Shown here: positions 1 to 64,000 of the stretch, in pieces | Position numbering within the stretch: position 1 is the stretch's first letter | Layout: each line of letters begins with the position of its first letter | Assembly: GCA_033439255.1 (NCBI GenBank) | Contig: CM065878.1 | Span: 5,146,001-5,210,000 of the forward strand | DNA length: 64,000 nucleotides | From: Hericium rajendrae | Lineage: Eukaryota; Basidiomycota; Agaricomycetes; Russulales; Hericiaceae | Direction: 5' to 3' | Notes under the pieces: model-generated | What the model was told of the DNA's origin: nothing | Database searches by the model: none | The model's input: the letters and a program-made list of their open reading frames with translations, nothing else | Made by a program: the position numbers and the translations under genes

Positions 1-3000
1 CGGCGCCAAATTGGAGGATGCATCCATGCCTGCTAAGATAAGATCGATCTCAGATTCTTCCGTTCCGTCATTGATCGGATCTGAGTTCTCGCAATCCGAG
101 ATTCGAAGTCGATCGAGATACGTCAGATCGGGCTCGACTGTGCACGCAAAGACCCGCGGCATCATTTTTCCTTCAAGATACTTTGCTTCCGCGTCGTTAG
201 GTGGATGATAATCCACCATAACTTCAAATCGGGACTTATCGACGTCCCAAGGATCCTTGAATACCAGATAAGTCCCTTCAGATCTCTCGTCAATGGTCAC
301 AAAATTCTGACACTGCCAGGGTCTTCCGAGGAGCAGCGGGAAGGGTACATGGTCACCCACAAACATATCAGCTTCAGTGTTGAGGTTTCTGATAGCCAAA
401 GGTACGTTGGTTACTAATCCTACTAATTCCTTTGACTGACCGTTCGCATCCTTCATTTGAATTGTCTTAGAAATATCGCACGGCAAGCCAATCGCCTCGC
501 GCCAAACATGTTTATTTGTGACATTAAGTTGCGAGCCTGTATCCACAATAGCGGTAATGTAATTCTCGCCGCTTCGTACTTTTATCCGGATGAGATCCCC
601 TTGCAGATCGTGGTGGTTCACTGAGTCAATTCTGATCTGTCGGTAAGTCACGCCGCCTTGTTCATTCGCGCGCGATGCTCGGCGCAAGGATTGCGCGACC
701 TTCGAGAATGCGTCATACCAGACGGATTCAGACTCGTCAAGATCCGACGAGTCTCCCACAACGGCCACTGCGCTAACAGGACTGTAAGGTGCGACTTCAC
801 TTGCTGGCTTATACTTAATGCTTTCTGACAATACCTGTGCGACATCTTTAGATATTCCTATAATTTCTCCAACCTTCAGGGCTACAGGTGTGTCCAAAAC
901 TCGGGCTAAAATTTTCGAAGGCGCGACTACTGACGAAATCGCGGACTGCTTAGGCATCCGTCGCATCTCCGCGGCATCTCCTTTTCCTCCGCCATCCACA
1001 TGCTTCGCCGGCGCGGGGCGACTGCGACGAGCTCCCGTCTCGCGCATCTCAACATCATCTCGGATGTTTTCATCGCGCGTGCCGTCAAATGCCGGGGTAC
1101 GCGTGTCGACTGGACGGATTGGATCGCGAACGGGCAGGGTTTCTTGGCGCGCTGGTGAGTCATTTGTATTCAGTCCCTCCTCAGATTCATTCCATGAACT
1201 TCGGGCTCTGGTCCTTGGATGGCCAGAGATCTCTCCAGGGATCTTCGAGGCGTGCATAGGCCTTGGTGCCGATGTATTGTCTTTTGATTCCAGCGCAGGC
1301 TGAGGTGGACTCATGTGGGTGCTGCCAGAGGCTGGACTAGACGAGGATCCGCGAGCGCGGGCTCGTTGGGCCGGACTCAAAGGAGGTACATGAACTCCAT
1401 CGAATAAGTCCCTTTTTGCTCGTGTTCCTGCTGACTCACGTGTACTGGCTCGCGTACTGACTTTCCTACCGCCGTCAACAGGAAACACTTCGACATCGCT
1501 ACCACTATATTCACCAGGAATGAAATAACGAGACGGTGCGTCCTCGTCTGATGATTCAAAGTCACTCAGGCCTACCGCAGTAACATAATTTGTAGAGGGC
1601 GCCGCACGCTGAGCAGCTTGCTCGCATTTAATCGCACTTAGGAGGGTCTCACCGGGCAGGCGTCGAACACGCTGTCCATTTGCGTAGGTGTACTTACCAT
1701 CAAGATCGCGTACTAACGTTCGCTTATCGATGAGCCTATGCAGCTCGATACAGTTACCCATACCATGTCCGCGCGCTTCGCACCCAAAGCAAGTTATGTC
1801 CCCTCCTCGAAAGGGTGGACTCTCCTGCATTGTCGGGACTGGCGCCGGCTGCGTGAGGGCATTTGCAGACTGCGAGAAACCATTCGTGGCCATACGGGAT
1901 CGATTGAAGGACGGACGAGACGTCTGCAAGGGATTCTGAGCGTGCGGAGGCGGATCACGCTGGAGGATCGTCTTTTGCGGCATAGATGTATGATTATTAT
2001 TGCTTATACGAGGTTGGATTGTCGGAGGGGCAGTCACTTCCCTTACGCGTTCATCGAGTCGAATTGCCTTAAAATATACGAGACCGTAATTTGGATCATC
2101 TGTCGGCATTGAATTAAGTTGCTGGATTAAATCTTCAACTTGTCCTTTATCTTGCTGTCTTGGGGAGGGCGATCGCAGTCGATTCTTCGGATAAAACTTG
2201 ATGGCTTCATCATGCTTCTGGAATTTAACTCTTCTGTCCTTCTTGTATCTAGAGGACTTAGACTTCTTCTTGATGCGCTCATCCTCAGAGGTCTCAGAGT
2301 CAGAATCATCACTGTCAGAATCTCCTGACCAGTTTGTTCCTATGCTCTCCTCAAGACCAATATACCCTGCATCTTGCTGGAAACTATTGCGAAGGAGAAT
2401 CCCTTCAGCAACTTCATTGACTTGTTCCATGGTAAATGGCTGAGTATGATCATGGTATGGATATTTCCCATGAATGCGCTGATCAATTTTGGCAAGAAGT
2501 CCACTTCCAATGCCCATCCAGAAGTATAAGTCTTCTTCTCTTTTATCAATCTTGTGGGCCTTCCTAAGCCAACCTGAAATACTGACAAAACCTCTGCAGT
2601 ATTTACGCCAGGCTCCCATATCACCCATTCTCTTATACTGAGACTTCTCAACAAAGTCAACTAAATCTTTCTTGGAATATCGTTTATTCAAACGATCTGC
2701 ATCGAAGTAACGAGCAATATCTTTCTTAAGCTGAGCCCAATTAGGGGTCTGAAAGCTATTTAGAGCCTCAATTAAGTCTGCTGCCTTTCGCGAGCAGTAC
2801 TGGACTACAAGCTCACATTTTTCTGCATCAGTAACTACATTGTTCTGACGACAAAGAGATTCAAAGGTCCTCAAGAACCTATCCACCAAGTAATATTCCC
2901 CTTTGAACTTGAGGGGGGCATGCTTGGTGCCAGGCAAGGGCATCGTAAGGGCTGATGGAGTAGCTGGATTCTGCATCGGATTTTGATTTGGATTATTCTG

Positions 3001-3165
3001 TGTTTGAATTGGATTTACTGGATTTTGATTTTGAATCTGAACTGGAGGAAGCTGAACTGGCTGGAGAACTGGAGAATGTGAACCTGAATCAGAATCCAAA
3101 AATGGAGAGGATGGAGGTCCTGAATCGGATTGGGATGTCAGATGGATGTCGGGCTGATCAGTCAT
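1..3165 (-). CDS. ORF1 polyprotein: Gag, zinc knuckle, aspartic protease (copy 1a, partial)
   Basis: Structural polyprotein of a Gypsy-type element. It starts at the ATG at 3163-3165 (MTDQPD), about 130 nt inside the PBS. I read the frame codon by codon and found no stop from 3165 to base 1, so it is open for 1055 codons and runs off the window. In order it has a Pro/Gln/Asn-rich N-terminus, a Gag core introduced by the motif TMPLPGTKHAPLKFKGEY (about residue 75), an acidic Ser-rich linker, a CCHC knuckle C-FG-C-EARG-H-GMGN-C at 1750-1791 (residue about 459), and a retropepsin active site DTGSQLN with DTG at 535-543 (residue about 875). It is the least damaged ORF1 in the window. In copy 1b the same gene has an 8-bp deletion, two stops and three insertions. 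Gag would assemble the particle and the protease would process it. Confidence 0.88.
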   Translation of the reverse strand, partial: MTDQPDIHLTSQSDSGPPSSPFLDSDSGSHSPVLQPVQLPPVQIQNQNPVNPIQTQNNPNQNPMQNPATPSALTMPLPGTKHAPLKFKGEYYLVDRFLRTFESLCRQNNVVTDAEKCELVVQYCSRKAADLIEALNSFQTPNWAQLKKDIARYFDADRLNKRYSKKDLVDFVEKSQYKRMGDMGAWRKYCRGFVSISGWLRKAHKIDKREEDLYFWMGIGSGLLAKIDQRIHGKYPYHDHTQPFTMEQVNEVAEGILLRNSFQQDAGYIGLEESIGTNWSGDSDSDDSDSETSEDERIKKKSKSSRYKKDRRVKFQKHDEAIKFYPKNRLRSPSPRQQDKGQVEDLIQQLNSMPTDDPNYGLVYFKAIRLDERVREVTAPPTIQPRISNNNHTSMPQKTILQRDPPPHAQNPLQTSRPSFNRSRMATNGFSQSANALTQPAPVPTMQESPPFRGGDITCFGCEARGHGMGNCIELHRLIDKRTLVRDLDGKYTYANGQRVRRLPGETLLSAIKCEQAAQRAAPSTNYVTAVGLSDFESSDEDAPSRYFIPGEYSGSDVEVFPVDGGRKVSTRASTRESAGTRAKRDLFDGVHVPPLSPAQRARARGSSSSPASGSTHMSPPQPALESKDNTSAPRPMHASKIPGEISGHPRTRARSSWNESEEGLNTNDSPARQETLPVRDPIRPVDTRTPAFDGTRDENIRDDVEMRETGARRSRPAPAKHVDGGGKGDAAEMRRMPKQSAISSVVAPSKILARVLDTPVALKVGEIIGISKDVAQVLSESIKYKPASEVAPYSPVSAVAVVGDSSDLDESESVWYDAFSKVAQSLRRASRANEQGGVTYRQIRIDSVNHHDLQGDLIRIKVRSGENYITAIVDTGSQLNVTNKHVWREAIGLPCDISKTIQMKDANGQSKELVGLVTNVPLAIRNLNTEADMFVGDHVPFPLLLGRPWQCQNFVTIDERSEGTYLVFKDPWDVDKSRFEVMVDYHPPNDAEAKYLEGKMMPRVFACTVEPDLTYLDRLRISDCENSDPINDGTEESEIDLILAGMDASSNLAP

Positions 3166-3296
3166 GGATCAGAAAGGGGATGGATTTAATGGATAATACG
3201 AAATCTTGCTGTGATCTTGAATTTTCTCTTGAAGGGACTTGCTGAGCACTTGCTGGAAACAAGGGCTTAAAACCAAGCAAAGAACCCAAAACAACT

Positions 3297-3314
3297 CCCT
3301 CGCGGTGGGCTCCA
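3297..3314 (-). other. Primer binding site, copy 1a
   Basis: Two bases inside the LTR edge lies an 18-base site reading TGGAGCCCACCGCGAGGG on the minus strand. The same site is next to the 5' LTRs of families 2 and 3. It implies a primer RNA ending in CCCTCGCGGTGGGCTCCA. I could not assign this to a specific tRNA. Confidence 0.7.
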
Positions 3315-3668
3315 GATGTCGTGACGGTGGCGTGGTTCGAAGGATATGAGTATATATTCCAGGCTTATGAACAACCCAAAATATAAATCAAATCACACTA
3401 CCCTAGATACTATCAGATTTTCCACTTTCCCGGATGTACCTAGTCGTTCGAGGAGTTTATCAGGTTTTTCTCTTTGTTGTATGGTTGAACAGCTCCTTGT
3501 ATACTTCTCTTTGCTAGTGCTTATTTTGTGGGTTTTATAGCAGAATTGCTTGGCCTTGTGTATGCTCCTACAAATAGAACCAAACAAAACTTCGGAATAA
3601 CTGGGTCGAAAAAGTCGTAAGAGTGCCGAAACTCCGAGAAGGCTTGAGCTTGAAGTGTCGAGACTTGA

Positions 3669-3757
3669 GGTCGTAAAGGTCGTAAAGGTCGTAAAAGTCG
3701 TAAAGGTCGTAAAGGTCGTAAAGGTCGTAAAGGTCGTAAAGGTCGTAAAGGTCGTAA
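3669..3757. repeat. 9-bp tandem repeat in LTR
   Basis: About ten units of a GGTCGTAAA-type 9-mer lie in the R/U5 part of the LTR. The sister LTR has fewer units (50863-50932), so the array varies in copy number. Reading frames of repeated Thr-Phe across it are an artefact of the repeat. Confidence 0.85.
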
Positions 3758-4028
3758 CTTGGTCTTGCATGAACTGAAACTGGATAGCGATATTCAATAC
3801 GTACTACGGACGTCGAATGGAACTAGACTTGAATCGATGAGTTGCTTACGTACCACGGACGTAAAAGCAAAGATAGGACTTAAGTGAACCAACTAACTAA
3901 CTAGCCTTCCAATCGGTCTAGTAGCTAAACTTACCTTAACTCAAATGCTTCACACTTATTCTCACTCTGGAGATGGTGGTTTTAAAGTCAAGTGGTTGAT
4001 TGGGGGGGGTTAGGTCAATCTGGAGCTC

Positions 4029-4036
4029 CTTATATA
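4029..4036 (-). promoter_or_regulatory. TATA box of LTR promoter, copy 1a
   Basis: On the element strand the sequence reads GGTATATAAGGA. The same core occurs in the sister LTR (51201-51208) and in family 2 (21455-21462). It lies downstream of the LTR ORF, which places that ORF in U3. Confidence 0.6.
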
Positions 4037-5036
4037 CCTTTTGGGGCCCCGAGAATGAACTTCCATATATGTACATGATGCTACACTACTGTGAGAACTA
4101 TTTACTATGTATGTACCCTTAGAGTATTTTCTGCATTTATTAGTGATTTATAATGAGCTTTATAAGCAAACTTGGCTTTGTAATGCTGCATTCTTTGCTT
4201 ATTAAGTGCATTTGTAATCACATTCTCGCTTACTGATCTGATTCATAATCACATTTCCTGCTTATAAATCCACTTTCTTAGCACTCTGCATGCTTTATAA
4301 TACATCTTTCCTGCTTTGTAATCCCAATTCTTGCTTTGTAGTCAGAGATTCTGCTTTATAAGCTTTGTTTATTACCATTTGACACTTTATCAGTGCTCTG
4401 TAAGCAAATGTGCTTACAAATCCACTGCTCTGTCAGCCTGTGGGCTAGGCAGACTCATCACTTGTAAACTTGTTGAACCATGGACTAGAGCTATTCTTCA
4501 TTCTTAGACTGTTTACACATTTGAGTATTTATTTTTACTTAATTTTTACAGTCATTCAGACTTAGTTCTGAGTCCTGGCACTTGTTCTCATTCTATTACT
4601 AGACATAGAATAGCTCAAGTTTACTTTCAAATATCTTTAAGATTTATCTAGCTTTACTGTAAACCTTCAAGCTTTCTGAACATGTCACCGAACGAATGTA
4701 TTCCATCATGACGAACAAACTACGGACAACTGCTGCATGTGACGTATAGTATGCGCGCTCATCATAGCCGAGTAAACAATAGTAGTAAAGTCCACGTAGC
4801 ACTTCCTAACTCGTGACAGATGAGGAAAAATGATGAAGTCGACGAAGGAGGGTGCGATGGGACAGATGGTGGTGTGATTAATGCAGAAGGTCCGAATAGC
4901 TCGCGCGCAAAGATCGACATGCGGAATATGATGACAGATAGCGTAGATGCCAAAAATGAGTGACGACGATGCGATCGCAAGCAAAGCATGAGACAAAACA
5001 AAACATACGAGCAGTCCATGGCTGCATTCCCTCTCC

Positions 5037-5861
5037 TCAGATGTAGTACCGTTCCTTCCCTGTCAAGATATCCATTTTGCATGACCACCGCCGCAACTGC
5101 TCCACCCTCTCCACATCCTCAGGGTCAACATTGTCGGGGAGGACGAATGGCCGGTTGTGGATCTGCCTGTCACCTGCCGGGTCGAATGGTTCGTGGATGT
5201 CGATCGGATGGCGGCAGCTAAGGAGAGCGAGGATGGGATAGTAGCGAGGGAGCTCGGTCCAGATGCGAGGGACCACGAGCTGGACACTTGTCGGTTCGTA
5301 CCCCCGAGTGTCTTCACGCTCTGCTCGGAAGTGCACCCAGGTTGGGCCGACGTGCGAGATCTTGGCCAAGCGAGCTCGGGTGGTGAGGGTGGTCTCCTTG
5401 TAAGTCAGTACCAGCTCGACGAGCAGGCCTTTGCGGATGTGAAGGGATGGGCGCTGCGTGACGAACCAGCTGAGCGAGTAGGCAGGATACCGTGCCTCTA
5501 CCGAGAGATGACGATAGGAGGAGGGATACATGAGGTGGTCATCATCGTCGAGATCATTGACGATCTGGAGAGGAGAGGAGGGACGAGGTGGTAGGGCATG
5601 CTGGTCCGGTGGGGCTATGCCACCTGGCCGTTGACACGAGGCAGGGCGCACGGCACTTATCGATGCTCTGCTCGAGATAGACATCCTGGGGAATCCTGAC
5701 GTGGGCTGTACACCTGAGATGACCGAATTAGGTAGCACGTGGCAGGTGTATTCGCGGGTTACTCGGACTTCGATGGGATTGTCCTTGAAGATTGGATTGA
5801 TGAGCAGCGGATAAAGCTGTGCGTCAAGAGATGAGTGGTGAGGGCAGAAAATACCGAGCAT
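5037..5861 (-). CDS. LTR-encoded U3 protein, family 1 (274 aa)
   Basis: Open frame of 274 codons lying wholly inside the LTR, on the element's strand, upstream of the element TATA box. It aligns almost without gaps with the 279-aa LTR protein of family 2 (19719-20558) and more weakly with the 329-aa protein of family 3 (34281-35270). Shared blocks include EVRVTREYT near the N-terminus, ALPPR.PSSPLQI, YPAYS..WFVTQRP, GLL.ELVL, TWVHF.AERED, LVVP.IW..LP.Y, FDP.GD.QI, and a C-terminal DPED..... LRRW ... ILTG block. No signal peptide, membrane segment or known domain was recognised. Because U3 is only transcribed at the 3' end of a full-length RNA, it would need read-through translation, splicing or its own promoter. 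The sister copy at 52208-53031 is frameshifted. Function is unknown. Confidence 0.75.
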   Translation of the reverse strand: MLGIFCPHHSSLDAQLYPLLINPIFKDNPIEVRVTREYTCHVLPNSVISGVQPTSGFPRMSISSRASISAVRPASCQRPGGIAPPDQHALPPRPSSPLQIVNDLDDDDHLMYPSSYRHLSVEARYPAYSLSWFVTQRPSLHIRKGLLVELVLTYKETTLTTRARLAKISHVGPTWVHFRAEREDTRGYEPTSVQLVVPRIWTELPRYYPILALLSCRHPIDIHEPFDPAGDRQIHNRPFVLPDNVDPEDVERVEQLRRWSCKMDILTGKERYYI

Positions 5862-6156
5862 GGTTGCCAGGTGGCACTGTGTGTCAACGCGAACCCTTTA
5901 ATATCATTCTTGCTTCCACATGAATATTACTGAATCTTAAGATCGGGCGCCAGACTGCAGGTTGAGGGTGATCGGGATCTTGAATCTGGGTCTCGACTTG
6001 GTCCGGTCGCTTGGTTCTTGCTGATCAGGTCCCATAGTGTTCAGCAACCCATTTATCGGCCCATACTGATCTATCGCACACCGATACCGATCTATCGTAC
6101 AATTTTAATCACTGAATCACTTAGGTCGATGATCAAAACGGGTTTTGTTCACGACA

Positions 6157-7671
6157 GCACTTAATTAAATCGAAAGGCGAGAGGAGTTGTGATAATATTT
6201 TGGGACTCGAAGAGTCCGAGTTCTTGCTGGGAAGTATGTTGCTGAACATTGTAGCTATAGGTTGTGAGTTTTATTTGAAGTGCTGAGGTTTGTGTGTGTC
6301 GAAACACTTTGTAACTCTACTGTACCTTGAGAGTCTTAAGGGAGTCCGTCATCGGACAGGGAGATCACGCAAAATATTGCACAAACCGGGCATTAGATTC
6401 CAGTAAACTACGATACAAACATGTACGCGGGCACTGAACGACTGCCGAGGGTGCAAATTTTATTCCACCTCCACAAACTCCTACTAACTTCCACAAGAAA
6501 TTGAAGTACTTGAGGCCTGAACGAGGCGCGGCGAACGAACGAATGGCGAGGCGGATGAGGTGGCGTCAGGACATGGTAAGGCGGCGTAATTTGACCGGCT
6601 GCGAAGTGCGCAGCGACGACGTAAGTGGAGGAATGGAGGCGAGACAGGGATCGGGTGACTTACCGAGTCGCAAGCCATACGGCCCTCCCGTCACCCCAAA
6701 CTCTCTCTCTGACGTGTCTCCGGGACACGCCAAGGGACCACTACTTGAAATTGCGATGGATCGACTGCTGGGAGTACTCGCGCAGGCCGAGATCGGTGCG
6801 AGTATGGATAGGATGGGATAGACTGAGAAATCACGACGAGGTTAAGGAATTTGATGAAATGAGTGTGCCGTTGGGCAGCGCAGCTTGACGGCATCAAGAC
6901 ACGGTAAGAGGCGATGTAGCCTTGGGTTTTTGAGGGATTTCGTTCTTTTTCTGGGCCCAGGTAAGTATGTCGTGTCGAGTTCAAGCGAGGCGCACGACTT
7001 ACTTGGGTTTTTCGAGATTGTTGATGAGATGGATGGACAACGAGGCAAAGCGAGTCGGAATCTATGTAAAAGGTTGCACGGCTTATGGCGATCGTGCCGG
7101 CGTGCGTTCGTTATACACAAGAATCTAGAAAATTTAAAACGAGGCGAGGTGGAACAGGGAATGGGCGAGGTCGCGTGAGTTAGCCAAAGCTGACTCGAGG
7201 CAAAACCGAGGCCACTTACCTAGAGCCTCAACCTATCTTACATTTCATCCTGAACGAACAAACGCGAAGTCGAGCGAGTTGCGAGGTGAGTTCGAGACGA
7301 GACGAAGAAGGAATGGATGAGCTCTAAGGCAGAAGGCAGAAAGGCGCGAGGCAAAACGTACCTCCGGCAAAGTCCGGCTGACCCTACGCTGGGGTCACAA
7401 GTGACTTTGAGGAGGGGATCGTGGATTTTCGTTGATTGGGGACCGAGTAATACAATTGCTGACTAGAAAATTCTTGAGGGAGTCTTGGATAGCCCTAGAA
7501 TACAGAATATAGAGTCGAGATGGGAAGGAAAGGGAAGTGAGGGGGAATTAAACTTGATTTTCCTGATTTTCGCGAGATCGAGAGGACTTGGGCGAAATAT
7601 AAGGCTGCGCACGGGGAACTTGAATATGAGCCATCCTAGGGCTCGAGAATGAATAAGTAAAACATACATTA
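6157..7671 (-). other. ORF1-ORF2 spacer of copy 1b
   Basis: There is no convincing coding frame in this 1.5 kb between the ORF1 stop and the edge of copy 1a. On the element strand it carries three GTAAGT donor-like sites (6658-6663, 6997-7002, 7214-7219) and a copy of the PPT-adjacent motif (7612-7624). It matches in position the 2-kb spacer of family 2 (28119-30101). Confidence 0.5.
7612..7624 (-). other. Internal copy of the motif found next to the 3' LTR
   Basis: The element strand reads TTCAAGTTCCCCG, identical over 13 bases to the sequence just before the 3' LTR of family 2 (within 33326-33342). It lies about 50 nt after the ORF1 stop, and could act as a central second-strand priming site. 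Confidence 0.35.
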
Positions 7672-8154
7672 TATGGATTGGCCACCGTACTCTTCGAGTT
7701 GCTGGTCAAAAACCTCCAAAGAACGGCACTCCGCGCGGCTGAGGCATTGGAAATACGCTTCGTTGGCTGGACGGGACTCCAAAATTCCCGAATCCACCAG
7801 CTGCTTGATAAGGTGGTCGTCGCCAAAGTGACTCTCCGTGAGGAAATGGACCGCCTCCGAGAACTTGCGGTGGCCCCATAGCTGGTAGACGCTGGACAGA
7901 GCTATAAGGAACGTAACCTCTTGAACTCGGAAGGGAGACGGGCGTGGCGGGGAAAGGATTTGGCGGGCAGTCTCGGTGCGCAAATGATGGGATGCTGGGC
8001 CCACCAAAAACATTCGTTGGGCGGGGGTGAGTGGTGGAGGTAACAGGATAATGTCCAACACGTTGAGGAGGTCGATAATAAACTGATGGAGGCGCTGACG
8101 CCAGAACATGTACACCTTGAGGTTCCAGCCTACCAGCGTCGCGTGCTGGACTGT
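7672..8154 (-). pseudogene. ORF1 C-terminal domain, copy 1b (piece 4 of 4)
   Basis: This piece encodes the conserved C-terminal domain of ORF1. It begins with a VYMFWRQRL motif and continues with a helical block, SLYQLWG-type and F.DD.LI motifs, and ends at TAA 7672-7674. The same domain ends ORF1 in family 2 (to 28118, FWRRRL) and family 3 (to 39788, MYMFWRQVF). Removing the transposon at 8155-11550 and one 7-bp target copy joins it in frame to the piece ending at 11551. Its function is unknown. It lies some 600-900 residues after the protease, where Gypsy elements normally have pol. Confidence 0.75.
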
Positions 8155-8205
8155 CAACTGTATCTACTTACTTTATACTACTAAACCCTATTACATTAAG
8201 CAAAG

Positions 8206-8227
8206 CCATGTAACGACAACAACTATT
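8206..8227 (+). repeat. Subterminal inverted repeat, left arm
   Basis: 22 bases identical to the reverse complement of 11479-11500, about 50 bp inside the left end of the transposon. Confidence 0.85.
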
Positions 8228-9721
8228 GTTGTTAAGAGAACTAAAAGGCCAAAGTTAATAAAGCTGCTTCATTAGCTATATAAAGATATCAGCTCCCACG
8301 GCCAATGTCTTTGGTCTCAGGGCTCCTTATTTCCACGATTTAATGTCATTATTCTCTTATATATCCAATTCGAACAATGACCGGGTATCTCGGACTTATG
8401 TGTCAAAGCCTTACTAAGCAGCATCATGTTCCGAACATATTCCGAGTAGTAATAATGCATTAATATCTAATCTAATCTGGTAATCTACTCTTCGGCACTA
8501 GCCTACGCGCCCGTCGCCCCGCCTATTCCCACGCCCATACCGCCGCCACCCCCGGGCGCCCCGCGCCCCGCCGCACACGCGCCTCCCGCCTCGCTCGCGA
8601 TACCCGCATAAGCTCCAACTCCATCGTCCGTGGTGCATCGCCATCCTTCGAACCCGGCAGTACGCGTGGGCTAGCGCCGCAGCCGTTGCCGCGATGGTCG
8701 TCATCAGTGCCCGTGGCGCTGCTGCCGGCGTCGTTGCTGCGTTGCTCCGCCGGGACCCGCGTGCCGTTGCTGCGCACCACGCGCCGTCGATAGGGCATTC
8801 CACGTGGATGCTGAGCATCGCGCGCGGGTGCTGGGGCCCGAGCGTGAGTCCGTGCGCGGGCGTGCCATTGCTGCGCTTTGCATGCTGGTGCCGAAGTGCT
8901 GCGCGTCACGCGCAGGTGTTGAAGACCCGGCACGAATGTCGAGCGACGCCGGGGGGGTTGAGAAACGCAGGCGCGCGACGTACAACGCGTAGCGGATCGG
9001 GCGCGCGTCCACGTCGTTGCATGCAGGTACGTACGTGTCTGGGTATCTTCTGCGCGTTTCTGCGCATGTCCGACATGCGTGGAGGAGGCGGGACGCCTGT
9101 TGTGGACCGTGGAGGCCGCAGTCGAGGGGTAAGTGAGGCGGCAAACACGCGAGAGGTGTGGAAGCGAGCAGAGCTCGCGAAGAGGGTTAGATGACGCGCG
9201 ACAAGCACAAAAGAGTGCATTAGAGGGATGGGGGTGTAGGGAGAAGCCCGTAGAACGAGCCGCGCACCAGCCGTGGCGTGCTGCTCAGAAATCGCCGAGC
9301 GTCGGGGCTGAAGCCCGAGAAGCCCGACGTTCGAAGAGAGGGTGCTCCCGCACGACTTCTGGACCGTGCTTTTCCCAAATTTGAGCGGTAAATATGTACT
9401 CAAGACTGTATTTAATGTATATACAATATATCAGGTCTCTCTGAGTACTTTCAGAGCCAGAATGAGCGGGTTTTTGTAACCCTACAGTAACCCTAGCTCA
9501 TAACTCGTGTGGTACAGACTTCATCACGAAGAATAGTACCTATCCAGCTGTGCGAAACGGTTCTCAATGCTGTAAACAGTGTATATATCGAGTTTGATTT
9601 TTTTGGGGCAGGTTTCCAGAGCTCAAGGTCTAAAATACGTACGGAAACGCAGTACATGGACCGAAAAATCATGCATCTACCCAGATCCTAGAGATCCAGT
9701 TAACTATAAATTACAATAAAG

Positions 9722-10140
9722 TCAAGATATACTTATTGTACATGCCCCAATGTGCTGCAATAAACCGATACAGGATGGAAGCAATGTGTGGTGCACAATC
9801 GCAGCTCGAATCTCATGTTGGCCTGCCCGAGGCATCGATTCAAGCTCGACGCGTCGAGCATTAAGGACAAGCGCCGTAACATTTGGTACGTGCTTATCTA
9901 TATCTCGCGGATTTCTCTCCCACACTTTATTCAATTCATACGAAACTTGGCATTCAGTTTCAACAATGATATATACACGTACTATAATATTCGTAGATTT
10001 TATCAAATTTAGTTGGGCTCCAATGGCGTCTTTAACGAACTCGGTGACACGTTCGGCAATCGCTGATGCGTGCTACAAGGCTCTCCTACTCCCTTCATCA
10101 AGCGGGTGCTCTTCGAGGCTCACAAGCTTCTCATTTGTAA
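9722..10140 (-). pseudogene. Possible captured or decayed coding fragment inside the DNA transposon
   Basis: The minus strand is open from about 10074 to 9722 with ordinary, non-repetitive amino-acid composition (for example KVWERNPRDIDKHVPNV), and a similar frame lies upstream beyond a single TAG. The plus strand has an intron-like GTAAGT...CTAG unit at about 10139-10200, so the sense strand is uncertain. It lies in the moderate-GC gap between two GC-rich blocks. No family was recognised; it may be a transposase relic or a captured exon. Confidence 0.22.
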
Positions 10141-11254
10141 GTTCTATTGTTCTTTTCTTCGTTGCTCTACTGTTATTAACTATAACCGACCCATTCTAGC
10201 CTGAGGACACGATGACGTGGCTCGCTGCGAGCTGCGTGACGACATCACGGCCACCGATTCCCCTACCCCGAGCTTCCAACTGCGTGCTCGACATCTCCCA
10301 GTCGCATGCACGAATACGGTCAGCCATGCAAGAGCTCACGCTCGCAAGCGCGCCTCTTTAGGATCCGCCACGCAGGGCCATCCCCATTCACTGCTCGCAC
10401 TCCCACCACGCCACATTCCCGTCGACGTGTCTGCGTTCGCCAGCCACTCCCTCACGCGCATTCCCCCACGCCCTCAGTCGACGCGCATGGACTAGCAGCA
10501 ACGACGCGCAGTCGCAAACGCTGCATACACTGTCAAGGCACCCTCCGCCCTCACCCCATCCTCTTCCGCATGCACACCACCGTGTTGCGTGCCAGGACCA
10601 TTGCCGGGAGCATCAGCACCGCGTCCAGTGCGCGCGCGTGTATTCCAGCACCACGCCAGCACGCCAGTGCCCCCCGCGCTTCCGCCACCCCGTCCGCGCG
10701 TCCCAGCGCCGTGCCCGCGTCCCAGCGCCGTGCCCACGTCCCAGCGCCGTGCCCGCGGTCCTACGCCATACCAGCGCGCTCCCAGCGTCGTGCCAACAGG
10801 TCCCCGAGTCATGCTCGCGGGTCCCAGCGCCCCGCCCTGGCACCCCACCCTTACCACCATTCCCGCGCGTGCATTTCGCCCGCCCACTCCATGTGCGCGG
10901 GAGCTACTGGCGGCGTGTGGCGGATGCGCGGTCAGCACAGTGGGCGGCGCGGGTGCCCTGCGCCGACCGGAGTGCATGCACGCTCTGCAGCGGGCATGCG
11001 GCAAGCAGCGCGTGCACGTGCATGCAGTGCGTGCGTAGCTGCGGGGTGGGAGCGGGAATGGCGGGCGGAAGTGGGCGGGAGGCGCCGGCGAGCGGTACGG
11101 GCGTGGCAGGAACGGCAGCGAATGCAGCGTGCGGGATGCACGTGCGTGGGGGCGAGGGAGGGACGGGTGTGGCACGCAGCATGCGTGCGATATTTGAGAG
11201 TAATGCAGGTGAGCAGCGGGGCAGGGCGGGCGCGGGGCGGGTACGGGCGCAAGG

Positions 11255-11299
11255 GATTAGATTAGAGTACGGGCGCACGAGATTAGATTAGATTAGATT
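11255..11299. repeat. ATTAG-type short tandem repeat
   Basis: Runs of GATTAGATTAG lie near the right subterminal region. A short inverted counterpart (ctaatctaatct) is at about 8468-8480 near the left end. Confidence 0.7.
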
Positions 11300-11478
11300 C
11301 CACGTACACAATATAGGCGCCTGGTAACACAGACCGCAATCGGGATCACGATCTGCTGAAGAAGAAGCTAAAATAGAAGCACTGAAAGGTATTTACAATA
11401 TATGAATATCATTTTATCATTATTTAAAGGGATTCCTATTAGCAAAAGCTAAAAGGCTAATAGATGCCATTAATGTAT

Positions 11479-11500
11479 AATAGTTGTTGTCGTTACATGG
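11479..11500 (-). repeat. Subterminal inverted repeat, right arm
   Basis: Reverse complement of 8206-8227 over 22 bases, about 50 bp from the right end of the transposon. Confidence 0.85.
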
Positions 11501-11550
11501 TTTGGGCTATTATAATAGTAGTATCGTTATAAATTTAGTAGCTATGGCTC

Positions 11551-14500
11551 GGACTGTAAGCTGGTCGTTGGAGCGGTCGACGCGTAAAGGGTCCTCCAAT
11601 CAGTCGACGGGCACTCTGTCTTGTGCGCGCGGGAGGTCGTGGTTCGTGAGGGTTGCCGTCGGAATTGGCTCCGACGCCCGGCCGTAAAGGTCAGGGAACA
11701 AATTGCGGAGGACTTGCGGATCGAGCTGACGGAGCTCGTCGAACAGGCTGGCGAGATATGGGATGAGCGTCGTGCGCGCGCTGGGGATGCTTTCGTCTGA
11801 CTTGTCTGAATTAGACTCGTCCAACCCGGGAGACTGCCAGGACTCACCGTAAGCTGCCTCGCCATGTCCACCATTCTCCACTATAGCCGGTCCTTCCCGC
11901 CGAAATTCGCATGGCGTCGAGGTGTTCTCGGTGGGTGTAAAGCCCATCGTCGGCATCGCCGGCAAGTTCGACAGTTCAGGCGTCATGCGAGTGGTAGATG
12001 AGAAAGGCGTGAGCAGCGGGAGACTTGACTCACGGCTGCTAATCAATAAGTGGACCAGTGTGTTGACAGAGTCGTCGGACTCGTCGCCTCTGGCGTCCTC
12101 TGAAGCAGGGTCAGGCGTCGAGCGGAAGAACGAGTCATCCTCGTCGTGAGCAATTCCAGCCTTGTCGAACAGTGGCATTGGCGTTCTGGAGCGTGAAGTG
12201 GGGTTCATGATAGGATGGGGATAGACTGGGTCAGCGAGCGCAGCGAGTACGACTGGCGACTGGGGCTGAGAGCGATTTGAGTCGGCGGACTTGGCAGCAC
12301 AAGTCGCAACGTCTTGAGCAGGGCGCGAAGGCTGCGCGGACTGCGAAGCGACATCTCTGCGGGGTGCGGTATCGAGCGAGACTGCTGCAGGCACGATGCG
12401 AACAGTTCCAGAATTAAAATGAGGCCTTGATTGAGACTTAGCAGTAGACGTACCAGAGTCCACCATCATGTGGGATCCTCCATCGCTCGGGTCGGATTCG
12501 TACTCCATACGAACGGACGGCTCCTCGAGTTCCTCCAAGACGTCGATAGAGCTCTTGCTAGCTTTCTTGATGGTCTTCTTGCGAGTGATAACCGCGGGCT
12601 TGTCGCGCAGCTTCGGGTCTTCCGGGGCATACAGATCTTCAATATCGATGATGTCGGAATCATCTCCGCGGCACTTCTTGGAGCTGCAAGAGCTGGAGCT
12701 GTGGCAACTCAAGCTGTCATCAGACTTCGCCTTGCGCTTGAGCTCAGCGTCGCGCGTCGAGTTGCGCTGCGGGATAGGCGGGCACTGGCCTAAAGGCGTG
12801 GGAGAACGGTCGTCACGAGGCGAACGAGGGTCCAAGAGGCTGGCGAAGATGGGGAAATCATCGGCGCTGGGCGAAATGAAGGATTGGGACATAGCGTACC
12901 ACGTAGACAAATCCCGAATTGAATTTTCACGTTGAAGTTGCGCTGAGTGGAAAGAGACGGTCTACGGCATCGAGGGCTGCGTCGGGACCAAGCCTGAGTA
13001 CTCGCAAACGATCTGCGAGGAAGGCGCGATGGCGGGACGGTCACGAAAGAGCTGGGAGATCGGCGGCAGAGGGGAAGACAATGGATGGGGTGTGCCGAAT
13101 AAAAATGGGACTTGCAGTGTTGAAGGCCAAGGCACGATGCCGGGACCGGAAGCCTGCCGTCGAAAGAAACGTACGAGGGCCGAGCCATACTCAATATTCG
13201 GGGAAGCGTTTGGTGGGAAAACCATCTGGGCGACGCGGAGCAACAGGAAATCATCGAACTCCTCATCGGTAGGTCCATCCTGCCCTTGCCGGCCTAAGGG
13301 AATACCAGATCGCGAGGAGAAGAAGGTGTTGCATAACGTACCCTGGCGCTCGAGATTGGCCTCATCGCCGAGTCCGCAGAGAATAGACTCGTAGAGCGAG
13401 CGTCGGTCACCCGCGTCGGTTAGACGGGCAACTGAGATAGGGTTGCGCTGCTCAGGGATGGAGGCGAGGTCGAGCTGGAGATTTCCGAGGGAGAACTGAG
13501 GCGGGCTGCGGGAGGACATACGAAGGGGAGAGAGTGTTGGGGGTGAGAATTCATTAAGCAACTCACGGAGCTTTATACTAAGCAGATACTCTATTTCTTG
13601 CCATGTGAATTGAGTACTTACTGGGAATCCACGCAGGCGCAAGAGTCCTGCAGCAGCTTCAAGATCTGCAAGTGTAAAGGTAGGCGCCAAATTGGAGGAT
13701 GCATCCGTGCCTGCTAAGATAAGATCGATCTCAGATTCTTCCGTTCCGTCATTGATCGGATCTGAGTTCTCGCAATCCGAGATTCGACGTCGATCGAGAT
13801 ACATCAGATCGGGCTCGACTGTGCACGCAAAGACCCGCGGCATCGTTTTTCCCTCAAGATACTTTGCTTCCGTGTCGTTAGGTGGATGATAATCCACCAT
13901 AACTTCAAATCGGGACTTATCAACGTCCCAAGGATCCTTGAATACCAGATAAGTCCCTTCAGATCTCTCGTCAATGGTCACGAAATTCTGACACTGCCAG
14001 GGTCTTCCGAGGAGCAGCGGGAAGGGTACATGGTCACCCACAAACATATCAGCTTCAGTGTTGAGGTTTCTGATAGCCAAAGGTACGTTGGTTACTAATC
14101 CTACTAATTCCTTTGACTGACCGTTCGCATCCTTCATTTGAATTGTCTTAGAAATATCGCACGGCAAGCCAATCGCCTCGCGCCAAACACGTTTATTTAT
14201 GACATTAAGTTGCGAGCCCGTATCCACAATAGCGGTAATGTAATTCTCGCCGCTTCGTACTTTTATCCGGATGAGATCCCCTTGCAGATCGTGGTGGTTC
14301 ACTGAGTCAATTCTGATCTGTCGGTAAGTCATGCTGCCTTGTTCATTCGCACGCGATGCTCGGCGCAAGGACTGCGCGACCTTCGAGAATGCGTCATACC
14401 AGACGGATTCAGACTCGTCAAGATCCGACGAGTCTCCCACAATGGCCACTGCGCTAACAGGACTGTAAGGTGCGACTTCACTTGCTGGCTTATACTTAAT

Positions 14501-16048
14501 GCTTTCTGACAATACCTGTGCGACATCTTTAGATATTCCTATAATTTCTCCAACCTTCAGGGCTACAGGTGTGTCCAAAACTCGGGCTAAAACTTTCGAA
14601 GGCTCGACTACTGACGAAATCGCAGAGCATCTGTCGCATCTCCGCGGCCTCTCCTTTTCCTCCACCATCCACATGCTTCGCCGGTGCGGGGCGACTGCGA
14701 CGAGCTCCCGTCTCGTGCATCTCAACATCATCTCGGATGTTTTCATCGCACGTGCCGTCAAATGCCGGGGTACGCGTGTCGACTGGATGGATTGGATCGT
14801 GAACGGGCAGGGTTTCTTGGCGCGCTGGTGAGTCATTTGTATTCAGTCCCTCTTCAGATTCATTCCATGAACTTCGGGCTCTGGTCCTTGGATGGCCAGA
14901 GATCTCTCCAGGGATCTTCGAGGCGTGCATAGGCCTTGGTGCCGATGTATTGTCTTTTGATTCCAGCGCAGGCTGAGGTGGACTCATGTGGGTGCTGCCA
15001 GAGGCTGGACCAGACGAGGATCTGCGAGCGCGGGCTCGTTGGGCTGGACTCAAAGGAGGTACGTGAACTCCATCGAATAAGTCCCTTTTTGCTCGTGTTC
15101 CTGCTGACTCACGTGTACTGGCTCGCGTACTGACTTTCCTACTGCCGTCAACAGGAAACACTTCGACATCGCTACCACTATATTTACCAGGAATGAAATA
15201 ACGAGACGGTGCGTCCTCGTCTGATGATTCAAAGTCACTCAGGCCTACCGCAGTAACATAATTTGTAGAGGGCGCCGCATGCTGAGCAGCTTGCTCGCGT
15301 TTAATCGCACTTAGGAGGGTCTCACTGGGCAGGCGTCGAACATGCTGTCCATTTGCGTAGGTGTACTTACCGTCAAGATCGCGTACTAACGTTCGCTTAT
15401 CGATGAGCCTATGCAGCTCGATACAGTTACTCATACCATGTCCGCGCGCTCCGCACCCAAAGCAAGTTATGTCCCCTCCTCGAAAGGGTGGACTCTCCTG
15501 CATTGTCGGGACTGGTGCCAGCTGCGTGAGGCCATTTGCAGACTGCGAGAAACCATTCGTGGCCATACGGGATCGATTGAAGGACGGACGAGGCGTCTGC
15601 GAGGGATTCTGAACGTGCGGAGGCGAATCACGCTGGAGGATCGTCTTCTGCGGCATAGATGTATGATTATCATTGCTTATACGAGGTTGGATTGTCGGAG
15701 GGGCAGTCACTTCCCTTACGCGTTCATCGAGTCGAATTGCCTTAAAATATACGAGACCGTAATTTGGATCATCTGTCGGCATTGAATTAAGTTGCTGGAT
15801 TAAATCTTCAACTTGTCCTTTATCTTGCTGTCTTGGGGAGGGCGATTGCAGTCGATTCTTCGGATAAAACTTGATGGCTTCATCATGCTTCTGGAATTTA
15901 ACTCTTCTGTCCTTCTTGTATCTAGAGGACTTAGACTTCTTCTTGATGCGCTCATCCTCAGAGGTCTCAGAGTCAGAATCATCACTGTCAGAATCTCCTG
16001 ACCAGTTTGTTCCTATGCTCTCCTCAAGACCAATATACCCTGCATCTT
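11551..16048 (-). pseudogene. ORF1 protease and linker region, copy 1b (piece 3 of 4)
   Basis: This is the largest remnant of copy 1b ORF1. It carries the acidic linker, the CCHC knuckle (C-FG-C-GARG-H-GMSN-C), the protease site DTGSQLNVINKRVW, and a long Ser/Pro/Asp-rich region ending in LIPYLASLFDELRQLDP, which leads to the C-terminal domain. Three lesions separate it from a working gene: an 8-bp deletion near 14621-14635 compared with 940-960 of copy 1a, a TAG at 12962-12964, and a TGA at 11600-11602. Otherwise the frame is the same on both sides of each stop. The DNA transposon at 16049-19232 interrupts it on the right. Confidence 0.85.
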
Positions 16049-16059
16049 CATCTGAGAAA
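16049..16059 (+). repeat. Terminal inverted repeat, left
   Basis: CATCTGAGAAA, exact complement of 19222-19232. Confidence 0.85.
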
Positions 16060-17501
16060 TGTGTTTTTTATATAGCAGCAAGTCCTATTATGGGCCCTAT
16101 CAGAGAGCTATGGGAGCTATGAACTTAGACTATTCAGCTATGTGGAGCTATGGGGCCTATGATAGCCTCTATAGCATGAGGTGTTGAATACATAGGATGC
16201 CATAGCCTCTATAGCCAGGGGTGTTATGTACATAGGACTATGATACTTACCAAGGGGAACTATGGCTACTATGGCTACTACAGGCCTTATGGTAAGTCAC
16301 CTAGGCAATAAAGACATGAGGTCAACATTTTCTGATATTCAATTGTAGACTACTACAGGCACTACAAAATCTAACACCAAACTACTTTGTAAATAAAAGC
16401 CCTGAACAAGCTCGCATCCCGCACAGCAACGATGTGACAACAGCACAGCGGAGGCGTGCGGTGGTCAGCGCGGGGGCCATTTCGAGACGTGCGCAGTGCG
16501 GACAGCCGGTATAGGCAGTCAGGGGGCGCGCGGGCCATGCGGGCACTGTGGGAGGCTGCGGGCAGGCCCGCACCGTCCAGGGCACATGATGGAGTGCGAG
16601 GGCAGGCCCGCGCTCTCATAGCTGTGCGTGGGCGAGGGCATGCTGTTGAGCGTGCAACAGCGTGCGACGGCAGGCACGCATTGGCGTTGCCGTGTGCATG
16701 CCGTCCGGGACATGCATGCCGCCATGCGCCTATGCGCGCATCGTCGGACATGCGAGGGATGGTGAGTACTTGCGCACGCCGTGCCTGGGTTGCCCCACGG
16801 CTGTGTGGGCCGTGCGTGGCCGTGCGCAAGCTCGCAGGGCGGTGCGTGGTCGCACGCAGTCGGGGTTGGGTTTCGCCCCGTGGGTGACCGTGCCCATGCT
16901 CGTGTGGGACCGCGTGGTCGCGGCGGGTGCTAGCGTGGGCGGGCGAACGCAGTCAGAAGGTCGGTCCTCGCGCGCGCCGTGCATGGGCATGCGCGCGTGA
17001 GCGGGGCCGAGCACGGTCGTGCACTCGCGTGCGGGAGTGCGTGCACACGCTGGATAGGATGTGTGCGCGCGATCAGGGCACTGCGCGGACTTGCGTTCGT
17101 GCATGGCCTTCGCGTTCTTGCGTGGACGTGGGTGGTGAGGGTGTGCACATGCTTGGAGGGCCGCTCGCGGGCGTACGTGGCCGTACGTGCACAGCCACGT
17201 GTCGCGGCCGCCAGCACGTTACGGACGCGGCGGGGGTGCTGCGGCACGGCCCTGGTGAGATGGTGGATCCGCTTCGACCTATTGGGGGCGTGCGGGGGCG
17301 TTTGAGTGGATGCAAGGGCTGCGGGAGGCCGGGCGAGCAAGTCAGCAACGTAGTCGCGCCTCGTTGCCACGGCAACGGGACACGACGACGCGGATGCGGA
17401 CGGCATTGTCGGGGGGGATGGGGGCATGGCGGGCTCGTGGAAATCGACGCGGGGTGTCGAAGGCGATAGAGGTGCGCTGCGCGGTTGCGAGAAAGCAAGC
17501 G

Positions 17502-17562
17502 CGCGATACTCGATGTATTAGTACGACAAGACAATAAATGAAAGATTTTTTTTACTTACCTG
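17502..17562 (-). repeat. Intron-like direct repeat, copy 1
   Basis: About 60 bases similar to 17878-17937. On the minus strand both start AGGTAAGTAAAAAAAA and contain TACTAAT, which looks like a 5' splice site and branch site. The two copies are about 375 bp apart. Confidence 0.55.
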
Positions 17563-17855
17563 TCGGCCCTCGTAACATCTGCGCGGACGCCATCGTCAGC
17601 GTCGGCGGATGGGGTAATGGGAGGCTGTGGGTGTGGACGTGGGCGTGGGCGTGGGCGCGTGCATGGGGGCTCGACGGGCGAGCTGTCAACCTCGCGCGCA
17701 CGCGGCCGGGTCTGCGCGTAGCGTTGGTGACGTGCAGCGGGTCGGAGCTGCCTGCGGCATGTTCGAGAAGGGGGCAGGGTGCTGGCGACGTGGCGAAGAG
17801 AAGGCGAGGCGGGAGAGGATGTCGGGGATGGGGTGCGTCGCCGGTGTCGGAAAAC

Positions 17856-17887
17856 GAGAGTATCGCTCGACAACGAGCGATACTCTC
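17856..17887. other. Perfect 14-bp hairpin with 4-base loop
   Basis: GAGAGTATCGCTCG, then ACAA, then its exact complement. It lies at the edge of the second 60-bp repeat copy in the interior of the DNA transposon. Confidence 0.8.
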
Positions 17888-17937
17888 TTTATTAGTACGA
17901 ACAGTATCAATAAAGAGTTTTTTTTTACTTACCTTGC
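17878..17937 (-). repeat. Intron-like direct repeat, copy 2
   Basis: Partner of 17502-17562, with a GTAAGT donor and TACTAAT branch-like motif on the minus strand. Confidence 0.55.
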
Positions 17938-18332
17938 ACCCTCTACACCTCATCGAGACCCTCCCGCATTCGATCGGACGAGATATAGAGGAGAGGGAGG
18001 GATAAGGGACGAGGAGAGGAGGGTGGTGGTAAGCATATGATGATGAGTCGAACTTCGACGCGCCTTCGGTGCTTCAACTACCGAACGCGCGCGAGTTCGA
18101 ACATCTCGAGTTTATTAAATCAAATAAAATCCGTTAAACTCCAAGAAAAAGATTACAGCCAGCTCTCATTTATTCAATCGGATCGTATGAGACGACTATC
18201 TAACTAAGCTACTATAAGTTACGGGGCAGCGAAGTGAAGTTAGGGACATCTGGCACTTAGCCTCTGACGCGAGTGCTCGGCACTGCCCGGCCCGGTCTCG
18301 GCAGTCACGTTTGGCGCTCCGCTCGCCACGTC

Positions 18333-18623
18333 TATATAAAGCGACCGCGATGCGCTGTCTCTCTCTCTTCCGTACCACTACCATCTCTCGTCTTTCGGCA
18401 GTGTCTCCTCTTTTGCTTCAACTTTGTTATGTTCGGTATGTTGTTATGTTGTTCTTATGATGTTTTATTGTTCATCAATCCTAATGTTATTTGTAGACTT
18501 CAAATTTTCGCTTTTATTTCCTTCAGTAAGTCTTATGTTTTCATATATATCTCTATCTTGTGTACTAATTTGTTGACTTTGTCTTGTAGATTATTTTCGC
18601 TTTTTCTTATCTTTGAAGTAAGT
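18333..18623 (+). promoter_or_regulatory. TATA box followed by micro-exon and intron-like modules
   Basis: TATATAAAG at 18333-18341 is followed by a pyrimidine-rich leader and an ATG at 18429. Then come intron-like units GTATGT...TTGTAG (18436-18496) and GTAAGT...TTGAC...TTGTAG (18526-18589), and a further GTAAGT at 18618. The exon-like pieces between them are 29 and 28 nt and share ATTTTCGCTTTT, so an exon-intron module seems duplicated. The implied peptide is short, ending in TGA in the last piece, so this may be a non-coding spliced transcript. Confidence 0.35.
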
Positions 18624-19221
18624 CTCTTATCTTTGAAAGGATTATCTTATCTCTTATCTTTTAGCATCATCTTATCTTATATCATTTTAGTGTTACCTTA
18701 TCTTATCTTATCTCTTATCTTTAGTATTATCTTATCTTTGAGTCTTATTCTATTTTGTAGTATCATATTGTAGTAATGTTTGTAGTAATATGCTTGATGT
18801 GTTGTAATTGAAATATTGCTTGAATTATAATGCTTTTAAAATTTTGATATTTTGAATGTCTCAAATATATTATAAACTATTTTTTTATTAGATAAATTTA
18901 TAATACTTTATAATCAACATTGTTGTCAGAGATGACATAAAATAGATAGCAGTCTTACTAGCTAGACATGATATAATATACTACATAGCTAACATAGCTA
19001 TGATAGCTGTTATATGCTATAATAGCTATGATAGCTATGATAGCTTATACTCTATACTACGATAGCTATAATAGCTACTGCCTTATACTATGGTAGCTAT
19101 GATAGCTATGATAGCTCTTTATAGATTACTTCACTACTATGGAGGAGCTATGTAGAAAAGAGGACTCCTATGGCCCTATCAGAGCTATGTAGGATATATA
19201 GTGCCACATATCACTGGTCCT

Positions 19222-19232
19222 TTTCTCAGATG
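19222..19232 (-). repeat. Terminal inverted repeat, right
   Basis: Exact complement of 16049-16059. Confidence 0.85.
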
Positions 19233-19467
19233 TTGCTGGAAACTATTGCGAAGGAGAATCCCTTCAGCAACTTCATTGACTTGTTCCATGGTAAATGGCT
19301 GAGTATGATCATGGTATGGATATTTCCCATGAATGCGCTGATCAATTTTGGCAAGAAGTCCACTTCCAATGCCCATCCAAAAGTATAAGTCTTCTTCTCT
19401 TTTATCAATCTTGTGGGCCTTCCTAAGCCAACCTGAAATACTGACAAAACCTCTGCAGTATTTACGC
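19233..19467 (-). pseudogene. ORF1 Gag fragment, copy 1b (piece 2 of 4)
   Basis: This piece matches 2374-2611 of copy 1a and encodes the mid-Gag block (about GWLRKAHKIDKREEDLYFW to EGILLRNSFQQ). It is bounded on the left by the TIR transposon and on the right by the ACGC target site of the family-2 LTR element. In frame it belongs between 49772-50356 and 11551-16048. Confidence 0.85.
19464..19467. other. Target site duplication ACGC, left copy (family 2)
   Basis: ACGC directly precedes TGTCGTGCCC at 19468 and is repeated at 49772-49775. Copy 1a has a single uninterrupted ACGC at this point (TTTACGCCAGG). Confidence 0.85.
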
Positions 19468-19718
19468 TGTCGTGCCCAAACTCGGTTTAGACAATGACAT
19501 GATATATCTAGCAGCAGACCCGTTTTGACATCCCATGCGCTGTTACATTGAGAGTGAGTATGATATTGAGTACAGGTCTCGGCACAAGTCTGAGAATCTG
19601 ATTGCCATTAACTTACCATAGGCGCTCAATCTGAGATCCAGGGAAAAACACTTACGAAAACTGGAAGCGAGAGCAATATTAGAAGAACGCTCGCCAAAGT
19701 AGCACCCTTGCCACAACC

Positions 19719-20558
19719 ATGTTCAGCTGCCTTCGTCCCCGCCGCTCCTCCCTCAATCCTCACACATACTCCCCGCTACTTGGCCATGTCTTTGACGAAA
19801 AACCAGCAGAGGTTCGGGTGACGCGAGAATATACACGTGATTCCTTTCCCAATTTGGACCCCTCAGACGTGCAGCCCATTCAGCTTGTTCCAAGAATATC
19901 AATCGCCAGTGATGCCTCTGCCAGCGCTGTGTGCCCAGCCTCGTGGCAGCAGTTGGGCAACACAGTCTCACTGGATGAACATGCCCTCCCCCCTCGCACC
20001 CCATCCCCTCATCCCTCATCCCCCCTCCAAATTATCAACGACCTCGCCGACAAGGACGAATTCTCCTTTCCCACCCTATACAGGCACTTGCCGGTGGACG
20101 CTTACTATCCAGCCTATTCGACGAACTGGTTCGTTACTCAACGCCCTCCATTCCTAGTCTGTAAGGGGCTCCTCATCGAGCTGGTGCTCAAGCACCCAGA
20201 AGGAACCCTGATCGCACGTGCCCGTATCAGCAGCATCCACCATGTTGGGATGACCTGGGTTCATTTCTGGGCAGAACGTGAGGATGCCTTCGATCATGAG
20301 TTGAAGAACATACAACTCGTCGTTCCGCTCATCTGGAGCCAACTACCTTGGTACCGTCCCATCACCTCCTTCTTCCTTCGCCGCTCCATCCTCGATCTTC
20401 ATGAGTCCTTCGATCCATCGGGTGACAAGCAGATCTACGGTCGCCAGTTCGATCTTCCTGCCCATGTCGATCCCGAGGATTACGAGAAGATACTCGAGCT
20501 ACGCCGTTGGGCTTCCAGGATTGGGATTTTAACGGGAAGACAGAAGTACCGTCTCTGA
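19719..20558 (+). CDS. LTR-encoded U3 protein, family 2 (279 aa)
   Basis: Intact 279-codon frame inside the LTR, starting 251 nt from the LTR edge with ATG in MFSCLRPRRSS, about 900 nt upstream of the LTR TATA box. It aligns with the family-1 protein (5037-5861) along nearly all of its length: EVRVTREYT, ALPPR, a Ser/Pro-rich stretch, YPAYSTNWFVTQRPPF, GLLIELVLK, GMTWVHFWAERED, LVVPLIWSQLPWYRP, FDPSGDKQIYGR and the C-terminal LRRWASRIGILTG. The aligned positions include many Trp, Pro and Gly residues while the DNA is well diverged, which points to selection on the protein. It is acidic to neutral overall, with no membrane segment or known domain seen. The 3' LTR copy is identical in layout but split by the family-3 insertion. 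Function is unknown. Confidence 0.78.
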   Translation: MFSCLRPRRSSLNPHTYSPLLGHVFDEKPAEVRVTREYTRDSFPNLDPSDVQPIQLVPRISIASDASASAVCPASWQQLGNTVSLDEHALPPRTPSPHPSSPLQIINDLADKDEFSFPTLYRHLPVDAYYPAYSTNWFVTQRPPFLVCKGLLIELVLKHPEGTLIARARISSIHHVGMTWVHFWAEREDAFDHELKNIQLVVPLIWSQLPWYRPITSFFLRRSILDLHESFDPSGDKQIYGRQFDLPAHVDPEDYEKILELRRWASRIGILTGRQKYRL

Positions 20559-21454
20559 AGAATAGGATTAGCAGCTTCACCGGGAATGTGAAGCATGCTT
20601 GTTAGGTGTGTGGGGACATGGACTCTTTTTCCTTCATTCGCATTATGCCCTTATGACCTCTCCCTTGCTATCACATCGTTGTCGCTCGTTTGTCGTATCT
20701 CTGTCACATCACCATCGTATCATGCCATCATCCCCACTCTCCTTCCCAACTCATCGATCTTCGTGCGCAAGCTATTTCCTCCCTCTGCACACTTAAATTC
20801 CTTTTCATTCGTCTTTGCCCATGTTCGGTCTATGCCACCTTGTTGACAGATACAGATAGTTTACAAGTGTTCGCATCTCCCTTACCTCGCATCCACGAAC
20901 TTACTACTATGATACTTCGGCTATAATTTGCACGCACATACTATACATCATGCAGAGCTTGGTATAGAATATTCGACGCAGCCTGTTATGCCTATACTTG
21001 ATGGCCTGACTGGAGTGACCTGGAGAAAATATTTATTTAAGGGAAAATCTCAACTTATTCCCTGAAGATATTTTGTCACAGCCTCACCCACATTAAGGGC
21101 TATGAAGCAATGCAATGCAGACACAGCCCTGATGCAATGCAGACACAGCCCTGATGCCATGCAAGCACAGCCCAGCATAGCCTCATTAGAATGCACAGCC
21201 CTAAAAGCAATGCACATCTCAATGGATAATTCAGGATAAATAGGGAAAATACTACTGAAGGCATTGGTAAGCCTGAAAGTGTATTAATAGAAGCACAGCA
21301 AGCAGATTTATAAGCAGAACAGCCTTGAAAAAGTGAATAGAAAGTAACTTATTAAATTCAGAATTGTATATTAGTAGTACAGCCTTAGTTAATTTAGCAC
21401 AGCAGTAGATAGTCATGTACATATTAAGCAGGTCTTTCCCACAACCCCTAGGGG

Positions 21455-21462
21455 TATATAAG
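21455..21462 (+). promoter_or_regulatory. TATA box of family-2 LTR
   Basis: GGTATATAAGGA, the same core as the family-1 LTRs. It is followed within about 70 nt by a CT-rich stretch. The 3' LTR copy is at 49141-49148. Confidence 0.6.
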
Positions 21463-21680
21463 GATTTGGACTCTGTTCTGTAAAAGGCAATTCAGGAAAG
21501 TACCCCTTGAACTCAACTTTCATCTCCTTTCTCTCTCTCTCCTCTCTCCTTCCCTGCTTTTCTGTGTCAGGGCAACTTAAGTGCAGTCTCAGTATAGACT
21601 CACTCTGCTTGCAAGTCCAGAACTAGCTTATGGCTGTAGAATCAGCTTCTCCATCAGCCAAATAGTTATTTGTCACTATC

Positions 21681-21806
21681 GTCACCGTCAGTAGTCCCTT
21701 CGTCACCGTCAGTAGTCCCTTCGTCACCATCAGTAGTCCCTTCGTCACCGTCAGTAGTCCCTTCGTCACCGTCAGTAGTCCTTTCATCACCATCAGTAGA
21801 CCTGCC
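21681..21806. repeat. 21-bp tandem repeat, six units
   Basis: Units of the type GTCACCGTCAGTAGTCCCTT plus C. The 3' LTR has seven units (49367-49513), which accounts for its extra 21 bp. The repeat lies in the transcribed R/U5 part of the LTR. Confidence 0.88.
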
Positions 21807-22066
21807 GTCATCATCAGCAATCCCTCCCCTCTGTCACCTCCTTCTCCATCCTCTGTTCTCATTGTGCAAACCTCCAACCTTCCAGTACACTCCTTACAGC
21901 AACTTTGATTGAGAATCAAATAAGTCTATTTGAGAAAACAAGAATCCTCCCGAACAACTAGATACATCCGAGAAAGTGGAAAACCTGATAGTACCTAGGA
22001 AACTGTGAATACCCAACCCAACCAGTGTTCCCTAACACCATACTTCACAGCTTTCGCCACGACATC

Positions 22067-22084
22067 TGGAGCCCACCGCGAGGG
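22067..22084 (+). other. Primer binding site, family 2
   Basis: TGGAGCCCACCGCGAGGG two bases after the LTR end, identical to the site in copy 1a and family 3. Confidence 0.72.
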
Positions 22085-22171
22085 GGATTCATTCAAACAT
22101 TCCCATTTGGACTTTGGCTCTCCCTCATCACTGATTGCTCATCGCCACTTACGCTAAACGACCTCACCTTC

Positions 22172-25100
22172 ATGTCGGCTCAGGCTCATCACTCACAACT
22201 CCCTCCTTTGAGTACAACCCTGAGAACATCACCTCCTCCAGCTTCTCCAACAGAAGCTTGGTCATTATCATCACCAAGGCATCCCTCAGTATTGTCACCC
22301 CTCTCAGAACATTTTAGTACAACTCCACCACCTCAATTTAGATTCCCGACACTCTCTCAGCCAGCACCAATTCCTCAAATGCCACCTCCCACAATTAACT
22401 CATATTTGTCAGCTCTCACTATGCCCTTGCCTGGTACCAGAGATGCTCCCATTAAATTTAAGGGGGAGTATGATCAGGTCGAGCGCTTTATCAGAACCTA
22501 CGAGACCTTATGTCATCAGAATCGAGTATTTACTGCATCACTTAAATGTGAACACATTACGCAGTACTGCTCACGTAAGGTCGCGGACTTGATCGAGGCA
22601 CTTCAAAGCTATCGAGCCAAGGACTGGGAACAGCTTAAGAAGGATCTGCTTCAGTACTTCGATGCAGATCGACTTAATAAGCGCTATATTAAGAGAGACT
22701 TAGAAAAATATGCTAGGTCTACAAAGTATAAGAAGATGGGAGATCTGAAAGCATGGCGCAAGTATTCTAGAGGGTTTATAAGCATTGCAGGATGGCTTCG
22801 GAAGACCAACAAGCTTACCCCTGAAGAAGAAGCATCCTTCTTTTGGTTAGGTATTGGACGAGGGCTCAGAAATAAAATTGAGGCCCGCCTTTATGCTAAA
22901 GACCCCCTGCATGACAGATCAATCCCATTTAGCATCTCAGAAGTTAATGAGATAGCAGAGGGAATTCTGCAGCGAAATAAATTTGATGTGAATCTTGAAG
23001 ACTCAGATGAGGATGAAGATTATGGTTTAGACTGGTCTGGAGAATCAGACAGCAGTGATTCCTCTTCAGAATCATCAGATGACGAGAGAATCCGCAAGCC
23101 CAAGAAATATAATTCTAAGAAATCTAAGTCCAAGGACCTTCAAAAAGGAAAGAAAGTCAAATTTGCCCAGGATGAAGAACCTGAGCTCACAAAAGTTAGC
23201 TTTCATGCAGCTCGAGCAAGGCAAAGCCCTTCTCCGGTTAGGTCTCGCGCAAGAACCTCAGACCAAGTACAAGCAGAGGAACTTATTCAAGAATTAAATT
23301 CGATGCGTACAGACGATCCTGAGTACGGTCTGTTATACTATCGAGCGGTGAAGCTTGACACATTTGTAGCATCAGTCGTCAGTGCCCCAACCCCTCGACA
23401 ACGCCCGACGCTTGTCCCAACGGCGCCCCCAAATGAACCACCAAGGCAGATCTTCCAGCGTGAGCGACCGCCGCACAATGAAAGTGGCGTACGCCCTCCA
23501 ATGCCACGCACGAACCTCCCACCCCCTAGCATGAATGCCCTGCCGCGGCGGACAAACTCAATCCCAACCATGGCCGAGAATCCTCCCTTTCGGCGGGAGG
23601 AGATGACATGTTATGGATGCGGTGCTCGCGGGCATGGCATGAGTATGTGCCCGGGCCTGCGAAGCCTGCATGAACAAGGGATAATTCAAAGAGATCGAGA
23701 TGGAAAGATCACGTACCGAGATGGGAGACGAGTCATCCGTTTCCGCGATGAAAACATGATCGCTGCTATTGAGCGCGACCAGGGGTTGACTCGGGATCCA
23801 GTGACGATGTCAACCAACTTAATGACCATCGTCGGAATGTCAGAAAATGAGCACGAAAAGGATGAGGATGAAGACGACTTACAGTACGTGGTGTACGCTG
23901 TCGAGGACGACAGCCTACACGAAGTTTACCCTCTCGAGAGCAGGAAGCACCCTGAAGGTGCACGAAAGTCAGCCACCACGCGCGGGAAGAAACAAATGTT
24001 TGACGGTGTACACGTACCTCCGATCAGCCCCACACAGCGTGCACGGCTTCGAGGCGCTGCCCCGACGATCCCGCCGAAACCCGTAAACAAGAACACAAGG
24101 GCTCAAACACCCGCGATCGACATGTCCGAGCCTCGGGAGGCTAACGCATCGAAGATCCCTGGAGAACGATCAACCCACCCAATAGGCAGGATGATGCGAA
24201 GCTCCTGGAAAGACAGGGAAAGGATGGATGACTCTCCATTAGAGAGCGACCAACCTGCGCCCGATCCACCCATTACTCCATTCGACATGCGAAAGCCCGC
24301 GTTCAATCCCCTCAACGATGAGGAGATAATCGAAGACCAAAGCCTGCAACCAAAGAATACCATGCCGATAAATAAGCCGTGTTCAAAAGGGCCGCAAAAC
24401 AAAGAAAACGTACCAGTAACTGAAGCAAAACGCACCGCACGTAAGTCGGCGATCTCCTCCACCGTGGAACCTGCCGAGGTGCTGACACACGTCCTGAACA
24501 CGCCGGTGCAGCTGCGCGTCGGCGAGGTCTTTGGAATATCCAAAGATCTATCTCAGATGTTATCAGAAAAACTGAAGCCACGTCCAGGAATGGAGTACTC
24601 ACAGCATTCTGCGACAGCCGCCGTCGCATTCGTCGAACAGCCCCTACCTGACAAGCCCCTCAACCCAAGGGATAATGCATACCCGATGAAAGCCACTCAC
24701 CTCTGTGAGGAGATCCGAGGATCTGGGGTCGCAGGCGTCTCCTATCAGCAGGTTGCACAAACGCTGACCCACACGCGAGATCCCCACGGAGACCTAATAA
24801 GAATAAAGGTTAGGTGCGGGAATCATTACATTACCGCTGTAGTAGATACCGGTTCACAATTAAACATTGTGAATGAGGAGATATGGCAGCAGGCAATGGG
24901 GATGATCCCCAACGACACTCACCGAAATATTCATGTACGAGATGCGAATGGGAATGTCGAAGAGCTCCGCGGACTGGTATCTAGCGTCCCGCTGACCCTC
25001 GGAAACCTACAAACGGAAGCCGACTTGTACGTCGCGACAAACGTCCCATTCCCAATCTTGCTAGGACGTCCCTGGCAGCGTCAAAATTTCGTCTCAATTG

Positions 25101-28006
25101 ACGAGCGGCCAGAGGGCACTTATCTCGTATTCAAGGACCCCGCGGACATTAGTAAAGCACGTTTTGAGCTCATGGTAGATTACCACGCACCTACAGAACC
25201 AGAAACGCAAATTAAGGATACTCGAGTGTGCATGAGCCTAATAAAAATAGAGATAAATCAAGAGTCCACAAAGCGGAAGCAGATGAGATCAGTGTCCCGG
25301 TATGGCTTAGCCGAGCTGGGATCGGAGACGGATCTCCCAATGATCGATATCATCCCGACAGGATCTGTCAGATCGAGATCTCCCCTGATCGACCCTGAGG
25401 TCCTCGAGATCTTATCTAGTCCTGTGCGACTTAGTGAATTTCCCTCCACAGTCCGTCTAGTTATGCCCCAACTATACCAATCCCATTTTTTCTTAAAAAG
25501 CCTGCGGATTTGCCCTCAACCGACCATCAACCTTTCCCAACTCATGCCTCCGCATTACCGGTATGATAATTATGCACTAGATTGGTTCTCACTCGTCGAA
25601 AACCGTAATTCACTTCCTTCCTCTTCCTGGCCACCAGCCGGCAATGAACGCACTGTCGTCCAGGCAGTACATGATAGCTGCGCTGATCTTCCTGCTCTTG
25701 AGCATGACGGTCAGCTTGCTGACGTTGTGCTTTCATCGCGGCATGGAATATTCCTTGAGCCCCAGGAGGACTCGGGCACCGGTGCGCCCTATCGCGAGCT
25801 CGTAATTCCTGACGCCTCTCTGGTAGGAATCCGAAGCGATCATCCGCCGGATGTCCGTCATGGCGCCAGCTATTGCTTGTTTGTCGATCGCGAACATCTC
25901 CCGCAAGTCTCACGCCCAAATCCCACCCCACATAATTTTATGGTGCCGTTCTTCCATGACGACACGATTGTGCGTTACCGATCGCCTACCCCGACGCTTC
26001 AAGAATCCAACTCAATTCCGCAGACACCTAGGGACAGTACAGTATGTTACTACCCCGACGGTGTGCAGGCTTTCTCGCTAACGCCTCTGCAGTCTCGCGC
26101 ATCGACTACTCCCCGACCTCAGTCTCTCCCAGTGATCCAGCAGCCTTCATCGGAGAGATTTGCGCTCCCGCGCAGTCTCTCGTCACCTCAGTCCGATGCT
26201 CTACCTCCTCCCGACGCTATCCTTCACTCCTCCGGCATCACATGCGCAACCTCGAATTCGTTCACCGGCAAATACGACGACACGCTCAAGGTCACGAATA
26301 AGCGCAAGCTCAGGCCCGAAGACCGTGAGCTGCTGGACATCCCTGCGGCTTCAAGCACAAGCACGTCGGCCAAGAAACGGTGCGACTCTACCCTCAGCAA
26401 CGACGAGCTGTACGCACTCTCTGAAGACCCGCAGGAGAACTCAAGTCGGCCAGAGAAGGCAGACTCGACGCACGTGCAGGAGAAGGAAATCGAGACCAAG
26501 ATCGCCAGGAAGGACGAGGCAATGGACGTAGACACCGACATGGGTACGTCCTCGCACTCGCCATACTTTAGCGACCCGAGGCTTGAATTCACCTCATTTC
26601 CGCTCGCAGGCTCCCCTCTCAAGAAGGTTGCCTTCACCGCCGCGGATATTCCGCTGGACGTTGCACCACCCCCGACGCCCGTTTTCCATCGCCCCGTGAC
26701 CCCCATCACGCAGGCCATCCCGAGTGTGCTCTTCGCTGGGATCGGTGATCCACTCCCGCCAACGCACCCCATGAATTTCCAGCCCATTTCGCCCCCGAAC
26801 CTCACCAATTTCCAGCAAGGCTCGATGTTCAAGAATCTTGCAGTCGACACGAGCCCTCCCAAGACTATCTCCGACCCCGCCGTTGCTCTTGCTACGCCCG
26901 GCAGCACGCAACCTCCTGCAGTTAACGACGATGACCCCGACTCTGCCGCCTCCTCCATGCCCTCCCTCATGTCCATTTCCAGCGCGTCTCCCCTCGATTC
27001 TCGTCCTAAGGGCATGCCCAATGGCATCGCCTTCGCTCATACGAAGATCCACGACGGCGCGAAGCCTGATTCAAGGGATAAAGACGATGGAGCACCCGAT
27101 GAGCCCCTCACGGTTGAGGAACTCATCAAGACCAACGAATTTCGGGCTAGGGTGGACCGCGCGTTCGCTAGCGCACTGGCACATAATGCCCAGATGGCTG
27201 CAAACCAGTCTGCTCAAGACCAAACTTCTGCTGCTCCAAGCGGAAATGATGGTTTTCGTCGGGAAGGCGAGATGATAGTGGACGTATCCACCGGCCTTCC
27301 GGTAGCTCAGGGTGAGTTTATGTTCAATCCTCGGCGTGCCCTTGTACCAACGTGTTCACCAGAAGATAGACGAGGCGACTCCTCCGCAGGGGTTCAGCCT
27401 AATACCGTATCTCGTGAACCTGTTCGACGAGCTCCGCCTGCGCGATCCGGCAAAGCTCCGTCATTTATTCCCGGATCTAGATCCTGGTCCCGACCACGAT
27501 GCAACGCTCCCATTTCCAGCAAGCCGAAGACCAACGGCGGACCAGCTTCGCGAACACGCTCGAACACACGCACACAGCCCACCGCCCAGCCAAACAACAA
27601 CGCCTCCCCAGCTGGGGGAAGCCCAGGAATTCCGCCATCCGTGCCTGGCGGATTTCAGCCTGGCAACATACAATTTTTGGCGTCGCCGCCTCCGCTGTTT
27701 CCTGAAGGATCTCCTTTCCTCACTGGACCTGCTGCTTACCCTCCCGGATTCATGGGTCCCTCTATCTATCCACTCGCGCGCAACGCCCCAGGTCCGCCAT
27801 TTGCGCGAGAAGGCGGCGCACCGCCGACTTTTCCCCCCGGAGCCTTCACTTTTCCTGCCCCAGGAGGTCCGTTTCATGCAGGAACTTTCCAGCCTGTATC
27901 GGGCATGGGACCGTTTGGAGTTCGCGGACTCGATGGATGGAATCCTGGACATGAAGTTTGGGGACGATCCCCTCATAGCATGGTTAATCCATCTGGAAAT
28001 CCTTGA
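22172..28006 (+). CDS. ORF1 polyprotein: Gag, zinc knuckle, protease, long linker (family 2)
   Basis: Frame of 1944 codons starting at ATG 22172 (MSAQAHH), about 90 nt after the PBS. The frame is also open upstream into the LTR, but this is the first ATG inside the element. Domain order is a Pro/Ser-rich N-terminus, a Gag core after TMPLPGTRDAPIKFKGEY (residue about 85), an acidic Ser/Asp linker, a CCHC knuckle C-YG-C-GARG-H-GMSM-C starting at 23609 (residue about 480), a retropepsin DTGSQLN with D at 24845 (residue about 892), and a long Pro/Ser-rich region. The last 230 codons (after about 27312) are Gly/Pro-rich and do not match ORF1 of the other families. There the conserved C-terminal domain is in the next frame (27312-28118), so a frameshift is inferred. 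Confidence 0.85.
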   Translation: MSAQAHHSQLPPLSTTLRTSPPPASPTEAWSLSSPRHPSVLSPLSEHFSTTPPPQFRFPTLSQPAPIPQMPPPTINSYLSALTMPLPGTRDAPIKFKGEYDQVERFIRTYETLCHQNRVFTASLKCEHITQYCSRKVADLIEALQSYRAKDWEQLKKDLLQYFDADRLNKRYIKRDLEKYARSTKYKKMGDLKAWRKYSRGFISIAGWLRKTNKLTPEEEASFFWLGIGRGLRNKIEARLYAKDPLHDRSIPFSISEVNEIAEGILQRNKFDVNLEDSDEDEDYGLDWSGESDSSDSSSESSDDERIRKPKKYNSKKSKSKDLQKGKKVKFAQDEEPELTKVSFHAARARQSPSPVRSRARTSDQVQAEELIQELNSMRTDDPEYGLLYYRAVKLDTFVASVVSAPTPRQRPTLVPTAPPNEPPRQIFQRERPPHNESGVRPPMPRTNLPPPSMNALPRRTNSIPTMAENPPFRREEMTCYGCGARGHGMSMCPGLRSLHEQGIIQRDRDGKITYRDGRRVIRFRDENMIAAIERDQGLTRDPVTMSTNLMTIVGMSENEHEKDEDEDDLQYVVYAVEDDSLHEVYPLESRKHPEGARKSATTRGKKQMFDGVHVPPISPTQRARLRGAAPTIPPKPVNKNTRAQTPAIDMSEPREANASKIPGERSTHPIGRMMRSSWKDRERMDDSPLESDQPAPDPPITPFDMRKPAFNPLNDEEIIEDQSLQPKNTMPINKPCSKGPQNKENVPVTEAKRTARKSAISSTVEPAEVLTHVLNTPVQLRVGEVFGISKDLSQMLSEKLKPRPGMEYSQHSATAAVAFVEQPLPDKPLNPRDNAYPMKATHLCEEIRGSGVAGVSYQQVAQTLTHTRDPHGDLIRIKVRCGNHYITAVVDTGSQLNIVNEEIWQQAMGMIPNDTHRNIHVRDANGNVEELRGLVSSVPLTLGNLQTEADLYVATNVPFPILLGRPWQRQNFVSIDERPEGTYLVFKDPADISKARFELMVDYHAPTEPETQIKDTRVCMSLIKIEINQESTKRKQMRSVSRYGLAELGSETDLPMIDIIPTGSVRSRSPLIDPEVLEILSSPVRLSEFPSTVRLVMPQLYQSHFFLKSLRICPQPTINLSQLMPPHYRYDNYALDWFSLVENRNSLPSSSWPPAGNERTVVQAVHDSCADLPALEHDGQLADVVLSSRHGIFLEPQEDSGTGAPYRELVIPDASLVGIRSDHPPDVRHGASYCLFVDREHLPQVSRPNPTPHNFMVPFFHDDTIVRYRSPTPTLQESNSIPQTPRDSTVCYYPDGVQAFSLTPLQSRASTTPRPQSLPVIQQPSSERFALPRSLSSPQSDALPPPDAILHSSGITCATSNSFTGKYDDTLKVTNKRKLRPEDRELLDIPAASSTSTSAKKRCDSTLSNDELYALSEDPQENSSRPEKADSTHVQEKEIETKIARKDEAMDVDTDMGTSSHSPYFSDPRLEFTSFPLAGSPLKKVAFTAADIPLDVAPPPTPVFHRPVTPITQAIPSVLFAGIGDPLPPTHPMNFQPISPPNLTNFQQGSMFKNLAVDTSPPKTISDPAVALATPGSTQPPAVNDDDPDSAASSMPSLMSISSASPLDSRPKGMPNGIAFAHTKIHDGAKPDSRDKDDGAPDEPLTVEELIKTNEFRARVDRAFASALAHNAQMAANQSAQDQTSAAPSGNDGFRREGEMIVDVSTGLPVAQGEFMFNPRRALVPTCSPEDRRGDSSAGVQPNTVSREPVRRAPPARSGKAPSFIPGSRSWSRPRCNAPISSKPKTNGGPASRTRSNTRTQPTAQPNNNASPAGGSPGIPPSVPGGFQPGNIQFLASPPPLFPEGSPFLTGPAAYPPGFMGPSIYPLARNAPGPPFAREGGAPPTFPPGAFTFPAPGGPFHAGTFQPVSGMGPFGVRGLDGWNPGHEVWGRSPHSMVNPSGNP

Positions 28007-28118
28007 TGGAACCCAGTTGGACCTCAAGTACCTGGACCGCCTCCGCCGAGCGGAGGAAAGGACCCTCGACGTGCTTGACGAGCATACCTCATTCCTCACG
28101 TCCATGGATATATCTTAG
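27312..28118 (+). pseudogene. ORF1 conserved C-terminal domain in shifted frame (family 2)
   Basis: This frame encodes the ORF1 tail found in families 1 and 3: FSLIPYLVNLFDELRLRDP, then a FWRRRL motif, an LP.EVRFMQELSSLYRAWD block and DPLIAWLI, ending at TAG 28116-28118. In copy 1b and family 3 the equivalent block is in the same frame as the protease, so family 2 has an indel between about 27300 and 27400. Both frames are open for 695 nt, which hides the lesion. The alternative is programmed frameshifting. Confidence 0.65.
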
Positions 28119-29015
28119 ACTCTAATCGCCTCTGCCGTTTCAAGAAAATCTAGAAGAAAATCCCAGCATTCCAGCCTCCTATGTCTCTGTCAAGCCCCCC
28201 CCCCTCTTAAAAACAAATCGACAAAATCTCGTTTCATTTCTCTTTTATTTTATTCTAGGTGTACTTTTATCTCTCGACATTTCGTTGCCAGATCCCATGG
28301 ACCTAGTAAAGGGTCCAGAAAATATGGTATACCTGTTTCCTGCCCCGAAACACACGCTAACCAAGTACGCTTACAGTGAAATCAAGGGAAAATAATAGCG
28401 CTTAATTCGGTAGCCTCCTCAGCCTCGCACGCGGAGAGTCGCTGGCCATGCATGCGCATGACTCGTAAATAAATTAACCCAGGTCACTTCCCTCGCGTCA
28501 AGTCCCTCCCTCCTCCCCCTTCTCCGACATACGACTTGTCGCTCGAGCTGAACACAACCCTAGTCTGGGGTTAGGAGTCTGGTTAGCGCCTGCAAGACAC
28601 GCGTTGCCAGCCTGGCCTCCTACTCCACCCCACGTCGTTTGCTTATGCTTCTCACTTCCTATCCCTCTTGTTTACTCTATTCTTAGCTCCCTAATCACAA
28701 CCTCGTCGCCTCGTAATATCTGAATGGGTCAGTAAAGGACCTTCATGGGGCCGAAACAGGTGAGTTCTCCGAGCCGCTGACGCGAGTGCTCAGAGGCTCA
28801 CAAATCTGTTTCTCCCACTATCGGTGCCATTTCTGTAGCCCCCGTCCAGTCTCAAATCCCTCCCCGCCATGGACTTCTTGAATCGTGTCTCGTTAAATTC
28901 ATGTGCGCCGGCCTATACGCCGTAAGCCACGCATCATCCCTCCCCAGCCTACCCTGCTCTCGCTCCAGTCCCGCGCCCCACATATCTATTCAAGAACTCG
29001 TCGGAGAAAAGCCAA

Positions 29016-29075
29016 GTAAGTTCCCCGCGCCATGCAACGACAATAAGGCACGAGAGGAACTAACCATGCTCACAG
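29016..29075 (+). other. Candidate 60-nt intron in the spacer
   Basis: GTAAGT donor at 29016, CTAAC branch at 29060-29064, CACAG acceptor at 29075. Size and motifs match the host gene introns in this window. It could allow a spliced RNA for ORF2. Confidence 0.4.
29019..29029 (+). other. Internal copy of the PPT-adjacent motif, family 2
   Basis: AAGTTCCCCGC, 11 bases identical to the sequence just before the 3' LTR (33329-33339). Confidence 0.3.
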
Positions 29076-30101
29076 AAAAAGAAAAAAAATAAAAAATAAT
29101 ACAATAACCTCATCCGCGCCTTATACAGGCCTAGCCTTCGAGAGTCATTTTGATTTTTCCCTGACACCGTCAAGCTGCAGTCCGTGCACGTGCCGTCGCC
29201 GCGCACCTTCCTTTCCATTTACTCCATTCCAGCTTCGACTTCGCGCTCTCGGTATCTTTCAAGGACAATTTCTATTTCTGCCTGGGCACCACGACTCATT
29301 AATTTGAGTACGAGCACTCGCCAGTCGCAGTCTATTCCTCCATCGCAAGACGTGTCAGTGCCCGCCTTTACACAAGACCCCACCACCTCGATAGACGTTC
29401 GGTAGCTAGGAACGAGAGGGATTGGCTGGCTCCTTGTCGCGCGCACGCACCGTACGTCCTCCCCACTCCGTCTTTACCTGCCCTGCTCCTCGCATGGTTC
29501 GCTGATGAATCTGCACAGGGACCATATTTATATATCACCCTTCCCGTCACCTATTCCATTCCGGTCGCGTCATCCTTGTTCAACCTCGACGCACGCATCT
29601 CGCGCATCAAGGCTCGACACTCGCACCCGTGAATCTACATTGTTTGAAGCAGGCGCATTAGCACAGCGAGGTGTAGCACGATACACCTCCAATCTATGTA
29701 TCTGTAGCTCTGTCCCGTAGCTACAAATATGAGTTATTTGTGTCTTGCATGACCCGACGACGGACTCCCTATGAGAATCTCGAGGCGAAATCAAGCCTAT
29801 TTCTTCGCGTCCTCGGCCTGTTTCAACACAAATCTTATTGATTTTATCACTTTCCAACTACACACTAAGCCTAAGTGCTTGAGTCCTGAACACCTACGAC
29901 GCCTGCATTCGCTTCTGCCTTCGAAACGGCACTTGCACCCAAATAATTTGACTTAGCCAATTTTGCGTCGAAACACGCGCGCCTAACCTAGACGCCCGCC
30001 TCAAGGCCGACTTCGAGCAAATCTAGAGTTCTGAATACTTAACCAAATCACTTCAAACCTTTTCGAAAACACGCACATGGTCAACTTCTTTCGAAGTAAA
30101 T

Positions 30102-33100
30102 ATGGAAATCTATGATACGTTTACCACCTACAAACGGGTGGACAAAAAGGTCCGGCCTGTCTCTGGAACTTTTCCTGAGGACGCGCGCGTTGCTCGGAGA
30201 ATTCCGGAGGACCCCATGAATACCTTGCCCCCACTAACTCCTCGACCACCAACCTTCGTATCCTCAGACCGAATGACCGCAGAACAATTAAATGAACTGC
30301 AAATAAATTCAGAAGGATTCTTATGGCCTGAAGAAGAAAAATTATTTCAGCATATCATGTGTCTACATCGAGAAGCCTTAGCTTTCACTGAAACTGAAAG
30401 GGGAACTCTCAAGGAATCATACTTCTCGCCATACATAATACCAACAGTTCCACATACTCCATGGGTCTCTAAAAATATTCCTATCCCTCCAGGTATTAAG
30501 GATGAAGTCTTGAAACTCATCAAGGATAAAATTGCAGCTGGAGTCTATGAACCAAGTCAATCTGCTTACTGCTCAAGTTGGTTTGTAGTCCTCAAGAAAA
30601 ATGGCAAGATCCGGATAGTCCATGACCTTCAGCCTCTCAACAAAGTTACAATCAAAGATGCAGGCCTCCCTCCCATTTTAGATGATTTTGTCGAACCTTT
30701 TGCTGGACGTGCATGCAGCACAGTATTTGATTTATTCTGGGGGTTTGATGCGCGCAAGGTTGATCCTGCAAGTAGAGATCTTACAGCATTCAGGACACCC
30801 TTAGGGCTTTTAAGAATCACCTCTATGCCCATGGGATTCACTAACTCTCCAGCTGAATTCCAGAACTGCATGGCCTTCATCCTCCAACCAGAAATTCCAG
30901 AAAAGGCCAATATATTCATTGATGACTTAGGAGTCAGAGGACCCCCATCAACATATCCAGATCAAGATGGTAACCCAGCGGTTCTTGAAGAGAACCCTGG
31001 AATCCGTAAATTTATTTGGGAACATGCACAAGATGTAAATTGAATCATGCACCATGTCAAGCATGCCGGTGGCACTTTCTCTCCAAGCAAAGCTCAAATA
31101 GCAAGACCAGAAGTCCTCATAGTTGGACAGAAGTGTACACCTTCTGGAAGGATACCAGATGATAAGAAAGTGGAAAAGATCCTAGCCTGGCCACCTCTAA
31201 CAAGCATTACAGAAGTCAGAGGCTTCCTAGGACTTTGTGGCACAGTTCGAATCTGGATTCCTAATTACTCTCAGATTGCAAGGCCACTTACTGAGCTGAT
31301 CAGACATGACCATGAATTTGACTGGGATAACCGAAGGCAAGATGCATTCAATGAACTCAAGAAATTAGTTACATCAGCACCTGCACTCCGTCCAATCAAT
31401 TACCATTCCAATAACCCAGTAATTCTTTCAGTTGACTCTAGTTACATTGCTGTAGGATTTATCCTCTCACAGCTAGATGATGAAGGTCGAAGACGCCCAG
31501 CACGCTATGGATCACTACCAATGTCAGAGGTAGAATCCCGATATTCTCAACCTAAGCTAGAACTATTTGGACTCTATCGAGCCCTTAGACATTACAGCCT
31601 ATTCATTGTAGGACTGACTAATTTCTATGTGGAAGTTGATGCCAAGTATATCAGAGGCATGCTTAACTCTCCAGACATTCAGCCCAATGCAGCTATTAAC
31701 AGATGGATTCAAGGTATTCTCATGTATGACTTCACACTAGTTCATGTTCCAGCTGACAAGCATAAGGGACCCGATGGTCTCTCACGCCACAGACCTAATA
31801 ACTGCGAAAATATGGAACTTGACAATGATGAATGGCTTGATAAAATTGCACTGTATTTGGGAAGAGTCCCAGATTCCATCAATGAGCAAAGCAACACCCC
31901 AGCACCTTATAACATTGCAACACTACCATCCGTAATGGCCATATCAATCTCATCACAAGATCAAACACTTTTAGACATCTTTAACTTTCTCAACACTCTC
32001 CAATACCCATCTGGGTTAACTTCAATCCAAAAGCAGAAAAGGTTTCTTCGCAAAGTCTCTCATTTCTTCACTAAAGGTGGAACTCTCTTCAAACGCAATG
32101 GAAATCAATCTCCTCTCAAAGTTATATTCCAACAAGAACAGAGAGCCTCCTTGATGATGGAAGCTCATGATAAGTTAGGTCACAGAGGTGAAATTGCAAC
32201 ATTCGAAACCCTTCGAGTTAGATTTTTCTGGCCATATATGCGTGCTGACATCAAGCATCATGTTGCCTCCTGCTATCAATGTCAAATACGAAGCACCAAG
32301 AGAACCGAGGTTCCACTAATCACGTCAACTCCTTCAACAATTTGGATCAAAGTATACATTGACATAATGTACATGCCAAAGACTTCAGGCTACAAATTTA
32401 TTGTCGCTGCAAGAGATGATTTATCACGTGCCTCCGAAGGTCGAGCCCTTACTAGAGCATCCGCTAAGGCTCTGTCAGATTTCTTCTGGGAACAAATATA
32501 CTGTAGGTATGGAGCCATAGGCCAAGTCACCACTGACAATGGTCCAGAAGTAAAGGCTGGATTCCAATTGCTAATGGAACGTCTTGGTATCCCCCAAATC
32601 CCTATCTCTCCATACAACTCCAAAGCCAATGGGGTGGTCGAAAGAGGCCACTTCATAATCAGAGAAGCAATCGTCAAATCCTGTGAGCACCGTCTTAGCT
32701 TGTGGCCAACAAAGGTCCACGAAGCTTTCTTTGCTGACAAGATCACAACAAGTCAAGTGACAGGATTCTCCCCATATTATCTGCTTCATGGTGTACACCC
32801 AGTTCTCCCATTCGATCTCACAGAAGCCACATTCTTAGTAGAAGGATTCCACTCTGGTATGAGCCCAGAAGACTTGCTCACCCTTAGGATGCGCCAACTT
32901 GAAAAAAGAGAAGAAGATCTCGAGCATGCTGCAGCCCGTCTCAATCAGTATAGAGTCAAATCTAATGCTGACTTTGAAGCCAAATTTAAGTTTAGACTAC
33001 AGAAGAATGAATTTCACCCAGGAGACCTTGTTCTCATGAGAAATTCCATGATTGAAAACAGCCTAAACAACAAGACCAAGCCTCGCTATCTTGGACCCTT

Positions 33101-33284
33101 TGAAGTTGATAGACGGACTAAAGGTGGATCATACGTTCTAAAGGAACTATGTGGAATCTATCTACGAGATGCTTCAGCAGCCTCTCGGCTTATTCCGTTT
33201 ATCGCCCATGATGAAAAGATGCTCAAAAAGTTAGCCCAGACAATTCGATGCAAGCCATATGACCTAGATGGTTACAGGGTATAG
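30102..33284 (+). pseudogene. ORF2 Pol: reverse transcriptase, RNase H, integrase (family 2), one TGA
   Basis: This frame copies and integrates the element. It is one frame interrupted only by TGA at 31041-31043. The family-3 protein has Arg there (DVHRIMH against DVN-stop-IMH), so CGA to TGA is inferred. RT motifs include SWFVVLKKNGKIRIVHDLQ, TPLGLLRITSMPMGFTNSP and the catalytic box NIFIDDL (DD at 30921-30926), with Phe in place of the usual Tyr. RNase H has VDSSYIAVGF, KLELFGL and VEVDAKY. Integrase has an HDKLGH...CYQC zinc finger, and DDE residues in VYIDIMY, TTDNGPE and NGVVERGH, followed by a GPF-type module (YLGPFEVDRR). No protease or chromodomain was seen. It ends at TAG 33282-33284, 58 nt before the 3' LTR. 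Confidence 0.9.
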
Positions 33285-33327
33285 CAGCCAAGCCCAAAAG
33301 TACATTGCAACCGAGGACGGTTGATTT

Positions 33328-33342
33328 CAAGTTCCCCGCAGA
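33328..33342 (+). other. Plus-strand priming region next to the 3' LTR (family 2)
   Basis: CAAGTTCCCCGCAGA directly precedes TGTCGTG at 33343, where the polypurine tract is expected. It is not purine-rich. Related sequence precedes the 3' LTR of family 3. Confidence 0.4.
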
Positions 33343-33593
33343 TGTCGTGCCCAAACTCGGTTTGGACAATGACATGATATATCTAGCAGCAGACCCGTTT
33401 TGACATCCCATGCGCTGTTACATTGAGAGTGAGTATGATATTGAGTACAGGTCTCGGCACAAGTCTGAGAATCTGATTGCCATTAACTTACCATAGGCGC
33501 TCAATCTGAGATCCAGGGAAAAACACTTACGAAAACTGGAAGCGAGAGCAATATTAGAAGAACGCTCGCCAAAGTAGCACCCTTGCCACAACC

Positions 33594-33745
33594 ATGTTCA
33601 GCTGCCTTCGTCCCCGCCGCTCCTCCCTCAATCCTCACACATACTCCCCGCTACTTGGCCATGTCTTTGACGAAAAACCAGCAGAGGTTCGGGTGACCCG
33701 AGAATATATACGTGATTCCTTTCCCAATTTGGACCCCTCAGACGT
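33594..33745 (+). pseudogene. U3 protein of family 2, 3' LTR copy, N-terminal part
   Basis: The first 50 or so codons match 19719-19870. The frame then runs into the family-3 LTR, giving a chimeric tail to 33839. The rest of the gene is at 47557-48244. Confidence 0.8.
33742..33745. other. Target site duplication ACGT, left copy (family 3)
   Basis: ACGT before TGTCGCG at 33746, repeated at 47553-47556. The uninterrupted site is seen in the 5' LTR of family 2 near 19868 (CAGACGTGCAG). Confidence 0.85.
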
Positions 33746-33998
33746 TGTCGCGCTGAATTGTGTTATCAGCCTAGATGAGCTGGGTTATGGTCTTTCCCAA
33801 GTACACCTAGTGGTTCAATGGGAGGATATAGCTTTCTGATTTTGCGCTCGTCGCACACTTAATCGGATATATCTATATATATTCCTGAATTTGTTCAGGA
33901 CAGGCAGTCTGGCAGTCTGTCAGTCTTTGTTTGCACTTATTTAATGCAAGGGTGAATAGCGTGTATTCGAAGGGAAACTTTCTTCCCTATTTCTGGCT

Positions 33999-34007
33999 CT
34001 TTATATA
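33999..34007 (-). promoter_or_regulatory. TATA box of family-3 LTR
   Basis: TATATAAAG on the element strand, about 270 nt past the stop of the U3 ORF. The sister copy is at 45594-45602. Confidence 0.55.
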
Positions 34008-34280
34008 CTAGAGGAAATGAGGCTGTACGTGAATGACCAATCGACTAAAAACTCGGTTTGTAAGAAAAGGAACATATTACTAAACTCCAACCAGGCGACT
34101 CAGCGAATAACTGCATGAATCAGCAGAAAAACTGAACGACTCAGCGTATTTGAAGAGGATGAATAAGCAAAAGGTAAATCTGTAATCGAACTAGGACGAC
34201 TCAGCAAATCTCCTTTGAATGAATAAGCAAATGTAAGCCCTTATGAATAAGCACTTACCCAAACTGGGATATCTTTCCCA

Positions 34281-35270
34281 TTAAGCTTGCCTGCCCCGGA
34301 TCCTTGCCCATCCCTCCAGATTGACGTAGTACCTTGATTCGCAGTTCAGGATCTGGGCTGCTTTGATTCCTTCCATCCTCTTGACGTAGGAGAAGAACGC
34401 GGTGGTCCGCGGCAGCGGGATCGATGAATTGTGATGAGGAGGGAAGTAGGTGTGGATGTGATCGTATGGGTTGAACCGACCGAGTATGTCCATCTTCCCA
34501 TACCCCTTCCAGGCGATGAGGCGTGATGCGAGTGACGACGGCGTGATGCTCCAGATGCGGGGAACAAAGACGAACAGATGATTTCCTTCCCACCTAAGCC
34601 CGTGCGTATTGATGATCTCAGGGACTCGTCTGACCTTGAACTGCATCCAGCTAGATCCTGCACTGACCAACTCCTCCACTATCCCTGATACGCAATATCC
34701 CTCTTCTCCACTCATTATTACCAATCTCTCTCCCACGGCTATGTCACATGTTGGACGGACGACACAGACCCATGGATTGTTCACATTTTCTTCGATTAGA
34801 TCCGCAGAGGCGAAAATGAATGGGAGGTCGTGAGGAGCGCTGATGGAGTAGAATGAACCCAAGGGGCACTCCTTACGTATGAGGCTTGCGCTTGGCTTGC
34901 CCGGCTGGGTGGGAATCATGATTTGATCTGTCAGGACGTAGTCTGGAATGAGAAAGCGGACGAGCTGATCAGGATGTAGGATACAAGAAAATGGTGAATT
35001 AGGCGGCTGATATATAGGGGGAGGTGTTTCAAGATGCATTCGGTCTTCTACCGGATCGTATTGCAGAGAGAAGCGTGGACCAAGAAGGGAGATGTTTTCC
35101 ACGGTCGTGTGGGTTTGACGCTCGACGTGAACTAAGAGCTGATCTTCAGGCTGAGGGGATCCGCTGTGAGGGTGACGACGGAGAAAGAACATTGTGGTTA
35201 CAGGGAAAGATTGGTGTCTCGGTTCGTCAGGGAAGTCCTTTAGCTGTTCTTGGCTCGAAATCCCCATCAC
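34281..35270 (-). CDS. LTR-encoded U3 protein, family 3 (329 aa)
   Basis: Intact frame of 329 codons inside the LTR, on the element strand and upstream of the LTR TATA box. It is longer at the N-terminus than its relatives (MMGISSQEQLKDFPDEP, then a PP-rich stretch ETPPPIYQPPNSPFS). Similarity to the family 1 and 2 proteins is low but ordered: GERLVIM.. for GLLVELVL, SSWMQFKVRRVPE for TWVHFRAERED, VFVPRIWSITPSS for LVVPRIWTELPRY, a RFNPYD block, and a C-terminal ESRYYVNLEGW for ERYYI. No known domain or membrane segment was recognised. The start codon lies only about 40 nt from a candidate gene on the other strand (35293-35900). In the 5' LTR the same gene is altered by a 20-bp duplication. 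Confidence 0.7.
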   Translation of the reverse strand: MMGISSQEQLKDFPDEPRHQSFPVTTMFFLRRHPHSGSPQPEDQLLVHVERQTHTTVENISLLGPRFSLQYDPVEDRMHLETPPPIYQPPNSPFSCILHPDQLVRFLIPDYVLTDQIMIPTQPGKPSASLIRKECPLGSFYSISAPHDLPFIFASADLIEENVNNPWVCVVRPTCDIAVGERLVIMSGEEGYCVSGIVEELVSAGSSWMQFKVRRVPEIINTHGLRWEGNHLFVFVPRIWSITPSSLASRLIAWKGYGKMDILGRFNPYDHIHTYFPPHHNSSIPLPRTTAFFSYVKRMEGIKAAQILNCESRYYVNLEGWARIRGRQA

Positions 35271-35292
35271 ACGTAAAGGTATGCTAACCGAG

Positions 35293-35900
35293 ATCTTCTT
35301 CTGTTACTGTGGTGTATGCTTCGATTGCCGTTACTTTGCCCGGTCTGGACCGATTCAATTGGTGGCTGAGGCATATGCAATGCTGCATGCACGTTCCAAT
35401 ATCTCTTCCGGACGACTCTCATCTTACTACTACTCGGGCTATGGATGTTGCCAATCCTCTGTTCAATTTTCAAGTGCAGATCCTTTTGGCTTGAATATAT
35501 GCTGAGATTTCTGACATGCTTGTCCCCTGCTAGAACGGCCAGTGGGTCTATTTTTGGGACTCGACGGGTGAAATAATTCATGGCAAGGTTCGGTCGACTG
35601 CCATCCAAAGCGATGCAAGTCTCATTTTTCTCCGATGATTTTCTATTCATGATGCTTACCCTTCAATCCTCCTCTTTTAGGGCACCCAAATTGTCCAGTT
35701 GAGGCTAGCTGGAACACGTAACTTTGTCAACTTTCCGTGAGTCATAGCATTATAAAACATTGAGGTCTATGTTTAATTTCTTTCTTTTTAGTGCTGACCT
35801 AATGAATGCCGATCCGAACCCGCCTTCAGCTATTCAGGAGTCAGCCATCTTTATGAGATACTGGATTAAGCGTGCAAACGAGAGCAGGGTAGATTTTTAG
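35293..35900 (+). CDS. Candidate spliced gene antisense to the element, in family-3 LTR
   Basis: On the plus strand, four exon-like pieces join in phase across three introns: 35474-35533 (GTGCAG...CTGAC...CTAG, 60 nt), 35615-35680 (GCAAGT...TTTTAG, a GC-AG intron, 66 nt) and 35737-35791 (GTGAGT...TTTTTAG, 55 nt). The joined frame is open for about 140 codons and ends at TAG 35898-35900. Its composition looks like protein (pieces LPGLDRFNWWLRHM, NGQWVYFWDSTGEIIHGKV, GTQIVQLRLAGTRNFVNF, FMRYWIKRANESRVDF). No start codon was found: an in-frame stop lies at 35285-35287, so a further upstream exon or a truncation is needed. It is divergent from the U3 ORF. The other LTR has the same structure (46900-47508). 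The family is not recognised. It may be a captured host gene fragment or a second LTR gene. Confidence 0.45.
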
Positions 35901-35944
35901 AGAGAGTCCATGATCGAGTTTACAAACCTTTTGTGAACGCGACA

Positions 35945-35957
35945 TCCGCAGGGAATT
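35945..35957 (-). other. Plus-strand priming region next to the 3' LTR (family 3)
   Basis: The element strand reads AATTCCCTGCGGA immediately before TGTCGCG. A near-identical sequence recurs at 39737-39749 between ORF1 and ORF2. Confidence 0.4.
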
Positions 35958-36001
35958 AGATTGCAACCGTCTCTGGTTGCCTACCTTCTTGAATTTTGTA
36001 T

Positions 36002-39000
36002 TCAGTCTTCTCCTGAACTGTCTTCAGTATCAGAGTCTCCATCTTCTCGGTTAGCTAACTCTTTGGCAAGTTGTCTGAGTTTTGTCCCTTCACGGGATAT
36101 GTAAGGCAGAAGTCGAAATGCTGCAACCGCATCTCGTTTGACTATCCCCGTTACTTCCTTCAGAACGTAAGATCCTCCTTGAGTTCATCGGTCAACTATG
36201 AATGGACCAAGATATCGAGGTTTAGCCTTTTTGTTCTTGCTTTGTTCTACTGCTGAGTTGCGAATTAAGACTAATTCTCCTGGCTGATAATGATCACGTT
36301 GGAGCTTCTTGGCAAACTTCCTCTCAAATTTTTCTTTTGACCGAAATCGGCATTTCTTCAGACAGAGTGCAGCCGCTGCTATATCCAGAGGTCTTTTTTC
36401 TAACTGTCGAATTCTTAATGCCAGAAGATCTTCAAGCTTCATTCCTGCTTTGAATCCTTCAACGAGGAAGGAGGCTTCGGTGAGATCAAAGGGAAGGACT
36501 GGATGCGTGCCATGGAGCAAATAATAAGGCGAGAATCCGGTGACTTGGCTTACTGTTATTCGATCTGCGAAGAAGGCGTGAGCTACTTTGCTTGGCCACA
36601 GATTTATCTTTCCTTCACAGGATTTGACTATAGCTTCCCGAATTATATAATGTCCCCGCTCGACTACACCATTAGCCTTAGAGTTGTATGGTGAGATTGT
36701 GACGTGTGGTATTCCCCACTTCTCTGTCAGTTCATGAAAGGCGAGTTGAAACTCTGATCCGTTGTCGGTCACAATTTGTCCTATTGCACCATAGCGACAG
36801 TATATCTGTTCCCAGAGGAACTTTGCAATCCCTGCTGAGCTTTTGTTCCTGAGGGCCCTTCCTTCCGATGCACGTGAAAGATCATCTCTGGCTGCCACAA
36901 TATAAGTGAATCCATTTCGTTCGGAGGTTTTAGGCATGTTCATTAGATCTATATATACCTTTACCCACAATGCTGAAGGAGTTGACACAGTTAGCGGAAT
37001 CTGCATCCTTTTTAGACTTCGGAGCTGACACTCATGACATGACTGAACGTGATGGTGGACATCGATTCGCATATGTGGCCAAAAGAATCATAGACGAAGT
37101 GTTTCGAAAACAGCTTGCTCTCCTCGATGCCCTAGCCCTTCATGTGCTTTAGTCATTAGCTCAATCCGATCAGTCTTTTTGAAGATGACTTTGGTCGGAG
37201 GACGTGTTCCATTTCGTTTGAACATTATCCCCTCTTTGACGAAGTATTTGGAGGCTTTCTGAATGAATCTTGCGTCATCCTGGGTGGTCTCAACATGGTC
37301 AGGATATCGCAGCGTGGTGAGAAACCGGAAGATATCACTTAGACTGTCGTCCAGTCGGCTTGTGATAGGGAATGAAGATGGGAGCTCATTCGGAGAGTAC
37401 CTTAAGGAGATTTGCACATTCTTACCCTTTCTGAGATCCATAGATGTTTCTGCTGTTGCATATAATGCTATATTATCTAACCATGAATCTTCATCGAACT
37501 CAGGTTCTTCTCCATTTCCAGGACTCCGACGGGAAAGTGCATCTGGACCTCGAAATTTTTCTGCTGAGACATGGACAAGCGTGAAATCAAACATCAAAAT
37601 CCCTTGGATCCAGCGATTAATGGCTGCATTTGGTTGCAGATCAGGAGAATTTAGCATACCTTTGATATACTTGGCATCGACCTCGACGTAGAAGTTCTTA
37701 ACCCCGATGATATACAGGCTATAGTGCTTCAGTGCCCGATACAGTCCGAACAGTTCTAGTTTGGGCTGAGAGTAGCGTGACTCAACTTCGGACATTGGGA
37801 GCGACCCATATCGGGCAGGCCGCCGTCTTCCTTCATCATCTAGTTGGGACAGGATAAATCCTACCGCAATGTAACTTGAATCAACCGACAGAATTACTGG
37901 GTTGGATGAGGTGTAGTCGATGGATCGTAGAGCAGGTGCACTGGAGACGAGATGTTTTAGGTGTTCGAATGCCCTTGCCCGTCGTTCATCCCATATGAAC
38001 TCGGCTTCCTTTCGGGTTAATTCCGTCAGAGGCCTAATGATCGCGGAATATCCGGGAATCCATATGCGCACCGTCCCACAGAGCCCCAGGAATCCTCGAA
38101 CATCTTTTGGATTCTTTAGAGGCGGCCACCCACGAATTTTATCGACTTTCTTGTCTTCTGGTATTCTCCCGCTAGGCGTGCATGTCTGTCCCAGTATTAC
38201 AACGTCAGGTTTGCAGAGCTGTACTTTGTTTGGAGCGAATGTCGCACCTGCCTCCTTAATTCGATGCATGATCCTGTGTACGTCAACAGCATGTTCCCAA
38301 ATAAATCTGCGAATACCTGGGTTCTCTTTCAGGACTTCCGGCCGGCCCGCAGTATCCAGATATTGAGTCTTGGGCCCTCGGACTGCCAGGTCATCTATGA
38401 AGATGTTGGCATGTTCAGGGATCTCGTCCTGGAGTATGAACGTCATACAGTTCTGAAATTCGGCTGGTGAGTTTGTAAAGCCCATTGGCATCGACGTGAT
38501 ACGCAACAATCCCAAGGGAGTTAAAAATGCAGTGAAGTCCCGGCTTCCGGGGTCTACTTTTCGTGCGTCGAATCCCCAAAAAAGGTCAAATACCGTGCTG
38601 CATGCTCGGCCCGCGAAAGGCTCAACGAAATTGTCTAGTATCGGAGGTACTCCTGCATCTCGGATCGTGACTTTATTTAATGGCTGTAGGTCGTGAACGA
38701 TACGTAACTTACCATTTTTCTTGAGTACGCAAAACCACCTCGATCTGTAGGCTGACTGGGAAGGTTCGTACACACCTGCCGCTATTTTCTCTTTAAGGAG
38801 TTCAAGGACCTTGTCCTTGATTCCCGGTGGTATGGGAATGTTCTTGTAGGTCCATGGGATGTGCGGTACTGTCGGAATAATATAAGGGGTAAAATATGAT
38901 TCTTTCAACGTACCGCGCTGTGTTTCCTCAAAGGCCAACGAATCCTGGTTTAGAACCATAATGTGCGCAAACAGCTTTTCTTCTTCAGGCCACAGGAATC

Positions 39001-39700
39001 CGTCTGCGTTAATATCGAGTAGCTTGAGCCGTTCCGCTGTAATTCGCCCATTAGGCACGAACTCGGGAGGTGTCTTCGACAGTGCTGGGAGATTTCGAAG
39101 GGGATTCGTTGGAAATCGCCGATGAACACGTGCGGATTCCGGAAATGTTCCTGCCACGGGCTTGATTTTCTTATCGACTCGTTTGTACGCAGTCATCGCA
39201 AAGTATCGTGTTGGGTCAAAAGGTGCAAGGTCTCGTGATACCCTTTCTTGATACTCTTTAATGAAGAAACACCGAGCTTTCGCGTTTCGGACTGACTCGT
39301 ATGAAGGGAAACATTCGATATTCTCTTCTTCAACAAATTTATGCAATTGTATGGAACGGGACTTAGGCTCGGATCCTGTGTCCGGCCCGTCCGTACTTAT
39401 GAAACTCGAAGTGTACGTAGGACAAGTCAATATACCGGATACGGTCTCGTACGATGGAGGGGGCGAGGAAGCCGGGGAACGAAAGAGTGGGGGCTGAGAA
39501 CGAAGATGGGTGCCTAGAGTCAAAAATGTGATAGCAGGCCGCGTAGTTGAACTAAGAAGATACGCGGGCGTGGATTCCGTGAATGAAGGGTAGAACATTA
39601 TAGAGATAGGGCAGAAAATCGTCGCACCGTCTCGATCGAGCGCTCGCCGTGCCGCTCGATCGCATTTCGTGTTAGCAGAGTCATTGAAGCGCCCGGACAT
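36002..39700 (-). pseudogene. ORF2 Pol: reverse transcriptase, RNase H, integrase (family 3), two TGA
   Basis: One frame from ATG 39700 to TGA 36002-36004, broken by TGA at 37088-37090 and 36185-36187. At both sites family 2 has Arg (ETLRV-R-FFWPY; GPFEVDR-R-TKGG), so CGA to TGA is inferred. The N-terminus is about 190 residues longer than the surviving family-2 ORF2. RT has RWFCVLKKNGKLRIVHDLQ and the catalytic NIFIDDLAVRG. RNase H has VDSSYIAVGF and KLELFGLYRALKHY. Integrase has HEGLGH...CHEC, VYIDLMN, VTDNGSEF and NGVVERGH, then a YLGPFIVDR module and an acidic C-terminal tail. No protease was seen. It is in the same frame as ORF1 but separated from it by four stop codons in 88 nt. Confidence 0.9.
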
Positions 39701-39736
39701 GCAGCCCCAAGGCTAGTTCGCAGGTCGCCGTTCCTA

Positions 39737-39749
39737 TCCGCAGGGAATT
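39737..39749 (-). other. Internal copy of the PPT-adjacent motif, family 3
   Basis: The element strand reads AATTCCCTGCGGA, the same 13 bases that precede the 3' LTR (35945-35957), with similar flanks. It lies about 40 nt after the ORF1 stop, in the short gap before ORF2. Confidence 0.45.
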
Positions 39750-39787
39750 TAGACAGAACCTGAACCGAATTTCGAGGAAAACGAACC

Positions 39788-42700
39788 TTAGAGATAAATC
39801 TTCTCGTCGACGATATATCCGTCAACCATTCCTCGCCACTCGTTGAATTCTCGGTCGTGTAACACGATGAGGCCCGGATGTTGAAGCCCGTCAAGTAGTC
39901 CCGTAGCGACGGTGCGTGAGATGAGGTAGTCATCGGCGAAATGCGTAGTGAGCAAACGACGAGATGCGATGGCGTATTTGCGGCGCCCCTGAATCTGAAA
40001 GAACTCCGCGGCTGACTGGAGAAACCCGGCTTCGGAGGGCCTAAGCAGGGCGCTTGGGGGCAGGTGAGCCTCGTCGATCGAGAAGTCCTGTATGAATTCG
40101 ACGGCCGCTTCCCCGAAGATTTCCTCGAGTTCCTTGACGCTCTCATCACGATGCCGACGTGAGCCCCCGATGTTGTCTTTGATGACCATGAGGAGGGTCT
40201 GAAAGACCTGACGCCAGAACATGTACATTGGAACGGCCTTGTCATCGAAAGGGTCCTCGGCGAGGCTGCGCCTTCCCGGGATAAGGAATTCCTGGGAGCC
40301 TTGAAGTTTGTTCTCGTAGATCCGTGGTAGGACAAAATCACGCGGGTACTCCATGGCTCGGATGGTCAGAACATGCGGCTCGCACTCGTCCTGCGTCTCC
40401 GTGCTGACGTAGTCAGTCGATCTCGGAATCTCGTCCGCGAGGTTATGGCCGTGTGCCAGCACAAGCGCATCTACTCTAGATAGGGGCTTCTTTGGCTGGA
40501 TCGGGAGTACCGCGGGAGGTGGCGCTTGGGATTTCAGGGGGTGGTGGATAGGCGGCTGGACGGCGCGCAGGGCCGCGACCATGGTTGCGATGTCGTCCTG
40601 TCCTGGATAGACTGGGTCTAAGTCCGAAAGAGGGCTGTTAACGGAACTGGACTCCGAGGGCGAACTAGTCGGCTTTGACTCACTTGGATTGAGCATTTCA
40701 ACGTCGTTCGTGTCAGCGCCAATGATCTGAGTTGCCGGTGCCTCGGACGACTGCGTCTCTGCCGGGGAGCTATGTCGAGGACCCGATGGGAGTTGGAGCT
40801 TCGGATAGGATGGTTTCTTCGCCCGAAAGGTGGCCCTGAGACGAGGATCGAGCGGCTCGTTTCCCCAGCAGAACCTCTCACCCGTCGTCGGGATCCCCAG
40901 GTCTTCTTCGACCGGGCGGACTTGAACGGCTTTGTCCCGCATGACCTTCTCCATGGCGGGGGTTCCGGGAAAGGACTCGTACTCGCTATTACTATCCGAG
41001 CTATAGTCCGACTCAGATGAGCTATCCGTCTCGAGAGATGGCATCGAGTCGTGCTCAGAAGCAGGCGAGTTGGGAGACGGAGGAAGGGAATATAGGGAAG
41101 GGGGATATTCGAGGTTGAAGGGGCTGTCTGATGAGTCGGAGGTGGCGCTGCTAGACGTGAGTCGCCGCTGGGAATTCCTTGTAGTGAACAGCCAGACGTG
41201 ACGACCATCGTCGTCTTCGAGAGGGGGAGGCCCGTCGGCGAGCATGGTCAGGCTTGGCGCAAGGAGAGAGGGAAGGCTGACGGAACTACGAAGTCCGTAC
41301 CTGCCAGGAATTCCGTCGAGAGTGATGAAATCGGCCGAATTAGGCTGACCGGGAAGCGAACGAGCCGTTTCGAGAGCGGGTTGGCTACCAACGTCCCCCG
41401 AGTTGGCCATCTCTCCGGCCGAGTGGTCCTGAGTTGGAAGGTCAGGGTCAACCGAGTATCCCTGGACCGGCCGGCCGGTCTGAGTTGGGGCGCTGGCCCT
41501 TGGCCCCGGAGAGAAAGCGCCATGGGGGAAGGCCGGATCCGCCTCCACTTCGTTAGGGTCCCTCGGCACAAGGAGAGGTAAGTTGAACATTCGCATATGA
41601 ACATGACCTCTCTCAACCCCTCTTAACGTATGCGTGAACATATCCTGCCAGCTGAACTCCGCATTCAGCATCAGGACATCGCGGTACTGGGTGGCACCGT
41701 CCCAGCCGGTACCGAGGTTTAGACCCTCGTTCGAGAGCAGCTGCACTGACAAGAAGCAGCGCTGCTCGTTCAGGTCATGGAAGCGATCGATGCCTCGATT
41801 GATCGCTCCTCGAATCGCGTGAGGATCGAGCTCGGGCCATGCTAGATTCGAACTGGTGAGCCGGCTTTCTTCGTCGTTGTCTAGAATGTACGTACCTCTG
41901 AACGGAATGCGCATAGGTGGCGGTATGCCTGGCACTATGGGGTTGTAGATTGGGGCGGAGAAGTCGTTAAGAATGGGGAAGTCGTTCGGGGTCTGCATTG
42001 CGGGTAGCGTTCTCAGTGGGTGATTTCGCTGTATTTCCCGGTCCCGTTCCCTGGCCTTTATATGTTCGCTACTCTTAAGGCGTGCGTCACTCTTTATTTG
42101 TTCGTTATCTCGCTGACTGATATCGGTATCGTGGATTCCAGGACGTTCGACAGCGTCGCTGCGCGATTCCATGCGGGCATCGTGGATTCTAGCCTCAGAA
42201 TGACGTTTCTCTTGGTGCGTTGGCATCTCGGGTCTGTAGTCGCGATAGGCCTTTTCCAGCACGAGGTATGTTCGCAATATTTCCTCTTCCTCTTGATCTG
42301 CTTGGCTCAAAAATACTCCTCCCAATTCGCGCGGTTCTTGGTCAACTAAGACCTCATATAGGGCTGTTTCAGGCTGGTCGGGGTTCTTGAACACCAGGTA
42401 CGTTCCATCGGGTCGTTCGTCGATGCTAACATAATTTCCTCGCTGCCAGGGCCGTCCTAGCAACATTGCGAAAGGGACGTGTTCCCCGACATATAGGTCA
42501 GCTTCGGTCACGACTCCTCCATACGTCAGTGGGACGTTTCGGACCAAACCTTCTAATTTCTCTGCCCCACCATTCGCATCGTGCATTTCGATATTTTTCG
42601 TTAGGTCCATAGGTAACTTCACGATATCTTTCCATACTCGCAGATTTAAGATATTCAGTTGCGATCCCGTGTCAATTATCGCAGTGATCCCCTGACCCTT

Positions 42701-45085
42701 GTATTGGAAGGTAACTTTAATTAGAGGGCCCCGCGGTGCGGTGAATGTGGTATGATGTACGTCGCCCCGAGATTCCCTTACCACGCTTACTGATTTCTTC
42801 TTCATGTTTTCTGCAAGGATATTCTGTAACTCCTTAGAAGACCCCAAGATGTCCCCGATAGACAATTGCATAGGAGTTTTTAGCATTTGTCCGAGGATTT
42901 TCGAAGGATCCACAAATATGGCTGACTTCCGGTTTACTATCACTTTCTCCCGATTCTCCTTTCCAGCAAATTTTCCGGCTGCCTGACTTTTTCGAGGCCT
43001 GCTGGTCGTGTCTTCTATCACGAGTTTATCGTCATGTGGGTCGAAAGAAGCTTTTCTCGTGTCAATCGGGTGCTGCACCGTAATTGGCGTGGGTTCCGGT
43101 TCCTCTTGGCTCGGCTGTACATTGCTGGCACGCATTCGCGTCTGCATCCTACGCAAGGTGCGTTCGCCTTCATCTGATTCGTCATTCTCTGACGAATCCT
43201 CTTCATTCGTGGCACGCCAATCCATGGGTACTTCATCCCGAATTGGGTCGTTGCTTTTTGTGTTGCTCGGCATGGGTTTGATTCCCTTATCTTGTGGTGC
43301 TTCTTTCTGACTGATCTCAGGTTTCTTCTTTGTTGTAGGATGACCAACTCACTCGCCGGGGATTCTGGGGGTTTGCATCGACCTGGGTACGTATGGTGAT
43401 GTCTCCTTTTTCCCGTGGCTTGCTCCCGTCGCGGACCATTTTGGAGGATACACACCATCGAACGCACGACGTCTGGCCGTTGTGGTTGTCTTTGGGCTTC
43501 TTTCTGCAGGGTACACGTAGTATTCCTCCTCCGAGTCGTTAGCTACCAAGAACACCGGGTCGGCGTCGTCGTCTTCTGATTCTTCTACTTCACGGACCAT
43601 TACTAGGTTGCTGTGCACTCTTCCTTGTTCGTTGCCGGTAGGTCTACTTACCTCTGCTCTTTCTCTTGCCGCCGCGTCGAGTATTGACTCATTCCCTAGT
43701 CTGCGAATCGGAGCTCCGTTTCCGTGGGTCAGGCGTCGCAATGGGTCTCGTCCTATGAGTCCTTGACTGATTTGATCGCTTACTTTCGGACAGGTTCCAA
43801 GACCATGTCCTGTTTCTCCGCATCCATAACATCGTAAGTCGTTCGCCCTGTTTGGAGGAAACATGGTGTTTTGCGGGGGTTTAGGCACGGCAGAGCCTAT
43901 GTGAGGAGGTGGGTCGCGACTCCATCCGTTATCGTGCGGTACTGACCAACCTTGTTCCCTATCATTCCCCTCTCCTGCGGCTTGTCCAATGAAGGGTGCT
44001 GCTACCACGTTAACGATTCGTTCGTCCATGCGCAGGGCCCGATAATAGACCAACGCGTAGTTTGGATCGTTAAGTTTCATCAGGCTGAGCTGCCGTACCA
44101 AACCCTCTACTTCGTCTGGATCGGTTTCTCGTGCCGGTGGTGTGCCCGTTCGCCTAGGTTTGACTATATTTTCCTCGTCTCGGTCGTCCTCATACTGAAC
44201 TCTCTTCTTCTTTTTAGATGCTATTCGTTTCTTATGGGACTTCCTCCCGGCCTTCCATCTTTGCTTATCGTACCGTAAGTCATCATCTGAGGAGTCTTCC
44301 TCTTCGCTTTCATCTTCTCCTGACCAATCAGTTCCATAGTCGTCGCTATCGTCCTCCAATATATCGTCGAACTTATTTCGTTGGAGGATCTTTTCGGCGA
44401 TGCTTGATATGTCAGTGATGGGAAACGGCTTCGAGCGGTCGGCAGTAGGGTGAGTGGACAGGTATCTTGCTTCGATAATGCTTCTAAGCCCTCTTCCGAT
44501 TCCAGCCCAAAAATATATGGCTTCCTCAGCATCGGATATCTTGTCCTTGTCCCTTAGCCATCCTGCTACCTTCACGAAACCACGTGTATATTTCCTCCAG
44601 GAGCTCAAATCATTCATCCGTTTTAATTTGGTTTTCTTCGTGAAGTTGATGAGGTCCCTTTTCTTGAATCGCTGAGCGTACAGGTCTGCATCGAAATAGG
44701 TAAGAAGGTCTTTCTTTAGTCCCTCCCAGTCAGGTGTTCGGTAGCTCGACAGTCCTTCGATTACTTCCATAACGTTTCGGGAGCAGTATTGTTTCACCGC
44801 GGAGCATCGTTCCTTGTTCGAAACTACGTTGTTCTGAACACAAAGTTTTTCGAAATGTTCTATGAATCTTTCAACATAATTGTATTCGCCTTTGAACTTA
44901 AGAGGGGCATTCTTAGTTCCCGGAAGGGGCATAGTGAGCACCGACAGGATTGGCGTGGTTGTCGTTCCACTTGCTGCGGGCATCGTAGTCGTGTTTAGGG
45001 TGTATCGGTATTCATCAGTGTTGTAGCCATAGCTACCATAGAGTCCCTCTCCAGCGGAGGTCTGTTCGGTCGGGTGTACGGGCAT
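39788..45085 (-). pseudogene. ORF1 polyprotein: Gag, zinc knuckle, protease, linker, C-terminal domain (family 3), one TGA
   Basis: A single frame from the first in-frame ATG (45083-45085) to TAA 39788-39790. It is interrupted only by TGA 43349-43351, in the motif RIPGE-stop-VGHP. Families 1 and 2 have Ile or Arg there, and CGA to TGA would explain it. The frame stays open upstream to the PBS without an ATG, so the true start may have been lost. Domains: Gag core after TMPLPGTKNAPLKFKGEY, acidic linker with SEEEDSSDDD, CCHC knuckle C-YG-C-GETG-H-GLGT-C, retropepsin DTGSQLN (near 42664-42680), a Ser/Pro/Asp-rich region of some 700 residues, and the conserved tail starting MYMFWRQVF. The Gag-protease part and the C-terminal part are each intact. 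Confidence 0.87.
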
Positions 45086-45318
45086 TTCAGGTTCGGAGTT
45101 CAGTGTCAGCGTTGGAATAAGATACTGCAGTTCGGAGTTGGAAACGATGGGACTTGGGGTTCTCAGAGAACTTCTTTGGCTCGAAATCGTGCTTGGGGCA
45201 GAGATGGATTCGTCGGACTCAGACTGTCCCGGGGGTGAGGATGTCCTGATGCCCTCGAAGATGATTGGAGAGGCCGTGGTGTCGGATCGTGGCGCGGAGC
45301 AAAATTCAGAAATAACCT

Positions 45319-45336
45319 CCCTCGCGGTGGGCTCCA
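45319..45336 (-). other. Primer binding site, family 3
   Basis: TGGAGCCCACCGCGAGGG on the element strand, four bases from the LTR edge. Identical to the site of family 2 and copy 1a. Confidence 0.72.
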
Positions 45337-45931
45337 AAGATGTCGCGCTGAATTGTGTTATCAGCCTAGATGAGCTGGGTTATGGTCTTTCCCAAGTACA
45401 CCTAGTGGTTCAATGGGAGGATATAGCTTTCTGATTTTGCGCTCGTCGCACACTTAATCGGATATATCTATATATATTCCTGAATTTGTTCAGGACAGGC
45501 AGTCTGGCAGTCTGTCAGTCTTTGTTTGCACTTATTTAATGCAAGGGTGAATAGCGTGTATTCGAAGGGAAACTTTCTTCCCTATTTCTGGCTCTTTATA
45601 TACTAGAGGAAATGAGGCTGTACGTGAATGACCAATCGACTAAAAACTCGGTTTGTAAGAAAAGGAACATATTACTAAACTCCAACCAGGCGACTCAGCG
45701 AATAACTGCATGAATCAGCAGAAAAACTGAACGACTCAGCGTATTTGAAGAGGATGAATAAGCAAAAGGTATCGAACTAGGACGACTCAGCAAATCTCCT
45801 TTGAATGAATAAGCAAATGTAAGCCCTTATGAATAAGCACTTACCCAAACTGGGATATCTTTCCCATTAAGCTTGCCTGCCCCGGATCCTTGCCCATCCC
45901 TCCAGATTGACGTAGTACCTTGATTCGCGGT

Positions 45932-46876
45932 TCAGGATCTGGGCTGCTTTGATTCCTTCCATCCTCTTGACGTAGGAGAAGAACGCGGTGGTCCGCGGCA
46001 GCGGGATCGATAAATTGTGATGAGGAGGGAAGTAGGTGTGGATGTGATCGTATGGGTTGAACCGACCGAGTATGTCCATCTTCCCATACCCCTTCCAGGC
46101 GATGAGGCGTGATGCGAGTGACGACGGCGTGATGCGAGTGACGACGGCGTGATGCTCCAGATGCGGGGAACAAAGACGAACAGATGATTTCCTTCCCACC
46201 TAAGCCCGTGCGTATTGATGATCTCAGGGACTCGTCTGACCTTGAACTGCATCCAGCTAGATCCTGCACTGACCAACTCCTCCACTATCCCTGATACGCA
46301 ATATCCCTCTTCTCCACTCATTATTACCAATCTCTCTCCCACGGCTATGTCACGTGTTGGACGGACGACACAGACCCATGGATTGTTCACATTTTCTTCG
46401 ATTAGATCCGCAGAGGCGAAAATGAATGGGAGGTCGTGAGGAGCGCTGATGGAGTAGAATGAACCCAAGGGGCACTCCTTACGTATGAGGCTTGCGCTTG
46501 GCTTGCCCGGCTGGGTGGGAATCATGATTTGATCTGTCAGGACGTAGTCTGGAATGAGAAAGCGGACGAGCTGATCAGGATGTAGGATACAAGAAAATGG
46601 TGAATTAGGCGGCTGATATATAGGGGGAGGTGTTTCAAGATGCATTCGGTCTTCTACCGGATCGTATTGCAGAGAGAAGCGTGGACCAAGAAGGGAGATG
46701 TTTTCCACGGTCGTGTGGGTTTGACGCTCGACGTGAACTAAGAGCTGATCTTCAGGCTGAGGGGATCCGCTGTGAGGGTGACGACGGAGAAAGAACATTG
46801 TGGTTACAGGGAAAGATTGGTGTCTCGGTTCGTCAGGGAAGTCCTTTAGCTGTTCTTGGCTCGAAATCCCCATCAC
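45932..46876 (-). pseudogene. U3 protein of family 3, 5' LTR copy, frameshifted near the C-terminus
   Basis: Counterpart of 34281-35270. The 20-bp duplication at 46111-46150 shifts the frame after VPRIWSITPSSLASR, giving a different C-terminus that ends at 45932. A single-base insertion upstream also fuses the frame to an open stretch reaching 47257, making an apparent 441-codon ORF that is not the ancestral gene. Confidence 0.7.
46111..46150. repeat. 20-bp tandem duplication in family-3 5' LTR
   Basis: Two adjacent identical 20-mers (46111-46130 and 46131-46150). The 3' LTR has a single copy, so this arose after insertion. Confidence 0.9.
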
Positions 46877-46899
46877 ACGTAAAGGTATGCTTAACCGAG

Positions 46900-47508
46900 A
46901 TCTTCTTCTGTTACTGTGGCGTATGCTTCGATTGCCGTTACTTTGCCCGGTCTGGACCGATTCAATTGGTGGCTGAGGCATATGCAATGCTGCATGCACG
47001 TTCCAATATCTCTTCCGGACGACTCTCATCTTACTACTACTCGGGCTATGGATGTTGCCAATCCTCTGTTCAATTTTCAAGTGCAGATCCTTTTGGCTTG
47101 AATATATGCTGAGATTTCTGACATGCTTGTCCCCTGCTAGAACGGCCAGTGGGTCTATTTTTGGGACTCGACGGGTGAAATAATTCATGGCAAGGTTCAG
47201 TCGACTGCCATCCAAAGCGATGCAAGTCTCATTTTTCTCCGATGATTTTCTATTCATGATGCTTACCCTTCAATCCTCCTCTTTTAGGGCACCCAAATTG
47301 TCCAGTTGAGGCTAGCTGGAACACGTAACTTTGTCAACTTTCCGTGAGTCATAGCATTATAAAACATTGAGGTCTATGTTTAATTTCTTTCTTTTTTAGT
47401 GCTGACCTAATGAATGCCGATCCGAACCCGCCTTCAGCTATTCAGGAGTCAGCCATCTTTATGAGATACTGGATTAAGCGTGCAAACGAGAGCAGGGTAG
47501 ATTTTTAG
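46900..47508 (+). CDS. Candidate spliced gene antisense to the element, 5' LTR copy (family 3)
   Basis: Second copy of the candidate at 35293-35900 with the same four exon pieces, the same three introns and the same stop (47506-47508). Differences are few, for example GTG to GCG near the start and an extra T in the third intron's polypyrimidine run. Being an LTR duplicate it is not independent evidence that the gene is real. Confidence 0.4.
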
Positions 47509-47552
47509 AGAGAGTCCATGATCGAGTTTACAAACCTTTTGTGAACGCGACA

Positions 47553-47556
47553 ACGT
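47553..47556. other. Target site duplication ACGT, right copy (family 3)
   Basis: Follows the GCGACA end of the family-3 LTR, matching 33742-33745. Confidence 0.85.
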
Positions 47557-48244
47557 GCAGCCCATTCAGCTTGTTCCAAGAATATCAATCGCCAGTGATG
47601 CCTCTGCCAGCGCTGTGCGCCCAGCCTCGTGGCAGCAGTTGGGCAACACAGTCTCACTGGATGAACATGCCCTCCCCCCTCGCACCCCATCCCCTCGTCC
47701 CTCATCCCCCCTCCAAATTATCAACGACCTCGCCGACAAGGACGAATTCTCCTTTCCCACCCTATACAGGCACTTGCCGGTGGACGCTTACTATCCAGCC
47801 TATTCGACGAACTGGTTCGTTACTCAACGCCCTCCATTCCTAGTCTGTAAGGGGCTCCTCATCGAGCTGGTGCTCAAGCACCCAGAAGGAACCCTGATCG
47901 CACGTGCCCGTATCAGCAGCATCCACCATGTTGGGATGACCTGGGTTCATTTCTGGGCAGAACGTGAGGATGCCTTCGATCATGAGTTGAAGAACATACA
48001 ACTCGTCGTTCCGCTCATCTGGAGCCAACTACCTTGGTACCGTCCCATCACCTCCTTCTTCCTTCGCCGCTCCATCCTCGATCTTCATGAGTCCTTCGAT
48101 CCATCGGGTGACAAGCAGATCTATGGTCGCCAGTTCGATCTTCCTGCCCATGTCGATCCCGAGGATTACGAGAAGATACTCGAGCTACGCCGTTGGGCTT
48201 CCAGGATTGGGATTTTAACGGGAAGACAGAAGTACCGTCTCTGA
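47557..48244 (+). pseudogene. U3 protein of family 2, 3' LTR copy, C-terminal part
   Basis: Matches 19871-20558 in frame. Removing the family-3 element and one ACGT would rejoin it to 33594-33745 without a frameshift. Confidence 0.8.
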
Positions 48245-49771
48245 AGAATAGGATTAGCAGCTTCACCGGGAATGTGAAGCATGCTTGTTAGGTGTGTGGG
48301 GACATGGACTCTTTTTCCTTCATTCGCATTATGCCCTTATGACCTCTCCCTTGCTATCACATCGTTGTCGCTCGTTTGTCGTATCTCTGTCACATCACCA
48401 TCGTATCATGCCATCATCCCCACTCTCCTTCCCAACTCATCGATCTTCGTGCGCAAGCTATTTCCTCCCTCTGCACACTTAAATTCCTTTTCATTCGTCT
48501 TTGCCCATGTTCGGTCTATGCCACCTTGTTGACAGATACAGATAGTTTACAAGTGTTCGCATCTCCCTTACCTCGCATCCACGAACTTACTACTATGATA
48601 CTTCGGCTATAATTTGCACGCACATACTATACATCATGCAGAGCTTGGTATAGAATATTCGACGCAGCCTGTTATGCCTATACTTGATGGCCTGACTGGA
48701 GTGACCTGGAGAAAATATTTATTTAAGGGAAAATCTCAACTTATTCCCTGAAGATATTTTGTCACAGCCTCACCCACATTAAGGGCTATGAAGCAATGCA
48801 ATGCAGACACAGCCCTGATGCAATGCAGACACAGCCCTGATGCCATGCAAGCACAGCCCAGCATAGCCTCATTAGAATGCACAGCCCTAAAAGCAATGCA
48901 CATCTCAATGGATAATTCAGGATAAATAGGGAAAATACTACTGAAGGCATTGGTAAGCCTGAAAGTGTATTAATAGAAGCACAGCAAGCAGATTTATAAG
49001 CAGAACAGCCTTGAAAAAGTGAATAGAAAGTAACTTATTAAATTCAGAATTGTATATTAGTAGTACAGCCTTAGTTAATTTAGCACAGCAGTAGATAGTC
49101 ATGTACATATTAAGCAGGTCTTTTCCACAACCCCTAGGGGTATATAAGGATTTGGACTCTGTTCTGTAAAAGGCAATTCAGGAAAGTACCCCTTGAACTC
49201 AACTTTCATCTCCTTTCTCTCTCTCTCCTCTCTCCTTCCCTGCTTTTCTGTGTCAGGGCAACTTAAGTGCAGTCTCAGTATAGACTCACTCTGCTTGCAA
49301 GTCCAGAACTAGCTTATGGCTGTAGAATCAGCTTCTCCATCAGCCAAATAGTTATTTGTCACTATCGTCACCATCAGTAGTCCCTTCGTCACCGTCAGTA
49401 GTCCCTTCGTCACCGTCAGTAGTCCCTTCGTCACCGTCAGTAGTCCCTTCGTCACCGTCAGTAGTCCCTTCGTCACCGTCAGTAGTCCTTTCATCACCAT
49501 CAGTAGACCTGCCGTCATCATCAGCAATCCCTCCCCTCTGTCACCTCCTTCTCCATCCTCTGTTCTCATTGTGCAAACCTCCAACCTTCCAGTACACTCC
49601 TTACAGCAACTTTGATTGAGAATCAAATAAGTCTATTTGAGAAAACAAGAATCCTCCCGAACAACTAGATACATCCGGGAAAGTGGAAAACCTGATAGTA
49701 CCTAGGAAACTGTGAATACCCAACCCAACCAGTGTTCCCTAACACCATACTTCACAGCTTTCGCCACGACA
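47557..49771 (+). repeat. 3' LTR of family 2, second part
   Basis: Matches 19871-22064 with one extra 21-bp repeat unit (49367-49513) and a few transitions. TATA box at 49141-49148. Ends CACGACA before ACGC. Confidence 0.9.
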
Positions 49772-49775
49772 ACGC
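49772..49775. other. Target site duplication ACGC, right copy (family 2)
   Basis: Follows CACGACA at 49771 and matches 19464-19467. The next base onward resumes the interrupted gag of copy 1b. Confidence 0.85.
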
Positions 49776-50356
49776 CAGGCTCCCATATCACCCATTCTCT
49801 TATACTGAGACTTCTCAACAAAGTCAACTAAATCTTTCTTGGAATATCTTTTATTCAAACGATCTGCATCGAAGTAACGAGCAATATCTTTCTTAAGCTG
49901 AGCCCAATTAGGGGTCTGAAAGCTATTTAGAGCCTCAATTAAGTCTGCTGCCTTTCGCGAGCAGTACTGGACTATAAGCTCACATTTTTCTGTATCAGTA
50001 ACTACATTGTTCTGACGACAAAGAGATTCAAAGGTCCTCAAGAACCTATCCACCAAGTAATATTCCCCTTTGAACTTGAGGGGGGCATGCTTGGTGCCAG
50101 GCAAGGGCATCGTAAGGGCTGATGGAGTAGCTGGATTCTGCATCGGATTTTGATTTGGATTATTCTGTGTTTGAATTGGATTTACTGGATTTTGATTTTG
50201 AATCTGAACTGGAGGAAGCTGAACTGGCTGGAGAACTGGAGAATGATGGCTAGATGTCACTGGAGAATGTGAACCTGTATCAGAATCCAAAAATGGAGAA
50301 GATAGAGGTCCTGAATCAGATTGGGATGTCAGATGGATGTCGGGCTGATCAGTCAT
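49772..50356 (-). pseudogene. ORF1 Gag N-terminus, copy 1b (piece 1 of 4)
   Basis: Starts MTDQPDIHLTSQSDSG at ATG 50356 like copy 1a, with an in-frame 24-bp difference near 50243-50266. It contains TMPLPGTKHAPLKFKGEY and the first half of the Gag core up to MGDMGAWR, then meets the family-2 LTR. It continues at 19467 leftwards. Confidence 0.88.
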
Positions 50357-50488
50357 GGATCAGAAAGGGGATGGATTTAATGGATAATACGAAATCTTGC
50401 TGTGATCTTGAATTTTCTCTTGAAGGGACTTGCTGAGCACTTGCTAGAAACAAGGGCTTAAAACCAAGCAAAGAACCCAAAACAACCC

Positions 50489-50506
50489 CCCTCATGGTGG
50501 GCTCCA
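50489..50506 (-). other. Primer binding site, copy 1b, mutated
   Basis: The element strand reads TGGAGCCCACCATGAGGG. It differs from the other copies at two adjacent positions (CGCG to CATG), both explained by CpG transitions. Confidence 0.65.
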
Positions 50507-50508
50507 GA

Positions 50509-53326
50509 TGTCGTGACGGTGGCGTGGTTCGAAGGATATGAGTATATATTCCAGGCTTATGAACAATCCAAAATATAAATCAAATCACACTACCCTAGAT
50601 ACTATCAGGTTTTCCACTTTCCCAGATGTACCTAGTCGTTCAAGGAGTTTATCAGGTTTTTCTCTTTGTCGTATAGTTGAGCAGCTCTTTGTATGCTTCT
50701 CTTTGCTAGTGCTTATTTTGTGGGTTTTATAGCAGAATTGCTTGGCCTTGTGTATACTCCTACAAATAGAACCAAACAAAACTTCGGAATAGCTGGGTCG
50801 TAAAAGTCGTAAAAGTGCTGAAACTCCGAGAAGGCTTGAGCTTGAAGTGTCGAGACTTGAGATCGTAAAGGTCGTAAAGGTCGTAAAAGTCGTAAAGGTC
50901 GTAAAGGTCGTAAAGGTCGTAAAGGTCGTAACTTGGTCTTGCGTGAACTGAAACTGGATGGCGATATTCAATACGTACTACGGACATCGAATGGAACTAG
51001 ACTTGAATCGATGAGTTGCTTACGTACTATGGACGTAAAAGCAAAGATAGGACTTAAGTGAACCAACTAACTAACTAGCCTTCCAATCGGTCTAGTAGCT
51101 AAACTTACCTTAACTCAAATGCTTCACACTTATTCTCACTCTGGAGATGGTGGTTTAAAGTCAAGTGGTTGATTGGGGGGGTTAGGTCAATCTGGAGCTC
51201 CTTATATACCTTTTGGGGCCCCGAGAATGAACTTCCATATATGTACATGATGCTACACTACTGTGAGAACTATTTACTATGTATGTAACCTTAGAGTATT
51301 TCCTGCATTTATTAGTGATTTATAATGAGCTTTATAAGCAAACTTGGCTTTGTAATGCTGCATTCCTTGCTTATTAAGTGCATTTGTAATCACATTCTTG
51401 CTTACTGATCTGATTCATAATCACATTTCCTGCTTATAAACCTACTTTCTTAGCACTCTGCATGCTTTATAATACATCTTTCCTGCTTTGTAATCTCAAA
51501 TCTTGCTTTGTAGTCAGAGATTCTGCTTTATAAGCTTTGTTTATTACCATTTGACACTTTCTCAGTGCTCTGTAAGCAAATGTGCTTACAAATCCACTGC
51601 TCTGTCAGCCTGTGGGCTAGGCAGACTCATCACTTGTAAACTTGTTGAACCATGGACTAGAGCTATTCTTCATTCTTAGACTATTTACAAATTTGAGTAT
51701 TTATTTTTACTTAGTTTTTACAGTCATTCAGACTTAGTTCTGAGTCCTGGCACTTGTTCTCACTCTATTACTAGGCATAGAATAGCTCAAGTTTACTTTC
51801 AATATCTTTAAGATTTATCTAGCTTTTACTGTGAACCTTCAAGCTTTTCTGAACATGTCACCGAACGAATGTATTCCATCATGATGAACAAACTACGGAC
51901 AACTGCTGCATGTGACGTATAGTATGCACGCTCATCATAGCCAAGTAAACAATAGTAGTAAAGTCCACGTAGCACTTCCTAACTCGTGACAGACAAGGAA
52001 AAATGATGAAGTCGACGAAGGAGGGTGCGATGGGACAGATGGTCGTGTGATTAATGCAGAAGGTCCGAATAGCTCGCGCGCAAAGATCGACATGCAGAAT
52101 ATGATGACAGATAGCGTAGATGTGAAAATGAGTGACAACGATGCGATCGCAAGCAAAGCATGAGACAAACAAAACATACGCGCAGTCCATAGCTGCATTC
52201 CCTCTCCTCAGATGTAGTACCGTTCCTTTCCTGTCAAGATATCCATCTTGCATGACCACTGCCGCAACTGCTCCACCCTCTCCACATCCTCAGGGTCAAC
52301 ATTGTCGGGGAGGACAAATGGCCGGTTGTGGATCTGCCTGTCACCTGCCGGGTCGAATGGTTCGTGGATGTTGATCGAATGGCGGCAGCTAAGGAGAGCG
52401 AGGATGGGATAGTAGCGAGGGAGCTCGGTCAGATGCGAGGGACCACGAGCTGGACACTTGTCGGTTCGTACCCCCGAGTGTCTTCACGCTCTGCTCGGAA
52501 GTGCACCCAGGTTGGGCCGACATGCGAGATCTTGGCCAAGCGAGCTCGGGTGGTGAGGGTGGTCTCCTTGTAAGTCAGCACCAGCTCGACGAGCAGGCCT
52601 TTGCGGATGTGAAGGGATGGGCGCTGCGTGATGAACCAGCTGAGCGAGTAGGCAGGATACCGTGCCTCTACCGAGAGATGACGATAGGAGGAGGGATACG
52701 TGAGGTGGTCATCATCGTCGAGGTCATTGACGATCTGGAGAGGAGAGGAGGGACGAGGTGGTAGGGCATGCTGGTCCGGTGGGGCTATGCCGCCTGGCCG
52801 TTGACACGAGGCAGGGCGCACGGCACTTATCGATGCTCTGCTCGAGATAGACATCCTGGGGAATCCTGACGTGGGCTGTACACCTGAGATGACCGAATTA
52901 GGTAGCACGTGGCAGGTGTATTCGCAGGTTACTCGGACTTCGATGGGATTGTCCTTGAAGATTGGATTGACGAGCAGCGGATAAAGCTGTGCGTCAAGAG
53001 ATGAGCGGTGAGGGCAGAAAATACCGAGCATGGTTGCCAGGTGGCACTGTGTGTCAACGCGAACCCTTTAATATCATTCTTGCTTCCACATGAATATTAC
53101 TGAATCTTAAGATCGGGCGCCAGACTGCAGGTTGAGGGTGATCGGGATCTTGAATCTGGGTCTCGACTTGGTCCGATCGCTTGGTTCTTGCCGATCAGGT
53201 CCCATAGTGTTCAGCAACCCATTTATCGGCCCATACTGATCTATCGCACACCGATACCGATCTATCGTACAATTTTAATCACTGAATCACTTAGGTCGAT
53301 GATCAAAACGGGTTTTGTTCACGACA
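50509..53326 (-). repeat. 5' LTR of copy 1b (2818 bp)
   Basis: Aligns with 3317-6156 throughout, with fewer 9-bp repeat units and scattered substitutions. TATA box at 51201-51208. Its outer end CACGACA at 53326 meets host sequence ACGGG. Confidence 0.9.
52208..53031 (-). pseudogene. U3 protein of family 1, copy 1b, frameshifted
   Basis: Same gene as 5037-5861. A one-base deletion near 52429 (GCTCGGTC-AGATG compared with GGTCCAGATG) shifts the frame after about 200 codons (LVVPRI). The remaining C-terminal part is present in another frame. Confidence 0.8.
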
Positions 53327-53457
53327 ACGGGTGCACAGATGAAGAGGCCCAGGATCTCCTATGTTACGGATCCAATATGGCAAAGATACATAACGCCAAT
53401 GAAGCACACAGCCACTCTCGCATGCTACAACAGAGCCAGTGCGCGCGGGGTCACTGA
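53327..53457 (+). pseudogene. 3' stub of host gene broken by copy 1b
   Basis: Just outside the LTR, the plus strand encodes GCTDEEAQDLL, a short spacer, NEAHSHSRMLQQSQCARGH, then TGA. This matches the C-terminus of the gene at 54642-55198 (GYTDDEAKEFI ... NEARSQSRMTQRSRHGRGH-stop). The upstream part is not in the window and should lie on the far left side of the nest. Frames that include LTR sequence upstream are chimeric. Confidence 0.65.
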
Positions 53458-53573
53458 TCGAAGCATGCGGGCTACAATGTGTTGATTCCGTCTGAAAGAG
53501 GTTGTCATTTATCGAGTCGGCGTGGTGATATTTTGTATCAAGAACACAATGATCCTTAGAGTGTAGGGTTATG

Positions 53574-53678
53574 CTACATGGTCGAAATCTTGAATCCATG
53601 TAACTTATCACTGCCACTTTGCAGCTCGCTGTCTAAGTCTCTGATTCTCAACTCCTTTTGATGCAAGATCTTGTCTGC
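53574..53678 (-). pseudogene. Remnant of duplicated coiled-coil gene 3' end
   Basis: 35 codons ending at TAG 53574-53576 contain KELRIRDLDSELQ, matching KERRIGELESELE at the C-terminus of the gene at 55333-56656. It lies 117 nt past the stub at 53327-53457, as the intact genes lie 135 nt apart, so the two were duplicated together. Confidence 0.5.
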
Positions 53679-54641
53679 CGGTGTAGGAAAGGCAGATCTT
53701 ATCTGATAACGGGTGGCAACGCATCGGCCGTCGGGCGCCTCGGTTCAGACGTCCACCAATCAGGCCTAATCAGGTCACTACGGTACTACAGCGACGCCAT
53801 TTTCAACTTTGACTAGAAGAACGTAGATTATGTTCACAATTTACCGCAGGCCGAGTCGCGAAAGATACCATGAAATGCTCATTTTTTTCGGCTCCGACGG
53901 CAGCAGGTGGCAACAAAAAGTGCGTAGACAATTAAGCACTTGAAACGAGTCTTGATCCGTCTTGACGCTTGTATTCTCTTCTTTTTTAGGTATTGTTTCA
54001 AGCAGAACCGATCTTACATCAATTGTTATTCAGACCGAGTGTCCAGTGATTTCCTAAGCATGTGCAAACGTGTGCTGCCATGACGATGGTCATCCGTCAA
54101 GCTTATTGTTCAAGGTATAGCATCGCTTTGTAGCTCTTGCTGCCTCGACCCAGGTCCCTTGGATAAGACGCGGGGGATTATATGAATCTCTTATCGCTGC
54201 CGCTATGGTAACCTACCTGGAGTTGACAAAACAAGATTATACGATCATATCGACACATTTCTCGCAATCGAATTCTTTTTGCTTGATGTCCCGGCGAAAG
54301 AGAAGCCGACATTTGTGGAAACTCACCGACTACAACATGCCATGACAATAGAGACAATAGTTTCCACTCCATGTTCTGCGCACGTACTTGGTAGTAGGCT
54401 TAATGCATTGGTAACAGTGGAAACAATTGCCTTCGATCTTGGCGCGACCAACGTGTCGTCGCTATCACGGACCAGAAGCATATAAATTGACCATGGGGTC
54501 GTCCACAACGTGTTACATATACACCATTTTTCGTGAGTTTTCTGCACCTACGATCTCACAAAACTGTCTTAATTCGTCGCATGCCTTAGACACCCACCTT
54601 GCACCACCCAAGCCGAGATTCAGATCACTAGTTTTCTAGCT
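53679..54641. other. Intergenic, no gene supported
   Basis: Only short frames were found. A TATA-like CATATAAAT at about 54479-54487 and an intron-like GTGAGT...TTCAG (about 54534-54623) may belong to the promoter and 5' UTR of the next gene. Confidence 0.4.
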
Positions 54642-55198
54642 ATGCCATCTTACTCAACCACCCCGACATCGGGATCAGCAACCTACGTCGTTGAAGCACA
54701 AACTGTTCATGCTGCTATCTCCACCCATCGTATGTCGCCCATCTGCTCGGTGCTTGGATGTTTGACATAATTCTGGAACAGAGCAGCAGTCTAGTAGCAT
54801 TAGTGAGGACTTTTTCGCATTCGCATTCCTGTTTATTCATTCAGACCTTAGTTGCGTCTCCTCGCGGCGACAAGCTTCCTGGATCTTGGAACGAACTACA
54901 AACTGCCATGGACGCGTATCTTAACGGGAAGATCAGTGGGGCTGAATACGACGCAGTGAACGAGCGCTGCATGGCTTTTCTGGACGCCCACGCGGAGCGC
55001 TTAACGAATTACGAGGCACGTAGGCAAGCTGGGCAGACGAAGCCCACCGACTTCTGCCAAGAGTTCTATGGGTACACAGACGACGAGGCAAAGGAGTTCA
55101 TTCGTCACGGAGCCAAAGTGGTAGACAGCTGCATTGCGAACGAAGCGCGCAGCCAATCTCGCATGACACAACGCAGCAGGCATGGGCGGGGACACTGA
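54642..55198 (+). CDS. Unknown small protein (about 163 aa, one intron proposed)
   Basis: Start proposed at ATG 54642 (MPSYSTTPTSGSATYVVEAQ). An intron of GTATGT form from 54730 must be removed. The acceptor TAG at 54794 keeps frame and gives 163 residues; the acceptor CAG at 54844 would fit only a different start (ATG 54709), so the 5' structure is uncertain. The firm part is 54845-55198: SWNELQTAMDAYLNGKIS, EYDAVNERCMAFLDAHAERL, YGYTDDEAKEFIRHGA, and a basic tail SRMTQRSRHGRGH. It looks helical and soluble. No family was recognised. A paralogue stub lies at 53327-53457. The gene is convergent with the bHLH-like gene, with 134 nt between stops. Confidence 0.6.
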
Positions 55199-55332
55199 TT
55201 GTCGTACCTTTTGGCTCAGCATAGAGTACTTACTCCACTTCTCCAGGAAATCTTATTGATTTGTTGATATCTAATGCATCTTGGAATCCAACGGTTGTAT
55301 CTAATCATATATATGATCTGAGTAATGGGCAT

Positions 55333-56656
55333 CTATTTAGTATACCCATGTCGCCACGCCTCCAACTCGCTCTCTAATTCCCCGATCCTCCTCTCCTTGT
55401 CAACGATACTGCTTCGCTGAAAAACGACATGATTCTGTAGATTCGCAAGTTGATTCTGAAGGGCGTATTTTTCAGACGAAAGCCCATGAACCTTCAATCG
55501 CGCCCGGTGACTCTCTTCGATATAGGCCGCTTGCGCGGCTTTCAACTGAGCGGTCTCAGCCTGACATCGAGCGATTTCATTCTCAAGTTGCTTAACATGT
55601 TCATTCCGCTCATCGATATAAGTGACAGCTGTACATGCTGTCAGCGTCGACGCCATCTCGATTACGGGCGTGCGCACCTTGTTCGATATTGGCCATCAAT
55701 GGCTTGTCATTGGTGCCATATAATCGCAGATGGTTGGGTAGCCTTTCTGTGAGCTTGGCGATGTTACTACTAATCTTGACTCTAGAGGTTTTGACCCTGA
55801 TTTTCTCCGATTCTTTCTTCGCATCCTTGTTGCGTGGCGTTTCGGTGGCACTCGTGTCTGGAGTTGGCGAGCGTTCTTTGCGCTTCTCTCCCGCCACGGA
55901 TGGCCTACGCTGGTATGCCAACCCGGACTCGCCTGGTACGATCTTCGGAAGCCGGAACCTGGTCATCTTGCTGGTCATGTCCGCGTTGCTAGGTCTTCTA
56001 GAGCGCGATGAGGACGCAGTCTGCTTCGAAGCTGAGGTCCGTGACTTCGACGACGGAGGATATACGCTCGATACTGGCTGACTCGTAGTAGAGGAACCGG
56101 GGGCGGCATACTGATGCACCGAGTCCGAGTTGTAGCTGGCCGACGGTTGCGCCGAGGTGTAGCGTGCGGTTGAAGGCCATTCGACCGGGACACTTTGATA
56201 TGTTGTGCCATTCTGTTGGTTTGGTCTAACAAGCCATGAGCAACTTCGATGAGCAACATGCATTGTAATATGCTCACTGTATATTAGTGGAGTATGAGCC
56301 ATTATAATGCTGCTGGCTTGACGAGGTTGCTATCGTTTCACCATGATAAGAGGATACCGCCGTTTGGCTGTATTGTGAGAATTCGGCTGTTTGATTATGA
56401 TACGAAGACTCGGTCGTGGAGGTATAATATGAGGTGCCGGCTTGTCGTTCACTTCAGGGCGCCAGGGGTTGAGCTGAATCCATGATCAAGAGCAAATTCC
56501 GGCTTACGGTGGATAGTATGCATTCGTTGCTGTAAGGTCATATGTCCAGCCCTGCATTTGATCAGCGCCAGCGCTGAAAACAGAAGAGTCAAGACTGGTG
56601 GGAGACCTCCTCCGGGACGAAGGCTGGGATGTTCCGTGAGTATAAGAATGTTGCAT
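55333..56656 (-). CDS. bHLH-like protein with C-terminal coiled coil (388 aa, 4 exons)
   Basis: Four exons join in phase: 56656-56508, 56451-56278, 56225-55678, 55628-55333. Introns are 56, 52 and 49 nt, with CTGAC seen in the last. The start at 56656 (MQHSYTHG) is chosen because the sequence after it has coherent composition; an in-frame ATG at 56776 is an alternative. The N-terminal two thirds is Ser/Tyr/Thr/Gln-rich and probably disordered. Around residues 240-310 a basic stretch (KIRVKTSRVK) is followed by helix 1 (ISSNIAKLTERLPNHL), a loop, and helix 2 (PLMANIEQAVTYIDERNEHV), then a coiled coil (LENEIARCQAETAQLKAAQ ... ERRIGELESELEAW). This resembles a bHLH-zip transcription factor, but the basic region lacks the usual E-box-contacting His/Glu pattern, so DNA binding is only a suggestion. 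Confidence 0.68.
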
Positions 56657-56776
56657 GTTGGTCGTAAGTCGTGATAACTGGATGTAAGAAGGAATAGTTA
56701 CAAAGGCATTGCATGTCCCGATCACTTTATAGGTTAGTAGGTTAGTAGCATCATCCTCGACAAGACGATCGACCAT

Positions 56777-58044
56777 AAATGGTACAAGCTGGCTTGAGAA
56801 ACAAGGCCGTCAACGTTGCTGCAGCCAGCGGTAAGTACAATGCACAACACCGTTGTTCTTGACGACGGGCTGAGCAGGTACGGACTCTGGAACTACAAGG
56901 ATAGCCTACAGAGTCAAATCTATACAGACAGAGATATAAAACCTTCTGCTTGTTGAGAAACGAGGCTACTCACAGCGGAGAAAATCCCGATCACAATCGA
57001 ACACCATGCCAGAAACGCAAATATCGGTTTCTCATTTCCTGGTTATAGCACACGAGGTCGCGCTGGACGACCGGCCTGTACTCGGTATGCCTACCTTGTC
57101 TGTGTCTCGCTAGTGACGAATGCGAGAACAAGGGCATGGTCGCAGCCCCGATTCGGAAACAAAACGCGTACGTCAAGACGATACCTTGTCCTGGAACCTG
57201 TAGTTCGACTGCAGCTCTTATTCTACCCATACTTGAGATCAGTTGTCGCCTTTACGGTTCGAGAAGGACAATGTCCGAGAGGAACATGAGGGGTCTGCGC
57301 AAGCTTGAAGACTTGGAAGCAGCCTGAGTGACTGCATCAAAGAAGACCGGCTATTTCCGGCTTTCGTTCCACCAGAACAGGACACTCCGGAGTGACTCCG
57401 AGTCCGCACGTTATACCGGTCTCCTTAGAGATGGCTCTTACAATCCTCACGTACTATCCGACATATGATGGAGAACACTTCAATCAATATCAGCCTCCCA
57501 AGGTGCGAATAATCGGGACTGTTGCGCGGCATTGATGGGATGCTGCACTGCAAGAACCTGGCATTTGGCAGGAGATCCTGGTCCGCCATGGACCGGGATG
57601 GTTAAAAGAGAGCATGGCTCGCTCGAAAGCAGCGCCAATTCTTCGCGAAGGGGGTTCGGCTTCACTGGAGTGGTGGGCAATGTGGAGGAATTGACTGCAT
57701 GGTGTCAGCATTCCTCATCTAAATTTCGCTTGTGCCTTGCCGAGGCATTTTTGATTTGGGTGTGTTTAGATTTCGGACCAATGTCCCGACTATGTTGTAG
57801 GACCATGAGGAGCTCGACGAACGGTACAATATACAGTACTCATCTGAAGATGTGACATCGTATCGCCGGAAGATTGGCACGGCGCCGAGATGGACAGAGC
57901 ATTCTATTGTTATATATCCATATATACGAGAAAAACATATATGAAGCAAGCGCAAATACAGATCTCCAGAAAACAGACGCATAAATACCTCAAAATAAAA
58001 GCAGATCCTCCCGTGGTCCATCTAACCAAACTGCAATGTACCTA
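56777..58044. other. Intergenic, no gene supported
   Basis: Short frames only on both strands, none with recognisable motifs or a consistent splice pattern. It probably holds the promoter of the bHLH-like gene and the 3' UTR of the Rab7-like gene. Confidence 0.5.
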
Positions 58045-59412
58045 TCAGCAACACGACCCGCCAGCCCCGCCCCGCCGCGTCCCCCGCCCGTCGCCGAGCC
58101 GGATCGTGCTCTCGCTCGCCTCGCGCAGGTGCAGCGTCCGCGCCTCGAGCGCCTCCTCCCACTCCCAGCGCATGACGACGCGCCGCGCGACGTACGCGAA
58201 CACGTCCGCGACGCCGATGCCCGATTTCGCGGACGTGAGGAAGAGCTTCGGGCGGCGCTCGGGGCGCGGGGGGAGCGGCGCGAAGGCGGGGTCGTGTGGC
58301 GGTGTGGGTGGCGTGGCGGGCGCGGGCGCGTGGCGCGTGAAGATGGAGGGCGTGATCGTGGGCGCGGAGGACGTCGAAAGCGTGGACGTGGATTGCACGT
58401 GCCGGAGCGTGCGTGCGTCCATGAGTGCGTCGGACGGGGAGGGCGAGCGCAAGGGGGACGCAGAGCGCGGGACCGGGGAGGAGCGCGCGGACTCGAAGAC
58501 ATCGAAGTAGGACGAGGACGGCGTATGGTAGGATGTGAGCGCGGTGTGTGTGGTCGTCATCGTGCCGTTGCCGGTCATGAAGCGGAACTGTGAGCTGCGC
58601 GAGCGCGATTTGGAGGGGCGCTTATGGTGTCGGGCGCCGATGTCGATGGATGTCGTGGGCGTGGGCATAAGGCCGTCCGGAAGATCTTCCGATAGGCCTT
58701 CTCGAGGCGTGTATTCGTCTGGGCTGGTGTCTTCCAAGGGAGTGGAAGGAGAGAAGGGGATGAGAATTTCGTGGTGATTGGGTGGCGTGACTGGGCTGTC
58801 CGATCGTAACGATCGGGGTACGAGCTCGTCCATGAAGCTTAGGGCGCGTTCTTCGGTCACAGCAGGTGCGCCTTCCGCCAAGTCGATCTTGTTCCCCACC
58901 ACGACGCAGCAGTAGTCCTCCATGTCCTCGTCGGCAAGAGGCGCGCGGTCGCGAAACTCGGCCCACCACCGGTGCAGTGCATGCAGTGTCTCAGGCTGGT
59001 TCACATCGTACATGAGCAGCGCCGCGTCCGCGCCACGAAAAAAAGCAGCGGACAACGAGGAGAAGCGCTCCTGGCCCGCAGTGTCCTACTTGAATATGAC
59101 GAACAATCGAGTCAATCGCGTGCGCATGAATGAAGGGCTCGGGCACTCGCCCATATCTGCAGCGTCACTGATTCGTCAGGCTTGCTATGATGGGGGAGTG
59201 TCTTCGTTATAAAGTCTGCGCCGATCGTTGCCCGGTATCCTGTCGAGAATCGACCCGAGATGTACTGCGAGGACAGATGCGAACTGTCAGCACACGACCA
59301 TCATATCTCGGCTGTCTTCGAGATCGACGCTACGTACCTGGCCTCGCAGGCTGGTCTTACCTACACCTGAGTTGCCTACCACTACCACCTTCACTGTGCG
59401 CGTACCAGTCAT
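58045..59412 (-). CDS. Rab7/Ypt7-like small GTPase with large insertion (409 aa, 3 exons)
   Basis: Membrane-traffic GTPase of the late endosome or vacuole type. Exons are 59412-59338, 59264-59151 and 59085-58045, all joined in phase 0. Intron 1 is GTACGT...CTCGCAG (73 nt); intron 2 is GCGAGT...AAGTAG (65 nt), a GC-AG intron required to keep LQIW-DTAGQE. Motifs: P-loop GNSGVGKTS (residues 13-21), YRATIGADF in switch I, DTAGQERFS (64-72), NKID (128-131), TSAKSG (about 347-352), and C-terminal GGSCC for double geranylgeranylation. Between NKID and SAK it has about 215 residues where Rab7 has roughly 25-30. The extra part is Ser/Thr/Pro-rich with no predicted fold. Rab7 assignment rests on the switch I sequence and overall pattern. 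It is divergent from the WD40-like gene. Confidence 0.85.
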
Positions 59413-59898
59413 CTGTGTCCTGCGCGCGAATAGTCCACAAAGGCAGAGATCATGGAAGTACAGAAGGTGTTCAGTTACCAGTCAGTGTCGGAACTCGGGG
59501 CGGAGCGCCCAGCCACCTCGACTAGCTGAATATGGAAAGTGTTGCCTTTTTTGTCACGCGTCCATGCAGTATCAGTGGGCGCTTGTGGAAGCCAGCAACA
59601 CGAGCGACAGTGCTCTGAACTGGACATCTATAACTATGTACTGGACATGGACAGAAAAAATTCGTCTTTTGCAATGCAGAACGTGAGTCTATCGTCTCTG
59701 TTCATTAGTAGAGGCTAGATGAACCTACGTGGGTAAATAACAGCGCCGAGGACTCGGACTCGCTGGGCAATTTGCCATCTGCCACCTTTTGCCAGTCGGC
59801 AGAATTGGTAGAACGGCAGAATTGGTGAATCGCCAGGTCACGACACATAAATACCCTTTACCTGGAGCTGCCGCGACGCGTCGTTCTGATACCTCAAC
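59413..59898. promoter_or_regulatory. Divergent intergenic region with TATA-like box
   Basis: 485 bp between two divergent starts. CATAAATA at 59846-59853 lies about 50 nt before the WD40-like ATG. A short direct repeat (GGCAGAATTGGT, twice) lies at about 59798-59827. Confidence 0.45.
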
Positions 59899-60017
59899 AT
59901 GTCTAGTCCCGACGCCTTTATCGCTGACATCAAACGCAAGCTGGAACTTGCGTCTACGATCGATGCCCAGGAGCTCAGGGATAAGTACGAGAGGGAGGAA
60001 GCCGCAAGATACGCGGC

Positions 60018-60053
<36 letters not shown>

Positions 60054-62036
60054 GGATGAGGAGGATGAGGACGAGGAGTTAGAGGACGAAGACAGCGAAG
60101 AGGACGAGGACGAGGACGGCGATGGAAGCAGCAGCGGTGAAGAGGAAGACGAAGTTGTCGAAGACGAGCAAACGGTCGAGGAGGTCGATGCCGACGAAGG
60201 TGAAGCCATCGCGGATGATGACAACAGCGACGGGGAAGCTGCGCCCGAGAAGAAGCAAGCATGGGAGCCTCGCGATGGCGTGCATGAGCAGCTGTCCCGC
60301 TGCGTTGTTCTTGTGCAGTCTATCGAGCAGGAGAAAGAGCAAGGCCGCCTCTCCGATGATCAGTTCACCGAGCTCGTCGACTTCGCCGGCTCACGCATCA
60401 ACGCTCTCTTCGATCAATACTACTCCGAAGACGACTTCGCCGACATCGAGGTGAAGCTTTTCGCAACGGAGAATGCGGTAAAAATAAAGCATCGATTCTA
60501 CATCATGACAACCAAGTCATTCCAGAGCTTCGTCTCCATGTTGGGAAAATTCATGGTATGTTTCATTCACATTAGTACTTCTCGCCGATGCTTAGGGAGT
60601 CGCAGGTGAAAGAAATGACCATCGATGACGCCTGGGACTCCAAAGTCTTGGCTCGTCCATGGCTCACCACCTCCAGGCCGAGCCCGCAGTCCAATCTGCT
60701 CGCGCGCTTCAGTCCAGACTACGATCACGACAAAATCGACACTATCTATGATAGCATCGAGGATCCTGCGCAAAGGGACAAAGTCGAGGCACTCTTTCAG
60801 GCGCGCGCGTCGTTCTTCGACGAATCCATCATGGCTCCGCACTGCATGACCATCGGCGAAAATGTCCTCGTCATCGGTGCTGCCGGCGGATACAAGAGAC
60901 GCGAGGACCGGCTTCTGTTTAGGCCCATAGCATCCGAGCCCGTGGAGACCAACCAGTGGGATTTCGAAATCATCAAATCCATCAGGACTGGCATGGCCCA
61001 GCCGGGCACCCAGGTCGTCTACGACTCTGCTACTCAACTTGTCTGGCACGATGGCGACCACCGCATCAAAGCGTTCGGTCTCAATCGAAAAGTCAAGTAC
61101 ACCCTGGATTCTTCCGACTACCAAGGCCAGTTTGCCGTCATCGACAATGGCACAACTGTCATTCGTGGAGGAAAAGAGGACTTTGCAGCCTGGAAGATCG
61201 ACCAGCTGACCGAGCACGCGAAAGGCGTCGTCCCTGGTGGTCGCCTCATCCCCGAGGACGACGAAGAAACCTTCGGATGGCTGGAGCTGGGCGCTTCCCG
61301 CTCGATGGAGCGCTCCGTCGGCGACGCGCCCCAGTCGAAATTCACGATCAACGGCATCACGCCTCCAGACTTCGGCCACGCGACGCTGATCCCCGGCACG
61401 TCGAGCCGCTATCTCTTCGCGCCTGCCGCCATGCGCTCGACCCGCACCAAGAGCACCGTCTACAGCGTCGACCTCGGCCAGGCATCTCCCGCCGCGCACG
61501 TCGTCGGCATCGGCCACGGCCTCCCCGTCAGCAGCCTCTCCGCGCATGCCGCGCTTCCGAACCTGTATGTCACCACGTGCGCGGACAACTACGGGCGCGT
61601 GTACGACCTCCGCCATCCCCTCCCGCAGCTCATCCTCGACTGCTCGCCGTACCCCATGACCTCCGCGGCCATCGCGCCCACGGGGGGGATTGCCTCGCTG
61701 CTCTTTACAGGCGGTACGGACGGGCTCGTGCGCACATGGGACGTGCGCCACACACGCGCATGCCTGTACGAGCTGAGCGCGGCCGTGCTCGGCGTCGATG
61801 CGCTCGCGTGGCATGAAGGCCAGCAGAGCCTGTTCGTCGCGGGCGAGCCGGGCTGGGACACGCGCGAGCACATCGACGCGGACCCCGGGCGGCCGCCCAT
61901 CCTCGGCGAGCGCGAGACGTGGCCGAAGAACGCAAGGTACGACCCGGATTACTTTGGGCGGCGGTATTATGCGGGGCAGTCGGCGTTGCTCGAGTATCGA
62001 TTCCGGTCGGATGCTGCGCAGTTGAATATTTACTAA
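59899..62036 (+). CDS. Acidic WD40-like protein (695 aa, 2 exons)
   Basis: Exon 1 is 59899-60555 and exon 2 is 60606-62036. The 50-nt intron (GTATGT...TCGCAG) joins FM to VKEMTIDDAW in phase 0. The N-terminus (MSSPDAFIADIKRKLELAS) is followed by a very acidic tract of Asp/Glu (about residues 38-110), encoded by GAC/GAT runs. A helical middle part follows (PRDGVHEQLSRCVVLVQSIEQ). The second half has beta-propeller features: LIWHDG-type turns, NLYVTTCADNYGRVYDLRHP and SLLFTGGTDGLVRTWDVRH, which are WD-like repeats, and a C-terminal ...YYAGQSALLEYRF. Seven clear repeats are not visible, so other propeller types remain possible. The acidic N-terminus suggests a nuclear or chromatin partner, but this is inference. 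Confidence 0.75.
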
Positions 62037-62536
62037 ATGATCGGCGACTTCGGGCGCAGCGTGTGTCGGTCCGTGTTTTGCGTAAGTAGATATTGTCATG
62101 TTGAACGATGTCATTTTCCTGATGGCCCTTCCGAAGCAGACGTCCCCCTTTGCCGGTAGCTAAGGCCGACGCCCTTCTATTTTGTTTCTAGGTCATGGAA
62201 AAGACATTTAGACTTCGTCCACTACACCTGATGCATCATTGTAGTTGGGATCACCATGCAATATGATCACAGCCGTTTACTTTTGTCATTCATGCGACGA
62301 GAGCCTCAGTGTTGAGGAGGTCACTACTTAGATTCGCTCTGATCGGTGTTAGGCTCAGGAACACTGAGTGGGTCGGCGGATCTGCTTCATTATGATGCAA
62401 CACCCGTCAGCACCGTTGTGTGGACGCTTTACGGTAGTCACTGATGTCCCCATTCAGACGGAAGGGCGCTCTCTGGTCACGTATATAATGACGAAGCCCA
62501 GGCTATGTTTTAATTTTCGCATTATTCCCCAGCAGG
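62037..62536. promoter_or_regulatory. Intergenic with TATA box before the next gene
   Basis: No coding frame was found. TATATAA at 62482-62488 lies about 50 nt upstream of ATG 62537. Confidence 0.5.
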
Positions 62537-63328
62537 ATGGCGGACAACGTACCTGTCGCTGAGCTCTCTAGGTTCCGTGCAACCGAGAGGTGCTTATCCG
62601 ATCCTGCAGAGTTCAAGGCGCTACGAGATCTGGCGGAGCGAGCAAGGTGCGTGTGCCCGCAAATCAGCCGTGTATGCACAATAACTTATACCCCGAAGGC
62701 CTCATGGGATGACCGGTCAATACTGGGCCAAGGCTCCCGACGACCCGGACTTGTTTGTCTGGATCCTGCGTAAGTGTCCTCCGCATGATCCGAAAACTGA
62801 CGAGCTCAGATGAATTCGCAGTATGGGAGTCGCGCCAGCACCACACGAACTGGCTGGCCAGTGACAAGGAAACGGCCGGCGCACTGTCCATGAAGGCGGC
62901 CGAGCTCGCAAAGGAGTCTTTCGACATCATCCACGTCCACTTCGAAACGCATCCTCCGCTCGCTGCGCTCACAATGCCCAAGACGGAAGTGGCATTTTGG
63001 ACCATCGCTGATGCAGATCAAGTGGGCGCGTTCTTCGAGAAATTAGAGAAAACCCGGCAAGCCATGATGCGAGGCGAGGGCATGCGGGGGTGTACATGGG
63101 GACAATCGCTAGAAAAGAAGGACTCTGGGGTCGCTCTCACCGGATGGGAGAGTTTGGAGGTGAGTCTCGTGATGCAGATGGCGGTCATTTGCTGGACCTC
63201 ATGTGGTATTCCAGGCTCAAATGAAGCAAGGAGATACTAATGATGACTACAGAGAAACAGGCGAAGAGGCGCTCAGCCTAGTCTCCGACCTAAGAGCTCT
63301 TCGTGTGAATTTCCAGCCCCACATATAA
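62537..63328 (+). CDS. ABM / dimeric alpha-beta barrel-like protein (about 210 aa, 4 exons)
   Basis: Exons 62537-62646, 62699-62769, 62822-63159 and 63215-63328 join in phase and end at TAA. Introns are 52, 52 and 55 nt with usual boundaries; the second has CTGAC. The protein starts MADNVPVAELSRFRATE and includes LSDPAEFKALRDLAERAR, GQYWAKAPDDPDLFVWIL, WESRQHHTNWLASD, FDIIHVHFE, TEVAFWTIADADQVGAFFE and VALTGWESLEAQ. The tandem pattern of a W..R..H..W segment and a GW-type strand resembles fungal antibiotic-biosynthesis-monooxygenase (ABM) domain proteins with two ferredoxin-like halves. Substrate is unknown. The fold call rests on pattern memory only; the gene structure is firmer. Confidence 0.62.
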
Positions 63329-64000
63329 GTAATACAGAACAACAAGTGACTGGGAGATACGAATTTCCCCTCGTCACCAGGTGTCCGCGAGCGATCATGG
63401 TCTGCGCTGCTGACATCGGTGAGGCAGAGAATAGAACCGCCCAGCCATGTCCTGGGTCGCTTGATAACGGTTTGCTCATATCAGCCGCAGGCATATCTCG
63501 CAATCTCGATCGATCACACAGGGCCGCAGGTTATTTCCCCACATTCTCGGTGTCCCCGTTCCCCGCATCGTCAGCAGAGCTCTATTGCTTACGGCGCCGC
63601 ACAGAACACCGAGAGAACGCCCAGAAGTAACTACGCGTTGAAGTGTTTGTCGTGCGGTCAGGGGCCATATCAGGAATCTGAATAATCTACGATGGCAAGG
63701 CCTAGTCACGCCGCATACTAGCTGCGGCAGCAGGTCATCGGGTCTTAACCAAGCCTGTGCACACGGAATACCACGACAAAATATACGAAATGAAAGAAGT
63801 GTCGGTGAAGACCGCCGCCAAACCAGGCAAATCTTGAAGATCGAAGAGACATATGACCGTCAATGGAGGGGCATGTACGGTATACCGTGCCCCCAATAGG
63901 AGCCCTCTTTACGCAGCCTGCCTCATCGTTATTCCCGACCGCATCATGTCGAGCCTCCACTTATAAGTCATGACACGGTCAATCGACGTCGAGAAGCATC
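63329..64000. other. Intergenic, no gene supported
   Basis: Short frames on both strands without recognisable motifs or splice patterns. Confidence 0.5.

Follow-up and report, generated by a model that had tools for sequence, protein, structure and literature searches.

One clade of Ty3/Gypsy elements in the basidiomycete Hericium rajendrae very probably carries a selected, trans-acting accessory gene in the U3 of its long terminal repeats (LTRs). Each LTR type harbours a single long frame with an ATG start, oriented like the element and placed in the 5' portion of the LTR, and the clade inserts at CpG.

Nested elements and the frame inside their LTRs

The window (the whole stretch of 64,000 nucleotides analysed here) was revealed by self-comparison to be a tower of nested Gypsy elements. 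Three nested Ty3/Gypsy elements with LTRs of 2.2-2.8 kb were distinguished. Family 2 (19468-49771, plus strand) sits inside a family 1 copy (minus strand), and family 3 (33746-47552, minus strand) sits inside the 3' LTR of family 2. The features used below are as follows.

3317..6156, minus strand: family 1 copy A 5' LTR, 2840 bp
5037..5861, minus strand: family 1 LTR gene, 274 codons, intact (LTR position 296-1120, copy A)
19464..19467 and 49772-49775: family 2 target duplication ACGC (empty site, single, at 2605-2608)
19468..22064, plus strand: family 2 5' LTR, 2597 bp, TGTCGTG..CACGACA
19719..20558, plus strand: family 2 LTR gene, 279 codons, intact, in the presumed U3 (LTR position 252-1091)
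21455..21462, plus strand: TATATAAG, sole TATATAA of the family 2 LTR, presumed genomic-RNA promoter
22067..22084, plus strand: family 2 primer binding site TGGAGCCCACCGCGAGGG
22172..28006, plus strand: family 2 gag and aspartic protease frame (protease models slightly below Pfam cut-offs)
30102..31043, plus strand: family 2 reverse transcriptase piece (Pfam)
31047..33284, plus strand: family 2 RNase H and integrase piece (Pfam; chromodomain model not among the matches)
33343..33745, plus strand: family 2 3' LTR, first part (gene copy starts at 33594, interrupted at 33745)
33742..33745 and 47553-47556: family 3 target duplication ACGT (empty site, single, at 19867-19870)
33746..35944, minus strand: family 3 3' LTR, 2199 bp
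34281..35192, minus strand: family 3 LTR gene, 303 codons from MFFLRR, intact (LTR position 753-1664)
45341..47552, minus strand: family 3 5' LTR (frameshifted gene copy)
47553..49771, plus strand: family 2 3' LTR, second part (end of gene copy at 48244)
50509..53326, minus strand: family 1 copy B 5' LTR (frameshifted gene copy at 52211-53031)

The LTRs of the window start with TGTCGTG (families 1 and 2) or TGTCGCG (family 3) and end in the complement. The primer binding site TGGAGCCCACCGCGAGGG is common to the window elements, 2-4 nt past the LTR, with two bases differing in family 1 copy B. The TG..CA LTR pairs, target site duplications (TSDs) and primer binding sites identify these elements as Ty3/Gypsy LTR retrotransposons, and the Pfam domain order (RVT_1, RNase H, H2C2, rve) is that of Gypsy; rve scored 31.7 bits in family 2, slightly below the cut-off, and above the cut-off in family 3. 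Pfam gave no chromodomain at E up to 1 in 31047-33284 and 36185-37072, a search that divergent chromodomains can escape. The 4-bp TSD was equal in 7/8 elements or solo LTRs with both ends lined up (the exception is family 1 copy A), and the empty sites of the family 2 and family 3 insertions are both readable within the window. Family 1 copy B also contains a 3.2 kb insertion (16049-19229) with inverted ends (CATCTGAGAAA / TTTCTCAGATG), by its look a DNA transposon.

The initial annotation had proposed a frame of 274-329 codons wholly inside the LTR, on the element strand, in each of the three families. All three were located within the LTR boundaries, and the sizes stand for families 1 and 2 but not for family 3. 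The family 3 ATG frame as read (34281-35267, minus strand) is longer than the constrained gene, which has 303 codons from 35192. The start at 35267 was rejected, as the codons upstream of MFFLRR are unconstrained between families 3 and 3b (pN 0.44-0.47, pS 0.41-0.57; 69 aligned codons, two bins), compared to pN 0.03-0.10 and pS 0.33-0.42 downstream. Since constraint begins at MFFLRR, and this start aligns with the start of the family 1 and family 2 genes, the true family 3 gene is 34281-35192.

The expectation of two gene copies per element was borne out in part: there is a copy in both LTRs, but within the window the second copies of family 2, family 3 and family 1 copy B are broken. The family 2 copy is split by the family 3 insertion (33594-33745 / 47553-48244), and the other two are frameshifted. 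The partner of the family 1 copy A gene is open and is located outside the window (L019). Beyond copy A, the frame was inside the LTR in 5/5 LTR pairs from fetched loci; in the family 8 pair the common part begins at codon 3, the start being lost in the 5' LTR. In family 8, 14/17 full-length places were without a stop. The gene was also intact in a solo LTR with the TSD CCGG (L010) and in a truncated family 2 LTR lacking the TATA box (L013). Because of the gene's location in the LTR, a solo LTR alone amounts to a gene copy. None of the other window frames was a relative of the LTR gene: all matches at E up to 1 were LTR copies.

The gene was also claimed to lie upstream of the element TATA box, and this agrees with a single TATATAA at LTR position 1988 (family 2), 2121 (family 1) and 1938 (family 3); looser TATA patterns are also present at other positions (929 and 2064 of the family 3 LTR, and six further places in the family 1 LTR). 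The LTRs of families 1, 2, 3, 4 and 8 have one TATATAA[AG] each, downstream of the gene. By the usual U3-R-U5 logic, this position places the gene in U3; it would thus be sense-oriented and wholly in a U3 that is presumed from the TATA position. In family 8, TTATAA[AG]ATGA was present about 120 nt before the ATG in 5/5 aligned copies (L043 and L050 lack the stretch, and the locus edge truncates L045), and this extra TATA is kept between copies with a dS of about 0.8. No such box was found within 310 nt upstream of the gene in families 1-4. The position of the family 8 box, immediately ahead of the gene, favours a putative dedicated U3 promoter. Two further observations concern the family 2 LTR. 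The leader contains, by eye, a candidate 73-nt fungal-type intron (19551-19624), whose ends are kept in L013 and whose counterpart was not seen in families 1, 3 and 4. Short tandem repeats lie downstream of the TATA box (21679-21825 and 49365-49532), with gaps that differ between the LTR copies.

Selection on the LTR gene and its distribution

The LTR frame is a protein-coding gene under purifying selection. Codons were compared by the Nei-Gojobori method, with Fisher tests on pN/pS. The comparison suggested at the outset, of dN/dS between and within families, gave values far below 1 in the diverged pairs (pN/pS 0.13-0.20 in three within-family pairs): 0.096/0.486 = 0.20 in family 8 (L042/L044; 65 vs. 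98 changes, p = 2e-31), 0.021/0.163 = 0.13 in family 3b (L033/L034; p = 1e-12) and 0.031/0.155 = 0.20 in family 2 (L009/L013; p = 8e-9). Between families 2 and 1, pN/pS was 0.277/0.806 (p = 2e-40). By contrast, young within-family pairs mostly had a dN/dS of 0.1-0.9, and once 1.21, which counts against this reading and is expected of dead copies. The homology of the three proteins was confirmed (families 1 and 2 are 54% identical, and family 3 is linked via families 4, 5 and 6).

Between families, synonymous sites are close to saturation and pN is 0.28-0.60, except between families 3 and 3b. The pN of the LTR gene was 2.9 to 5.8 times higher than that of the reverse transcriptase (RT; 0.09-0.17) in 20/21 family pairs. 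The exception is again the pair of families 3 and 3b (L034 and L051 against window positions 34281-35192 and 38279-39205), with pN 0.059 and pS 0.38 in the LTR gene, and pN 0.075 and pS 0.89 in the RT. LTR genes that are much closer than the RTs at silent sites are a sign of LTR exchange between lineages, and the LTR seems to have passed from one lineage to the other after their pol genes had parted.

Searches of the host genome (46.8 Mb, 19 contigs) with the family 2, 3, 8 and 6 proteins gave 60, 46, 57 and 59 matches respectively. An RT search revealed that the elements carrying the gene are one clade (identity 71% or more). A gene match was present 1.5-6 kb downstream at 26/29 RT places of this clade, 5-16 kb upstream at 25/29, and on both sides at 23/29. 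In two control Gypsy clades, with RT identities of 43-50% and 32%, downstream matches numbered 0/40 and 0/50 and upstream matches 0/40 and 1/50 respectively, counts that more diverged LTR genes may escape. In this genome, the LTR gene thus marks one RT clade. Separately, the one examined locus of the 43-50% clade (40 places), L047/L048 (C13:966001-980000), was without LTRs within 14 kb.

The same gene had been expected in related LTRs; further families were found in this genome, but other genomes gave two partial Hericium alpestre proteins only, so that the case for other Agaricomycetes is weak. The two proteins were the sole matches in the protein database, by word-seeded searches and by an alignment search that is weak, as 8000 candidates were scored. 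The family 8 query had no match in the protein database, and the family 2 protein had none in an IMG/VR scan.

Three relatives of the LTR gene with open frames, named families 5, 6 and 7 (L026:3392-4213, L027:2342-3181 and L028:2484-3164), differ in their setting. The gene and its near flanks are without a second DNA copy, while farther flanks match elsewhere in families 5 and 6, and no clade RT lies on the same strand within 16 kb. Family 7 has 9-bp inverted TGTCGGCTC ends and lacks a target duplication. These genes may have been adopted by the host or may be what is left of lost families.

CpG target sites and possible roles of the protein

The gene-carrying clade integrates at CpG, with 4-bp NCGN duplications, and this is a new observation. 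The outer 4-nt LTR flanks of families 1, 2, 3, 4 and 8 were NCGN in 42/49 cases, the others having TG (4) or CA (3) and nothing else. The CpG share of the window dinucleotides is 6.3% (P = 2e-43, counted over flanks rather than independent insertions). The count covers 49 distinct external flanks from loci among L001-L076, found by a pattern that required TGT/ACA ends and allowed 4 mismatches; 12 internal flanks were excluded. A looser count (up to 5 mismatches, family 8 starts one base off register, antisense matches) gave 28/37. L033 (CCAG, in the looser count) and L022 (ACGC) are outside the 49 flanks. Flank 4-mers, matched by place and by eye, were equal in 16/18 pairs. The unequal pairs are ACGT and ATGT at the C2:682036/695199 element, which are consistent with a CpG that decayed on one side once the element was inserted, and GTGC and CCAT at family 1 copy A. 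In a control Gypsy family (RT 32%; locus L078, L077 having no LTR pair), which is the one family used as control for TSDs, the duplications were 5 bp in 8/8 pairs, none with CG, and CG was at the compared position in 2/20 flanks (Fisher 4e-9 vs. the clade).

The integrase alone probably accounts for this targeting, the LTR gene being unrelated and the two traits merely sharing a clade. The target is cut by the integrase, and TSD length, an integrase trait, is 4 bp in the clade and 5 bp in the control; nothing direct opposes this account, while CpG targeting and the LTR gene co-occur in the five families tested. We regard as unlikely a targeting factor distinct from the integrase and encoded by the LTR gene: an adaptor facing chromatin or methyl-CpG that would steer the integrase to CpG in (methylated) repeats and so build nested towers such as the one in this window, with solo LTRs staying autonomous factor sources.

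The protein model bears on a broader role in chromatin. Seven of ten invariant or nearly invariant residues fall in residues 137-206, the part modelled with fair confidence. Foldseek gave no significant match; weak matches of the 137-206 model included AGDP3, SAWADEE, chromo-barrel, Tudor and BAH chains, among others. This poor model hints that the conserved core may be a small SH3/Royal-like barrel. A core that faces chromatin, and that would protect LTR expression from silencing or help guide integration to CpG, is our preferred, though tentative, suggestion for its role. A SUMO-interaction-like motif was present in families 1, 2 and 4 but unmatched in families 3, 5, 6, 8 and 9, and was not used.

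It is also possible, at a similarly modest level of confidence, that the LTR protein regulates the RNA of its own element, as an activator binding its own U3 or as a copy-number repressor, in the manner of MMTV Naf or Ty1 p22. Ty1 p22 is a repressor that limits the copy number of its element. A factor co-evolving with its own LTR would fit the promoter-adjacent position, the presence in solo LTRs and the rapid evolution, but a DNA-binding domain was not recognised in searches of Pfam and of NCBIfam, a prokaryote library.

A captured host gene, or a functionless chance frame, is very improbable, an ancient capture being the version that still has some room. The three single-copy relatives (families 5, 6 and 7) are in its favour. 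Against it are the purifying selection and the shuffling of each of three LTRs, as the longest element-strand frames (279, 328 and 274 codons) were reached by 0/1000 dinucleotide shuffles; together with pN/pS, this rules out a chance frame or a constraint acting in cis only. No homologue or known domain was found in Pfam, NCBIfam (prokaryotic) or PDB sequences, and the protein database gave only the two H. alpestre proteins. An env-like or cell-surface gene is hardly credible: it would be the last gene on the full-length RNA, like env, but the gene lies within the LTR rather than between pol and the LTR, and a hydrophobic membrane segment is absent in 8/8 LTR proteins (highest 19-residue hydropathy 1.25), which rules out a membrane protein.

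We favour an accessory gene acting in trans. The protein would be made from the LTR, in family 8 from the extra TATA that precedes the ATG by about 120 nt, and would work for the element as a soluble, non-membrane protein; the full-length RNA would carry the gene at its 3' end. LTRs are usually treated as regulatory DNA; here they are genes as well, and even a solo LTR could serve to make the protein. Exchange of this gene between elements, from one LTR lineage to another, seems to occur (family 3 vs. 3b), and with three single-copy relatives one may ask whether a host uses the LTR protein. The strict CpG rule and two readable empty sites make Gypsy target choice testable against DNA methylation.

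Comparison with known systems

The titles and abstract openings examined, drawn mostly from openly available papers, describe neither a fungal element with a gene encoded in its LTR nor CpG-specific Gypsy integration. The available part of a fungal LTR survey does not mention an LTR-encoded gene (PMC3248453). Accessory frames are present in most copies of a family in Grande (gene23), RIRE2, Retand and Boty of Botrytis; most of those discussed in the available portion of that source are found between pol and the 3' LTR, some are antisense, and none is named inside an LTR (PMC7264820). Retrosat2 of rice is alike in being a large element with LTRs over 3.2 kb and an extra protein, ORF0, that evolves faster than pol, but the text available places ORF0 upstream of the gag-pol frame and does not assign it to the LTR (PMC3485330). 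The crapaud element of Podospora anserina is likewise a fungal LTR element, with a variable 5' half of the LTR; unlike the elements studied here, it is described, in the part of the paper at hand, with a gag ORF and a pol ORF, the latter including a chromodomain, and an LTR ORF is not mentioned there (PMC10787394).

The parallel with mouse mammary tumour virus (MMTV), a betaretrovirus, which was drawn in the initial annotation, is apt by position, as a sense gene lies wholly in U3. As far as the accessible text of PMC9412291 goes, MMTV sag is a gene in the U3 of the LTR driven by a second U3 promoter, P2. On kinship by descent, the Pfam and PDB searches of the LTR protein gave no credible match. 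The present system resembles MMTV sag/naf in its U3 gene and in the extra TATA of family 8, which is reminiscent of P2 (PMC9412291), and differs from it in belonging to a fungal Gypsy element and in encoding a protein without a membrane segment.
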